Of a DNA stretch of 41,547 nt, positions 1 through 41,547 are shown in pieces. Position 1 is the first letter of the stretch, and every line of letters begins with the position of its first letter. The position numbers and the translations under genes were made by a program. The DNA comes from Nesterenkonia marinintestina (lineage in GTDB: Bacteria; Actinomycetota; Actinomycetes; Actinomycetales; Micrococcaceae). The notes under the pieces were generated by a model, which searched no databases, was not told the origin of the DNA, and saw only the letters and a list, made by a program, of their open reading frames with translations. The stretch is from NCBI RefSeq assembly GCF_025420485.1, contig NZ_JAOEFD010000016.1, positions 1 to 41,547 on the forward strand, in the 5' to 3' direction.

Positions 1-285
1 ATCCTGGTACATGAGACCGACCAACCAGGAGACTTCGAGCTAGAAGGCCAGCTGGAGCCGCCGTTCGATGTGCTCTTCAGCGCCGAAACCCGCAAGGCTG
101 TGGCCCAGATCCAGAAAGCCGAACAGAGCCAGTCCAGAAACAAAAACAAAGCGCCGACCCCTGAGGATCGGCGCTTGGATTCATCTGTATCGGCGGTACC
201 CGAACGCACTATTACGTCGACTATCACGCCTATGGTGCCCCCGGCAGGATTCGAACCTGCGACACCCGCTTTAGGAGAGCGGTAA
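1..285 (+). CDS. Partial reading frame entering from the left edge, unknown product
   Basis: This is the only forward frame open at base 1; it runs to TAA at 283-285. The first 50 or so residues are hydrophilic and charged (KAVAQIQKAEQSQS region) with fairly high third-position GC, so they may be the C-terminus of a real gene. The last part crosses the hairpin at 151-174 and then reads through the tRNA-derived repeat, giving the VPPAGFEPATPALGER string typical of spurious translations of tRNA genes. If the gene is real, its native C-terminus has probably been altered by the insertion at 231. No family recognised. It could belong to the chromosome or to a neighbouring element. Confidence 0.3.
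   Translation: MLVHETDQPGDFELEGQLEPPFDVLFSAETRKAVAQIQKAEQSQSRNKNKAPTPEDRRLDSSVSAVPERTITSTITPMVPPAGFEPATPALGER
151..174 (-). terminator. Intrinsic terminator, probably the original terminator of tRNA-Arg
   Basis: A perfect 7-bp stem (GCGCCGA / TCGGCGC) encloses a 10-nt loop. Read on the minus strand it is followed by a T-rich tract (TTTGTTTTTGTTT, 138-150), the classic layout. It lies 57 nt beyond the 3' end of the tRNA-Arg remnant at attL, on the same strand. I infer that it terminated the tRNA-Arg transcript before the element inserted between them. Confidence 0.6.
231..283. repeat. attL: left 53-bp direct repeat (3' part of tRNA-Arg)
   Basis: These 53 bases are identical to 9002-9054. The sequence corresponds to tRNA-Arg nucleotides 26-76 (anticodon stem-loop, variable loop, T arm, acceptor 3' strand, CCA) plus two downstream bases. 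The 5' quarter of the tRNA is missing here, so this copy is the displaced chromosomal 3' end left by integration. Confidence 0.9.
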
Positions 286-382
286 GGTTGCGCCTGTGAC
301 TAGGGCGTATAGGAGAATCCCCAGGTCAGCCCCATTCAGGGCGTTCGTGACGGTGCACCGATAACCGGGGTTTCCCATCCTC

Positions 383-404
383 CTGCGTACTGACTGCGTA
401 CTGG
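383..404. repeat. Left arm-type integrase site (two 11-bp units)
   Basis: Two tandem 11-bp copies of CTGCGTACTGR lie 100 bp inside attL. The whole 22-bp block recurs at 8927-8948 with one mismatch and in the same orientation. Paired arm motifs just inside both ends are what the N-terminal domain of a lambda-type integrase binds. The functional assignment is inferred. Confidence 0.65.
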
Positions 405-406
405 AG

Positions 407-799
407 TCAAGTCCTTGGGATACGTCGCCGTCGGCGAACGACTAACCAATCAGCAATTTCATCGATGCTCGGTTTTGTCTTCGCGATGTACTCAACGAAG
501 TCAGCGACTTCTTCGTCCTCCTCGACCTCAATGTAGTAACCATTGTCAGCGAGGAGAAACTGCGAGGCGGCCCACGCCGTGCGTTTATTCCCCTCACCGA
601 AATACTGCGTGGTCGCAAGCTCGAACAGGAGAGCTGCGGCCTTCTGGAACAAGCCCGGAAAGCGCTGGCAACCGCCGTAACCGCGGTGCGGCGCGTTGCA
701 AGCGCTTTCCAGGCCGTTCCTGTCCCTTACCGGGAGGTCGGTGAAGTGGCCGTTGATCTCGATTAGTAGAGTGGCCGAGATCCTATAGCGGACTTTCAA
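407..799 (-). CDS. Doc/Fic-family toxin (death-on-curing-like)
   Basis: A 130-residue Fic-fold protein like phage P1 Doc. N-terminal motif LPVRDRNGLESA and the helix GLFQKAAALLFEL precede the Fic loop QYFGEGNKR (residues 65-73). Doc proteins transfer a phosphate or nucleotide to translation targets such as EF-Tu. The canonical loop begins with a catalytic His (HxFx[D/E]GNKR); here that position is Gln65, so activity may be lost or altered. I chose the TTG at 797-799 because it overlaps the antitoxin stop (TTGA) and has GGAG upstream; a GTG at 832 would add 11 residues. It is the second gene of a toxin-antitoxin pair, directly beside attL and the arm site. Family confidence is high, activity uncertain. 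Confidence 0.8.
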   Translation of the reverse strand: MKVRYRISATLLIEINGHFTDLPVRDRNGLESACNAPHRGYGGCQRFPGLFQKAAALLFELATTQYFGEGNKRTAWAASQFLLADNGYYIEVEEDEEVADFVEYIAKTKPSIDEIADWLVVRRRRRIPRT

Positions 800-1344
800 C
801 GCTCCGCGAGGAGAGCGTTTGCACCTGCCCACCGGTCTAGTTGATCTCTTACCAGGTCGGTGATGCGAGGGGCTGGCATTGGCGCTGTGACGACCGGCGC
901 TTCAGGCCCAGGCTTCCCGAGGAGCTCCTGCTGTTCGTAGTAGTCCCGAATAGTCTCACGTGGAATGAGCGGGGACTTGTCACCGACTGCCAGTCCGCGA
1001 TTTCGAGCGGACACCCAGGGCTCCTCCTGGTGAGTCAATTCGGAAAGTTGTCCGCCGTCGTGGTCCCCGTAGTATGTGATCACGGCGTCCACCACGGCAC
1101 GGCTAGCATCGTCCAAGTCCTTGGGGTCACCTGGATCCTCGGATGCGGTGTCTCTGTCGTAGTGGAACGCTTGTGGGACAACTGGCCCCATCTCCCACGC
1201 CTTGATGTTCTCAGCGTAAAGGGGCTCACCTCGCCAGACGAGGTTCCACGCTTGGGCGTAGTACAGGAGCTTGAGGCGCTTGACTCGCCCCGCATCTGAA
1301 ACGCTCTGCTGGATATACGTCAGCACATCGAACACGCGGTGCAT
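796..1344 (-). CDS. Panacea-domain (SocA-like, DUF4065) antitoxin
   Basis: 182 residues. The N-terminal 100 or so carry the Panacea/DUF4065 signature: V-x-Y-I-x-Q near the start, then KRLKLLYYAQAWNLVW, ENIKAWEMGPVVP, and further helices. The domain is known to neutralise many unrelated toxins and in SocA acts as a proteolytic adaptor. The ATG at 1342-1344 follows a strong AGGAGGGAGG site; a longer frame exists upstream but lacks one. The gene precedes and overlaps the Doc-like toxin by a TTGA, the usual antitoxin-first order with translational coupling. A TTGACT at 1396-1401 (minus) may be its -35 box, but no good -10 follows. It probably stabilises the element; defence against competing phages is another possibility. 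Confidence 0.85.
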   Translation of the reverse strand: MHRVFDVLTYIQQSVSDAGRVKRLKLLYYAQAWNLVWRGEPLYAENIKAWEMGPVVPQAFHYDRDTASEDPGDPKDLDDASRAVVDAVITYYGDHDGGQLSELTHQEEPWVSARNRGLAVGDKSPLIPRETIRDYYEQQELLGKPGPEAPVVTAPMPAPRITDLVRDQLDRWAGANALLAER

Positions 1345-1593
1345 AGTGGCCTCCCTCCTGGTCCTGGCTGCCACGAATGGTCCTGTTCTCATGTTAGTCA
1401 ACAGCGCGACGTGGTGCTATCTTCCCGCGCTGACAACGCCCCGGTGGCACCCGTCAGCGGGGTTTGGTAGACCGCAAGAGTCTGGGCTGTGTGTGAATGG
1501 GCCAATGCCCGAGGGGTGCCACGCTGGACCCCCTGGAGGGGCATTCAAGCGACTGTGACACCGGTCCTCGCTGACCTCGCGTGTAAGCATCCG

Positions 1594-1755
1594 GCTATGC
1601 CGGTGGGAGGCGACTCTTAGCCCCAGGGCAGGGGCATGGTGGGGGCTACTGGTTCAGGTATTCCTCCCGTGTCAGAGCGGTTGTCTGAGGAAAAAGGATG
1701 GGGAGAGATCGCTATGCCGGTGGGAGCGACTTCCCGACCGCTTGTGGAGGGGCAT
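1594..1755. repeat. Imperfect direct duplication, period about 117 bp
   Basis: GCTATGCCGGTGGGAG occurs at 1594-1609 and 1711-1726. Each copy is followed by CGACT (one extra G in the first copy) and, about 20 bp later, by AGGGGCATGG (1630 and 1748). The two words keep almost the same spacing, so a module of roughly 45 bp is duplicated. It does not lie in a supported gene. Confidence 0.7.
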
Positions 1756-1760
1756 GGGCA

Positions 1761-1792
1761 GGGCCGGCCAGAGTGAGCACCCCGACCGGCCC
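1761..1792 (-). terminator. Hairpin downstream of the capsid gene, possible terminator
   Basis: GGGCCGG (1761-1767) pairs with CCGGCCC (1786-1792) across an 18-nt loop, 17 bp beyond the capsid stop codon in its direction of transcription. There is no T-tract, so it is a weak terminator candidate. Confidence 0.35.
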
Positions 1793-1808
1793 CGTTACCG
1801 TGCTGCGA

Positions 1809-2630
1809 TCAGCCGGTGATGGTGATCTTTGCCAACCGCTCAGGATAGGCGAAGCCGTAGGCCAGCCGTGCGGTCGCTCGGACCGCGATCCTGTCGGAGC
1901 TGAAGTACACGTCGCGGGACGACTCGACCTCGACGTTCTCGCGGATCACCGTGGTGATCGCACTGGAGTCGAGCACCCACACTGTGCCCTCCGTGGCGTG
2001 CTGGGAGGCGATCAGCGGCAGCCCGACGACGGTGGTGGTGTCCTCGACCAGGCCGCGGTTCGACCCGTCGGCATCCTTCAGTTGGGCGAGCTTCAGGATG
2101 TCCCGCGGGTGCGCGACGATGCTGGTCGCGGTACCGCCTGCCACGGCGATCTCAGTCTTGGCCGAGTGCAGCGGGTCCAGTGAGGCCAGTGCCCCGCCGT
2201 CGATCTCCTGCACGTCGGTCTGCTGCGCCAGTCCCTCGGGCCCGGGGGCTTCGGCGTTGCCCAGCAGGGCGGCGTCGGCGTGGAAGATCACCGACTGGGC
2301 CAGGGAGCGTCCGACCTCTTCGATGGCTGAGGGGGACGAGTCCTCGGCAAGCTCACGGCTGATCGGGACCAGGCCGGCGAGCTTACGCGGGGTGATGGTC
2401 AGCTCCCCGACGTCGAGGGCGGACGGGGCGATCTCTTCACCCTCGCTCACCCAGGCGGCTGCAGCGCCGCTCCGGACGATGGGGATCCTGTACTCGGTGG
2501 CCCCGGTCTGGGCGACCTGGGCGACCTCGGCACGGGTGCCCAGTCCCTCGTCGAGCAGCGGCCCCAGGATCAGTGCAGCCCGGTCGCTGGACGCGAGGGC
2601 CTGCACATTGGTGGTCAGCATAGTTGACAT
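1809..2630 (-). CDS. HK97-fold phage major capsid protein
   Basis: 273 residues match the mature part of HK97-family capsid proteins: an N-terminal arm (MLTTNVQALASSDRAALILGPLLDEG), an E-loop/P-domain region (EYRIPIV, AWVSEGEEI, ITPRKLAGLVPISRELAEDS), an A-domain region (VAHPRDILKLAQLKD), and the strand-rich C-terminus ending GFAYPERLAKITI. The size is close to a processed HK97 subunit (about 280), so the delta scaffolding domain is missing; the acidic coiled-coil gene upstream may replace it. The ATG at 2630 follows GAAAGG by 8 nt. It is the last gene of the leftward operon, set apart by a 219-bp leader with its own promoter-like TATAAT. No portal, protease or terminase accompanies it. Confidence 0.85.
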   Translation of the reverse strand: MSTMLTTNVQALASSDRAALILGPLLDEGLGTRAEVAQVAQTGATEYRIPIVRSGAAAAWVSEGEEIAPSALDVGELTITPRKLAGLVPISRELAEDSSPSAIEEVGRSLAQSVIFHADAALLGNAEAPGPEGLAQQTDVQEIDGGALASLDPLHSAKTEIAVAGGTATSIVAHPRDILKLAQLKDADGSNRGLVEDTTTVVGLPLIASQHATEGTVWVLDSSAITTVIRENVEVESSRDVYFSSDRIAVRATARLAYGFAYPERLAKITITG

Positions 2631-2849
2631 GTTTTGAACCTTTCAGGCATGGGCGTAGAACGGTGTGATCTGTTCTCTACCGGGGCGGCCCTGCCTGCGT
2701 CCGGTGCCCTGCCTGGGGGCGGTCGAGAGTGGGAGGGGAGCCGGGGCGTCGCCGACGCCGGGCCTGGCGTGCGCCCCGGGCTTACCCACCCGTTCGAGTC
2801 GGCCTACTTCAGTGCCAGGACTCTTTCACCATTATACCCGCTAGGGGTA
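2631..2849 (-). promoter_or_regulatory. Capsid leader with TATAAT box and competing hairpins
   Basis: On the minus strand a perfect TATAAT lies at 2831-2836. It overlaps a perfect hairpin (ATACCC-GCTAG-GGGTAT, 2834-2850) at the stop codon of the upstream gene. The predicted transcript would have a leader of about 190 nt. CCGGGGCG (2741-2748) can pair with CGCCCCGG (2772-2779), while the overlapping GGCGTC (2745-2750) can instead pair with GACGCC (2754-2759). No -35 box is obvious and no small gene is convincing. Confidence 0.45.
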
Positions 2850-3428
2850 TCAGCGGTCGCGGATCACGCTGCCCCAATCCCCTCCGGTGTACGGCTTCTC
2901 CGGCCCGGTGCCCGCCAGGGGGATATGTCCCTGAAGATGGTGGCGCGACCAGTCAATCCGACCGATGCGCTCGTGCGTGCGCGTCAAGATCTTCGCCGTG
3001 GGGTCCTCCGGCAGCCCCAGATCCTCTCGGGTCGAGTTGACCAGATGGAGCAGCCCGGCGTCATCGAACCCGCCTTCTGAGTCGATGAGGGTGTCCAGGT
3101 TCGCCCCGCTCATCCGCAGGATCTTCGACGTCATGCCGATGTGCTGAAGCTTCTCGTCGATCACGCTGGTCACGGTGGCCTGCAGCTTCGCGGCCAGCTC
3201 GTCCCGTTCGGCCTCGACCTCCCTCAGCCGAAGCCTGTGCCGTTTAGCCTCGCGGCGCAACCGGGCGTCGCCGTCATCCGGTTCGGGGTCGTCGGACTCG
3301 GCGGCCTCGTCATGGGCCTCGGCATCGTCGGTGTCGTCCTCGGGATGCTCCGTGATGGGCGCGTCATCCGCAGTGACTTCCTCCGCCCAAGCCTCCTGTT
3401 CGGTCTGTTCGTTCGTGTGCTCATGCAT
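2850..3428 (-). CDS. Acidic coiled-coil protein, putative capsid scaffold
   Basis: 192 residues. Residues 1-53 are extremely rich in Asp and Glu; about 54-95 form a charged heptad-like helix (LRLREVEAERDELAAKL); the C-terminal half contains VNSTREDLGLPED and a basic end. This architecture and the position just upstream of the capsid gene resemble phage scaffolding proteins (the DUF4355 type), which are acidic, helical and leave the shell during assembly. The ATG at 3428 has AGGAG 6 nt upstream and overlaps the previous stop by 8 bp. The role is inferred from composition and place, not from a diagnostic motif. Confidence 0.55.
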   Translation of the reverse strand: MHEHTNEQTEQEAWAEEVTADDAPITEHPEDDTDDAEAHDEAAESDDPEPDDGDARLRREAKRHRLRLREVEAERDELAAKLQATVTSVIDEKLQHIGMTSKILRMSGANLDTLIDSEGGFDDAGLLHLVNSTREDLGLPEDPTAKILTRTHERIGRIDWSRHHLQGHIPLAGTGPEKPYTGGDWGSVIRDR

Positions 3429-3753
3429 CGTCGTCTCCTGTCGTCTCTGCGGGCCAGGTGCTCCAGCCCTTGGCGTCTCCGTGCAGCACCCGGCGCTCGT
3501 GCAGCCCGCCCGTGTGGGTGTAACCGACCCAGTACGTGCAGCCGGTGGGCGGTGCGGGGTAGTCATGCTCGGCGATCGTGGTCAGCTCGGCGGCGGTCGG
3601 CTCGCGGACTCCGGCGCGGCGTCGGTGGTCGGCCTCGACGGTGCCGGTGTCGCTCACATACCGGGAACATGCCACGCGGTGCTGGTGCAACAGGTCTCGG
3701 AGGTGCTGCCCTCCGCACTCTCCGCACGGCGGCGGGACGGGGATATCATTCAT
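3421..3753 (-). CDS. Small zinc-ribbon-like phage protein, unknown function
   Basis: 110 residues, no family recognised. Cys10, Cys13, His17, His23, His25 and Cys29 could bind zinc (PPCGECGGQH). The C-terminal half contains YWVGYTHTGG and WSTWPAE, an aromatic stretch that suggests a small beta fold. Start ATG at 3753 with GGAGG 9 nt upstream. It overlaps the preceding gene by 8 bp and the next gene by 8 bp, so it is tightly coupled within the leftward operon. Confidence 0.6.
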   Translation of the reverse strand: MNDIPVPPPCGECGGQHLRDLLHQHRVACSRYVSDTGTVEADHRRRAGVREPTAAELTTIAEHDYPAPPTGCTYWVGYTHTGGLHERRVLHGDAKGWSTWPAETTGDDDA

Positions 3754-4036
3754 CGGTCTCTACCTCCGTAGGTTCGTGGGCCTCGGCCCATGCGGACATC
3801 TGGGCGAAGCTGTGGAGTTCGTTCGCGAGGAACCTCGCACCCTCGTCCCCTGACCGACTCAGCACGTACCCCGCCGTGACGAGGATCTGATTCAGCACTG
3901 CGAAGTGGTCCGGGGCCCGGACGGCGGTCTGGAGTGCTGAGACCTGGTCACCCCGTGCGGCGTGTTGCAGGGCGGCGAGTCCGGCCTGGGCTGAGGTGAG
4001 GACCTGAACATCGGAGAATCCATCACTGGTGGTCAT
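3746..4036 (-). CDS. Small helical phage protein, unknown function
   Basis: 96 residues from the ATG at 4036, which has GGAGG 7 nt upstream and forms an ATGA overlap with the preceding gene. A longer frame to 4138 lacks a ribosome site. The protein is predicted helical, with stretches such as AQAGLAALQHAARGDQVSALQTAVRAP and an acidic tail. No family recognised. Translational coupling on both sides indicates it is co-expressed with the ATPase and the capsid genes. Confidence 0.55.
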   Translation of the reverse strand: MTTSDGFSDVQVLTSAQAGLAALQHAARGDQVSALQTAVRAPDHFAVLNQILVTAGYVLSRSGDEGARFLANELHSFAQMSAWAEAHEPTEVETDE

Positions 4037-4299
4037 CGCCGGGCCTCCGCTCGTTCCTTCAGCTGGGCGTCCATCTTCTGCAGCTGGGCCTTCTGCCGCT
4101 CCAGAGTTACCTGGTTCTCCTTGGCTCGTGCCCTCCACACGTCCCGCTCGGCGCGGAGTGTTTCGGCTCGGGCCTCTAAGCGCTCTACCTTCATGTACAC
4201 GCCGGTCCGTGATGAGTCGAGGTGATCGTCGTCGGTGGGCAGCTCGTGCGGCAGCTCGGGCTCCGGGGTGCCGTCGGCTGCGTGTAGTGAGTTAGTCAT
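4033..4299 (-). CDS. Small coiled-coil protein, unknown function
   Basis: 88 residues. The ATG at 4299 follows AAAGGAA by 6 nt; the frame is open to 4446 but that part overlaps the ATPase gene and has no start signals. Residues 1-30 are acidic and proline-rich. The rest is one long charged helix (VERLEARAETLRAERDVW, QKAQLQKMDAQLKERAEARR), a likely coiled coil and probable oligomer. It lies 16 bp after the ATPase gene and overlaps the next gene by ATGA. Confidence 0.6.
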   Translation of the reverse strand: MTNSLHAADGTPEPELPHELPTDDDHLDSSRTGVYMKVERLEARAETLRAERDVWRARAKENQVTLERQKAQLQKMDAQLKERAEARR

Positions 4300-4315
4300 A
4301 GTCGGTTCCTTTCGG

Positions 4316-5665
4316 TCAGGCGGCCCAGTGGTCGCCGTGGATCTCGTCGCAGGAGTAGCACCCGCCGATGAGGTAATCGGCACCGTGCATGGGGCACTCC
4401 GGGGCACCCCTTGGGACTTCCGGGACATCCGTGACATCCGGGACATCGCTGTTATCGCGGGCCTGTTCTGTCACGGGTCCTGTCCCGGGTCCCGAGTCGA
4501 CATGTGAGACAGCGGATCCGTGTGATTTCGGGGTTCGTCCCGCATGTCCCGGGTGTCCCGCTTCTTCCGAGGGGTGTCCCTCCGAGGGGGTCTGAGTGGT
4601 CAGGTAGCGGGTGAACGCGTCCTGGAAGTCGGGGCGGCGAAACCCTCGGATGCGTCCGTGGATGGTGGATCTGAACTGCTGGGTCCGGATGTCGTACTGC
4701 CGCAGGAACTCGGCGAGCTTCCTCGGTGAGATGGGTGCCCCATACCAATCCGCCCAGGGCCTTTCCTCGAGCTCGGCCAGGTGGTCGATCAGGTCGCCGG
4801 TGGCGATCTCGGTGATCCCCTCCTGCTCGAAGATCGTCCTGATGTCCCAGAGCAGCTGGATACCGAGGCTGGGTTTCGAGTCGGAGGACTGGGCGACGAT
4901 CTTCTCGCAGGTCTCACGGGCCGTCTGGGGCCAGTGTCCGCCGACGCGGTCTGCGATGGCGATCAGCGGCTCCCAGATGTCCGCGGCCCGGTCGGAGACC
5001 GCGTCCGGCATGGTTGGGAAGTACCCGGCCAGACCCGGCCGGATGTCATCGGCCAGCTCGGCCAGGCGCGCGCTCAACGCCTCAACGTTCTGCTGCTCCA
5101 GGCGGCGACGGTACGGCTCCACTGCCTGCCCCGGTGCACGCTTCTTCATCGGGATCACGAACGTCCTGGTCATCAGGGCGTCCGGGATCTTCGCCCGGGA
5201 CAGCCCGGCCATCGCCACCGGCGCGAAGGTCGGGAACTTCCTGGTCTCGTGGTTGTCTCCGACGCAGCGCAGCGCGTAGGCGTTCCGGTAATACCCGCTG
5301 TTTAAGATCGTGGTCAGGTCGGCGTTGTCCTCGCCCTTACCGGAGTACACCCCGTCGATCTCGTCGAATATGAGAGTCAGCTCTCCCGCCTGCTTGTCGA
5401 TCTCCCTGAAGATCGCTGCCGGGGTCGCGCTGACGGAGAGGACACTGCGGTGCGACAGGGCCGAGACGACCTCCATCAGACGGGACTTCCCGCTGCCGGG
5501 CTCGGCGCTGAACGCTCCCAGCCGGCCGGTGTTGTCGAACTCGGAGATAAGCCACGTGTGCGCCACCCAGAGCGAGACGAGGTTGGAGTGGTGGTCCTCG
5601 GGGAAGGCGACGAACCGCTTGACGTAGGCGGTCACGTCGTCCAAGATTGCGGTCTTGTTCTTCAT
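4316..5665 (-). CDS. DUF3631 P-loop ATPase, putative replication helicase
   Basis: 449 residues. Walker A AEPGSGKS (54-61) and Walker B LTLIFDE (96-102) define a RecA/AAA-type ATPase. A C-terminal DUF3631 region ends near residue 370 (SPRKLAEFLRQYDIRTQQFR, GRIRGFRRPDF, FTRYL). DUF3631 proteins are replication helicases of actinophages and plasmids, often fused to a primase-polymerase; no primase part is present here. Residues 371-449 are low complexity, encoded partly by 9-bp tandem repeats (about 4418-4448), and end in a Cys/His cluster (CPMHG, CYSCDEIHGDH) that may bind zinc. Start ATG 5665 with GGAGG 8 nt upstream, ATGA overlap with the previous gene. It probably drives element replication. 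Confidence 0.75.
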   Translation of the reverse strand: MKNKTAILDDVTAYVKRFVAFPEDHHSNLVSLWVAHTWLISEFDNTGRLGAFSAEPGSGKSRLMEVVSALSHRSVLSVSATPAAIFREIDKQAGELTLIFDEIDGVYSGKGEDNADLTTILNSGYYRNAYALRCVGDNHETRKFPTFAPVAMAGLSRAKIPDALMTRTFVIPMKKRAPGQAVEPYRRRLEQQNVEALSARLAELADDIRPGLAGYFPTMPDAVSDRAADIWEPLIAIADRVGGHWPQTARETCEKIVAQSSDSKPSLGIQLLWDIRTIFEQEGITEIATGDLIDHLAELEERPWADWYGAPISPRKLAEFLRQYDIRTQQFRSTIHGRIRGFRRPDFQDAFTRYLTTQTPSEGHPSEEAGHPGHAGRTPKSHGSAVSHVDSGPGTGPVTEQARDNSDVPDVTDVPEVPRGAPECPMHGADYLIGGCYSCDEIHGDHWAA

Positions 5666-5910
5666 GCGGCGGGCCTCCGTTCTGTCGTCAGTCGCGCATC
5701 CTGCCGAGCCTGGGCCGCCTTTATCCCCGCGATCACGGTCGCGGCCGGCTCCATCTGCTCGGCGATCCGCCGCTGTTGCTCCAGCCGCGTAGCAGCCAGC
5801 TCGGCGCGGGCGTCCCGATCACCGGCGAGGTAGCCCGCCTCGTATCCGGCATGCCAGTCGACGCAATCGGGGCAGCTCGGCGGAGTGGGCCACACCTCGG
5901 CCGGCGTCAT
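5662..5910 (-). CDS. Small CxxC phage protein, unknown function
   Basis: 82 residues from the ATG at 5910, with GGGAGG 4 nt upstream and ATGA overlaps at both ends. Cys13 and Cys16 (SCPDCVDWHAGYEAGY) suggest a metal knuckle, followed by a charged helix (RDARAELAATRLEQQRRIAEQ). Short proteins of this build occur upstream of replication genes in actinophages, but I recognise no named family. The reading frame continues to 6153 without start signals. Confidence 0.5.
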   Translation of the reverse strand: MTPAEVWPTPPSCPDCVDWHAGYEAGYLAGDRDARAELAATRLEQQRRIAEQMEPAATVIAGIKAAQARQDARLTTERRPAA

Positions 5911-6143
5911 GCGGCCTCCCGATGCTCGGCCGGTCCGAGGGGCTGCAACCGGCACACCATCAACTCCGCATAGAGGCCGCGTTGGTGGGCTCGCTCGACC
6001 GCCCTCTGCGCGGCGCTCAGTGAGAGGTGGATGCTCCGCCGATAGACGGGCCCCGGATTGTCTCGGCGTCGGATCTGAGTCACGGTGACGACCGTCACCA
6101 GGGCACCATCGACGAGGCGGGTGAGGGTGCTGGAGGGGATCAT
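5907..6143 (-). CDS. Small phage protein, unknown function
   Basis: 78 residues from the ATG at 6143; both ends overlap neighbours by ATGA. A short beta-rich N-terminal half (ALVTVVTVTQIRRRD) is followed by a basic helix (LSLSAAQRAVERAHQRGLYAE). No family recognised. The coupling is the main evidence that the gene is real; no separate ribosome site is clear. Confidence 0.45.
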   Translation of the reverse strand: MIPSSTLTRLVDGALVTVVTVTQIRRRDNPGPVYRRSIHLSLSAAQRAVERAHQRGLYAELMVCRLQPLGPAEHREAA

Positions 6144-6520
6144 CCGTGCTCACCGTCCTCGGCCTGGTAGGCCTGACGGCGCTTGGCGAGGTGGCGGGCG
6201 TGCCATGCGTCGATGGAGTCCGCGTGCATCCTCAGCCAGTCGGCGAACTGTCGCAGGCGCTCGGTGTTGAGGGTCGCGTAACCGGCTGCGTCGATCTCCC
6301 CCGTCAAGGAGAGGTCAGCACCGATGCAGTCGGGTTCGCAGTTCAGGTCGGCGGCTTCCAGGACGGAGTAGTGAAGGTGCACGGTCAGAGCCGTGCCATC
6401 ATAGGCGTGTTCCGGAAAGTGGAGCGTTACCGGTTCGGCGCGGTGGTGCGGCTCGAATCGGGAGTCGGGGCCACATCCCCGCGGGTCGCGGTCGCAGCGG
6501 TCGGGATGAATGATCGTCAT
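6140..6520 (-). CDS. Small phage protein, unknown function
   Basis: 126 residues from the ATG at 6520; GGTGAG lies about 6 nt upstream. The N-terminus is rich in His, Asp and Cys (HPDRCDRDPRGCGPDSRFEPHH), and another Cys pair occurs mid-protein (NCEPDC), so metal binding is possible. The C-terminal third is a charged helix (LRQFADWLRMHADSIDAWHARH). No family recognised. It overlaps the preceding 58-codon gene and the following gene by ATGA. Confidence 0.5.
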   Translation of the reverse strand: MTIIHPDRCDRDPRGCGPDSRFEPHHRAEPVTLHFPEHAYDGTALTVHLHYSVLEAADLNCEPDCIGADLSLTGEIDAAGYATLNTERLRQFADWLRMHADSIDAWHARHLAKRRQAYQAEDGEHG

Positions 6521-6693
6521 CGCTGCTCACCGCCCGCCTGGTATGCGGCGATGGCTCGAGTGATTACCTCACTGGCCTCCATCCCGTTGTCGTCGGCATA
6601 GGCGGCGAGGTCGGTTACGAATCGGATAGCCCGGCCGGTGTACTGACGGATAGCGTCAAGGGTCTCGTTGGGAGTAAGCTGGTTGTTAGTCAT
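6517..6693 (-). CDS. 58-residue protein, unknown function
   Basis: The ATG at 6691-6693 follows AAGGAGA with good spacing, and the frame ends in TGA at 6517-6519, overlapping the next ATG (ATGA). The product begins MTNNQLTPNETLDAIRQY and is predicted to be two helices with many Ala, Asp and Glu residues (FVTDLAAYADDNGMEASEVI). No family recognised. The strong ribosome site and coupling to the next gene support it despite its size. Confidence 0.6.
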   Translation of the reverse strand: MTNNQLTPNETLDAIRQYTGRAIRFVTDLAAYADDNGMEASEVITRAIAAYQAGGEQR

Positions 6694-6702
6694 GATCTCT
6701 CC

Positions 6703-6786
6703 TTAGTGTTTGATCGTGGAGCGGCTGGCCTCGGATTGGACGTCACGGGGGTCAGTCGCTTTTTTCTTGATGGGGCGGAGTCGCAT
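6703..6786 (-). CDS. Possible 27-residue basic peptide
   Basis: ATG at 6784-6786, TAA at 6703-6705; AAGG lies 9 nt upstream. The peptide starts MRLRPIKKKATDPRD and is strongly basic at its N-terminus. Its stop codon abuts the ribosome site of the next gene, and it fills the gap between the excisionase-like gene and that gene. Too short for firm support. Confidence 0.3.
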   Translation of the reverse strand: MRLRPIKKKATDPRDVQSEASRSTIKH

Positions 6787-6802
6787 CTGCGATCCCTTCT
6801 TG

Positions 6803-7030
6803 TCAGGCCGGGGTGCTCCACTGCTGGTCGATTTGTTCCTGCAGCCAGCGGTCGAGTTCGGCGCGGGGGTAGCGCACCAGGCCGTGCAGCTTCACGGACC
6901 GGGGTCCTATCCCTTCGTGCCGCCAGCGGCGCAGGGTGCCCTCGGCGACTCCTAGGTATCCCTCGGCCCCGTTCGGGCCCTTGGTCGGGAACATCTGTCC
7001 CGCAGGAGCTTGGGTGGGTGGTGTGCTCAT
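6803..7030 (-). CDS. Excisionase-like helix-turn-helix protein (MerR/AlpA type)
   Basis: 75 residues from the ATG at 7030, which has GGGAGG 5 nt upstream. The core matches the HTH_17/excisionase fold: YLGVAEGTLRRWRHEGIGP (helix-turn-helix), SVKLHGLVRYP (wing), then RAELDRWLQEQ. Such proteins act as recombination directionality factors or as AlpA/MerR-type activators of satellite excision. It is the first gene of the leftward operon, opposite the XRE repressor, the usual place for a lytic-side regulator. The role in excision is inferred from family and context. Confidence 0.7.
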   Translation of the reverse strand: MSTPPTQAPAGQMFPTKGPNGAEGYLGVAEGTLRRWRHEGIGPRSVKLHGLVRYPRAELDRWLQEQIDQQWSTPA

Positions 7031-7055
7031 GGTTTCCTCCCTCATGCTGTTCAGT

Positions 7056-7089
7056 AACATCGAAACCGTGTCACAACGTTTCCGATGTT
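7056..7089. promoter_or_regulatory. Candidate repressor operator (inverted repeat)
   Basis: AACATCGAAAC (7056-7066) and GTTTCCGATGTT (7078-7089) form an inverted repeat with an 11-bp spacer and a one-base bulge. It sits at the predicted start of transcription of the leftward operon, where repressor binding would block it. Assignment to the XRE protein is inferred. Confidence 0.55.
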
Positions 7090-7092
7090 CCG

Positions 7093-7121
7093 ATGGTAGC
7101 CGTCTTCGTCGTCGCGTGCAA
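7093..7121 (-). promoter_or_regulatory. Leftward early promoter of the element
   Basis: On the minus strand TTGCAC (7116-7121) and TACCAT (7093-7098) are separated by exactly 17 bp, a good match to a housekeeping sigma promoter. Transcription would begin near 7086, inside the inverted repeat, and read the excisionase-like gene and the downstream operon. Confidence 0.55.
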
Positions 7122-7148
7122 CTGTGTTCGTGGTAATCCGTTTTCCGT

Positions 7149-7154
7149 TATGAT
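7149..7154 (+). promoter_or_regulatory. -10 box of the repressor gene, leaderless transcript
   Basis: TATGAT lies 6 bp before the repressor ATG at 7161, and there is no ribosome site. The -35 region (TTCGTG, 7127-7132) is poor. The spacing predicts a transcript starting at or next to the ATG. Confidence 0.5.
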
Positions 7155-7160
7155 CGACCT

Positions 7161-7823
7161 ATGACGGACGCTAACGATCAGTCGAGAGCCGAGGGCATCG
7201 ACCACAACATCGCCCGGTCGATCAAGTCGCGCCGCGATGTGCTGGGGTGGTCTCAGAAGAAGCTCGCCGACGAGCTGAAGGCCGGAGGGCTGCGGATACA
7301 CCAGCAGGCGGTCAACAACATTGAGAACGGTCACCGTGCGGTGAAGGTCGGCGAAGCGGTGGTCATTGCCGAGGTGCTGGGAGTCACGTTTGAGGATCTG
7401 ACCCGCGTGCAGCCGAGGCTCGGTATCAGTCAGAGTTACTGGGCCGCGGTCCCGACAAGGGATCACCTGGTGGATGCAGTCTCGGAGATGATCGCGGCCG
7501 TGGATCGGCTGCAGTTCGATCTGGACAACGACGGCATTCTTCGGCAGAACACTCTGGGGTTCGGTGAGGACTTCACAGAGGATGCGCGTCGGTTCCTCGA
7601 CAGGACGGGCCCCGTGCGTGTTGCAGAGCGGGCGCTGCTGCGATGGATCCTGGACGAGTACAACGCCGGCGTTCATCCCGACCCTAGGACGACTGAGAAC
7701 TACGCTGACGGCGCTATGGAGCTCGTGGCGGCACTGGTCGAGGACAACGCCGCTCTGCAGCACCGATGGTGGTACGCCGACCTGCAGCGCCTCCGGGGGT
7801 TAGACGATGCCCCCTCGACGTAA
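7161..7823 (+). CDS. XRE-family repressor of the element
   Basis: 220 residues. An N-terminal lambda-repressor-like HTH spans about residues 14-75 (SIKSRRDVLGWSQKKLADEL, RIHQQAVNNIENGHRAVKVGEAVVIAEVLGV). The remainder is helical (LVDAVSEMIAAVDRLQFDLD and later) with no recognised domain and no protease signature, so RecA-type self-cleavage is not evident. It is transcribed away from the excisionase operon and overlaps the integrase gene by 17 bp, so repressor and integrase are probably co-expressed in the quiescent state. Translation is probably leaderless. A helper phage product might relieve repression, but nothing here shows how. Confidence 0.8.
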   Translation: MTDANDQSRAEGIDHNIARSIKSRRDVLGWSQKKLADELKAGGLRIHQQAVNNIENGHRAVKVGEAVVIAEVLGVTFEDLTRVQPRLGISQSYWAAVPTRDHLVDAVSEMIAAVDRLQFDLDNDGILRQNTLGFGEDFTEDARRFLDRTGPVRVAERALLRWILDEYNAGVHPDPRTTENYADGAMELVAALVEDNAALQHRWWYADLQRLRGLDDAPST

Positions 7824-8991
7824 CCGTCGCGCCGGCGTCGAGGATCTATGGCGCAACTCGAAGGGTGAGCCCACCAAGAGGGACGGGACCGGGCTGCGGT
7901 GGCGTGCCCGCTGGGTGGACCCTCAGGGCCGGGAACGGAGTAAGGCATTTAGGCGACGGGTGGACGCGCAGCGTCACATCGATGAAGTGACGACCGCTCT
8001 GACCACTCACCGATACGTGGACCCTGCTGCGGGTCGGACGACCGTGGGGGAGATGCTCAGCCGGTACCTGGCGGGCCGGCAGGTCAAGGCAAAGACGATG
8101 GACGGCTATGAGTCGCTGGTGAATGCCCGCATCCTGCCGCGATGGGGCCCGGTGCGACTCGACCAGGTGGCCGGTGACGACGTCAGCGCGTGGATCACCG
8201 ACCTGCAGCGGGGCGACGATGCCGTGTCGGCAGCCCGGGCCAGACAGGCGGGGATCATTCTGCGGGCCGCCCTGCAGCTCGCCGTCGTCAACCGGATGCT
8301 GCCGGAGAACCCCGCTGCCGGTGTGGACCTGCCCGCTGGTAGCGCAAAGCGTAAGGGCGTGCGCCTGTCCGCTGCCGAGCTGTGGAAGGTCGCCGATGAG
8401 ATGCCCACGGAGGTGGACCGGGCGCTGCTGCTGACATTGGCGCTGACCGGAGTTCGCTGGGGAGAAGTCACGGCGCTAATGGTGGGAGCTGTGGACGTGG
8501 ACAGGCGACGGCTGACGGTGGAGCGCACCTACACCGACCTGAACGGCGAGATTGTCGAAGGGGTGCCTAAGAATCACGCGACACGCTGGGTGCCCGCTGC
8601 GCCGACGGTGATCGAGGCGCTGCGTCCGCTGCTGAAGGGTAAGACGGCGACCGACGATGTGTTCCGCACGTCCTCCGGTGCGGTGCTGCGGCACCGGAAC
8701 TGGGGCCGGCGTGTATTCCGTCCTGCCCTGGGTCGGGCCGGGTGTGATGAGTCGATGCGGATCCACGACCTGCGGGGTACGGCTGCGTCGCTGGCAATCT
8801 CGGCCGGGGCGAACATCCTTGCCTTGCAGCGGATGCTGGGCCATGAGAGCGCCGCGCTGACCCTCGATGTGTATGGGGCGTTGTATGAGGACGATCTGAC
8901 CGGACTGGCGGAGAAGATCGATTCCGCTGCGTACTCACTGCGTACTGGCGGAGAATCCGACCAGCCTCGCAGCGCCTCTATATCGCGCTGA
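7807..8991 (+). CDS. Tyrosine site-specific integrase
   Basis: 394 residues. An N-terminal arm-binding/AP2-like part (LRWRARWVDPQGRERSKAF) and a SAM-like core-binding domain (about 75-165) precede the catalytic domain. Catalytic residues are visible: Arg217 (GVRWGE), the beta-hairpin Lys in PKNHATRW, His320 and Arg323 (HDLR), His346 (LGHES) and Tyr356 (DVYG). It catalyses recombination between the element and the tRNA-Arg gene. ATG at 7807 overlaps the repressor gene. Its last codons contain the right arm site and its stop lies 12 bp from the tRNA 3' end, the usual tRNA-integrase arrangement. Confidence 0.95.
   Translation: MPPRRNRRAGVEDLWRNSKGEPTKRDGTGLRWRARWVDPQGRERSKAFRRRVDAQRHIDEVTTALTTHRYVDPAAGRTTVGEMLSRYLAGRQVKAKTMDGYESLVNARILPRWGPVRLDQVAGDDVSAWITDLQRGDDAVSAARARQAGIILRAALQLAVVNRMLPENPAAGVDLPAGSAKRKGVRLSAAELWKVADEMPTEVDRALLLTLALTGVRWGEVTALMVGAVDVDRRRLTVERTYTDLNGEIVEGVPKNHATRWVPAAPTVIEALRPLLKGKTATDDVFRTSSGAVLRHRNWGRRVFRPALGRAGCDESMRIHDLRGTAASLAISAGANILALQRMLGHESAALTLDVYGALYEDDLTGLAEKIDSAAYSLRTGGESDQPRSASISR
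8927..8948. repeat. Right arm-type integrase site (two 11-bp units)
   Basis: This 22-bp block matches 383-404 except for one base, has the same orientation and the same 11-bp internal period (CTGCGTACTSA then CTGCGTACTGG). It lies inside the integrase reading frame (residues AAYSLRTGG), 53 bp from attR. Integrase arm binding is inferred. Confidence 0.65.
8970..8990. terminator. Small hairpin at the integrase stop codon
   Basis: CAGCGC and GCGCTG pair across a 9-nt AT-rich loop. A short CTTTTA follows on the plus strand, so it could weakly terminate integrase transcription, or stop the tRNA transcript from the other side. It has no proper T-tract. Confidence 0.3.
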
Positions 8992-9001
8992 CAAGTGCTT
9001 T

Positions 9002-9054
9002 TATGGTGCCCCCGGCAGGATTCGAACCTGCGACACCCGCTTTAGGAGAGCGGT
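9002..9054. repeat. attR: right 53-bp direct repeat within tRNA-Arg
   Basis: Identical to 231-283. It covers tRNA-Arg nucleotides 26-76 and two flanking bases, so the element's own copy restores the 3' part of the tRNA gene after integration. Confidence 0.9.
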
Positions 9055-9079
9055 GCTCTATCCCCTGAGCTACGGAGGC
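9004..9079 (-). tRNA. tRNA-Arg(CCT)
   Basis: 76 nt with encoded CCA. Acceptor GCCTCCG pairs with CGGGGGC (one G-T pair), the anticodon stem CCGCT/AGCGG holds loop CTCCTAA, anticodon CCT, and the T arm contains GGTTCGAATCC. The D arm includes AGCTCAGGGGATAGAGC. It reads AGG codons. Its 3' part comes from the integrated element, and its original terminator appears to be at 151-174, 8.8 kb away. Confidence 0.97.
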
Positions 9080-9132
9080 GGGGAGGCATCGTCGGTCCGG
9101 CACAGGCCCGGCACCTCGTCGCGCCGCGGACC

Positions 9133-9138
9133 ATCCTA
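9133..9138 (-). promoter_or_regulatory. Possible -10 box of tRNA-Arg
   Basis: TAGGAT on the minus strand lies 53 bp upstream of the tRNA 5' end, in the gap after the membrane protein gene. No clear -35 element. Confidence 0.3.
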
Positions 9139-9155
9139 CCGGTTCGCACTCGGCG

Positions 9156-9902
9156 TCACGGCGTGCGGTTCTCCTGCAGGGACCGGCGGATCGCGTCCAC
9201 CACAACTGAACCGACTACCAGTGCGCCGACCACCACCAGCAGCACCCAGGACACCACGGTCAGGGACGACGCCGTCGCCACCGCCGACTCTGAGAGCTCC
9301 GCGGAGCCGAGGATGTGGTCGATCATGAACGTCTTCACGATGTCCACCACCATGAACACCGCCGCCGCGGCGAGCACCAGCCAGCGCAGCACCTTGCCCC
9401 GCATCAGCAGCCCCGCCGAGGCCCACGCGGAGAGGAACGCGGACACCGGGAACAGGATCCCCGCGGTCCGATGCAGGAACGTCAGCTGACCCCGGGCGTC
9501 ATCGTCCATCACCGACCGCAGCCGCTCCACGTCCTCGACGTCGAAGCCGCCCAACCGGGCACCCGGCATCGAGAACCCGCCGGCGAAGTATGTCATCTGC
9601 GGCATCGCGAACAGGTGCAGATAGGCGAACAGGAACAGGGTCACCAGCACCAACGCGTAGACCAGCAGCCGCGGATTCGACCGCACAGCCCCGCCGCCCG
9701 ACGCCCCGGCCGGACTCCGATCCCCGCGACGAGCCGGCTCCACCGACGGGTCGCGCCCCTCACGCTTGGCCTGCCGGAAGGCCCGCAGGCCACCGACCGG
9801 ACGCTCAGGCTCCGTTCCGCCCGATTCCGGCCCGCGGGCACGTTCGGACGCACCCGAGGACGCGGCCGGGTTGCCGCGGGTGGACTTCCTGCGCCGAGAC
9901 AT
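9156..9902 (-). CDS. Four-helix membrane protein, unknown function
   Basis: 248 residues. The first 75 or so are hydrophilic, rich in Arg, Gly and Pro. Four hydrophobic segments follow: LVYALVLVTLFLFAYLHLF, a segment around AGILFPVSAFLSAWASAGLL, LRWLVLAAAAVFMVVDIV, and VVSWVLLVVVGALVVGSVVV. An external loop between the first two is acidic (DVEDVERLRSVMDDDARG). The ATG at 9902 has AGGAGG upstream. It is divergent from pcrA. I recognise no family; conserved actinobacterial membrane proteins of this kind are common next to pcrA. Confidence 0.7.
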   Translation of the reverse strand: MSRRRKSTRGNPAASSGASERARGPESGGTEPERPVGGLRAFRQAKREGRDPSVEPARRGDRSPAGASGGGAVRSNPRLLVYALVLVTLFLFAYLHLFAMPQMTYFAGGFSMPGARLGGFDVEDVERLRSVMDDDARGQLTFLHRTAGILFPVSAFLSAWASAGLLMRGKVLRWLVLAAAAVFMVVDIVKTFMIDHILGSAELSESAVATASSLTVVSWVLLVVVGALVVGSVVVDAIRRSLQENRTP

Positions 9903-10051
9903 GCGCCTCCTGAGACCGTCACAGAGGATGAGGCGGCCGACCGGACCGGCGTCGACGGTCGCGCCACGATGGGCACACAGTATCCCACCCCGAGCCGGCC
10001 CGCCGCAGGGCGACCGGAGATGTCACCGCCGCCTCCTACACTGGTGGGACC

Positions 10052-12604
10052 ATGGACTTCGTCTTCACCCCGCCCTCCGAGCGTCCAGACACCGCACCCG
10101 GCCGCCCCCACCGGCCCGAGCAGAGCCCCACCCCGGACCAGGTCGACGCCGTCGCCGGCCTCAACGAACCTCAGGCGGAGGCCGTGGTCCACCGGGGCTC
10201 GCCGCTGCTCATCGTCGCCGGCGCCGGATCGGGGAAGACCAGGGTGCTCACCCGGCGCATCGCCCACCTGCTGCAGACCGGGGCCGCCCGCCCCCAGGAG
10301 ATCCTCGCGATCACCTTCACCAACAAGGCCGCCCGGGAGATGAAGGAACGCGTGGCCGAACAGGTCGGCCCCGTCGCCGAACGGATGTGGGTCTCCACCT
10401 TCCACTCCTCCTGCGTGCGCATCCTGCGCGCCGAAGCGGCCAACCTGGGCCGGAAGTCCACCTTCACCATCTACGACGCCGCCGACTCCCTGCGCCTGAT
10501 CACCACCATCGCCAAGCTCCACGACCTCGACCCCAAGCGCTTCGCCCCCCGCGCCATCCGCGGGCGGATCTCCACGCTGAAGAACGAGCTCGTCGACGCC
10601 GAGGAGTACACGCGCACCGCACCGCACGAACCGTTCTCCGAAGCCGTGGCCGCGGTCTACCGGGACTACACCGAACGGCTGCGGGCCGCCAACGCCTACG
10701 ACTTCGACGACCTGCTCACCGAGACCGTGTGGATGTTCGACGCCTTCCCCGCCGTGCTCGACAGCTACCGGCGCCGGTTCCGCCACGTGCTGGTCGACGA
10801 ATACCAAGACACCAACCACGCCCAGTACCGGCTGGTCCGCCAGCTCACCGGCGACGTCGACGGCGTCGAGACCCCCGGAGCGGAACTCACCGTGGTCGGC
10901 GACTCCGACCAGTCGATCTACGCCTTCCGCGGCGCAGACATCCGCAACATCGTCGAGTTCGAACGCGACTACCCGCAGGCGCGCACCGTCCGGCTGGAGC
11001 AGAACTACCGCTCCACCCAGACCATCCTCGACGCCGCCAACGCGGTCATCTCCCAGAACGCCGGACGCACCGAGAAGAACCTCTGGACCGACCTGGGGGA
11101 GGGGGAGCCGGTCACCCTGCACGTGGCGCCCTCCGAGTCCGACGAGGCCGAATGGATCGCCCGCACCATCGACGCCCTCGGCGACGACCACGGGATCCGG
11201 CCCTCCGACGTCGCCGTGTTCTACCGGACCAACGCCCAGTCCCGGTCCCTGGAGGAACGGCTCATCAGCCGCGGCATCCCCTACCGGGTGGTCGGCGGCA
11301 CTCGGTTCTACGACCGTAAAGAGATCAAGGACGCCCTCGCCTACCTCCACGTGATCAACAACCCCGACGACGACGTCAACCTCCGCCGGATCCTCAACGA
11401 GCCCAAGCGGGGCATCGGAGACCGGGCCGAAGGCGCCGTCGCCGCGCTGGCGCAACGGGACCGGACCACCTTCTTCGAAGCCCTGCGCCGGGCCGACGAG
11501 GCCCCGGCGATGGCCGCTCGCTCCGCCAAGGCGGTCGCCTCCTTCGTGCGGATGATGGACGACCTCATCGCCCTCAACGAGGACGAGTCCCCGGCCGTTG
11601 TGCTCGAAGCCGTGCTGGAGCAGACCGGGATGCTCGAGGCGCTGCGCCAGTCCAAGGACCTGCAGGACGAATCCCGGGCCGACAACCTCGGTGAGCTCGT
11701 CGCCGTGATGAAGGAGTACGAGGCCTCCACCGAAGGAGCCGCGCTCGCCGACTTCCTCGAACAGGTCTCCCTCATCGCCGACGCCGACGCCATCCCCTCG
11801 GCCGGCGACGAAGAGTCCGAGCGGCTGGCCCGGGAGCAGGGCCAGGTCACCCTGATGACCCTGCACACCGCCAAAGGACTCGAGTTCCCTGTGGTGTTCC
11901 TCACAGGGATGGAGCACGGGATCTTCCCCCACGCCCGGTCCATGTCCGACGCCGAGCAGCTCGCCGAAGAGCGGCGGCTGGCCTACGTCGGACTCACCCG
12001 CGCCCGCCGTCGCCTCTACCTCAGCCGGGCCGAATCCCGGCACCTGTGGGGCCAGCACCAGTACAACCCGCCCAGCCAGTTCCTCACCGAGATCCCCGAG
12101 GAGCTCCTCGAGGTCGACGCCGCCTCCTCCGCCGGGCTCGGCGGCGGACTCAGCGGCAGCCTCTCCGGCGGGTACGACGGAGGATACGGGGCAGCGTCCC
12201 GCTACTCCTCCCCGCAGTTCGGCGGATCCGGCGGCCGCGGAGCAGGCTCCGGCCGCTCAGGCTCTGCCGGCCGGCCCCTGGTCTACGGCGCGCCCGGGTC
12301 GGAGAAGACATCCTCCTCGCTGCCCGGTGCGCGCCGGGCGGCCGGGTCCATGTCCGGGCCGTCGTCCGGGTCCTCCGCCGGCGGTCCGACCGGCCACGCC
12401 GCCGGCTCCGCACCCCGCCAGGTCAACCCGGACCGGGAGATCCCGTCCCTGTCCCCGGGGGACGCCGTCACCCACCAGAAGTTCGGCCGCGGAGAGGTCC
12501 TCTCCGTCGAAGGCGCAGGCGACAAGACGGTGGCCAAGGTCAGCTTCGCCGGGAGCGAGAAGCGACTTCTCCTGCGATATGCTCCATTGGAGAAGGCCGA
12601 CTGA
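10052..12604 (+). CDS. pcrA: ATP-dependent DNA helicase PcrA/UvrD
   Basis: 850 residues, superfamily 1A 3'-5' helicase for nucleotide-excision repair, replication restart and removal of RecA filaments. Walker A AGAGSGKT (56-63), motif II VDEYQDTN, motif III VVGDSDQSIYAFRGA, motif IV LEQNYRST, motif V MTLHTAKGLEFPVV and motif VI YVGLTRAR are all intact. After the core comes a Gly/Ser-rich linker of about 120 residues, then the C-terminal Tudor-like RNA-polymerase-binding domain (HQKFGRGEVLSVEG to YAPLEKA). ATG at 10052 follows TACACT (10037-10042) by 9 bp with no convincing ribosome site, so a very short or absent leader is likely. It stands upstream of sucCD, a common actinobacterial order. 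Confidence 0.97.
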   Translation: MDFVFTPPSERPDTAPGRPHRPEQSPTPDQVDAVAGLNEPQAEAVVHRGSPLLIVAGAGSGKTRVLTRRIAHLLQTGAARPQEILAITFTNKAAREMKERVAEQVGPVAERMWVSTFHSSCVRILRAEAANLGRKSTFTIYDAADSLRLITTIAKLHDLDPKRFAPRAIRGRISTLKNELVDAEEYTRTAPHEPFSEAVAAVYRDYTERLRAANAYDFDDLLTETVWMFDAFPAVLDSYRRRFRHVLVDEYQDTNHAQYRLVRQLTGDVDGVETPGAELTVVGDSDQSIYAFRGADIRNIVEFERDYPQARTVRLEQNYRSTQTILDAANAVISQNAGRTEKNLWTDLGEGEPVTLHVAPSESDEAEWIARTIDALGDDHGIRPSDVAVFYRTNAQSRSLEERLISRGIPYRVVGGTRFYDRKEIKDALAYLHVINNPDDDVNLRRILNEPKRGIGDRAEGAVAALAQRDRTTFFEALRRADEAPAMAARSAKAVASFVRMMDDLIALNEDESPAVVLEAVLEQTGMLEALRQSKDLQDESRADNLGELVAVMKEYEASTEGAALADFLEQVSLIADADAIPSAGDEESERLAREQGQVTLMTLHTAKGLEFPVVFLTGMEHGIFPHARSMSDAEQLAEERRLAYVGLTRARRRLYLSRAESRHLWGQHQYNPPSQFLTEIPEELLEVDAASSAGLGGGLSGSLSGGYDGGYGAASRYSSPQFGGSGGRGAGSGRSGSAGRPLVYGAPGSEKTSSSLPGARRAAGSMSGPSSGSSAGGPTGHAAGSAPRQVNPDREIPSLSPGDAVTHQKFGRGEVLSVEGAGDKTVAKVSFAGSEKRLLLRYAPLEKAD

Positions 12605-12771
12605 GATCCGCGCCCGTCACGGGCCGGGAACCAGCCGCCTTTTCGGGGCTCAGCGCTGCGCCGCCTGCGCGTCGGTCGATCGGCCACCATCACCGGCGGA
12701 CCGACTGCGCCGTGACGGAGTGCTCCGCTGGCCCGGACAAGAGATGACTTCGACGCAGAAGGACACCACCC

Positions 12772-13932
12772 GTGGACCTGTATGAGTACCAGGCGCGCGA
12801 TCTGTTCGAGGCACACGGAGTTCCCGTGCTCGCCGGCATCGTGGCGCAGACCCCGGAAGAGGCCAAGGCAGCGGCCGAGAAGATCGGCGGCACCGTCGTC
12901 GTCAAGGCCCAGGTGAAGGTCGGAGGCCGAGGCAAGGCCGGCGGCGTGAAGCTGGCCAAGTCCGCCGACGAGGCCTACGAGCACGCACAGGCCATCCTGG
13001 GCATGGACATCAAGGGACACACCGTCCACCGCGTGATGATCGCCCAGGGCGCCGACATCGCCGAGGAGTACTACTTCTCCATCCTTCTGGACCGCGCCCA
13101 GCGCAACTACCTGGCCATGTGCTCCAAGGAGGGCGGCGTCGAGATCGAGCAGCTCGCCGAGGAGCGCCCCGAAGCCCTCGCCCGGGTCGCCGTGGACCCC
13201 AACACCGGCGTCGACGCCGAGAAGGCCCGCGAGATCGCCGAGAAGGCCGGCTTCACCGAGGACCTGGACCAGCTGGTCGAGGTCTTCCAGACCCTGTGGA
13301 CCGTCTTCCAGAAGGAGGACGCCACCCTCGTGGAGGTCAACCCGCTGGTGAAGACCGGCGAGGGGAAGATCATCGCCCTCGACGGCAAGGTCACCGTCGA
13401 CGAGAACGCCGCCTACCGGCAGCCCGGCCACGCCGACCTCGTCGACGAGCAGACCGAGGACCCCCTGGAGGCCAAGGCCAAGGAGAACGACCTCAACTAC
13501 GTCAAGCTCGACGGTCAGGTCGGCGTCATCGGCAACGGAGCCGGCCTGGTCATGTCCACCCTCGACGTCGTCGCCTACGCCGGCGAGGCCCACAACGGGG
13601 TCAAGCCCGCCAACTTCCTCGACATCGGCGGCGGCGCCTCCGCCGAAGTCATGGCCAACGGCCTCGACGTCATCCTCGGCGACGACCAGGTGAAGTCCGT
13701 CTTCGTCAACGTCTTCGGCGGCATCACCTCCTGCGACGCAGTGGCCAACGGCATCGTCAAAGCCCTGGAGATCCTCGGCGACACCGCCTCCAAGCCGCTG
13801 GTCGTCCGCCTCGACGGCAACAACGTCGAAGAGGGCCGCCGCATCCTCGACGAGGCGAACCACCCGCTGGTCACCATTGCCGACACCATGGACGAAGGCG
13901 CCGACAAGGCCGCCGAACTGGCTAACAAGTAA
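12772..13932 (+). CDS. sucC: Succinyl-CoA synthetase beta subunit
   Basis: 386 residues, full length. It joins SucD to interconvert succinyl-CoA and succinate with formation of a nucleoside triphosphate in the TCA cycle. An N-terminal ATP-grasp domain ([47 protein letters not shown]) is followed by the CoA-ligase domain ([51 protein letters not shown]). The GTG at 12772 is the start because it begins the conserved N-terminus and follows AAGGA by 8 nt. sucD begins 16 bp after its stop, so the pair is an operon. The 167 bp upstream show no clear promoter. Confidence 0.97.
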
Positions 13933-13948
13933 GGACTGAGACTTCCCA

Positions 13949-14863
13949 ATGTCTATCTACCTGAACAAGGACTCGAAGGTCATCGTCCAGGGCATCACCG
14001 GCGGCGAGGGCACCAAGCACACCCGTCTGATGCTCAAGGCCGGCACCAACATCGTCGGCGGTGTCAACGCCCGCAAGGCCGGCACCACGGTGGAGCACCA
14101 GGACAAGGACGGCAACGACATCTCGCTGCCCGTGTTCGGCTCCGTGACCGAGGCCATGGAGGAGACCGGCGCCGACGTCTCGGTGGCCTTCGTGCCGCCC
14201 AAGTTCGCCAAGGACGCCGCGATCGAGGCCGTCGACGCGGGCATCGGCCTGCTGGTGGTCATCACCGAGGGCATCCCGGTCCAGGACACCGCCGAGTTCT
14301 ACAACTACGCGGCCTCCAAGACCGGGGCCGACGGGAAGCCGACCACCCGCATCGTCGGCCCGAACTGCCCCGGCGTCATCACCCCGGGTGAGGCGCTGGC
14401 CGGCATCACCCCGGCCAACATCACCAACAAGGGTCCGATCGGTCTGGTGTCCAAGTCCGGCACCCTGACCTACCAGATGATGTACGAGCTGCGGGACATC
14501 GGGTTCTCCACCTCCATCGGCATCGGCGGGGACCCGGTCATCGGCACCACGCACATCGACGCCCTGGAGTCCTTCGAGAACGACCCGGACACCGAGGCCA
14601 TCGTGATGATCGGCGAGATCGGCGGCGACGCCGAGGAGCGCGCGGCCGACTACATCAAGGCCAACGTCACCAAGCCGGTCGTCGGCTACGTGGCCGGGTT
14701 CACCGCACCGGAGGGCAAGACCATGGGCCACGCCGGCGCCATCGTCTCCGGCTCCTCCGGCACCGCGGAGGCCAAGAAGGAGGCCCTCGAGGCCGCCGGC
14801 GTGAAGGTCGGCAAGACCCCGTCGCAGACCGCCGAGCTGCTGCGGGAGATCTACAAGGGCTGA
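13949..14863 (+). CDS. sucD: Succinyl-CoA synthetase alpha subunit
   Basis: 304 residues, full length. It binds CoA and carries the phosphohistidine intermediate. The N-terminal Rossmann CoA-binding domain contains [13 protein letters not shown] and [24 protein letters not shown] and SKSGTLTYQ follow. His261 in [13 protein letters not shown] is the phosphorylated residue. It shares an operon with sucC and is followed directly by a strong hairpin at 14879-14954. Confidence 0.97.
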
Positions 14864-14878
14864 GACCCGCCTCCCCAG

Positions 14879-14954
14879 ACATCGAGTCCCCGATCTCCGG
14901 CGCATTCCACGGGCATTCCGCCCGCAGATGCTGCAGAGATCGGGGACTCGATGT
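14879..14954. terminator. Long convergent hairpin between sucD and the split-barrel gene
   Basis: ACATCGAGTCCCCGATCTC (14879-14897) is exactly complementary to 14936-14954: a perfect 19-bp stem with a 38-nt loop. The loop holds a smaller GGGC-ATTCC-GCCC hairpin. It lies between two convergent genes (stops at 14863 and 14976) and could serve both. It lacks a T-tract. Confidence 0.65.
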
Positions 14955-14975
14955 GTGTCGGGAGCAGTCCCGGGC

Positions 14976-15428
14976 TCAGTACTCGCGCTCGGGGTGCTCG
15001 CCGAAGGCGAAGTGCCGTCCCGAGACCTCCTCCGGGACGATGCGTACGTAGTGGTCCTTCATCGTCGGGACCCACGGCTTGAGGTTCAGCTCCTCGGCGC
15101 GGGCGACCTCTGCGTCGCTCTCCAGCAGCTGCGCCTGACCGCGCAGCACCACCGACCAGGCCTGATCCTCCAGGATCCCGTCGGCCTCGACCACGACGCT
15201 CTCGTTGATCACCATCCCGGCGAGCTTGTTCCCCGGAGCCGTGCGCATCACCAGCGTGCGGTCCTGGACGGCGAAGTTGAACGGGAAGATCTCCACCCGT
15301 CCGCCCGGGACCACCACCAGACGCCCGTGGGAGGTGCGCTCGAGGAGCTGCCACGCCTGATCCTCGTCCAGCACCAGGACCGGCTCGTCGTCGGGGTGAT
15401 CGAACATCAGATGCCTGCTGTCTGCCAT
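14976..15428 (-). CDS. Pyridoxamine 5'-phosphate oxidase-family flavin split-barrel protein
   Basis: 150 residues of the Pyridox_ox_2 group. Recognisable elements are LDEDQAWQLLERTSHGRLVVVPGG, EIFPFNFAVQDRTLVMRTAPGNKL and SVVVEADGILEDQAWSVVLRGQAQ, the pattern of small FMN, F420 or heme-binding split barrels. Its substrate is unknown; many relatives bind flavin or deazaflavin without PNP oxidase activity. ATG at 15428 follows GGAAGGACGG. The gene faces sucD and ends 21 bp from the long hairpin. Confidence 0.85.
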   Translation of the reverse strand: MADSRHLMFDHPDDEPVLVLDEDQAWQLLERTSHGRLVVVPGGRVEIFPFNFAVQDRTLVMRTAPGNKLAGMVINESVVVEADGILEDQAWSVVLRGQAQLLESDAEVARAEELNLKPWVPTMKDHYVRIVPEEVSGRHFAFGEHPEREY

Positions 15429-15593
15429 CTCGTTCCGTCCTTCCTGTTCCGCCGCAGATCCCGCGCGGACCGCGGAGAGGTGGGAACTCCATCCTAGCCA
15501 CCGGCTCCGGGCTCGGGCAGGGTGCTCAGGGGTGGACAGGCGTGGACAGGTGCGGGCACGGCCGAGACGAAGGTTCCGGACGGGGGCGAGGGG

Positions 15594-16724
15594 TCAGGTG
15601 ACGGCGACGTCCAGCAGCGACCCCACCACATAGGTGATCGCCGCGGCTCCCAACCCGATCCCCAGCTGACGAAGCCCACGAGTCAGCGGCGACGACCCCG
15701 ACAGCAGCCCCACGATGCCGCCGGTGACCATGAGCGCGACCGCGACCAGTCCGCAGGCGATCAGCAGCGCGGTGAGCCCCGTGGCGCCGAGGAGGAACGG
15801 GATGATCGGGATCAGGGCGCCGGAGGCGAAGAAGCAGAAGCTGGACAGCGCCGCACCCCAGGCGTTGCCGATGGCGTGGTGGTCCTCCGAGCGGTCCACC
15901 GGCCCCTGGGCCCCGTCGGGATGGGCGGAGAACGACGGATTGCAGTCGCAGGAGAAGCGTCCCATCCGCTCCATGGCCCGGTGGTGGGCGTCCTCGGGGG
16001 ACATGCCGCGTGCCAGGTAGACCAGCTCGAGCTCGTTCTCGTCGACGTCGAGGTGTCGGGCCGCCTCCAGGGTGACCTGCGTGGGGGAGGACGCCTCCAG
16101 CAGCTCCCGCTGGGAGCGCACCGAGACGAACTCCCCGGCCGCCATGGACAGAGCGCCTGCCAGCAGCCCCGCCACGCCCGTGGCCAGCACCACCGAGGAG
16201 GAGACGCTCGTCGCTCCGATGCCCATGACCAGGGCCAGGTTGGAGACGAGGCCGTCGTTGGCCCCGAAGACCGCCGCGCGGAAGTTCCCCGCCAGCCGCT
16301 CCCGACCCTCGGCGGCCAACCCGCGCACGACCTCCTCATGGATGGCCTCGTCGGCGGCCATGCCCGGAGTGGCGTCGGCGTCCTTGGCGTACGGGGAGTC
16401 GCCCTCGGCGCGCTGGGCCAGCGCCAGGACGAAGACCGACCCGAAGAGCCGGGCCATCAGGCGCAGCAGGATCCGGTGCGCCGAGGGCCGGGGCGGGTCG
16501 TCCGCGTGCTCGCCGAGCAGGTCCCTCCAGTGCTGCTGGTGGCGCCGCTCGGCCTCCGCCAGACCTTCGAGGACGCGGCGCTGGCTCCCCGAACGGCGCG
16601 CGGCCAGGTCCGAGTAGAGCCTCTCCTCGGCGATCTCATCGGCCAGGTACCGCCGCCATCGCCGGATCTGCCGAGGCGTCGCCTCGGGACGCGCGGGGTC
16701 TCTGGTCTCGTCCACGGACACCAT
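15594..16724 (-). CDS. Ferritin-like domain fused to VIT1/CCC1-type metal transporter
   Basis: 376 residues. The N-terminal 130 or so form a rubrerythrin-like helical domain with carboxylate/His motifs (DEIAEERLYSDLA, EAERRHQQHW) that can bind iron or manganese. The C-terminal VIT1/CCC1 domain has GNFRAAVFGANDGLVSNLALVMGIGA, AGALSMAAGEFVSVRSQRELLE and hydrophobic segments ending YVVGSLLDVAV; the loop contains FSCDCNPSF. The architecture resembles membrane-bound ferritin-type iron or manganese exporters. ATG at 16724 lies close to GGAGAC; the GTG at 16718 gives more usual spacing. Divergent from the MFS gene. Confidence 0.85.
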   Translation of the reverse strand: MVSVDETRDPARPEATPRQIRRWRRYLADEIAEERLYSDLAARRSGSQRRVLEGLAEAERRHQQHWRDLLGEHADDPPRPSAHRILLRLMARLFGSVFVLALAQRAEGDSPYAKDADATPGMAADEAIHEEVVRGLAAEGRERLAGNFRAAVFGANDGLVSNLALVMGIGATSVSSSVVLATGVAGLLAGALSMAAGEFVSVRSQRELLEASSPTQVTLEAARHLDVDENELELVYLARGMSPEDAHHRAMERMGRFSCDCNPSFSAHPDGAQGPVDRSEDHHAIGNAWGAALSSFCFFASGALIPIIPFLLGATGLTALLIACGLVAVALMVTGGIVGLLSGSSPLTRGLRQLGIGLGAAAITYVVGSLLDVAVT

Positions 16725-16776
16725 TGTCTCCGGATCGGGCTCAGCGACGAAGACCGTAGGCTACTGTTGCGGATCT

Positions 16777-16795
16777 GGGGTTCGGCTAAAACCCC
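16777..16795. promoter_or_regulatory. Small inverted repeat in the transporter intergenic region
   Basis: GGGGTT and AACCCC flank a 7-nt spacer in the 98-bp gap between the divergent VIT1-type and MFS genes. It may be an operator for either gene; no regulator is nearby to assign it to. Confidence 0.3.
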
Positions 16796-16822
16796 CGTGC
16801 GAGGCCTGATAGCGTCGGGCGG

Positions 16823-18160
16823 ATGAGGCGAGGCCTGCTCGACGTCCGGCCCCTGCGGGACAGCCCGACGTTCCGCACCCTGTGGCTGGGCAGCACCCTC
16901 GCCGCATTCGCCGGGCAGCTGACCGTCATCGCCGTGCTCTACCAGGTCTGGGAGCAGACCCGGAACCCCCTGATGACCGGCATGGTCGGCCTCGCCGCCG
17001 CCTTCCCCCGCCTGGCCGGCAGCCTCCTCGGCGGCACCCTGTCCGACACCCGCGACCGACGCCTCGTCCTGCTCTGGGCCGCCTGCGGACAGACGTCCGC
17101 CGTGCTCGGCCTGGCCCTGCACTCGGCGGATCTCGTCACCGGCCTCGACGGTGTGGGTCCCGTGCTGGCCCTGGTCGGAGCGAACTCGTTCACCGCAGGC
17201 ATGGGTGCCGCCGCCCGCCGCAGCATGATCGCGCGGCTGGTGAGCCGCGAGCTGCTGCCCGCCGCCGTCGCCCTGGGCATGCTGACCTTCCACGCCGCGG
17301 GACTGTTCGGCCCGGCACTGGGCGGTCTGCTGATCGGCGCCTGGGGCCTGACCGTGACCTACTCGGTGATCACCGTCTGCGCGGTGGTCGCGCTGCTCGC
17401 CGTCCTGCTGCTGCCGGCCGTCCCGCCGCAGGCCGCCGACGCGCCGCGGAATCCGCTGGCGATGACCTGGGAGGGCCTGCGATACGTGACCCGACCCGGG
17501 GCGATCCGCGGAGCCTTCGGGACGGACCTGTTCGCCACCCTGATGGCCATGCCGGTGGCCCTGTTCCCGATGATCAACGACGAGCGGCTCGGCGGCGACC
17601 CCGAGACCCTGGGCCTGATGACCAGCGCGATGGCGGTCGGCGGAACCATCACCGGGGTGCTCTCCGGTCACATCACCCGCAGTCAGCGGCTCGGGCTGAT
17701 CCAGATCGCCGGCGCCTCGGTCTGGAGCGCGGCGATGGTCGGTCTCGCCTTCGGCCCCGGGCTCATCGCGGTGATCGCCGCGCTGGCGGTGGCCGGCGCC
17801 GCCGACACGGTGAGCGTGATCGCCCGCGGCGCGCTGGTGCAGCTGCGCATCCCCGACAGCCGTCGCGGACGGGTCACCGCCGTGGACGACGCCATCGCCG
17901 TGGCCGGACCGGACCTGGGCAACGCCCGCGCCGGCGCCGTCGCAGCTGTGGTGGGTGCTCCCGCGGCGCTGGCCCTGGGCGGGACCCTGAGTCTGCTGGG
18001 GATGGGGTGGATCCTCTGGCGGAACACCGCGCTGCGCACCTTCCGACGCAGCGACGCCGCGGACGAGGACGGATACGACGGAGCCGCCGGATACGACGGA
18101 GACGCCGGCCGTGCCGGGGGGCCCGGCGGCGCTGACGGCCCTGGTGCTCAGGGTTCCTGA
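16823..18160 (+). CDS. MFS efflux transporter (EntS/DHA3-like)
   Basis: 445 residues with about 12 hydrophobic segments. The N-terminus (LRDSPTFRTLWLGSTLAAFAGQLTVIAVLYQVWEQT) and the cytosolic motif A region (GGTLSDTRDRRLVLLW) match the MFS_3/EntS group that exports siderophores or drugs. The C-terminal 40 residues are a Gly/Asp/Ala-rich tail with GYDGAAGYDGDAG repeats. TAGCGT sits 7 bp before the ATG and no ribosome site is seen, consistent with a leaderless message. The last 13 bp overlap the convergent phosphatase gene. The substrate cannot be told. Confidence 0.85.
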   Translation: MRRGLLDVRPLRDSPTFRTLWLGSTLAAFAGQLTVIAVLYQVWEQTRNPLMTGMVGLAAAFPRLAGSLLGGTLSDTRDRRLVLLWAACGQTSAVLGLALHSADLVTGLDGVGPVLALVGANSFTAGMGAAARRSMIARLVSRELLPAAVALGMLTFHAAGLFGPALGGLLIGAWGLTVTYSVITVCAVVALLAVLLLPAVPPQAADAPRNPLAMTWEGLRYVTRPGAIRGAFGTDLFATLMAMPVALFPMINDERLGGDPETLGLMTSAMAVGGTITGVLSGHITRSQRLGLIQIAGASVWSAAMVGLAFGPGLIAVIAALAVAGAADTVSVIARGALVQLRIPDSRRGRVTAVDDAIAVAGPDLGNARAGAVAAVVGAPAALALGGTLSLLGMGWILWRNTALRTFRRSDAADEDGYDGAAGYDGDAGRAGGPGGADGPGAQGS

Positions 18161-19053
18161 GTCGGTCTCCTGGCCGCGCTTCGGCGGGCGCAGATCTCCT
18201 CGAGCACCTCGATCGCCGTCGGGGCCTCGACGCCCGGGGCGAGACCCATGCAGTGCGGTGCGAGGTGCGGCGGGTCCACCGGGCGGCCGAAGTCGTCCCG
18301 GGGGATTAGTCGTCCGCCCGCCTCCTGAAGGATCAGCTGGCCGGCCGCGACGTCCCAGGGCCGCGCGTCCACGGTGAGGACCGCATCGGCCCACCCGGCC
18401 GCGGCGAAGCAGAGCTCCAACGCCCCGGAGACCACACGGCGGACCGTGGAGTAGGTCGTGACCAGCCGGGAGAAGTCTTCGGCCGCGGCCGGGCCTTCGA
18501 GCTCGAGGGCTTCGGCGGCGGGAAAGCTGGTCACCAGGTTCAGCGCCGTCTCGGGCTCCTGCGCCCGTGGGGAGGGGTCGTGGAGGCCGCGGACGCCGTG
18601 CCGATCCACCAATTGGGCGCCGCGTCCTCGGACGGCCGAGAACGCCAACCCGGCGGCGGGCGCATGGACCACCGCGGCGACGACCTCGTCCTCAAGGGTC
18701 GCGGCGATCGAGACCGAGAACATCTCGAAGCCGTGTGCGAAGTTCGACGTGCCGTCGATGGGGTCGACGATCCACCCGACCCGGGTGCCGTCGTCGTCGT
18801 GCCCTGGGCCGATCCGCCCGCCCTCCTCGCCGAGGACGGAGGATCCGGGGACGGCGGCGGTGAGCAGCTCGACCAGGCGACCCTCGGTGTAGACGTCGTG
18901 CTCGGTCACCAGGTCATGGGCCGAGGCCTTCGTCCGCGCGGAGATGCTCCCGCGGAAGGCGTCGACCAATGGTCCTGCGACCGAGGCGGCGGCCTCACGT
19001 GCGATGGTGCACAGCCGCTCCGGTGACCGGTCTCTGTGATCCACGCCCACCAC
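18148..19053 (-). CDS. Inositol monophosphatase-family phosphatase
   Basis: 301 residues. Metal-binding motifs are intact: GEEGG (Glu76-Glu77 region), WIVDPIDGTSNFAHG (Asp97, Asp100, Gly101, Thr102), and the C-terminal WDVAAGQLILQEAGG. The family hydrolyses inositol phosphate, fructose bisphosphate, histidinol phosphate or PAP with magnesium; which one is not clear here. Two starts are plausible: GTG at 19053, or GTG at 19044, which lies exactly 7 nt after TAGGGT and would be leaderless. It runs convergent to the MFS gene with a 13-bp overlap. Confidence 0.9.
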   Translation of the reverse strand: MVGVDHRDRSPERLCTIAREAAASVAGPLVDAFRGSISARTKASAHDLVTEHDVYTEGRLVELLTAAVPGSSVLGEEGGRIGPGHDDDGTRVGWIVDPIDGTSNFAHGFEMFSVSIAATLEDEVVAAVVHAPAAGLAFSAVRGRGAQLVDRHGVRGLHDPSPRAQEPETALNLVTSFPAAEALELEGPAAAEDFSRLVTTYSTVRRVVSGALELCFAAAGWADAVLTVDARPWDVAAGQLILQEAGGRLIPRDDFGRPVDPPHLAPHCMGLAPGVEAPTAIEVLEEICARRSAARRPTQEP

Positions 19054-19070
19054 CCTATGCGTCCCCTCTC

Positions 19071-19140
19071 GATGACTCTGGCGTTCATGCTGCTTTCGGG
19101 CGGTCTTCGGCCTCAGAGCCGCACGAACTCCAGAGTCACC
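19071..19140 (-). terminator. Hairpin terminator of the symporter gene
   Basis: Arms 19071-19090 and 19121-19140 pair at 17 of 20 positions around a 30-nt loop. The right arm contains the symporter stop codon, so the structure immediately ends that gene. No strong T-tract. Confidence 0.5.
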
Positions 19141-19146
19141 GTGGAG
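19119..19146. repeat. 28-bp direct repeat, copy 1
   Basis: Identical over 28 bp to 23295-23322, centred on CGAACTCCAGAGTCACC. This copy covers the end of the symporter gene and forms one arm of its hairpin. Confidence 0.8.
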
Positions 19147-20752
19147 AGCGGTCGGTGCCGGCGTCGACCACCGCGTCGCTGACCGTGGAACCGGGCACGA
19201 AGTCGGTCTCGGCCCCGTAGATCGTCCGGTGCTGCCAGGCGGTGAGCACCTTCGGGTCTGTGCGCGGGGTCACCAGGCTGACCACGACGTAGACCACCGC
19301 CGAGCCGAGCAGTCCGTAGTAGATCGGCTCATTCGCGTAGATCCCGGCGAACCGGTCCTCGGCCTGCATCTCCAGGACCACCATCGTGCCCAGGGTGACC
19401 GTCGCGCCCACACCCATCGACCAGGCGGCCGCCGTGCCCGTGCCGCGCTTCCAGAGCAGTCCGCCCAGGATCGCGACGAGCAGGCCGCCGACCAGGATGC
19501 CGTAGGCGATGGTCAGTGCGGCGACCACGTCGGGGACGAGGATCGCCAGCGCGAGCACGACGACGCCCGCGCACAGCACCCACCACCGGTTCGAGGCGAT
19601 GTCGCGTTCGAACCGGTCGACGTCGTCGGAGGTGGTCACCGCCTCGTCCTGCCCGGCCTGCCGCTCCGCCCCGGCCGCGGTCTCCCGGGCGTCGAGGCGC
19701 TTGGGCCCGCGTCCGGCGATGATGCCCCGGACCAGGGGCACCACGTCGGCCCGGGCCACCGTCGCCGAGGCGATTAGCGCACCGGACGCAGTCGACATCA
19801 TGGCGGCCACGGCGGCGGCCATGGCGATGCCGCCGATGCCCATCGGAAGGATCTCGGTGGTCACGGCCGCGAAGACGTCGTCCTGGTTCTCGATGCCCGG
19901 CAGCACCACGGCCGCGGCCATCCCGATGATCGCTCCGGCCAGACCGTACAGCGCCGTGTAGACGCCCGAGGCTGCTCCGCCCCAGCGCGCCGTGGTCGGA
20001 GAGCGGGCGGTGAAGATGCGCTGCCAGATGTCCTGACCGATCAGCATGCCCAAGGTGTAGATCACGAAGTAGGTGATGATCGACTGCAGACCCATGCCGC
20101 CGATGTCGAAGAACTCGGAGCCGAGTCGGTCCTGCAGCCCGGACCAGCCGCCGGCCTGGGACAGCGAGAACGGCAGCATCAGCAGGAACAGGCCGACGGT
20201 CATGATCACGAACTGCACCATGTCCGCCAGGGTGATGGACCACATGCCTCCGACCACGGCGTAGATCAGGACGATCCCGCCGCCGATCAGGATGGACAGC
20301 CACCGGTCCCAGCCGAACAGGACCACGAAGATCGAGGCGTATGCGCCCGTGGAGGTGGCCGCGAGCATCAGTGTGTAGCCGAGCATGACGATCGAGGAGA
20401 CCTTCGTGGCCTCTGAGCCGTATCGCAGGGTGAGCATCTGCGAGACGGTGTAGATCTTCAGCCGCTGGAGGGCGGGCGCGAAGGCCAGGCTGAGGATGAT
20501 CACGCCCACGCCGATGGCGGTGACCAGCCAGACCCCGGAGATGCCGAAGGTGTAGCCCAGGCCGACGCCGCCGATGGTCGATGCGCCGCCGAGCACCAGC
20601 GCCGACATCGTGCCGGTGTAGAGCAGCGGTCCGAGGCGCCGACCTGCGACCAGGTAGTCGGAGGAGTTCTTGGTCCGCATCCGACCCCACCAGCCGAACA
20701 GGAGCATCGCCGCCAGATATACGACGATGATGATCACGTTGAGCGTCTCCAT
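19136..20752 (-). CDS. Sodium:solute symporter (SSS family)
   Basis: 538 residues with about 13 hydrophobic segments, full length. Family landmarks: SSDYLVAGRRLGPLLYTGTMSA, GGASTIGGVGLGYTFG, LRYGSEATK, the region GQDIWQRIFTARS, and AAVAAMMSTASGALIASAT. An acidic cytosolic loop contains QDEAVTTSDDVDRFERD. It takes up an organic solute with sodium. The ATG at 20752 follows GAGAGGGG; a longer frame upstream runs into the promoter region. It is divergent from an XRE-cupin regulator and a ThDP enzyme, so it probably imports that enzyme's substrate, perhaps a 2-oxo acid or its precursor. The substrate is not determinable from sequence. Confidence 0.9.
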   Translation of the reverse strand: METLNVIIIVVYLAAMLLFGWWGRMRTKNSSDYLVAGRRLGPLLYTGTMSALVLGGASTIGGVGLGYTFGISGVWLVTAIGVGVIILSLAFAPALQRLKIYTVSQMLTLRYGSEATKVSSIVMLGYTLMLAATSTGAYASIFVVLFGWDRWLSILIGGGIVLIYAVVGGMWSITLADMVQFVIMTVGLFLLMLPFSLSQAGGWSGLQDRLGSEFFDIGGMGLQSIITYFVIYTLGMLIGQDIWQRIFTARSPTTARWGGAASGVYTALYGLAGAIIGMAAAVVLPGIENQDDVFAAVTTEILPMGIGGIAMAAAVAAMMSTASGALIASATVARADVVPLVRGIIAGRGPKRLDARETAAGAERQAGQDEAVTTSDDVDRFERDIASNRWWVLCAGVVVLALAILVPDVVAALTIAYGILVGGLLVAILGGLLWKRGTGTAAAWSMGVGATVTLGTMVVLEMQAEDRFAGIYANEPIYYGLLGSAVVYVVVSLVTPRTDPKVLTAWQHRTIYGAETDFVPGSTVSDAVVDAGTDRSPR

Positions 20753-20905
20753 GGAAGTCCCCTCTCTTCTCGGGAGGTCGGCCTCCCGGGGATCGCTTGA
20801 CGCCTGCTGCTCTGTGTTGTCAATCACAGCTGGCAGGTATACGGTAAACCGAAGTTGCCTGTGGGGCAACAGCTGCTCTGTCGGACGAGGTCAGGAGGGT
20901 GTGCG
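20753..20905. promoter_or_regulatory. Divergent control region with inverted repeat (20854-20870)
   Basis: GTTGCC-TGTGG-GGCAAC (20854-20870) is a perfect inverted repeat 36 bp before the regulator ATG. A second symmetric pair, TTGAC (20797-20801) and GTCAA (20819-20823), lies nearer the symporter, and GCTGCTCTGT occurs on both sides. TATACG (20838-20843) may be the regulator's -10 box; TTGACA on the minus strand (20818-20823) may be the symporter's -35. These are plausible operators for the XRE-cupin protein. Confidence 0.45.
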
Positions 20906-21529
20906 ATGAAGTCGGTTCCGGAGATGCGCCGTCCGGCGCCCGCCGCGCTCGGTCGGAGGCTGCGGTCGCTGCGGGAGCGTCGACGGCTGACCGTCGAGCA
21001 GCTCGCCGACTATGCCGGCCTGAGCAAAGGCTTCCTCTCCCGGGTGGAGCGGGACCTCACCAGCCCGTCGGTGGCCTCCCTGGTGTCGATCTGCCAGGTG
21101 CTGCGGGTCAGCCCCGGTGAGGTGCTGGACACCCCGGAGCCCACGAAGGTGAGCCTGTCCGAGGCGCCGATGATCAGCCTCGGAGGCGACGGCATCACCG
21201 ACCGGCTGCTGTCCCCGCCCGGGCAGCACGACCTCCAGCTGGTCCGGGCGGTCGTCGCCCCCGGAGGCGTCGGCGAGTCCGACATGTACACCATGGACTG
21301 CGAGGTCGAGGCGCTGCACGTCATCAGCGGATCCTTCGTGCTGAAGACCGAGCACGGCGAGTACGCCCTGCAGGCCGGTGACACCGTCACCTTCCCCGGC
21401 ACCGAGCCCCACACCTGGGAGAACCCGGGTGACGAGGAGGCGATCGTGCACTGGATACTGGTGGGGCGGCGCTCGTCGTCGACCCTGCCGTTGGATACCA
21501 CGCGTCGAGGAGATGAGGGCCGAGCATGA
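20906..21529 (+). CDS. XRE-family regulator with C-terminal cupin sensor
   Basis: 207 residues. An XRE helix-turn-helix lies at about 12-70 (LRERRRLTVEQLADYAGLSKGFLSRVERDLTSPSVASL) and a cupin_2 barrel at about 110-185 (ALHVISGSFVLKTEHGEYAL, AGDTVTFPGTEPHTWENPGD). In this family the cupin binds a small ligand and controls the neighbouring catabolic or transport genes. ATG at 20906 follows AGGAGG by 7 nt; a longer frame exists but lacks such a site. Its stop overlaps the next ATG (ATGA), so regulator and enzyme are co-translated, and it probably controls both divergent units. Confidence 0.88.
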   Translation: MKSVPEMRRPAPAALGRRLRSLRERRRLTVEQLADYAGLSKGFLSRVERDLTSPSVASLVSICQVLRVSPGEVLDTPEPTKVSLSEAPMISLGGDGITDRLLSPPGQHDLQLVRAVVAPGGVGESDMYTMDCEVEALHVISGSFVLKTEHGEYALQAGDTVTFPGTEPHTWENPGDEEAIVHWILVGRRSSSTLPLDTTRRGDEGRA

Positions 21530-23280
21530 ACGCACAGCACGAGGAGGTGCGTCCGCGCACCGGAGGCGACCTGGTCGTCGAGACGCTGGAGCAGCTGGGG
21601 GCGACAACGGTCTTCGGGATTCCGGGACAGCACGCGCTCGGCCTCTTCGACGCCCTCTCCCGCTCCGACCTGCGCTTCGTCTCCAGCCGGGTGGAGAACA
21701 ACGCCGCCTTCGCCGCAGACGGATTCTCCCGTGCGACCGGCGAGGTGGGGGTGCTCCTGCTCTCCACCGGTCCGGGGGCGCTGACCTCGCTGGCGGGCCT
21801 GCAGGAGGCCTACTCCACCTGTGTGCCGATGGTGGTGGTCTCCTCGCAGATCCCGCGCTCGGGCCTGGGAGGGCGACGACGAGGCATGCTCCACGAGCTC
21901 GACGATCAGGCCGGGGCCGCGCGCAGCGTCACCAAGGCCCAGCACACGGTGCTCAGCACCTCCTCCGTCCCCGGGGTCCTGAAGCGGGCCTGGCGGGAGG
22001 CGACCGCAGCGCCCCAGGGCCCGGTGTGGGTGGAGGTGCCGCAGGACGTCCTGCTCGAACCGACGTCGACTCCGGCCTCGGACGGAGCCGCGAGCGGCGA
22101 CGGAGCGCCGGCGGAGCCGACCTCGGCGCCCGACCCCGCCGTGGTCGCCGCGGCCGCCGAGCAGCTGGCCGGATCCTCCCGGGTCGCCGTGGTCGCCGGA
22201 GGGGGAGTCCGCCGGTCCGGTCAGGCCGCACGTGAGTCGCTGAGGAGCCTCGCGGAGAGGCTCCGGGCTCCCGTGGTCTGCTCGCCCGGCGGCAACTCCG
22301 CGTTCCCCCGGAACCATCCGCTCTCCCTGGGCGGCTGGGTCGAGGACCGGGCGGTCTCGGAGGTGCTCGAAGACGCCGAGACCCTGCTCGTCGTCGGCTC
22401 GTCGCTGGGCGAGGTCACCAGCAACTACTACACCCTGACTCCGCGGGGCCGGATCATCCAGATCGACGCCGAACCTCGGGTCCTGGAGTCCAACCATCCG
22501 GGACTGGGGATCTGCGCCGACGCCGGCGCGGTCCTCGAGGCGGTCGACGAGGAGGTCGCTCGGATCCTGCCCCAGGGCGCGACCGGCGCGGACTGGCACG
22601 GGCGCAGCCCCGACGACGTCGTGCAGGAGGCAGACGCACGGGTGGTTGCGCGGCTCGATGCTCAGGACCTCGCGGCGGAGCGGCGGTTCATGGACGAGGT
22701 GCGCGATGCGGTCCCCGACGGGATGCAGACCTTTTGGGACATGACCATCGCCGCCTATTGGGCCTGGAACTGCTGGGACGCCCGCACCGGAGAGTTCCAC
22801 TCGGCCCAGGGAGCCGGCGGGATCGGCCACGCGTTCGGCGCGGCGCTGGGCGGGGCCGTCGGGCTGGTCCACGCTGAGCGGACCGGAAGCGGGCGGGCCG
22901 GGAGCCTTCCGGCGGACGGCGAGCCGCACACCCCACGCGTCCTGGCGGTCTCGGGCGACGGTTCGGCGATGTACTCGATCCCCGAGCTGGCCTCCGCCCG
23001 ACAGCACGACGTCCCGGTGACATGGCTGATCGTGGACGACGGCGGCTACGGCATCCTGCGGGACTACATGCAGGCGGAGTTCGGCGCGGCGACAGCCACG
23101 GAGCTGAGCCGCCCGGACTTCGCGGCGCTCGCCGAATCGTTCGGCGTGCCTGCGGAGCAGGTCGACTCGGCCGACGAGGTGGGCCCCGCGCTGCGGAGGG
23201 CGCTGAGCGCCGAGGGCCCGAACGTCGTCGTGGTCCGCACGGTGCTGAAGATGTGGGCGCCCAGCCACCTCGAGACCTGA
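21526..23280 (+). CDS. Thiamine diphosphate-dependent enzyme (acetolactate synthase/decarboxylase superfamily)
   Basis: 584 residues with the three domains of the family: N-terminal PYR domain with the ThDP-activating Glu57 (RVENNAAFAADGFSRATG), central domain (VVAGGGVRRSGQAAR, PGGNSAFPRNHPLSLG), and C-terminal PP domain with GDGSAMYSIPELASARQ ending VDDGGYG. The usual NN after the GDG motif is DD here. The motif SAMYSIPEL and the HSAQGAGGIGHAFGAALG loop look more like 2-oxo-acid decarboxylases (benzoylformate or guanidino-oxopentanoate type) than anabolic acetolactate synthase, and no regulatory subunit gene is nearby. The product is therefore left general. It is coupled to the XRE-cupin gene by ATGA. 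Confidence 0.88.
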   Translation: MNAQHEEVRPRTGGDLVVETLEQLGATTVFGIPGQHALGLFDALSRSDLRFVSSRVENNAAFAADGFSRATGEVGVLLLSTGPGALTSLAGLQEAYSTCVPMVVVSSQIPRSGLGGRRRGMLHELDDQAGAARSVTKAQHTVLSTSSVPGVLKRAWREATAAPQGPVWVEVPQDVLLEPTSTPASDGAASGDGAPAEPTSAPDPAVVAAAAEQLAGSSRVAVVAGGGVRRSGQAARESLRSLAERLRAPVVCSPGGNSAFPRNHPLSLGGWVEDRAVSEVLEDAETLLVVGSSLGEVTSNYYTLTPRGRIIQIDAEPRVLESNHPGLGICADAGAVLEAVDEEVARILPQGATGADWHGRSPDDVVQEADARVVARLDAQDLAAERRFMDEVRDAVPDGMQTFWDMTIAAYWAWNCWDARTGEFHSAQGAGGIGHAFGAALGGAVGLVHAERTGSGRAGSLPADGEPHTPRVLAVSGDGSAMYSIPELASARQHDVPVTWLIVDDGGYGILRDYMQAEFGAATATELSRPDFAALAESFGVPAEQVDSADEVGPALRRALSAEGPNVVVVRTVLKMWAPSHLET

Positions 23281-23294
23281 CCGCCGAATCCCGT

Positions 23295-23322
23295 CCGCAC
23301 GAACTCCAGAGTCACCGTGGAG
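23295..23322. repeat. 28-bp direct repeat, copy 2
   Basis: Identical to 19119-19146 and in the same orientation, 14 bp after the stop of the ThDP enzyme gene. Unlike copy 1 it has no complementary arm close by. Confidence 0.8.
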
Positions 23323-23438
23323 GGAGGGAGTGGGACAGGGGTGCGGGGAAGGGCGAGGGGGACGGTGACGGCATGCGACCCGGACCCCCAGTGTGGCCCA
23401 GGTCATGGTGGCGGCGCCGCTCGTGAGACGATGGTCCG

Positions 23439-24599
23439 GTGACCGACGCCGTAGCCCAGGACCTCGAAGCCGCCGCCCGTCACTACTCCGACGACGGCAG
23501 GAACGTCGCGATGCGGGCGGAGGACCGCTGGCACCGGTTCCGACTGGACGTCGCCCGGCGCCGCGGCCAGCACGTGACGATCCTCTCCCTCTCCGGGTAC
23601 GGCACCGGTCGGTGGGTGCGGGTGTTCTCCCGGATCGTGATGGCCCCGGACTCCCACTTCATCAACGGTCGCCGTGTGGCGAAGATGATCGCCGACGGCG
23701 TCCGTGGTTGGAGGAACTTCGTCTCCGCGCCGGTCCCGTTCGCCGAGATCACCGTGCGCATCGGCGGCAGGAGCTACGACGTCGTCGCCGACCGCGGCGG
23801 CGTCGTCGACGCCGTGCTGGAGGTGGACCTCCCTCCCGGCCACCACACGGTGACCCTCGAGGCGCCCGGCTCGGACCCCACCACCGCCGACGTCTTCGTG
23901 ATCGCCGAGGACACCCGCACCGGCATCGTCTGCGACATCGACGACACGGTGGTGGTCACCAAGCTGCCGCGGCCGTTCCTCGCCGCATGGAACTCCTTCG
24001 TCCTGGACGAGCACGCGCGCACCCCCACACCCGGCATCGCGGTGATGATGGAGCGCCTGCTGAACCGGTTCCCGGGCGCACCCGTGCTCTACATCTCCAC
24101 CGGTGCCTGGAACGTCGCCCAGACCCTGACCCGGTTCCTCACCCGCAACCTCTACCCCCACGGGCCCCTGCTGCTCACCGACTGGGGGCCCACCGACGAC
24201 AGGTGGTTCCGCTCGGGCCGCGAGCACAAGGAGGAGCAGCTGGAGCGCCTGGCCCAGGACTTCCCGGACATGCAGTGGATCCTGATCGGCGACGACGGCC
24301 AGCACGACCCGGCGATCTACGCGGACTTCGCGCATCGGCACCCGGAGAAGGTGAAGGTCGTCATCATCCGGCAGCTGACCTACTCCGAGGCGGTGCTGGC
24401 CGGTGGTCGCGCCTCAGATCCCCAGATCGAGGCGGTCATGGCCGCTGAGGAGGACGGCGAGGTCCGCCTCCACCACGGAGGCTGGCAGCAGGCCGGGGGC
24501 CGCCGCATCCCCTGGATCTACGGTCCCGACGGGAGGGACATCGTCACCAGCCTCGTCGACCACGGCCTGCTCGAGGATGAGGACGACCCCGTCCGGTGA
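23439..24599 (+). CDS. App1-family phosphatidate phosphatase-like protein (DUF2183)
   Basis: 386 residues. An N-terminal all-beta part (HVTILSLSGYGTGRWVRVFSRI, ITVRIGGRSYDVVADRGG) precedes an HAD-like catalytic domain with DIDDTV (Asp166, Asp168), YISTGAWNV, and GDDGQHDPAIY with downstream basic residues. Yeast App1 dephosphorylates phosphatidic acid; bacterial relatives are poorly characterised. Start GTG at 23439 with GACGAT 6 bp upstream and no ribosome site. Its last 56 bp overlap the convergent glycosyltransferase gene. Confidence 0.88.
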   Translation: MTDAVAQDLEAAARHYSDDGRNVAMRAEDRWHRFRLDVARRRGQHVTILSLSGYGTGRWVRVFSRIVMAPDSHFINGRRVAKMIADGVRGWRNFVSAPVPFAEITVRIGGRSYDVVADRGGVVDAVLEVDLPPGHHTVTLEAPGSDPTTADVFVIAEDTRTGIVCDIDDTVVVTKLPRPFLAAWNSFVLDEHARTPTPGIAVMMERLLNRFPGAPVLYISTGAWNVAQTLTRFLTRNLYPHGPLLLTDWGPTDDRWFRSGREHKEEQLERLAQDFPDMQWILIGDDGQHDPAIYADFAHRHPEKVKVVIIRQLTYSEAVLAGGRASDPQIEAVMAAEEDGEVRLHHGGWQQAGGRRIPWIYGPDGRDIVTSLVDHGLLEDEDDPVR

Positions 24600-25794
24600 G
24601 CCGACTCTGCTGGGCCAGGTAGGACTTGGCCTGCATCCGCAGCAGACGCTCGTTGGCCTCGACGGCCCGGGCGTAGTGGCCGATGAGCTGGTTGCAGATC
24701 GACTCCCAGCTGCGGCCCTGCACCGACTCCCAGGCCTGGTGGGCGAACCGGGCGCGGGCCTCGTCGTCGCCGATCAGGTGGGCGGCCGCCGCGCGCATCC
24801 CGTCGAGGTCGCCGGGGGTGTACAGCCATCCGGTGCGCCCGGAGTCCACCAGGTCCAGCGGTCCGCCGCGTCCGACGGCGACCACCGGCACCGCCGCGAC
24901 CATGGCCTCCTGGATGGTCTGGCAGAACGTCTCGGCCTCGCCCGGGTGCACGAACAGGTCCAGGCTGGCCACGTGGCGCCCCAGGTCGTCGCCGGAGCGG
25001 AAACCGGCGAAGTGGGCGTTCGGCAGTGCCCGGCGCAGCTGAGCCTCGGCCGGCCCATTGCCGATGATGACCAGACGCGAGTTCGGGATGCCCTCGAGCG
25101 CGGCCAGGTCCTGGACCTGCTTCTCCGCGGCCAGGCGTCCCACGAAGCCGATCAGCCGCTCACCGTTCGGCGCGAGCTCGGCGCGCAGCGCCTCGTCACG
25201 GCGATCCGGAGAGAACCTGTCGGCGTCGACGCCGCGGCGCCAGGTCTTCAGCCGCCGGATCCCGCGGCGGCGCAGCTGGTCCTTGCAGAACGACGAGGGC
25301 ACCAGAGTCAGAGTGGAGGTGGTGTGCATCCTGTCCACGTGCTGCCACAGCAGCTCCTCCGCCCACGGCAGTCGGTATCGGGCGGCGTAGGTGGGCACCT
25401 CGGTCTGGTAGATCGACACCGTGGGCAGCCCCAGGGATCGGGCCGCCTGGATCGCCCGCCACCCCAGGACGAACGGAGAGGCGACGTGGACGACGTCGGG
25501 CCGGATGTCGTCGAGGATCCCGCGGATCCGGGCCACGGTCCCCGCGGCGACCCGCACCTTGGGGTAGTCCGGGAAGGGGAGGCTGGGCAACCGCATCACG
25601 GGGAAGCCCTCGCAGCGCTCCACACCGTCCTCGTCGATCTCGGCGGTGACGTCGGCTCCTGCGAAGGAGGCCGAGGGGGCGATGATCGTGACCTCATCCC
25701 CGCGTCGGCGCAGGTGGCTCAGCACATGCAGGACGGAGTTCGTCACTCCGTTCATGTGGGGCAGGAACGACTCCGCGACGATGACGACCTTCAT
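24544..25794 (-). CDS. GT4 glycosyltransferase, probable alpha-mannosyltransferase
   Basis: 416 residues, GT-B fold. N-terminal domain VVIVAESFLPHMNGVTNSVLHVL, VHVASPFVLGWRA; C-terminal donor-binding domain GFVGRLAAEKQVQDLA, NSRLVIIGNGPAE, and the E-x7-E motif in FVHPGEAETFCQTIQEAM. It closely resembles actinobacterial MgtA-type enzymes that add mannose to glycolipids such as diacylglycerol. ATG at 25794 opens the conserved core; the ribosome site is weak (GGTG), and a GTG at 25833 is the alternative. The Arg/Gly-rich C-terminal tail is encoded antisense to the end of the App1 gene. Confidence 0.88.
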   Translation of the reverse strand: MKVVIVAESFLPHMNGVTNSVLHVLSHLRRRGDEVTIIAPSASFAGADVTAEIDEDGVERCEGFPVMRLPSLPFPDYPKVRVAAGTVARIRGILDDIRPDVVHVASPFVLGWRAIQAARSLGLPTVSIYQTEVPTYAARYRLPWAEELLWQHVDRMHTTSTLTLVPSSFCKDQLRRRGIRRLKTWRRGVDADRFSPDRRDEALRAELAPNGERLIGFVGRLAAEKQVQDLAALEGIPNSRLVIIGNGPAEAQLRRALPNAHFAGFRSGDDLGRHVASLDLFVHPGEAETFCQTIQEAMVAAVPVVAVGRGGPLDLVDSGRTGWLYTPGDLDGMRAAAAHLIGDDEARARFAHQAWESVQGRSWESICNQLIGHYARAVEANERLLRMQAKSYLAQQSRLTGRGRPHPRAGRGRRGW

Positions 25795-25914
25795 GTGCAC
25801 CACAGTGGCGGGGCCAGGTGCCACGGGCGTCACGACGCCGTGACCTCACGGTGAACCCTCGCAGAAATCTCCGATCACGCCCCGGGAGGCGGGTCCTGCT
25901 TCCGCGGCGGAGCC

Positions 25915-27411
25915 TCACGGTCCGGCGAGCACCACCGGCTGCCAGAACAGGATGAACACCGAGGTCAGGGTGATCGCGACGATGTTCATCCAGATGCCGG
26001 CCTTCACCATGTCGTCCATGGTGATGTAGCCGGAGCTGAAGACTGCGGCGTTGGGCGGTGTGGAGATCGGCAGCATGAAGGCGCAGCTCGACGTCATGGC
26101 GACCAGGGCCATGATGGCGAACGGATCGACCCCCATCCCCAGCGCCATGCCTGCGGCCACGGGGATCAGCATGTTGGACACCGCTGTGTTGGACATGACC
26201 TCGGTCATGAACAGCACGATGGCGGCCACGGCGATGATGATCAGTGCGTAGGGCAGCACCTCGAGCTGCTCCATCAGCTCTCCGAACCAGGGGGTCAGCT
26301 CCGAGTCTTCGAATGCGGCGGCCAGTGAGAGGCCGCCGCCGAAGAGCAGCAGGATCCCCCACGGCAGGTCCGCGAGGTCCTTCCAGACCAGCAGTCCGCC
26401 CTTCTGCTGCCGGGCGGGCACCAGGAACATCAGCACGGCACCGACCATCGAGATCGTCGTGTCGGTCAGGGGCACCGCATCGGGCAGGAACCCGCTGGAG
26501 ATCCACAGGGTGCCCACCGCGGCGAAGATCGTCAGGACCACCTTCTCCTCATAGGACATCGCCCCGAGCTTGCGCAGCTCCTCCTTGGCGAAGTCCGGAG
26601 GAGTCTCGGTCTGCATAGTGACCCGGAACAGCACCTTGGAGAACAACAGGTAGAGCGCGGCGAGCATGAGGAGCGTCATGGGACCGGCGAACAGCATCCA
26701 GGACGCGAAGGTGACCTCGGCGTCGAGCAGGATGCCGGCCTGGGCGGCGAACACGGCGTTGGGCACGGATCCGATCAGCGTGGCCAGCCCGCCGATGGTC
26801 GAGGCATAGGCCACCGAGAGCAGCAGGCCCTTGGAGAACCGCCGGAACGACTCCTCGTCGTAGAGCTGGCGCTCCTTGACCTCTTCGACCAGTGCCAGGG
26901 CGATGGGCAGCATCATCAGGGCGGTGGCGGCGTTGGAGATCCACATGGACAGGAACGCACACGCCAGGATGATGCCCAGCATGATCCTCGACCCGCCGGT
27001 GCCGACCATCCGGATGATGGTCATGGCGATCCGTCGGTGCAGATCCCAGCGTTGGATGGCCAGGGCGATGGTGAAGCCGCCCAGGTACATGAAGACGATG
27101 GGATCCGCGTACGCCATCGTCGCGGTCTCCTCGTCGGTGCCGCCGGTCAGCGGCAGCAGGATGACCGGCAGCAGCGACGTGGCCGGGATCGGCATGGCCT
27201 CGGTGATCCACCAGGTGGCCACCCAGAGTGTGACGGCGAGAACGGCCCGCGGGGCGTGGTCCAGATCGGTGATCTGCGGGATCCAGAGGAAGACGGCGAA
27301 GAGCGTCGGGCCGAGGACGAGTCCGATGCGGCCCCGCGTGATGATGCCCCGCGACGACTCCTCCGTCTCCGCGGTGTCCTGTCTCCCCTCTTTCCCCTCA
27401 TCAGACGCCAC
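25915..27411 (-). CDS. Divalent anion:sodium symporter (DASS/SLC13 family)
   Basis: 498 residues with about 11 hydrophobic segments. The paired substrate and sodium motifs are present: SNAAT in AFLSMWISNAATALMMLPIALAL and SNT in EVMSNTAVSNMLIPVAAGMAL. The start region WWITEAMPIPATSLLPVILLPLTG is typical. The family imports C4-dicarboxylates, citrate or sulfate; which is not clear. Start is GTG at 27411; TATGAT lies only 2 nt upstream of it, so the transcript might begin inside this frame. Divergent from the TauE/SafE gene. Confidence 0.92.
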   Translation of the reverse strand: MASDEGKEGRQDTAETEESSRGIITRGRIGLVLGPTLFAVFLWIPQITDLDHAPRAVLAVTLWVATWWITEAMPIPATSLLPVILLPLTGGTDEETATMAYADPIVFMYLGGFTIALAIQRWDLHRRIAMTIIRMVGTGGSRIMLGIILACAFLSMWISNAATALMMLPIALALVEEVKERQLYDEESFRRFSKGLLLSVAYASTIGGLATLIGSVPNAVFAAQAGILLDAEVTFASWMLFAGPMTLLMLAALYLLFSKVLFRVTMQTETPPDFAKEELRKLGAMSYEEKVVLTIFAAVGTLWISSGFLPDAVPLTDTTISMVGAVLMFLVPARQQKGGLLVWKDLADLPWGILLLFGGGLSLAAAFEDSELTPWFGELMEQLEVLPYALIIIAVAAIVLFMTEVMSNTAVSNMLIPVAAGMALGMGVDPFAIMALVAMTSSCAFMLPISTPPNAAVFSSGYITMDDMVKAGIWMNIVAITLTSVFILFWQPVVLAGP

Positions 27412-27529
27412 AGATCATAGTGTTCCAGGTCACATTGCGCGGCGACAAGGGTCGACGCCGCCGTTCGGGCGGGGAGGTCTCGGAGCGCCGAGGACCGGAG
27501 GGGTCCCAGCGGTGTGCCAAGATTGCGGG

Positions 27530-28288
27530 ATGGGTACTGCGGTGGGCATCGGGATCGTCCTTCTCGTGCTCGTCTGTGCGATGATCCAGCGCGTCGTGGG
27601 CCTGGGGCTGGGGATGATCATGGCGCCCTTCGCCGTCATCATGATCGGTGCCCACGAAGGTGTCATGCTGGTGAACTTCCTCGGCGGCGCCACACCCCTG
27701 CTGATGCTCCCGAGGATCTGGCGAGACATCGAATGGCGCAAGGTCGCATGGATCGGGCTGGCCGCCGTGGCGATCATGCCCGCCGCGGCCTGGGTCTCGG
27801 TGATCTCGCCCTCGGGGCCCCTCTACGTCGTGGTCGCCGTACTGGTGCTCATCAGCGTGATCGTCTCGGTGGTGCTGAACCGCATCCAGGCCGTCGTCGG
27901 CGACGACTCCCGCACCGCGCAGGTCCTGACCGGGATCGGCGCCGGGGCCGGAACGGTGCTCGGCGGGGTCGGGGGCCCGGCCGTCACCGTCTATGCGGTG
28001 CTCTCCCGGTGGTCGATCCTGAAGATGGTGGCCACCCTGCAGCCGCTGTGGATCCTCATCTCGTTCGTCTCCTTCTTCAGCAAGTGGGCCATGGACGACG
28101 GCCAGATGCCGGATCTGGCCTGGTGGGTGTGGGCCGCGTGCCTGGTGGCCATCGGTGCGGGGCTCGCCCTCGGCGAGTCCGTCCAGCACCGCGTCAGCGA
28201 GGACGCGATGCGGCGCTTCGTCATCGGGCTCGCCCTTCTCGGCTCCCTGCTCGCACTGTTCACCGGGGTGCGGCAGATGCTCGGGTGA
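27530..28288 (+). CDS. TauE/SafE-family (TSUP) permease
   Basis: 252 residues with about 8 hydrophobic segments. The paired TSUP repeats are seen in VVGLGLGMIMAPFAVIMIGAHEGVMLVN and VLGGVGGPAVTVYAVLSR. Family members export or import sulfite, sulfoacetate or organosulfonates. ATG at 27530 begins the first membrane segment; CAAGAT sits 6 bp upstream and there is no ribosome site. The long frame upstream is antisense to the DASS gene and is not coding. Confidence 0.88.
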   Translation: MGTAVGIGIVLLVLVCAMIQRVVGLGLGMIMAPFAVIMIGAHEGVMLVNFLGGATPLLMLPRIWRDIEWRKVAWIGLAAVAIMPAAAWVSVISPSGPLYVVVAVLVLISVIVSVVLNRIQAVVGDDSRTAQVLTGIGAGAGTVLGGVGGPAVTVYAVLSRWSILKMVATLQPLWILISFVSFFSKWAMDDGQMPDLAWWVWAACLVAIGAGLALGESVQHRVSEDAMRRFVIGLALLGSLLALFTGVRQMLG

Positions 28289-28361
28289 TCTGCGGCCCAG
28301 TTCGACCCGAGCCGGACGGTCGGCTCAGCATTCCCAGCCGTGGCTGGCACCATGGAGGGCG

Positions 28362-30122
28362 ATGACCACCACCGACGACGACGGCACCGCTGCGCGCACC
28401 GACACCCGCGGCGGGAGCTCCTCCCGCATGGCGCGCGTGAGGCGGCTGACCCGTCTGCCCGCGCCCCCGCTGTGGCTGCTGGGCATCGTCGAAGCGGTGC
28501 AGATCGCCCTGGTCACCGCGCTCGCGGTGCTGCTGCCGATCATCGCGATGGCGTTGGCCGACGGCTTCGTCGCGGTGGACGCCGGCTTCGTCGCCACGCT
28601 CTCGGCCCAGCTGTGGTCGGTGATGCACGGGGCCCCGGTGATCCTCAACGTCACTGTGGATGCCGGGGCCCTGGGAGAGGGCGTCGAGCTGCCCGAGGGC
28701 GGGTGGTTCCAGATGCTTCCCATGGGCCTCGCCCTGATCCCGCTGCTGCTGGCCCGACGCTCGGGTGCGCGGTTGGCCCGCGGCGCCTACTCCGGACAGC
28801 TGTGGCAGGGCCTGGTGACCCTGGTCCTGACCTACGCGGGACTGTCCGCCGCGATCGGCGCCCTGGCACGGACCTCCGCATTCGACGTGCAGTGGCCGCT
28901 GACCCTGCTGTGCGGCCTGCTGCTGGTCACCGTCGGCGGACTGGCCGGAGCCTATTCCGAGGCGCGGTCCTGGGAGCGGCTGATCGGTGTCGACGTCGAA
29001 GGCCGGGTGGAGCGGTGGTCGCAGTCGATGCGGTGGGCCGGCTCCTACGCCTGGGCGGTCTGTCGGGCCGGGGCGGTGGCCGCCGTCGCCGCCGTCGTGC
29101 TGGCCTCGGGCCTGCTCGCGGTGCAGATCGGGCTGCGGTGGATGGACATCGCCAACATGTTCCAGCAGCTGGACCCCGGAGTGTGGGGCGTGGTCGGGCT
29201 GACGCTGCTCCACCTGGCCCTGCTGCCGAACCTGATCCTGTGGACGCTGGCCTACTCGACCGGGGCCGGTTTCTCGATGGGGACCGGGACGGTCGTGGCT
29301 CCCCACGCGGTGGAGGTCGGGCCCATGCCCGCCGCCCCCATCCTGGGTGCGCTGCCCGCGGGGGCGGGTCCGTGGTCGCTGCTGGTCGTGCTGCTGCCTG
29401 TTCTGGCCGGTGCGGTCGCCGGATGGTGGCTCGTGCGGGAGGGGGAGAACCACCTCGACGACTGGTTCTCGCTCCGGATCCCGCTGCGTCCTGTGTCCCT
29501 CGCGCTGTCGACCCTGCTGCTGGGCCTGTTCACCGGCCTCGCCGCGGCGGTGGTGATCGCGGCTCCCCTCGCGCTGTCCCACATCTCGTTGGGGATGGGG
29601 CGGATGACGGACCTGGGTCCGCATGCGCTGATCGCCGCCGGGATGCTGGGGGTCTGGGTGGCCGTGGGCACGATGGTGGGGTACCTGGTGACGCCCGCCG
29701 CCCATCAGGTCCGCCGCACACGGCGCAGCCGACCCGCCGACGAGCCGTCGGGACCGGAGTCCCCGTCGGCGGACGGGGGGTCCGAGGAGATCGCCGAGAC
29801 CGAGGTCTCGGCCGCGCACGACGGGGAGTCGCTCACCGCCTCCGCCGGTCCCCCTCAGTCCGAGCCCTCGCCCGACGTCGAGACCGGTGCATCGGCGTCC
29901 TCAGCGGTGACGCCCGAAGAGCCGACAGAGACGTCGACAGAGGAGCCGCGAGACGAGCCGCCCGAGGACTCGACCGGGGGCGCAGCAGCTGCGGCGCCTG
30001 CCGGCCCGGCTCCGAGGCCGCGCTCCTCCGCGGGGCCCAGGTCGGCGCCCGCCAGCGCGGCCGAGGTGATCCCGGTCGGCCCGGTCCGCCCACGTTCGGT
30101 GCCCCGCCCGCGTCGACGCTGA
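28362..30122 (+). CDS. perM: DUF6350 / PerM-like cell division membrane protein
   Basis: 586 residues. After a short hydrophilic N-terminus come about nine membrane helices (first PPLWLLGIVEAVQIALVTALA, last LIAAGMLGVWVAVGTMVGYLV), ending near residue 450. Conserved marks include GGWFQMLPMGLALIPLLLARR. The last 130 residues are low complexity, acidic then Pro/Arg-rich. In mycobacteria the PerM relative (Rv0955) supports cell division and sits near purN, as here. ATG at 28362 follows GGAGGG. The gene is convergent with the DUF4031-HD gene, with 20 bp between stops. The symbol is by context and fold, not certain. Confidence 0.75.
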   Translation: MTTTDDDGTAARTDTRGGSSSRMARVRRLTRLPAPPLWLLGIVEAVQIALVTALAVLLPIIAMALADGFVAVDAGFVATLSAQLWSVMHGAPVILNVTVDAGALGEGVELPEGGWFQMLPMGLALIPLLLARRSGARLARGAYSGQLWQGLVTLVLTYAGLSAAIGALARTSAFDVQWPLTLLCGLLLVTVGGLAGAYSEARSWERLIGVDVEGRVERWSQSMRWAGSYAWAVCRAGAVAAVAAVVLASGLLAVQIGLRWMDIANMFQQLDPGVWGVVGLTLLHLALLPNLILWTLAYSTGAGFSMGTGTVVAPHAVEVGPMPAAPILGALPAGAGPWSLLVVLLPVLAGAVAGWWLVREGENHLDDWFSLRIPLRPVSLALSTLLLGLFTGLAAAVVIAAPLALSHISLGMGRMTDLGPHALIAAGMLGVWVAVGTMVGYLVTPAAHQVRRTRRSRPADEPSGPESPSADGGSEEIAETEVSAAHDGESLTASAGPPQSEPSPDVETGASASSAVTPEEPTETSTEEPRDEPPEDSTGGAAAAAPAGPAPRPRSSAGPRSAPASAAEVIPVGPVRPRSVPRPRRR

Positions 30123-30142
30123 ACGCCCCAGTCGGCCGTTCC

Positions 30143-31036
30143 TCAGCCGCCGGTGAGTCGGCGGACCTCGGCCTCGAGGTTGGCCCGCGCCTGTGCCTCC
30201 CACAGTCTCCGGCCGGTCACGGTCCGGTACAGCGGCGGGTGCTCCAACAGGCCTCGCAGCACCTCGGCACGCCCCGCGGCGAACGCGTCGTCGGGCACAT
30301 GGGCGTAGTCGTGACGGACCTGTTCGGTGTAGCGCAGGTACCCGGTCTCATCCCGGCCCAGCACCTCCAAGTCCGCGTCGGTCAGCACCGCACCGCCGAC
30401 GTCGGAGTCCTCCGGGGTATGGGTGGCCGTCAGCCGCACCAGACGTCCCACCTCGGCGACCTCCGCATCCGTCACCAGCCCGTCGAGCTGCTCCTCCGCC
30501 AGCTCGGCCGAGGCCTCCTCGTCCTCCCCGGCGACGCCGTCATACACCGCGTCGTGGTACCAGGCCGCCAGCAGCGTCCGACGACGCAGCTCGGTCGGCA
30601 GCTCGCCGGCGCGCTCCAGGACTCCTACGGTGCGCAGCACGGCGGCCAGATGCGTGGGGGAGTGGTAGCTGCGGTGCGGTGCGGACCACCTCTGGAGCAG
30701 CTGATCGCCGAGCCCGGGGGCCTGGGGCATGAGTCGCCCCCAGGCCCGCCGCAGGTTCCGGCGCACCCGCTCGGTCCGTTCGATCCCTCGGACCCGCAGT
30801 CCGCACCCGGAGAGGATCCGGGCCAGGTCCCGTCCGCTCACCGGCACCGCACCCCGGGCCACCAGGGCGTCGTAGCGGTGGGCCGGGACGTCGTAGTGGT
30901 CGCGGTCGAACGCCCGGTCGCTGACCCCGCAGCCCTCGGCGAAGCGGTGCAGCTCCTCGAGCGAGGAGTCCGAGATCACATGGGAGAACACGGTGCCGTG
31001 GGCCGGCCAGATCGGCGGATCGATGTAGATCGTCAT
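30143..31036 (-). CDS. DUF4031-HD domain fusion protein
   Basis: 297 residues. The first 85 or so are a DUF4031 domain (TIYIDPPIWPAHGTVFSHVISD, ELHRFAEGCGVSDRAFDRDHYDVP). The rest is a predicted metal-dependent HD phosphohydrolase: SYHSPTHLAAVL and AAWYHDAVYDG give the His and His-Asp ligands, and TATHTPEDSD and LTDADLEVLG complete the pattern. Neither substrate is known. ATG at 31036 has AGGA upstream and lies 25 bp after purN, so the two form an operon. The fusion suggests the parts act on one substrate. Confidence 0.8.
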   Translation of the reverse strand: MTIYIDPPIWPAHGTVFSHVISDSSLEELHRFAEGCGVSDRAFDRDHYDVPAHRYDALVARGAVPVSGRDLARILSGCGLRVRGIERTERVRRNLRRAWGRLMPQAPGLGDQLLQRWSAPHRSYHSPTHLAAVLRTVGVLERAGELPTELRRRTLLAAWYHDAVYDGVAGEDEEASAELAEEQLDGLVTDAEVAEVGRLVRLTATHTPEDSDVGGAVLTDADLEVLGRDETGYLRYTEQVRHDYAHVPDDAFAAGRAEVLRGLLEHPPLYRTVTGRRLWEAQARANLEAEVRRLTGG

Positions 31037-31061
31037 CGGGGATCGTCCTGCCGGTCGCCGC

Positions 31062-31649
31062 TCAGGCTCCGGCGGGCAGGGCCAGACGTCCCTGCGCCAG
31101 GTCGGTCAGGCCGTCGACGAGCATGCGACGCTCCTCGACCTTGATGCGCTCGTGCAGGGCCGCCTCGTCGTCGTCGGGTCGGACTCGGACCGCGACCTGT
31201 TCGATGATCGGTCCGGTGTCGACGCCGGCGTCGACGACGTGGAGGGTGGCCCCGGAGATGCGGACACCGTGGGCCAGGGCGTCGCGGACGGCGTGTGCGC
31301 CGGGGAAGCTCGGCAGCAGGGCCGGGTGGGTGTTCAGCACCGGCACGCCGACGGCGTCCAGGAACTCCTGTCCGAGGATCTTCATGAAACCGCTGGAGAC
31401 CACCACATCCGGGGCGGCGTCCCGGACGCCCTCGGCCAGGTCGGCATTCCACGCCTGCCGATCGGCGCCGGAGTCGAGCGGGACGACGAAGGTGGGGATC
31501 CCGGCCTGCTCAGCACGTGCCAGACCGCCGCATCCGGGGACGTCGGAGCCGACGGCCGTCAGGCGGAACGGGGCGTCGGGCGACGCGGCCGCCTCGATCA
31601 CCGCCTGCAGATTCGTCCCCGAACCGGAGACCAGGACCACGATGCGCAT
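31062..31649 (-). CDS. purN: Phosphoribosylglycinamide formyltransferase
   Basis: 195 residues, full length. It transfers a formyl group from 10-formyl-THF to GAR in purine synthesis. RIVVLVSGSGTNLQAVI is the phosphate-binding start; VLNTHPALLPSFPGAHAVRDAL carries the catalytic Asn-His, and VDAGVDTGPII the Asp. The ATG at 31649 begins the conserved N-terminus; TAGGCT lies 7 nt upstream and there is no ribosome site, suggesting a leaderless message. The usual purH neighbour is absent from the window. Confidence 0.93.
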   Translation of the reverse strand: MRIVVLVSGSGTNLQAVIEAAASPDAPFRLTAVGSDVPGCGGLARAEQAGIPTFVVPLDSGADRQAWNADLAEGVRDAAPDVVVSSGFMKILGQEFLDAVGVPVLNTHPALLPSFPGAHAVRDALAHGVRISGATLHVVDAGVDTGPIIEQVAVRVRPDDDEAALHERIKVEERRMLVDGLTDLAQGRLALPAGA

Positions 31650-31719
31650 GAGGACCAGCCTACTGCCGGGCCGAGCCCCACCTGGGGCGCGGAGCCCGCT
31701 CCGCGTAGGGTGGTGATCC

Positions 31720-32190
31720 ATGAGTACGACTCCGCCCGCCGGGCCCCCTCAGACGCGGGGTGCGTCACCGAAGCGCCCCGGGCGACGTAACCGGCGGACC
31801 CAGGAGCTCGAGCCCGAGGAGTTCCGCCGCTGCGCCCGGACCACCGGTTGGCTGCTCCTGGCGATCATCGTCAGCTACATCGGCCTGCAGCTGCCGCTGC
31901 CGTACCGGCTGCTCGCCCTGGCGGCCGGACTGGTGGGACTGGTCGGCGGAGTGCTCTTCCTCGTGCAGTGCTTCCGTCGCCGGCTGCCCGCACTCATGCA
32001 CATCAGCGCCATCGCCGCCGTCCTGTGCTGCGGGATGTTCACCATGACGGCCACGGTCCAGACCGTCTTCTGGCAGGCCACCGCGACCTTCGACGAATGC
32101 GTGGACGGGGCTCTGACGGAGCGCTCGGAGATGCAGTGCTATTCGGAGCTCGAAGACGATATGACCGGGCTGTTCCCCGGGATGCGCTGA
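31720..32190 (+). CDS. Small membrane protein, unknown function
   Basis: 156 residues: a basic, proline-containing N-terminus, then three hydrophobic segments (TTGWLLLAIIVSYIGLQL, LLALAAGLVGLVGGVLFLVQ, ISAIAAVLCCGMFTMTATVQ), and a C-terminal acidic region with two Cys (FDECVDGALTE, MQCYSELED). No named family recognised. ATG at 31720; TAGGGT 8 nt upstream, and GGTGAT could also serve as a ribosome site. Divergent from purN with 70 bp between starts. Confidence 0.7.
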   Translation: MSTTPPAGPPQTRGASPKRPGRRNRRTQELEPEEFRRCARTTGWLLLAIIVSYIGLQLPLPYRLLALAAGLVGLVGGVLFLVQCFRRRLPALMHISAIAAVLCCGMFTMTATVQTVFWQATATFDECVDGALTERSEMQCYSELEDDMTGLFPGMR

Positions 32191-32203
32191 GCCGCGGTCC
32201 GGC

Positions 32204-33127
32204 TCAGGGCTGCGGCGGACCGGGCGGAGGGCCGTAGAGTCCGGGCTGACCCGGCTGCCCCGGCTGCCCCGGCTGACCCGGCTGCCCTGGCTGCCCCGAG
32301 GGGGGACGTGGTCCGCCCGGTGCCTGGTGCTGCGGAGGAGAGTAGGGGCCGCCGAAGCCCTGTGGTCCCGGCGGGCCGGACTGCGCGGCCGGTCCGGGCG
32401 AGCTCCGCCGGCGGATGTAGTCGCTGCTCGCCGGCAGCCACAGCAGCACCAGGGCGGCGATGCTGGGCAGCGTGATGAGCAGGATGTTGATCAGCCCCAG
32501 CAGGACGGCGAGGACGCTGAGTCCCAGGAAGACCGTGTCGAGGATCCGCCCGACCGGTCCTCCTCGCGTGCCGAGGAGTCCGAAGACGACGTACAGGGCC
32601 GAGAGCACGATCGAGCCGACGATGACCAGGACCCCTGTGATGGCGATCACCAGGTCGTAGTCCGACGGGCTGATGTTCTGGGCGGCGAGCTGCTCGGCGG
32701 GGACGAGCTGGGTGAGGTCTGCGCCGAAGATCATGATCCCCGAGATCACGCCGAGGATCAGCACGAGACCGGCGACGATCAGCTGGATGATGCGGCTGAC
32801 GCGCAGGGCCGCCGGACGGCCCGTGCCTCCGGTCGGCCCGGGTCCGGCGCCGGCCGACTGGGGGCCCGCCCCATAGGGGTACTGTCCGGGCTGAGCCTGA
32901 CCGTAGGGATTCTGGGTGTAGTGACTCTGCCCGAACGAGTTCTGACCGTAGGGGCTCTGGCCGTAGTGGTTCTGGCCGTAGTGGTTCTGGCCGTAGTGGT
33001 TCTGCCCGTAGGGGTTCTGCCCGTATGGGTTCTGCCCGTACGACTGCCCTCCGCCGGGGTTCTGCCCCTCCGGTCCCGGCTCGTGCGGCCGCCCCGGGGT
33101 GGCCCCGCGGTCCTCCGGTGTGCTCAT
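32204..33127 (-). CDS. Repeat-rich four-helix membrane protein, unknown function
   Basis: 307 residues. Residues about 29-80 are tandem five-residue repeats of the type NPYGQ or NHYGQ. Four hydrophobic segments follow (IIQLIVAGLVLILGVISGIMIFG, LVIAITGVLVIVGSIVLSALYVVFGLLG, ILDTVFLGLSVLAVLLGLINILLI, plus LPSIAALVLLWLPA). The tail is Gly/Pro/Gln-rich with GQP repeats. Disordered Tyr/Gln/Asn-rich arms on small membrane proteins are common in Actinobacteria; none has a clear function. ATG at 33127 with AAGGGG upstream. Convergent with the preceding small membrane protein gene. Confidence 0.7.
   Translation of the reverse strand: MSTPEDRGATPGRPHEPGPEGQNPGGGQSYGQNPYGQNPYGQNHYGQNHYGQNHYGQSPYGQNSFGQSHYTQNPYGQAQPGQYPYGAGPQSAGAGPGPTGGTGRPAALRVSRIIQLIVAGLVLILGVISGIMIFGADLTQLVPAEQLAAQNISPSDYDLVIAITGVLVIVGSIVLSALYVVFGLLGTRGGPVGRILDTVFLGLSVLAVLLGLINILLITLPSIAALVLLWLPASSDYIRRRSSPGPAAQSGPPGPQGFGGPYSPPQHQAPGGPRPPSGQPGQPGQPGQPGQPGQPGLYGPPPGPPQP
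32240..32295. repeat. 9-bp tandem repeats encoding GQP units
   Basis: Repeats of a CCCGGCTGC-type 9-mer encode the GQPGQPGQP tail of the membrane protein. Copy number is likely variable. Confidence 0.6.
32896..33043. repeat. 15-bp tandem repeats encoding NxYGQ units
   Basis: About ten imperfect 15-bp units (GTAGTGGTTCTGGCC and variants) encode the Tyr/Gln/Asn repeats. The three central units are nearly identical, pointing to recent slippage or expansion. Confidence 0.8.
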
Positions 33128-33294
33128 CGCACTGGTCCCCTTCCACGCAGAGTGAGTGATCGTCCTCGGCCACAGTATCGCCGCGGACCGACGTCGTCGT
33201 CATCCCGGCCGCAGCACCTTCCGTCCGGGTCCGCCGACCGGAGGCGCAGGATCCGGGGGAGCTGCGCCTGAGGCACGTCTGAGACACTGGAGCC

Positions 33295-34011
33295 ATGTCC
33301 ACCGAAGAACCCTCAGACCGCTCCGGGCCCCGAGCCGGATCGCAGCGTGCCGGCACCTCCGTCGTGCACTTCGTCCGTCACGGCGAGGTCCACAATCCCG
33401 ATCGCGTCCTCTACGGACGCCTGCCGGGATTCGGGCTCTCCGATCTGGGGCACCGCATGGCCGCCGGCGTCGCCGAGCACTTCGGCTCCCGCGCCGAGGC
33501 CGGTCGCCCGATCCGCATGCTGGTGTCCTCGCCCCTGCAGCGTGCCCAGGAGACCGTCGCTCCGCTGGCGAAGCGGCTCGGGATGCCGGTGACCCTCGAA
33601 CCGCGCGTGATCGAGGCCGAGAACCGGTTCGAGGGCATGTCCGACATCCGCTCCCACCTGAGGGACCCGCGCATCTGGCCCTGGCTGCGCAACCCGATGC
33701 GGCCCTCCTGGGGAGAGCCGTACGCCGAGCAGGTGAACCGGATGCTCGCGGCGGCGAAGGACCTCTCGGACCGTGCGGTCGAGGACCACGGCGACGGCGC
33801 CGAGGTCGTGGTGGTCTCCCACCAGCTGCCGATCTGGGTCACTCGGCTGTGGGCGGAGGAGCGGCCGCTGTGGCACGATCCGCGCAGCCGCGAGTGCTCG
33901 CTGACCTCCGTCACATCCCTTCACATCGGGCCCGAAGGCGTCGAGTCGGTCTCCTATGAGGAGCCCAACCGGGAACTCCTCAAGGACGCCGTCGCCCTGC
34001 CGGGCGCCTGA
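33295..34011 (+). CDS. Histidine phosphatase (phosphoglycerate mutase-like)
   Basis: 238 residues. The phosphohistidine motif is VRHGEVHNP (Arg28-His29-Gly30), followed by YGRLPGFGLSDLGHRMA, SSPLQRAQETVAPLA and the second catalytic His in VVVSHQLPIW. It is a cofactor-independent branch of the family with broad phosphatase activity; the substrate is unknown. In many Micrococcales a gene of this type precedes the thioredoxin/CcdA/ResB/CcsB genes, as here. The start ATG has GGAG 2 nt upstream and GACACT 6 nt upstream. Confidence 0.9.
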   Translation: MSTEEPSDRSGPRAGSQRAGTSVVHFVRHGEVHNPDRVLYGRLPGFGLSDLGHRMAAGVAEHFGSRAEAGRPIRMLVSSPLQRAQETVAPLAKRLGMPVTLEPRVIEAENRFEGMSDIRSHLRDPRIWPWLRNPMRPSWGEPYAEQVNRMLAAAKDLSDRAVEDHGDGAEVVVVSHQLPIWVTRLWAEERPLWHDPRSRECSLTSVTSLHIGPEGVESVSYEEPNRELLKDAVALPGA

Positions 34012-34089
34012 GGCGCCGCCGCAGACGTCGCCCAGCCGACCGCCCTCGGATTCGGGCTTCATCCAGGTCCGACCGACTACTACGGACTG

Positions 34090-34095
34090 TAGAAT
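34090..34095 (+). promoter_or_regulatory. -10 box of the cytochrome c maturation operon
   Basis: TAGAAT, 58 bp before the chosen start of the thioredoxin-like gene. It implies a leader of about 50 nt, or a leaderless start at the ATG at 34102. No good -35 box. Confidence 0.4.
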
Positions 34096-34152
34096 CGGCG
34101 GATGGGTTCCGGCCCTCCGCCGTCCCCGCCCCGACCCAGGAAGATCTCCTCC

Positions 34153-34782
34153 ATGACGTCCAGACAGGAACGCCGCACCCTGCGCGGCGCCGCCGCCGGC
34201 CTGCTCATCGGTGCCCTGGCGCTGACCGCCTGCGGTTCCGAGGAGAACGACCAGCTGGCCGAACGCGCCTCGAACGACGGCACCAACTACGTCGCAGGGG
34301 ACGGCTCCGTCCAGGAGTACGACGCGGAGGACCGCGGAGACCCCGTCGACTTCAGCTCCACACTCTTCGACGGCGGCACGGTGGACCGCAGCAGCTGGGA
34401 GGGCGACGTCGCCGTCCTCAACTTCTGGTACGCCGCCTGCGCACCCTGCCGCGTCGAGGCCCCCGACCTCGCCGAGATCCACCAGGAGTACGAGGACGAC
34501 GGCGTGCAGTTCTACGGGGTCAACACCCGTGACACCCAGGCCACCGCGGAGGCCTTCGAGCGTCGCTTCGACATCGCCTACCCCTCCATGGAGGACCGCG
34601 ACGGCGACGTCATGCTCGCCATGACCGACTACGTGCCGCCGTCGGCGGTGCCCACCACCCTCGTCCTCGACCAGGAGGGACGGGTCTCGGCACGCATCCT
34701 CGGCGTGGCCGAGCCGGGCACCCTGCGCACCCTCATCGACACCGCTCTGGAGGAGGACCAGGAGGGGGACCAGGACGGATGA
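34153..34782 (+). CDS. TlpA/ResA-type thiol-disulfide lipoprotein
   Basis: 209 residues. A lipoprotein signal with lipobox LTAC (Cys27) is followed by a thioredoxin fold with the redox pair Cys96 and Cys99 (YAACAPCRVEAPDL), the cis-Pro region SAVPTTLVLD, and an acidic tail. It should reduce apocytochrome c on the outer face of the membrane, taking electrons from CcdA encoded next. I chose the ATG at 34153 because it opens the signal peptide; an ATG at 34102 would add 17 residues. The stop overlaps the ccdA start (ATGA). Confidence 0.88.
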   Translation: MTSRQERRTLRGAAAGLLIGALALTACGSEENDQLAERASNDGTNYVAGDGSVQEYDAEDRGDPVDFSSTLFDGGTVDRSSWEGDVAVLNFWYAACAPCRVEAPDLAEIHQEYEDDGVQFYGVNTRDTQATAEAFERRFDIAYPSMEDRDGDVMLAMTDYVPPSAVPTTLVLDQEGRVSARILGVAEPGTLRTLIDTALEEDQEGDQDG

Positions 34783-35567
34783 GCCTCGAGGCCGGGCTCA
34801 CCGTCGCATCGGTGACGAACAACCGTTTCGCCGAGATCGTCTTCGACGGGTCGCTGCTGCTCTCCGCGCCCGTCGCCCTGCTCGCCGGCCTCGTCTCCTT
34901 CCTCTCTCCCTGCGTGCTGCCGCTGGTACCCGGCTACCTCGGCTACGTCACCGGGCTCTCCGGCGTGGACCTGGCGGACCGGCGGCGTTCACGGATGGTC
35001 CTCGGCGCGGGGCTGTTCGTCCTCGGGTTCTCGGTGATCTTCGTCGCGATCGGCGTGCTCTTCAGCCAGGCCACCCTGTGGCTGCGCGTCGACGGCCGAT
35101 GGCTGACCCAGGGGCTCGGCGTCCTGGTGGTGCTGATGGGGCTGATCTTCATGGGCGCGTTCGGCGTCCTCCAGCGTGAGCGCCGGATCGACCGCCGTCC
35201 GCCGGACGGGCTGCTCGGCGCACCCCTGCTCGGCGCCACCTTCGGCATCGGCTGGGCCCCCTGCATCGGCCCCACCCTCGCCGCGGTGCTGGCCATCTCG
35301 ACTCCGGCCGGGGGAGACCCCGCCCGCGGCGCCCTGCTCATGTTCGTCTACTGCCTGGGCCTGGGCATACCGTTCATCCTGATCAGCCTCGGCCTGACGA
35401 GGGGGATGCGGGCCATGTCATTCTTCCGCCGGCACCGCGTGGCCGTGATGCGCGCCGGCGGCGGGGTGCTGATCCTGGTCGGCCTGCTCATGCTCACCGG
35501 GGTGTGGAACACCTGGGTGTACGCGCTGCAGGACTGGTTCGCCAACGAGGTGAGGATGCCGATCTGA
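34779..35567 (+). CDS. ccdA: Cytochrome c biogenesis protein CcdA
   Basis: 262 residues with six membrane helices and the two conserved Cys that carry electrons across the membrane: LSPCVLPLVPGYLGY and GWAPCIGPTLAAVL. It passes reducing power from cytosolic thioredoxin to the TlpA-like lipoprotein. Coupled by ATGA to the preceding gene and by TGATG to resB. Confidence 0.95.
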   Translation: MSLEAGLTVASVTNNRFAEIVFDGSLLLSAPVALLAGLVSFLSPCVLPLVPGYLGYVTGLSGVDLADRRRSRMVLGAGLFVLGFSVIFVAIGVLFSQATLWLRVDGRWLTQGLGVLVVLMGLIFMGAFGVLQRERRIDRRPPDGLLGAPLLGATFGIGWAPCIGPTLAAVLAISTPAGGDPARGALLMFVYCLGLGIPFILISLGLTRGMRAMSFFRRHRVAVMRAGGGVLILVGLLMLTGVWNTWVYALQDWFANEVRMPI

Positions 35568-37351
35568 TGAGAGAACCGTCCGCACACCGAGACAACGCGC
35601 GCGAGGACGCCGTGCGCCGCGCCACCGGGGAGCCTCCGGCCGAGGAGGCCGGAACCCGCCCCCGGCGTGAGGCGACGCTGCCGCAGCTGGGATTCGTCGG
35701 CATGCTCCGCTGGGCGTGGACGCAGCTGACCTCCATGCGCACCGCGCTGTTCCTCCTGCTGCTGCTGGCGGTGGCCGCGGTGCCCGGATCGATCTTCCCG
35801 CAGCGGGTGCAGGACGCCTTCGCCGTGGAGACGTGGATCGAGGACAACCCCACCGTCGGGCCCGTCCTCGACTTCTTCCAACTCTTCGACGTCTATTCGT
35901 CGGTCTGGTTCTCCGCGATCTACCTGTTGCTGTTCATCTCCCTGATCGGCTGCATCGTGCCCCGGGCGCGCAAGCACTGGCAGCAGATGCGCACGCGGCC
36001 TCCGCGGACCCCGCGGCGGCTGGAGCGGCTGCCCGAATACGGCGCCCTGGAGCTCGAGGCCGACGGCCCCGACGCCGAGCAGGCGCTGCAGGACGCGGCC
36101 GGGGTGCTGCGCCGACGTCGGTACCGGGTGGACGTGCGTCCGGCCGCCACCGACTCCCGCGGCCGCGACGTGCCGGCCTCCGTGGGCGCCGAGCGCGGCT
36201 ACCTGAAGGAGACCGGGAACCTGGTCTTCCACATCGCGCTGGTCGGAGTGCTGATCTGCGTGGCCCTGGGCTCGGTCTTCAGCTACCGCGGGCAGAAGGT
36301 CCTCATGGAGGACGAGGGCTTCGTCAACGCGCTCGTCGCCTATGACAACTTCTACCCGGGCACCTACTTCGACGAAGAGGACCTGCACCCGTTCTCCGTG
36401 CAGCTGGACGGATTCGAGCGGGTCTTCGACCGCGAGTCGGCCACCCACTTCGGCCAGGCCCTGGACTTCACCGCCGACGTCACCGTCCGCGACGGCGTCG
36501 AGGGGGAGCCGCAGCAGGAGCAGCTGAAGGTCAACGATCCGCTCACCATCGGCGGGACCCGGGTGTTCCTGGTCGGCAACGGGTACGCCCCGGAGGTCAC
36601 CGTCCGCGACGGCGACGGCGAGGTCGCCTTCTCCGGGCCGGTGGTCACCCGTCCCGACGACCAGGTCTACACCTCGATGATGGTGCTCAAGGTCCCCGAC
36701 GCCCAGCCCGAGCAGCTCGGCTTCGTCGGACTCCTGCTGCCCACCGCCCACGACGGCGACACCGGCGCGGCGATCTCGGTGGACCCCGAGCTGGGCAACC
36801 CGGAGCTGCAGCTGAACTCCTACCACGGGGACCTCGGACTCGACGAGGGTGAGCCGCAGAACGTCTACGTCCTGGACACCGACGACCTCACCGCACTGAA
36901 CTCCCGCGAGCTGGAGGCCGGAGGCATCGAGCTCTCCCCCGGAGAGACCTACGACCTGCCCGAGGACATGGGGTCCATCTCCTACGAGGGCACCATCGAC
37001 TACATCGCCATGGACATCCACTACAACCCTGCTCAGCTCTACGTGCTCGGCTTCTCGCTGCTGGCCCTGAGCGGACTGGTGGTCTCGCTGTTCCTGCGCC
37101 GCCGCCGCGCGTGGGTCACGGTGACAACCACCGAGCAGGGGCGCACACTGGTGTCCTACGGACTGCTCGCCCGCGGAGAGGACTTCCGGCTGCGCGACGA
37201 GAACATCGCGCTGAGGCGCCAGATGGAGAAGATCTGGCCGGTGCGCGCCCCCGAGGCCGAGGACGATGAGCCGGACGCCTCTCTGCACGACCGCCCGACG
37301 GACCGCCCGACGGACCGCCCGAACGCCCGCCCGACCGACCGCGACGACTGA
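35567..37351 (+). CDS. resB: Cytochrome c biogenesis protein ResB
   Basis: 594 residues. Three N-terminal membrane helices (LFLLLLLAVAAVPGSIFP, WFSAIYLLLFISLIGCIV, VFHIALVGVLICVALGSVFSY), a large extracytoplasmic domain, and a fourth helix near residue 490 (LYVLGFSLLALSGLVVSLFL) give the System II ResB pattern. With CcsB it moves heme outward and ligates it to apocytochrome c. The ATG at 35567 overlaps the ccdA stop. The C-terminus ends in DRPTDRPTDRP repeats that are not part of the family core. Confidence 0.95.
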   Translation: MREPSAHRDNAREDAVRRATGEPPAEEAGTRPRREATLPQLGFVGMLRWAWTQLTSMRTALFLLLLLAVAAVPGSIFPQRVQDAFAVETWIEDNPTVGPVLDFFQLFDVYSSVWFSAIYLLLFISLIGCIVPRARKHWQQMRTRPPRTPRRLERLPEYGALELEADGPDAEQALQDAAGVLRRRRYRVDVRPAATDSRGRDVPASVGAERGYLKETGNLVFHIALVGVLICVALGSVFSYRGQKVLMEDEGFVNALVAYDNFYPGTYFDEEDLHPFSVQLDGFERVFDRESATHFGQALDFTADVTVRDGVEGEPQQEQLKVNDPLTIGGTRVFLVGNGYAPEVTVRDGDGEVAFSGPVVTRPDDQVYTSMMVLKVPDAQPEQLGFVGLLLPTAHDGDTGAAISVDPELGNPELQLNSYHGDLGLDEGEPQNVYVLDTDDLTALNSRELEAGGIELSPGETYDLPEDMGSISYEGTIDYIAMDIHYNPAQLYVLGFSLLALSGLVVSLFLRRRRAWVTVTTTEQGRTLVSYGLLARGEDFRLRDENIALRRQMEKIWPVRAPEAEDDEPDASLHDRPTDRPTDRPNARPTDRDD

Positions 37352-37366
37352 CGAGGAACCCCCAGG

Positions 37367-38485
37367 ATGTCACCGATCGACCAGGAGCTCGCTGAGTACA
37401 GCGACCTGTTCATGTGGACCGCAGCGATCATCTACACCGCTGCGTTCATCGCCTTCGCCGTCGACATGGCGCGCAGCTCGGCCACGATCCGCCGGCTGGA
37501 GGCGGAGCTGGCCCAGGAGCACGCCGAGCGGCGGGAGTCGGTCCGCGCGGAGCGGCAGCTCGCCCATGCCGGGACCGGCGTCGCCGACGCCTCGGAGTCG
37601 GCCGACGCGGGGGGACGCCTCGGTGACGCAGGCGTCCCCGGGGACGGGACCGCGGGGATCGCCTCGGCCGAGGACCTCGTCGACGAGGACATGGACTATG
37701 TGGGACTGAAGCGCCCCATCGCCAACGTCGCCGTCGCCCTGACCGTGATCGCGGCGCTCTCCCACTGGTTCGCCGTCGTCGCCCGCGGGCTCGCCTCCCA
37801 CCGGGTGCCGGTGGCCAACATGTACGAGTTCCTGACCACCGGCGCGGCCATCGTCGCCACCGTGTTCCTGCTGGTGCTGCTGCGCAAGGACGTGCGGTTC
37901 CTCGGGACCTTCGCCCTGGGGCTCGTGGTGGTGATGACGACCGCGGCACAGATGGGCTTCCCCACACCTGTGGCCCACGTGCAGCCGGCGCTGCAGTCCT
38001 ACTGGATCGCCATCCACGTCACCCTGGCGGTGCTGGCGATCAGCCTGTTCACCCTGACCTTCGCCATGAACGTCCTGCAGCTGATGCAGAGCCGCCGGGA
38101 GGACGCCCTCGACGCCGGTCGCAGGACGCGGCTGGCCCGCGCGGCGTTCATGCGTCTGGTGCCCTCGTCGATGGCCCTGGAGAACTGGGCCTACCGGATG
38201 AATGCGGTGGCTTTCGTGCTGTGGATGCTCGGCCCGCTGATCACCGGGGCGATCTGGGCCGAGGAGGCCTGGGGCCGCTACTGGGGGTGGGACGTCAAGG
38301 AGGTGTGGACGTTCGTCATCTGGGTCGTCTACGCCGGATACCTGCACGCCCGGGCGACCCGCGGCTGGTCGGGCAACCGGGCGGCCTGGCTGTCGATCAT
38401 CGGCTACGGGTGCATCATCTTCAACTACGCCGTGGTCAACGTCTACTTCCCCGGTCTGCACTCCTACGCCGGTCTTCCGGAGTGA
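37367..38485 (+). CDS. ccsB: Cytochrome c biogenesis protein CcsB/CcsA (heme handling)
   Basis: 372 residues, about eight membrane helices. The heme-binding WWD-type motif is WGWDVKEVWTFVIW, with conserved His in SHWFAVVARG and WIAIHVTLAVLA. The N-terminus has one helix and a charged stretch before the core, as in actinobacterial proteins. It forms the synthase with ResB. The gene begins 15 bp after resB, ending the operon. Confidence 0.95.
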   Translation: MSPIDQELAEYSDLFMWTAAIIYTAAFIAFAVDMARSSATIRRLEAELAQEHAERRESVRAERQLAHAGTGVADASESADAGGRLGDAGVPGDGTAGIASAEDLVDEDMDYVGLKRPIANVAVALTVIAALSHWFAVVARGLASHRVPVANMYEFLTTGAAIVATVFLLVLLRKDVRFLGTFALGLVVVMTTAAQMGFPTPVAHVQPALQSYWIAIHVTLAVLAISLFTLTFAMNVLQLMQSRREDALDAGRRTRLARAAFMRLVPSSMALENWAYRMNAVAFVLWMLGPLITGAIWAEEAWGRYWGWDVKEVWTFVIWVVYAGYLHARATRGWSGNRAAWLSIIGYGCIIFNYAVVNVYFPGLHSYAGLPE

Positions 38486-38509
38486 CCCACGGCTGAGGGC
38501 CTGCCGGTC

Positions 38510-38818
38510 TCAGGCGCGGGTCGGGTCCTGCCCGTCGCCGGTCTGAGTCCCCTGGTGGAACTCCTCGGCCAGGGCGTCCTCCGCCTCGTTGTCCGAGGCC
38601 TCGGCGGAGGAGCGGCGGCGCTCGGTCGCACCGAAGCGGTCGGCCAGCTGTGCGCCGGCCTCGAGCCGCAGACGGTTGAAGAACAGATAGCCGACCGCCC
38701 ATGAGCCGATGAGACCGACGATCAGCCCCATCAGCATGCCCAGCCCCATGAGCAGACACGCGGCGAAGAGCAGGCAGAAGGTGGCGAGGCGGATCAGGGT
38801 GTACTTCAGCACGGCCAT
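38510..38818 (-). CDS. DUF4229 small membrane protein
   Basis: 102 residues. Two membrane helices (LIRLATFCLLFAACLLMGLGML, LIVGLIGSWAVGYLFFNRLRLEAGAQLADRF) match DUF4229, a family found near menA and cytochrome c genes in Micrococcales. A charged C-terminal tail (SDNEAEDALAEEFHQG) follows. Function unknown. Convergent with ccsB, 24 bp between stops. Confidence 0.8.
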   Translation of the reverse strand: MAVLKYTLIRLATFCLLFAACLLMGLGMLMGLIVGLIGSWAVGYLFFNRLRLEAGAQLADRFGATERRRSSAEASDNEAEDALAEEFHQGTQTGDGQDPTRA

Positions 38819-38982
38819 CCCTCGATTGTAGGTCGTCCGAGGTCCCCGTCGGAGCGATGCGACGTCGGCCCCGTGACCTGCGGCGACGTCGTCGTCCGGC
38901 CGTCCTGGGCCGTCTGCTCGGGCTGCGTCACCGGCGGGACGCCGAACATCCCGGTCAGCCCGTTTCTACTACCCTTGTGGGT

Positions 38983-39639
38983 ATGAGGATCATCATTCCG
39001 CTGGGCATCGTGGCGCTGGGTCTCATGATCTACAGCGCCGTCGAATGCCTGCAGACTCCGCGGGAGCGGGTGCGCGTGCTCGGCAAGTGGTCGTGGTTCG
39101 CGGTGATCCTGCTGGTGCCGCTCATCGGTGCCGGACTGTGGCTGGCCTTCGGTCGTGCGCGGAAAGAGTCCGGGCAGGCCGGACGGCACCGTCCCGCCGC
39201 GCCCGACGACGACCCGAACTTCCTCCGCGGCCTGGAGATCCAGCGTCGTCAGCGGCAGCGCCAGGAGGATGAGCGCCGCAGGGGTTCCGAGGACGCCCGT
39301 GGTGCGACCGGGGCGCAGCACCCGGACGCCGACTCCTCCGAGGGGGAGGCGCCCGAGATCGAAGGCTCCGAAGCCGAGGCCGAACCTGAGGCCGAACCCT
39401 CGGGCGACCCGGCCGAGTCCGACGATGATGAGTCCTCCCACGCGGAGACTCCCGAGGCTGAGCCCCGCGACGGTGGGCCCCACGACGCCGACCCTGCGCC
39501 GGCCTCACCCGACTCGTGGCCCGACTCCCCGCCGCCCCCGCGGCCGGGGCACCGCGACGACGTCGACCCGGACGAAGAGCTTGATCCCGACGACCCCCGG
39601 CTCGACGACGGCGGCACCGGCACCGACCGCCCCCGCTGA
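38983..39639 (+). CDS. PLDc_N-domain membrane protein with acidic tail
   Basis: 218 residues. The first 60 carry the PLDc_N pattern seen at the start of cardiolipin synthases: two helices (IIIPLGIVALGLMIYSAVECL, WSWFAVILLVPLIGAGLWLAFGR). The catalytic phospholipase D domain is absent; the remaining residues are disordered, Glu/Asp/Pro-rich. ATG at 38983 begins the domain; TACCCT 7 bp upstream suggests a leaderless message, and the frame upstream is not coding. Such stand-alone PLDc_N proteins are common in Actinobacteria; the function is unknown. Confidence 0.8.
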   Translation: MRIIIPLGIVALGLMIYSAVECLQTPRERVRVLGKWSWFAVILLVPLIGAGLWLAFGRARKESGQAGRHRPAAPDDDPNFLRGLEIQRRQRQRQEDERRRGSEDARGATGAQHPDADSSEGEAPEIEGSEAEAEPEAEPSGDPAESDDDESSHAETPEAEPRDGGPHDADPAPASPDSWPDSPPPPRPGHRDDVDPDEELDPDDPRLDDGGTGTDRPR

Positions 39640-39657
39640 GGCCACGCCCCGCATCTC

Positions 39658-39685
39658 TGGACAGACGCCCGGATCGCCGTATGCT
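39658..39685 (+). promoter_or_regulatory. Promoter of the secreted-protein gene
   Basis: TGGACA (39658-39663) and TATGCT (39680-39685) are separated by 16 bp. Transcription would begin near 39692, giving a leader of about 140 nt before the GTG at 39833. No other gene lies in this gap. Confidence 0.5.
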
Positions 39686-39832
39686 TGGCTCAGCGTCACC
39701 TGAGAATCTCCTCACCAGCAGCTGCCCGGACCACACCTCGTACTCCTCGCCTGACTCAGGGCATCCCCCGTCTCCGGACACGGCCGCTGACTGACGCGCG
39801 CCGCGTCGCCCTGATCCTGATGAGGACACACC

Positions 39833-40531
39833 GTGAAGAAGCTCCTGCGCATCGCCCTGATATCCGCCACGTCCCTGGGGCTGGTGCTCGCCGGCGCCCC
39901 GGGGGCCGCCGCCGCCACCACATCCTTCGACGTCACCCGGGTCAGCGCACCCGACATCGTCGTCAAGGACGGCAACTGCCAGCGCACCACCGTGACGATG
40001 GCCCACTCCAAGCGCGGCATCGGGACGTGGAGCGTCGAGACCGACGTCCGACGCGCCGGATCGCTGAAGACCTCCGCCTTCTACTACTCCGGCGGGAACA
40101 CGCGCACGAACCGGGTGCTGATCTGCCCGAGCATCGACGGGCTCGGCCGGTACACCCTCGGCCCCTCGGACGTCGATGCCTTCGCGAAGAACTGGCGGGA
40201 CCGCGACGTCATCCGCACGGACAGGACGGCCGGCAGCTTCTACGTGCGCGCCCACTCCAAGGGATCGGTCAGCTCCAGCCGCAGCGGCGGCCGGGTCACG
40301 CTGAACGTCTCGGCCCAGCGCTATTCGACCAACGCCTACGCCTACCGGAACTACAGCCCGAAGGCGACCGTGCAGGTGCAGACCGCCTCCGGGTGGCGCA
40401 CCGTGAGCACCGTCAGCCTCGTCAACGGCCGGGCGAACGTGGTGCTCAACCAGAAGAGCTCGCGGACCTACCGCGTCGTCGTCCCGGCCACGAACACGAC
40501 CACCGGATTCACCAGGACCGTCACGCGCTGA
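39833..40531 (+). CDS. Secreted protein, unknown function
   Basis: 232 residues. A clear Sec signal peptide (KKLLRIALISATSLGLVLAGAPGAAAA) ends near residue 27. The mature part is beta-rich, Ser/Thr/Arg-rich, with Cys49 and Cys98 (GNCQRT, ICPSID) that may form a disulfide; VQVQTASGWRTVSTVSLVNGRANVVL looks like an Ig-like or calcium-independent adhesion strand pattern. No enzyme motif is visible. Start GTG at 39833 with GAGGA 6 nt upstream. Confidence 0.75.
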   Translation: MKKLLRIALISATSLGLVLAGAPGAAAATTSFDVTRVSAPDIVVKDGNCQRTTVTMAHSKRGIGTWSVETDVRRAGSLKTSAFYYSGGNTRTNRVLICPSIDGLGRYTLGPSDVDAFAKNWRDRDVIRTDRTAGSFYVRAHSKGSVSSSRSGGRVTLNVSAQRYSTNAYAYRNYSPKATVQVQTASGWRTVSTVSLVNGRANVVLNQKSSRTYRVVVPATNTTTGFTRTVTR

Positions 40532-40541
40532 CCCCGCCGGC

Positions 40542-41417
40542 TCAGGAGAGGAGCAGCGCGACCGAGTAGGTGGCCGCGAACACCAGTGAGAGGATCCCGG
40601 TCAGCTGCAGGACCCGGATCAGCGCCGGCCCGCGGTGGTGCGCGGAGAGCATGATGCGGCTGGGGCCCAGGCAGAAGACCACCGAGGCCAGCGACAGCAG
40701 GAACCACGGGCTGATGTGCAGCATCAGCAGCGGCAGAGCCACGGCCCCGAGGATCATCCCCACGTAGCTCAGCCGTGCGCTGCGTTCGCCCAGTCTCACA
40801 GCCAGGGTGATCTTGCCTGCGGCGCGGTCGGTGGGGATGTCACGGACGTTGTTGGCCATCAGCAGCGCCGAGGCGATGAGTCCGTGGCTGATGGCGCCCA
40901 GCCAGGTCCCCTGGGATAGCTGGTCGGCCATGGCGTAGGTGGTGCCCAGTGTGGCCACCAGACCGAAGAAGACGAACACCATGACCTCGCCGAGGCCCAT
41001 GTACCCGTAGGGCTTCGAACCGCCGGTGTACCACCACGCGGCCAGCACGGAGACCGCGCCGACGATCAGCATCCACCAGTGCCCGGACAGCAGGACGATC
41101 AGCACCCCGGCCATGCCGGCGATGCCGAAGCACCCGAACGCGGCGGCCTTCACCTGTCCCGGTTCGGCCGCGCCGGAGCCGGTCAGACGCATGGGACCGA
41201 CCCGGTCGTCGTCGGTGCCGCGGACCCCGTCGGAGTAGTCGTTGGCGTAGTTGACGCCCACCTGCAGGGCCAGTGCCACGAGCGCGGCCAGCAGGGCGAT
41301 GCCGGGGTCGAAGGCGGCCATGGATGCGGCGGCGGAGGAACCGATGACCACCGGGGCCACAGCCATGGGGAGGGTGCGGGGCCGCGCTCCGGCGACCCAC
41401 TGCTGCGTGCTGGCCAC
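40542..41417 (-). CDS. menA: 1,4-dihydroxy-2-naphthoate octaprenyltransferase
   Basis: 291 residues, UbiA superfamily, about nine membrane helices. The prenyl-diphosphate motif is NYANDYSDGVRGTDDDR, the second Asp motif is NNVRDIPTDRAAGK, and the N-terminus WVAGARPRTLP is typical of MenA. It joins a polyprenyl chain to DHNA in menaquinone synthesis, feeding the respiratory chain that uses the cytochromes matured by the nearby ccs genes. The GTG at 41417 is preferred: it follows GGGAGG, and the upstream frame is not conserved-looking. Convergent with the secreted-protein gene. Confidence 0.95.
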   Translation of the reverse strand: MASTQQWVAGARPRTLPMAVAPVVIGSSAAASMAAFDPGIALLAALVALALQVGVNYANDYSDGVRGTDDDRVGPMRLTGSGAAEPGQVKAAAFGCFGIAGMAGVLIVLLSGHWWMLIVGAVSVLAAWWYTGGSKPYGYMGLGEVMVFVFFGLVATLGTTYAMADQLSQGTWLGAISHGLIASALLMANNVRDIPTDRAAGKITLAVRLGERSARLSYVGMILGAVALPLLMLHISPWFLLSLASVVFCLGPSRIMLSAHHRGPALIRVLQLTGILSLVFAATYSVALLLS

Positions 41418-41485
41418 TGGCCTCCCCTCCCGCACCGGTCCCTCGCCCGGTGCTGCCTCCGCCCTGTGCTGAGTGCTGAATCCCG

Positions 41486-41491
41486 ACGGTA
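41486..41491 (-). promoter_or_regulatory. Possible -10 box of menA
   Basis: TACCGT on the minus strand, 69 bp before the menA start. No clear -35 box. Confidence 0.25.
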
Positions 41492-41547
41492 GCCGACCGC
41501 GTGTGGGACGCGAAATCACCGGTGCAGGGGTTCACCCGGCCACAGGT

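Follow-up and report, generated by a model that had tools for sequence, protein, structure and literature searches.

The 41,547-nt stretch of DNA from Nesterenkonia marinintestina that was analysed here (the window) carries, at positions 231-9054, an 8.8-kb element integrated at a tRNA-Arg(CCT) gene. This element includes a gene for a phage major capsid protein. The explanation that best fits the gene content and the comparisons below is that the element is probably a phage satellite, which would build its own shell and borrow the portal, the packaging motor and the tail from a helper phage.

The element is bounded by direct repeats (Table 1) that are identical at 53 of 53 positions. All bases but two of the right copy lie inside the tRNA-Arg(CCT) gene, and under the same setting no other direct repeat longer than 29 bp was reported in positions 1-14,000. 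Together with the tyrosine integrase and the excisionase-like gene, the repeats make up the complete integration module claimed in the original prediction. The contig begins 230 bp to the left of the element, and this rules out a full empty-site comparison. A search of plasmids with the element gave 11 records, each covering ~1% of the query, all at the tRNA and att ends.

Table 1. Features of the integrated element (positions refer to the window).
Feature	Position	Strand	Basis or remark
attL	231..283		53-bp direct repeat, 3' part of tRNA-Arg
Doc/Fic-family toxin	407..832	-	PF02661 2e-9; phrog_577 Doc-like toxin 4e-17; TIGR01550 8e-15
SocA/Panacea-domain antitoxin	796..1401	-	PF13274 4e-18
Three bipartite 40-42-bp iterons	1505-1544, 1597-1637, 1714-1755 (1505..1755)	+	Repeat analysis
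HK97-fold major capsid protein, 273 aa	1809..2630	-	PF05065, TIGR01554, PDB profile, AlphaFold2/Foldseek
Scaffold-like protein	2850..3428	-	Acidic N-terminal part, coiled-coil-like centre (by eye); family alignment
110-aa protein (ORF110), CxxC zinc-like motif	3421..3753	-	Relatives near scaffold or capsid in several elements
Small protein	3746..4036	-	Weak phrog_4587 match, 0.0011 (scanned as 3746-4138)
Coiled-coil-like protein (by eye), function unassigned	4033..4446	-	Homologue in sister element; true start possibly further in
DUF3631 ATPase, probable replication protein	4316..5665	-	PF12307 5e-57
Four small accessory ORFs	5662-5910, 5907-6143, 6140-6520, 6517-6693 (5662..6693)	-	Three of four with relatives in other elements
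Excisionase-like HTH protein (HTH_17)	6803..7060	-	PF12728 2.3e-9
HTH repressor	7161..7823	+	PF01381 4.7e-11
Tyrosine integrase	7807..8991	+	PF00589 2.6e-14
attR	9002..9054		53-bp direct repeat, overlaps tRNA-Arg(CCT), 9004-9079, minus strand

As read from the open reading frames, all genes of the element are intact. The encoded proteins were scanned against Pfam (n = 15), PHROGs (n = 10, without the integrase, repressor and excisionase) and NCBIfam (n = 10). The matches to PF01381, PF12728 and PF12307 agree with the predicted repressor/excisionase switch and replication ATPase, and no portal, terminase, protease, connector, tail or lysis family was matched in these scans, as expected from the claim of a capsid unaccompanied by portal, terminase, tail or lysis genes. 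All genes named in the original prediction were found; the Doc/Panacea pair and the three iterons beside the capsid gene had been overlooked, and the label 'minimal' has to be given up for an element that has, in addition, a toxin-antitoxin pair and a conserved region of iterons. The toxin and antitoxin genes are adjacent (407-1401) and would form a Panacea-Doc type II toxin-antitoxin pairing. Cargo of this kind is linked to phage defence in the available parts of PMC10440598 and PMC8832971.

The capsid protein matches PF05065 in Pfam (8e-31), TIGR01554 in NCBIfam (4e-27, positions 136-384 only) and a PDB profile, and its AlphaFold2 model (pLDDT 82) is matched by Foldseek to the HK97 prohead (6.8e-18). 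The HK97-type capsid claimed earlier is therefore confirmed by PF05065 and TIGR01554. The accompanying scaffold claim is drawn from relatives: 5 of the 17 aligned members of the family match phrog_4708 (head scaffolding), but the scaffold-like protein of the window element has no match in Pfam or PHROGs. The N-terminal delta domain is absent from the capsid protein. Its absence is not peculiar to satellites because the capsid proteins of portal-bearing heads on contigs C12 and C23 of the host genome (280-296 aa) are delta-less too. As a single query the capsid found no match in genome contigs or viral contigs, and alignment-based queries were required. In the capsid tree, satellite and phage capsids are separated with a support of 95/62, which is not firm; the trees omit L058, which has an in-frame stop, and L103, which comes from the genome of L049, and the second tree also omits the long-branch row GEN_L012.

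These data bear on the possibility that the capsid protein co-assembles with or poisons helper heads, for diversion or defence, instead of forming a shell of its own. The absence of portal and packaging genes and the defence-linked kind of the toxin-antitoxin cargo are in keeping with such interference, but it appears unlikely. Of 43 capsid loci, 35 have a match to a scaffold gene, and the top-ranked phage match to the window capsid is just 26% identical (among the best 30 of 90 matching records, out of 50,697 phage records), which makes mixed lattices of satellite and helper subunits unlikely. Further, relatives from Mycolicibacterium aichiense (see below) have been deposited as complete phage genomes, and in the PADLOC library the toxin had only weak matches and the antitoxin had none.

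At E 1e-20, related capsids are present in 18 of the 396 genomes of the order, that of the host included, at 22 loci, in 21 of which the capsid gene is open. Elements that are bounded by a tRNA repeat and have the capsid inside were found at 18 of 23 loci tested (survey, named and viral loci); they are 7.5-10.9 kb long and occupy 15 kinds of tRNA gene. Such elements do occur in other tRNA genes of relatives, where the original prediction would place them. The host genome itself includes a sister element of 8.3 kb at tRNA-Thr(CGT), the capsid of which is 67% identical to that of the window element; the replication gene and the cargo are different. Between the two elements, the pairs of capsid, scaffold, ORF110 and integrase genes show dN/dS of 0.30-0.48, rough values owing to the high dS.

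The element is probably not a deletion remnant. Were it a decayed prophage, its capsid being what remained of a full phage after loss of the portal, packaging, tail and lysis genes, the 18 bounded elements would not be expected to be alike in size class and capsid-bearing make-up at 15 kinds of tRNA; nor would the capsid gene be expected to be open at 21 of the 22 order-survey loci, or dN/dS between the two elements of the host genome to lie below 0.5. Also, no close phage capsid was present among the matches listed from the 50,697 phage records, and no full prophage, by which the original prediction would have been refuted, was seen at the tRNA of the window element in 11 congeners (~1.5 kb on each side). 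Broken copies do exist: locus L058, a nineteenth, has an in-frame stop in the capsid and a repeat span of 2.3 kb, and in genome G024 a fragment of an integrase lies at the tRNA that the window element occupies. Likewise, short capsid-bearing elements of Mycobacterium are called prophage-like or remnant in the available part of PMC3986857. On balance, decay is improbable.

The portal families PF04860 and PF05133 were matched near none of 24 survey loci (22 from the order survey, L018 and L019) and in none of 15 named loci. As one named locus is also among the survey loci, this gives 38 capsid loci in total; several loci of relatives (L044, L045, L051, L091, L092, L093 and L100) are cut by a contig end near the capsid, so that a portal beyond it is possible there. 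Small terminase genes are present in some relatives, and at L044 and L049 a large terminase adjoins the capsid locus. Both large terminases were found with phrog_2, PF03354 being too narrow as a terminase test; phrog_2 is unspecific, with mostly weak matches in 15 of 20 genomes and 11 of 14 controls. That the element moves by conjugation or generalised transduction and has a domesticated capsid, serving for example as a compartment, is very improbable: on L081, an AICE-like viral contig, a Rep_1 protein and an FtsK/SpoIIIE-type protein are encoded together with two related capsids, so that capsids of this kind also adjoin conjugation-type genes, but the window element had no match to a conjugation gene, no compartment cargo protein is evident, and the terminase genes that adjoin the capsid in some relatives indicate DNA packaging.

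In the host genome, PF04860 had no match and PF05133 matched only on contigs C12 and C23, which carry the portal-bearing heads; PF03354 and PF05119 had no match, and phrog_2 gave one weak match on contig C5. No complete helper prophage was identified by these searches of portal, capsid and terminase families, and the segments with a portal are situated at the ends of contigs.

If the element is a satellite with its own shell, the repressor/excisionase switch and the tyrosine integrase would keep it in tRNA-Arg until the action of a helper phage released it for replication by its DUF3631 ATPase. The delta-less capsid protein and the separate scaffold-like protein, the genes for which are present, would then assemble an HK97-fold shell around the helper portal, and this shell would be filled by the helper packaging motor and given the helper tail. 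A helper portal, motor and tail would be required, as the element has no recognised gene for a portal, large terminase, connector or tail. The shell may be small or may divert helper assembly. Judged from their families, the Doc/Panacea proteins may serve for addiction or phage interference.

The iterons next to the capsid gene are a candidate packaging or origin site; if a DNA site marks the satellite for packaging, they are the best candidate. The sister element also has three copies. The exact pattern has 5 matches in the host genome, all within the two satellites, and is absent from the rest of that genome and from 29 congeners; hence the idea that the iterons copy the packaging site of a resident helper was dropped. 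With up to 3 substitutions allowed, no other locus examined has them, and they therefore point to no particular helper. In viral contigs the pattern was matched once in each of 14 contigs. Predicted RNA folding of the iteron region is no better than that of shuffled sequences (z 0.14). An excess of repeats downstream of the capsid is not a general trait, being significant (P <0.05) in only 5 of 17 loci (the window element, L015, L019, L059 and L094).

Twelve GenBank records of ~11 kb (OR387110-OR387121, including WillG, JSForest1 and Alyssa1) describe phages of Mycolicibacterium aichiense with a related capsid, and a related scaffold is present in both records searched. These relatives are remote (34% identity to the capsid of locus L090). 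Like the window element, they have a small genome, and a PHROG scan of 10 of the 17 WillG proteins, the remaining 7 being <140 aa, revealed a small terminase and no portal or large terminase. Unlike it, the three records examined for annotation list a small terminase, head-tail adaptor, stopper and tape measure, together with a serine integrase. A literature search found no publication on these phages; we read the deposits as derived from particles.

It is possible, as a tentative proposal, that 'shell-only' satellites form a class across Actinomycetota, having a delta-less HK97 capsid and their own scaffold, no portal, and a small shell nucleated on the helper portal. Members would range from capsid alone, as in the window, via capsid and small terminase to capsid and split terminase, and the M. 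aichiense 'phages' would be packaged members with a short tape measure that shortens the helper tail. The best-studied satellites either reshape the helper shell or bring everything except the tail. A shell without a portal, if true, would be a different arrangement and would raise the old question, in phage assembly, of how a foreign portal can start another capsid lattice. Judging from the public M. aichiense records, a relative may be culturable.

The window element is a discrete integrated element that recurs at several sites, as is characteristic of phage satellites. SaPI-type PICIs and P4 encode, to our knowledge, no major capsid protein. They are likewise integrated, with their own regulation and replication and dependence on a helper, and differ from the window element in remodelling the helper's capsid (in part after the available text of PMC10690885). 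According to the same text, cf-PICIs share with the window element an own capsid, integration and a small genome, and further encode a portal, protease, connectors, both terminases and HNH, needing only tails. None of these was found in the window element, where the capsid is present and the portal, head maturation protease and connectors are lacking; it is not a cf-PICI, and the apparent likening to cf-PICIs in the original prediction has to be withdrawn. Its restriction of capsid-encoding islands to Proteobacteria and Firmicutes was too narrow as well, given the Streptomyces satellites with encapsidation genes (PMC10690885, available part) and the Mycobacterium candidates (PMC10654092, available part). 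The former, MulchRoom and MiniFlayer, are actinobacterial and have their own capsid and scaffold like the window element, but encode a portal and both terminases and, as described there, no obvious replication genes. In Mycobacterium, integrase-plus-capsid candidate PICIs including phiRv1 (9.3 kb) and phiRv2 (10.8 kb) have been put forward, their satellite role being a proposal; some have a scaffold or terminase (PMC10654092 and PMC3986857, available parts). For one element, apparently phiBN42_1, the available part of PMC3986857 lists integrase, excisionase, primase, prohead protease and capsid, a portal not being listed there. The window element differs from these candidates in host genus, Doc/Panacea cargo, iterons and the lack of a recognised prohead protease, the likeness to phiRv1 and phiRv2 being one of description. 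It shares with them an integrase and a major capsid gene, often at a tRNA with att repeats (same sources). Integration machinery and a major capsid gene are what defines a candidate PICI in the available part of PMC10654092; the window element has both and fits the candidate PICIs already proposed in Mycobacterium.

The element under study is bounded by 53-bp perfect direct repeats in the window contig of 41,547 bases, and the right repeat overlaps a tRNA-Arg(CCT) gene. On the minus strand, the left part includes genes for a Doc/Fic toxin and a Panacea antitoxin (Panacea is the subject of PMC10440598 and PMC8832971), a non-coding region with three iterons, and the genes for the capsid and a scaffold-like protein. 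Next come three small genes, a DUF3631 ATPase gene, another four small genes and one for an excisionase-like HTH protein. Genes for a repressor and a tyrosine integrase are on the plus strand at the right end. Pfam (15 element proteins), PHROGs (10) and NCBIfam (10) scans gave no match to portal, terminase, protease, connector, tail or lysis families, which bears out the original prediction of an element with its own capsid but without portal, terminase or tail. The element is probably a capsid-encoding, portal-less phage satellite of the candidate-PICI kind, its function being predicted.

Coordinates of the features
Feature	Locus	Coordinates	Remarks
Element	window	231-9054
tRNA-Arg(CCT)	window	9004-9079	minus strand
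Iterons	window	1505-1544, 1597-1637, 1714-1755
Iterons	L015	9947-9986, 10039-10078, 10136-10176
Sister element	L015, contig 36	repeats 8879-8941 and 17208-17270	site tRNA-Thr(CGT)
Common end of replication proteins	window; L015	4316-4396; 12650-12730	26 residues
33-nt repeats	L094 (Nocardia amamiensis)	10956-11219	five copies
HTH/M78 peptidase and DUF4411 genes	L056	7883-9549
Two related capsid genes	L081 (IMG/VR 3300028597_001046)	2967-3812, 12055-12900	one contig
Split large terminase	L044	7052-9007
Split large terminase	L049	6898-8825
Remnant (integrase fragment, partial tRNA-Arg copy)	L071 (G024)	around 2133-2987
Portal-bearing elements	L016 (C23); L017 (C12); L132	1-3920; 1-3800; 10902-17239
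Tape measure	L106	8075-10030	OR387110-OR387121 example
Capsid loci bounded by tRNA-end repeats	window, L015, L019, L047, L048, L049, L050, L053, L055, L056, L057, L059, L082, L095, L097, L101, L102, L104		18 loci

In the 385-position HK97 model of NCBIfam, the match of the window capsid covers positions 136-384 alone, and the protein is therefore without the N-terminal delta domain. Its AlphaFold2 model (17 sequences) has a mean pLDDT of 82, the best Foldseek match of the model is to HK97 proheads (E 6.8e-18), and HK97 gp5 in the PDB was found by sequence with the capsid profile. The capsid proteins of two phages inspected, which adjoin portal and protease, are 401 and 417 aa long. A short capsid protein does not by itself mark a satellite, as those of the portal-bearing heads in the same genome (280-296 aa) are short too.

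The N. marinintestina genome (2.58 Mb, 37 contigs) includes a sister element, L015, with a capsid 67% identical to that of the window. Relatives of the window genes for the scaffold, ORF110, ORF137, ORF82, ORF78, excisionase, repressor and integrase are also present in L015. The cargo slot holds a gene for an SprT-like peptidase where the window has the toxin pair, and the replication gene encodes AAA_25 rather than DUF3631. The last 26 residues of the two replication proteins are alike (20/26 identical) and the remainder differs; this common end of two otherwise unrelated proteins is perhaps a recombination joint. A simple count gave dN/dS values of 0.39 for the capsid, 0.30 for the scaffold, 0.40 for ORF110 and 0.48 for the integrase, which are rough, as synonymous change is high.

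A bipartite 40-42 bp site occurs three times in each element, between the cargo and the capsid gene. The most similar DNA shared by the two is a block at the first window iteron (83.7% over 86 bp), compared with 71% for the capsid block. The exact iteron pattern occurs five times in the genome, always inside these two elements, and is absent from 29 congeners (reversed control 0); with up to three substitutions allowed, the site is absent from the other loci (1.06 Mb scanned). Because the morphogenesis genes are common to both elements while the replication proteins differ, we favour a role of the iterons in packaging or assembly over that of an origin. In L094, five repeats spaced by 48-61 bp lie directly downstream of the satellite capsid gene, and the sequence between them is partly palindromic.

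At E 1e-3, the capsid was matched in 6 of 30 genus genomes. The order sample, taken evenly from a larger group, comprises 396 genomes, and 18 of them have a match at E 1e-20 (own genome included in both sets); 21 of the 22 loci from the order survey lack an internal stop. The genome_contigs database gave 16 further loci, of which 15 were used and one, a remote Clostridiales MAG, was left out; the 15 belong to Mycolicibacterium, Mycobacterium, Nocardia, Actinomyces, Actinokineospora, Microlunatus, Mobilicoccus and Brevibacterium. Four of nine further IMG/VR loci were also used. A scaffold relative was matched in 35/43 capsid loci.

Elements of this type recur at other tRNA genes: among 23 loci with a tRNA gene, the window and L015 included, the capsid lies between tRNA-end repeats in 18, with spans of 7.5-10.9 kb and 15 tRNA kinds. 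The repeats are short in L101 and L104 (20 and 18 bp), where the queries used gave no integrase match. The copy in L058 is broken, its repeats spanning 2.3 kb. Among the tRNA-bearing loci, no tRNA-end repeat surrounds the capsid in L042, L044, L092 and L099. In L018, L041 and L043, no long direct repeat was seen. The HTH/M78 peptidase gene and the DUF4411 gene after it, near the capsid inside the L056 element, look like another toxin-antitoxin pair. Besides its two capsid genes, L081 has genes for an FtsK/SpoIIIE-type protein and for replication (Rep_1) as well as a TerS-like gene; it may unite an AICE-like element with satellite capsids.

No portal was found with PF04860 and PF05133 in any of the 38 loci of the family tested (L103 is from the same genome as L049), the test being partial at L044, L045, L051, L091, L092, L093 and L100, where contig ends are near the capsid. 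Each profile matched two of the 20 survey genomes, and no match was near a satellite-type capsid in the 24 survey loci (22 from the order survey, L018 and L019). The 15 named loci (those from genome_contigs) come from 13 genomes, of which PF04860 matched three and PF05133 five; judged by coordinates and, for two contigs, by measured length, none of these matches is inside a locus.

The large terminase profile PF03354 matched one of the 20 survey genomes, distant from the capsid. phrog_2, which is unspecific (15/20 survey genomes), matched directly upstream of the capsid in L044 and L049. In both loci, separate genes encode a Terminase_6N ATPase, an RNaseH-like (nuclease) part with a weak match, and a small protein; this split large terminase directly precedes the scaffold and capsid genes, and no portal was found. 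TerS-like genes are near the capsid in L046, L053, L055, L081, L082, L083 and L095, based on similarity to three seeds, two of which match Pfam Terminase_4 below cut-off. Given these TerS-like and split terminase genes, the family ranges from capsid alone to capsid plus packaging motor.

In 11 of 29 congeners, the tRNA-Arg gene and its neighbouring gene are contiguous, and no full prophage was seen at this site within about 1.5 kb on each side, the left flank of the window being too short to compare. One of the 11, G024, retains what is left of a relative of the element at this tRNA: a second, partial tRNA-Arg copy and part of an integrase gene, with 71.5% identity over 193 bases.

A second class of element in the N. 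marinintestina genome bears a portal. Two copies, both cut by contig ends, are present, with relatives in congeners. Contigs C12 and C23 start with an SPP1-type portal gene, after which come genes for a MuF-like protein, a scaffold-like protein and the capsid, and in C23 apparent host genes come after the head genes (by eye). L132, the counterpart in congener G023, adjoins genes taken by eye for tad, prfB and ftsE, and additionally includes, by eye and without a profile, a 493-aa protein taken for the large terminase and a small gene taken for HNH. This looks like the cf-PICI arrangement. As the capsids of this class are 25-27% identical to the window capsid and form a separate branch, the portal-less class is not just the portal-bearing class after gene loss.

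The window capsid has 90 matches in 50,697 phage records, all below 60% identity, the best-ranked being 26.4% identical (best 30 of 90). The L030 capsid of the same family has no match in these records. The L090 capsid (Mycolicibacterium sphagni) matched twelve records of 10.9-11.1 kb (OR387110-OR387121), deposited under names such as 'Mycolicibacterium phage' WillG with M. aichiense as host; eleven are at 33.8% identity and the twelfth is at 36.7%, with a shorter alignment. The annotation of the three records inspected lists a serine integrase, capsid and tape measure, a head-tail adaptor and stopper, and a terminase of 96-134 aa. The WillG terminase is a TerS (phrog_1496); the PHROGs scan revealed no portal or TerL among 10 proteins, and the other seven proteins are below 140 aa. 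The WillG scaffold matches those of integrated elements (best about 1e-14) and is the best-scoring query in 20/43 capsid loci. Its adaptor gene is similar to that of 50-kb mycobacteriophages, and its 651-aa tape measure is about 40-54% identical to theirs among the matches listed. As several mycobacteriophage tape measures align over about 800 codons, that of WillG looks short, and the M. aichiense protein may shorten the helper tail. In a capsid tree, the 44 satellite-type sequences are on one side of a branch from seven phage or cf-PICI-like capsids, with support (95/62) that is not firm. WillG and Alyssa1 fall inside the satellite group. Our reading is that the M. aichiense records are packaged satellites; the deposits are silent on that, and the literature search found no paper on them.

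General background is given in parts of PMC11389934 and PMC13230959. Short capsid-bearing elements, some with a portal and some without, are listed in a section of PMC3986857, and a significant proportion of smaller actinobacterial elements is supposed, in a passage of PMC10023795, to be satellites. The window element is not a cf-PICI, the gene set of which is defined in a part of PMC10690885. Its kind is already known, as a proposal only; the present data extend it to another genus and add a sister copy, the iterons, a survey for portals and a connection with the M. aichiense records.
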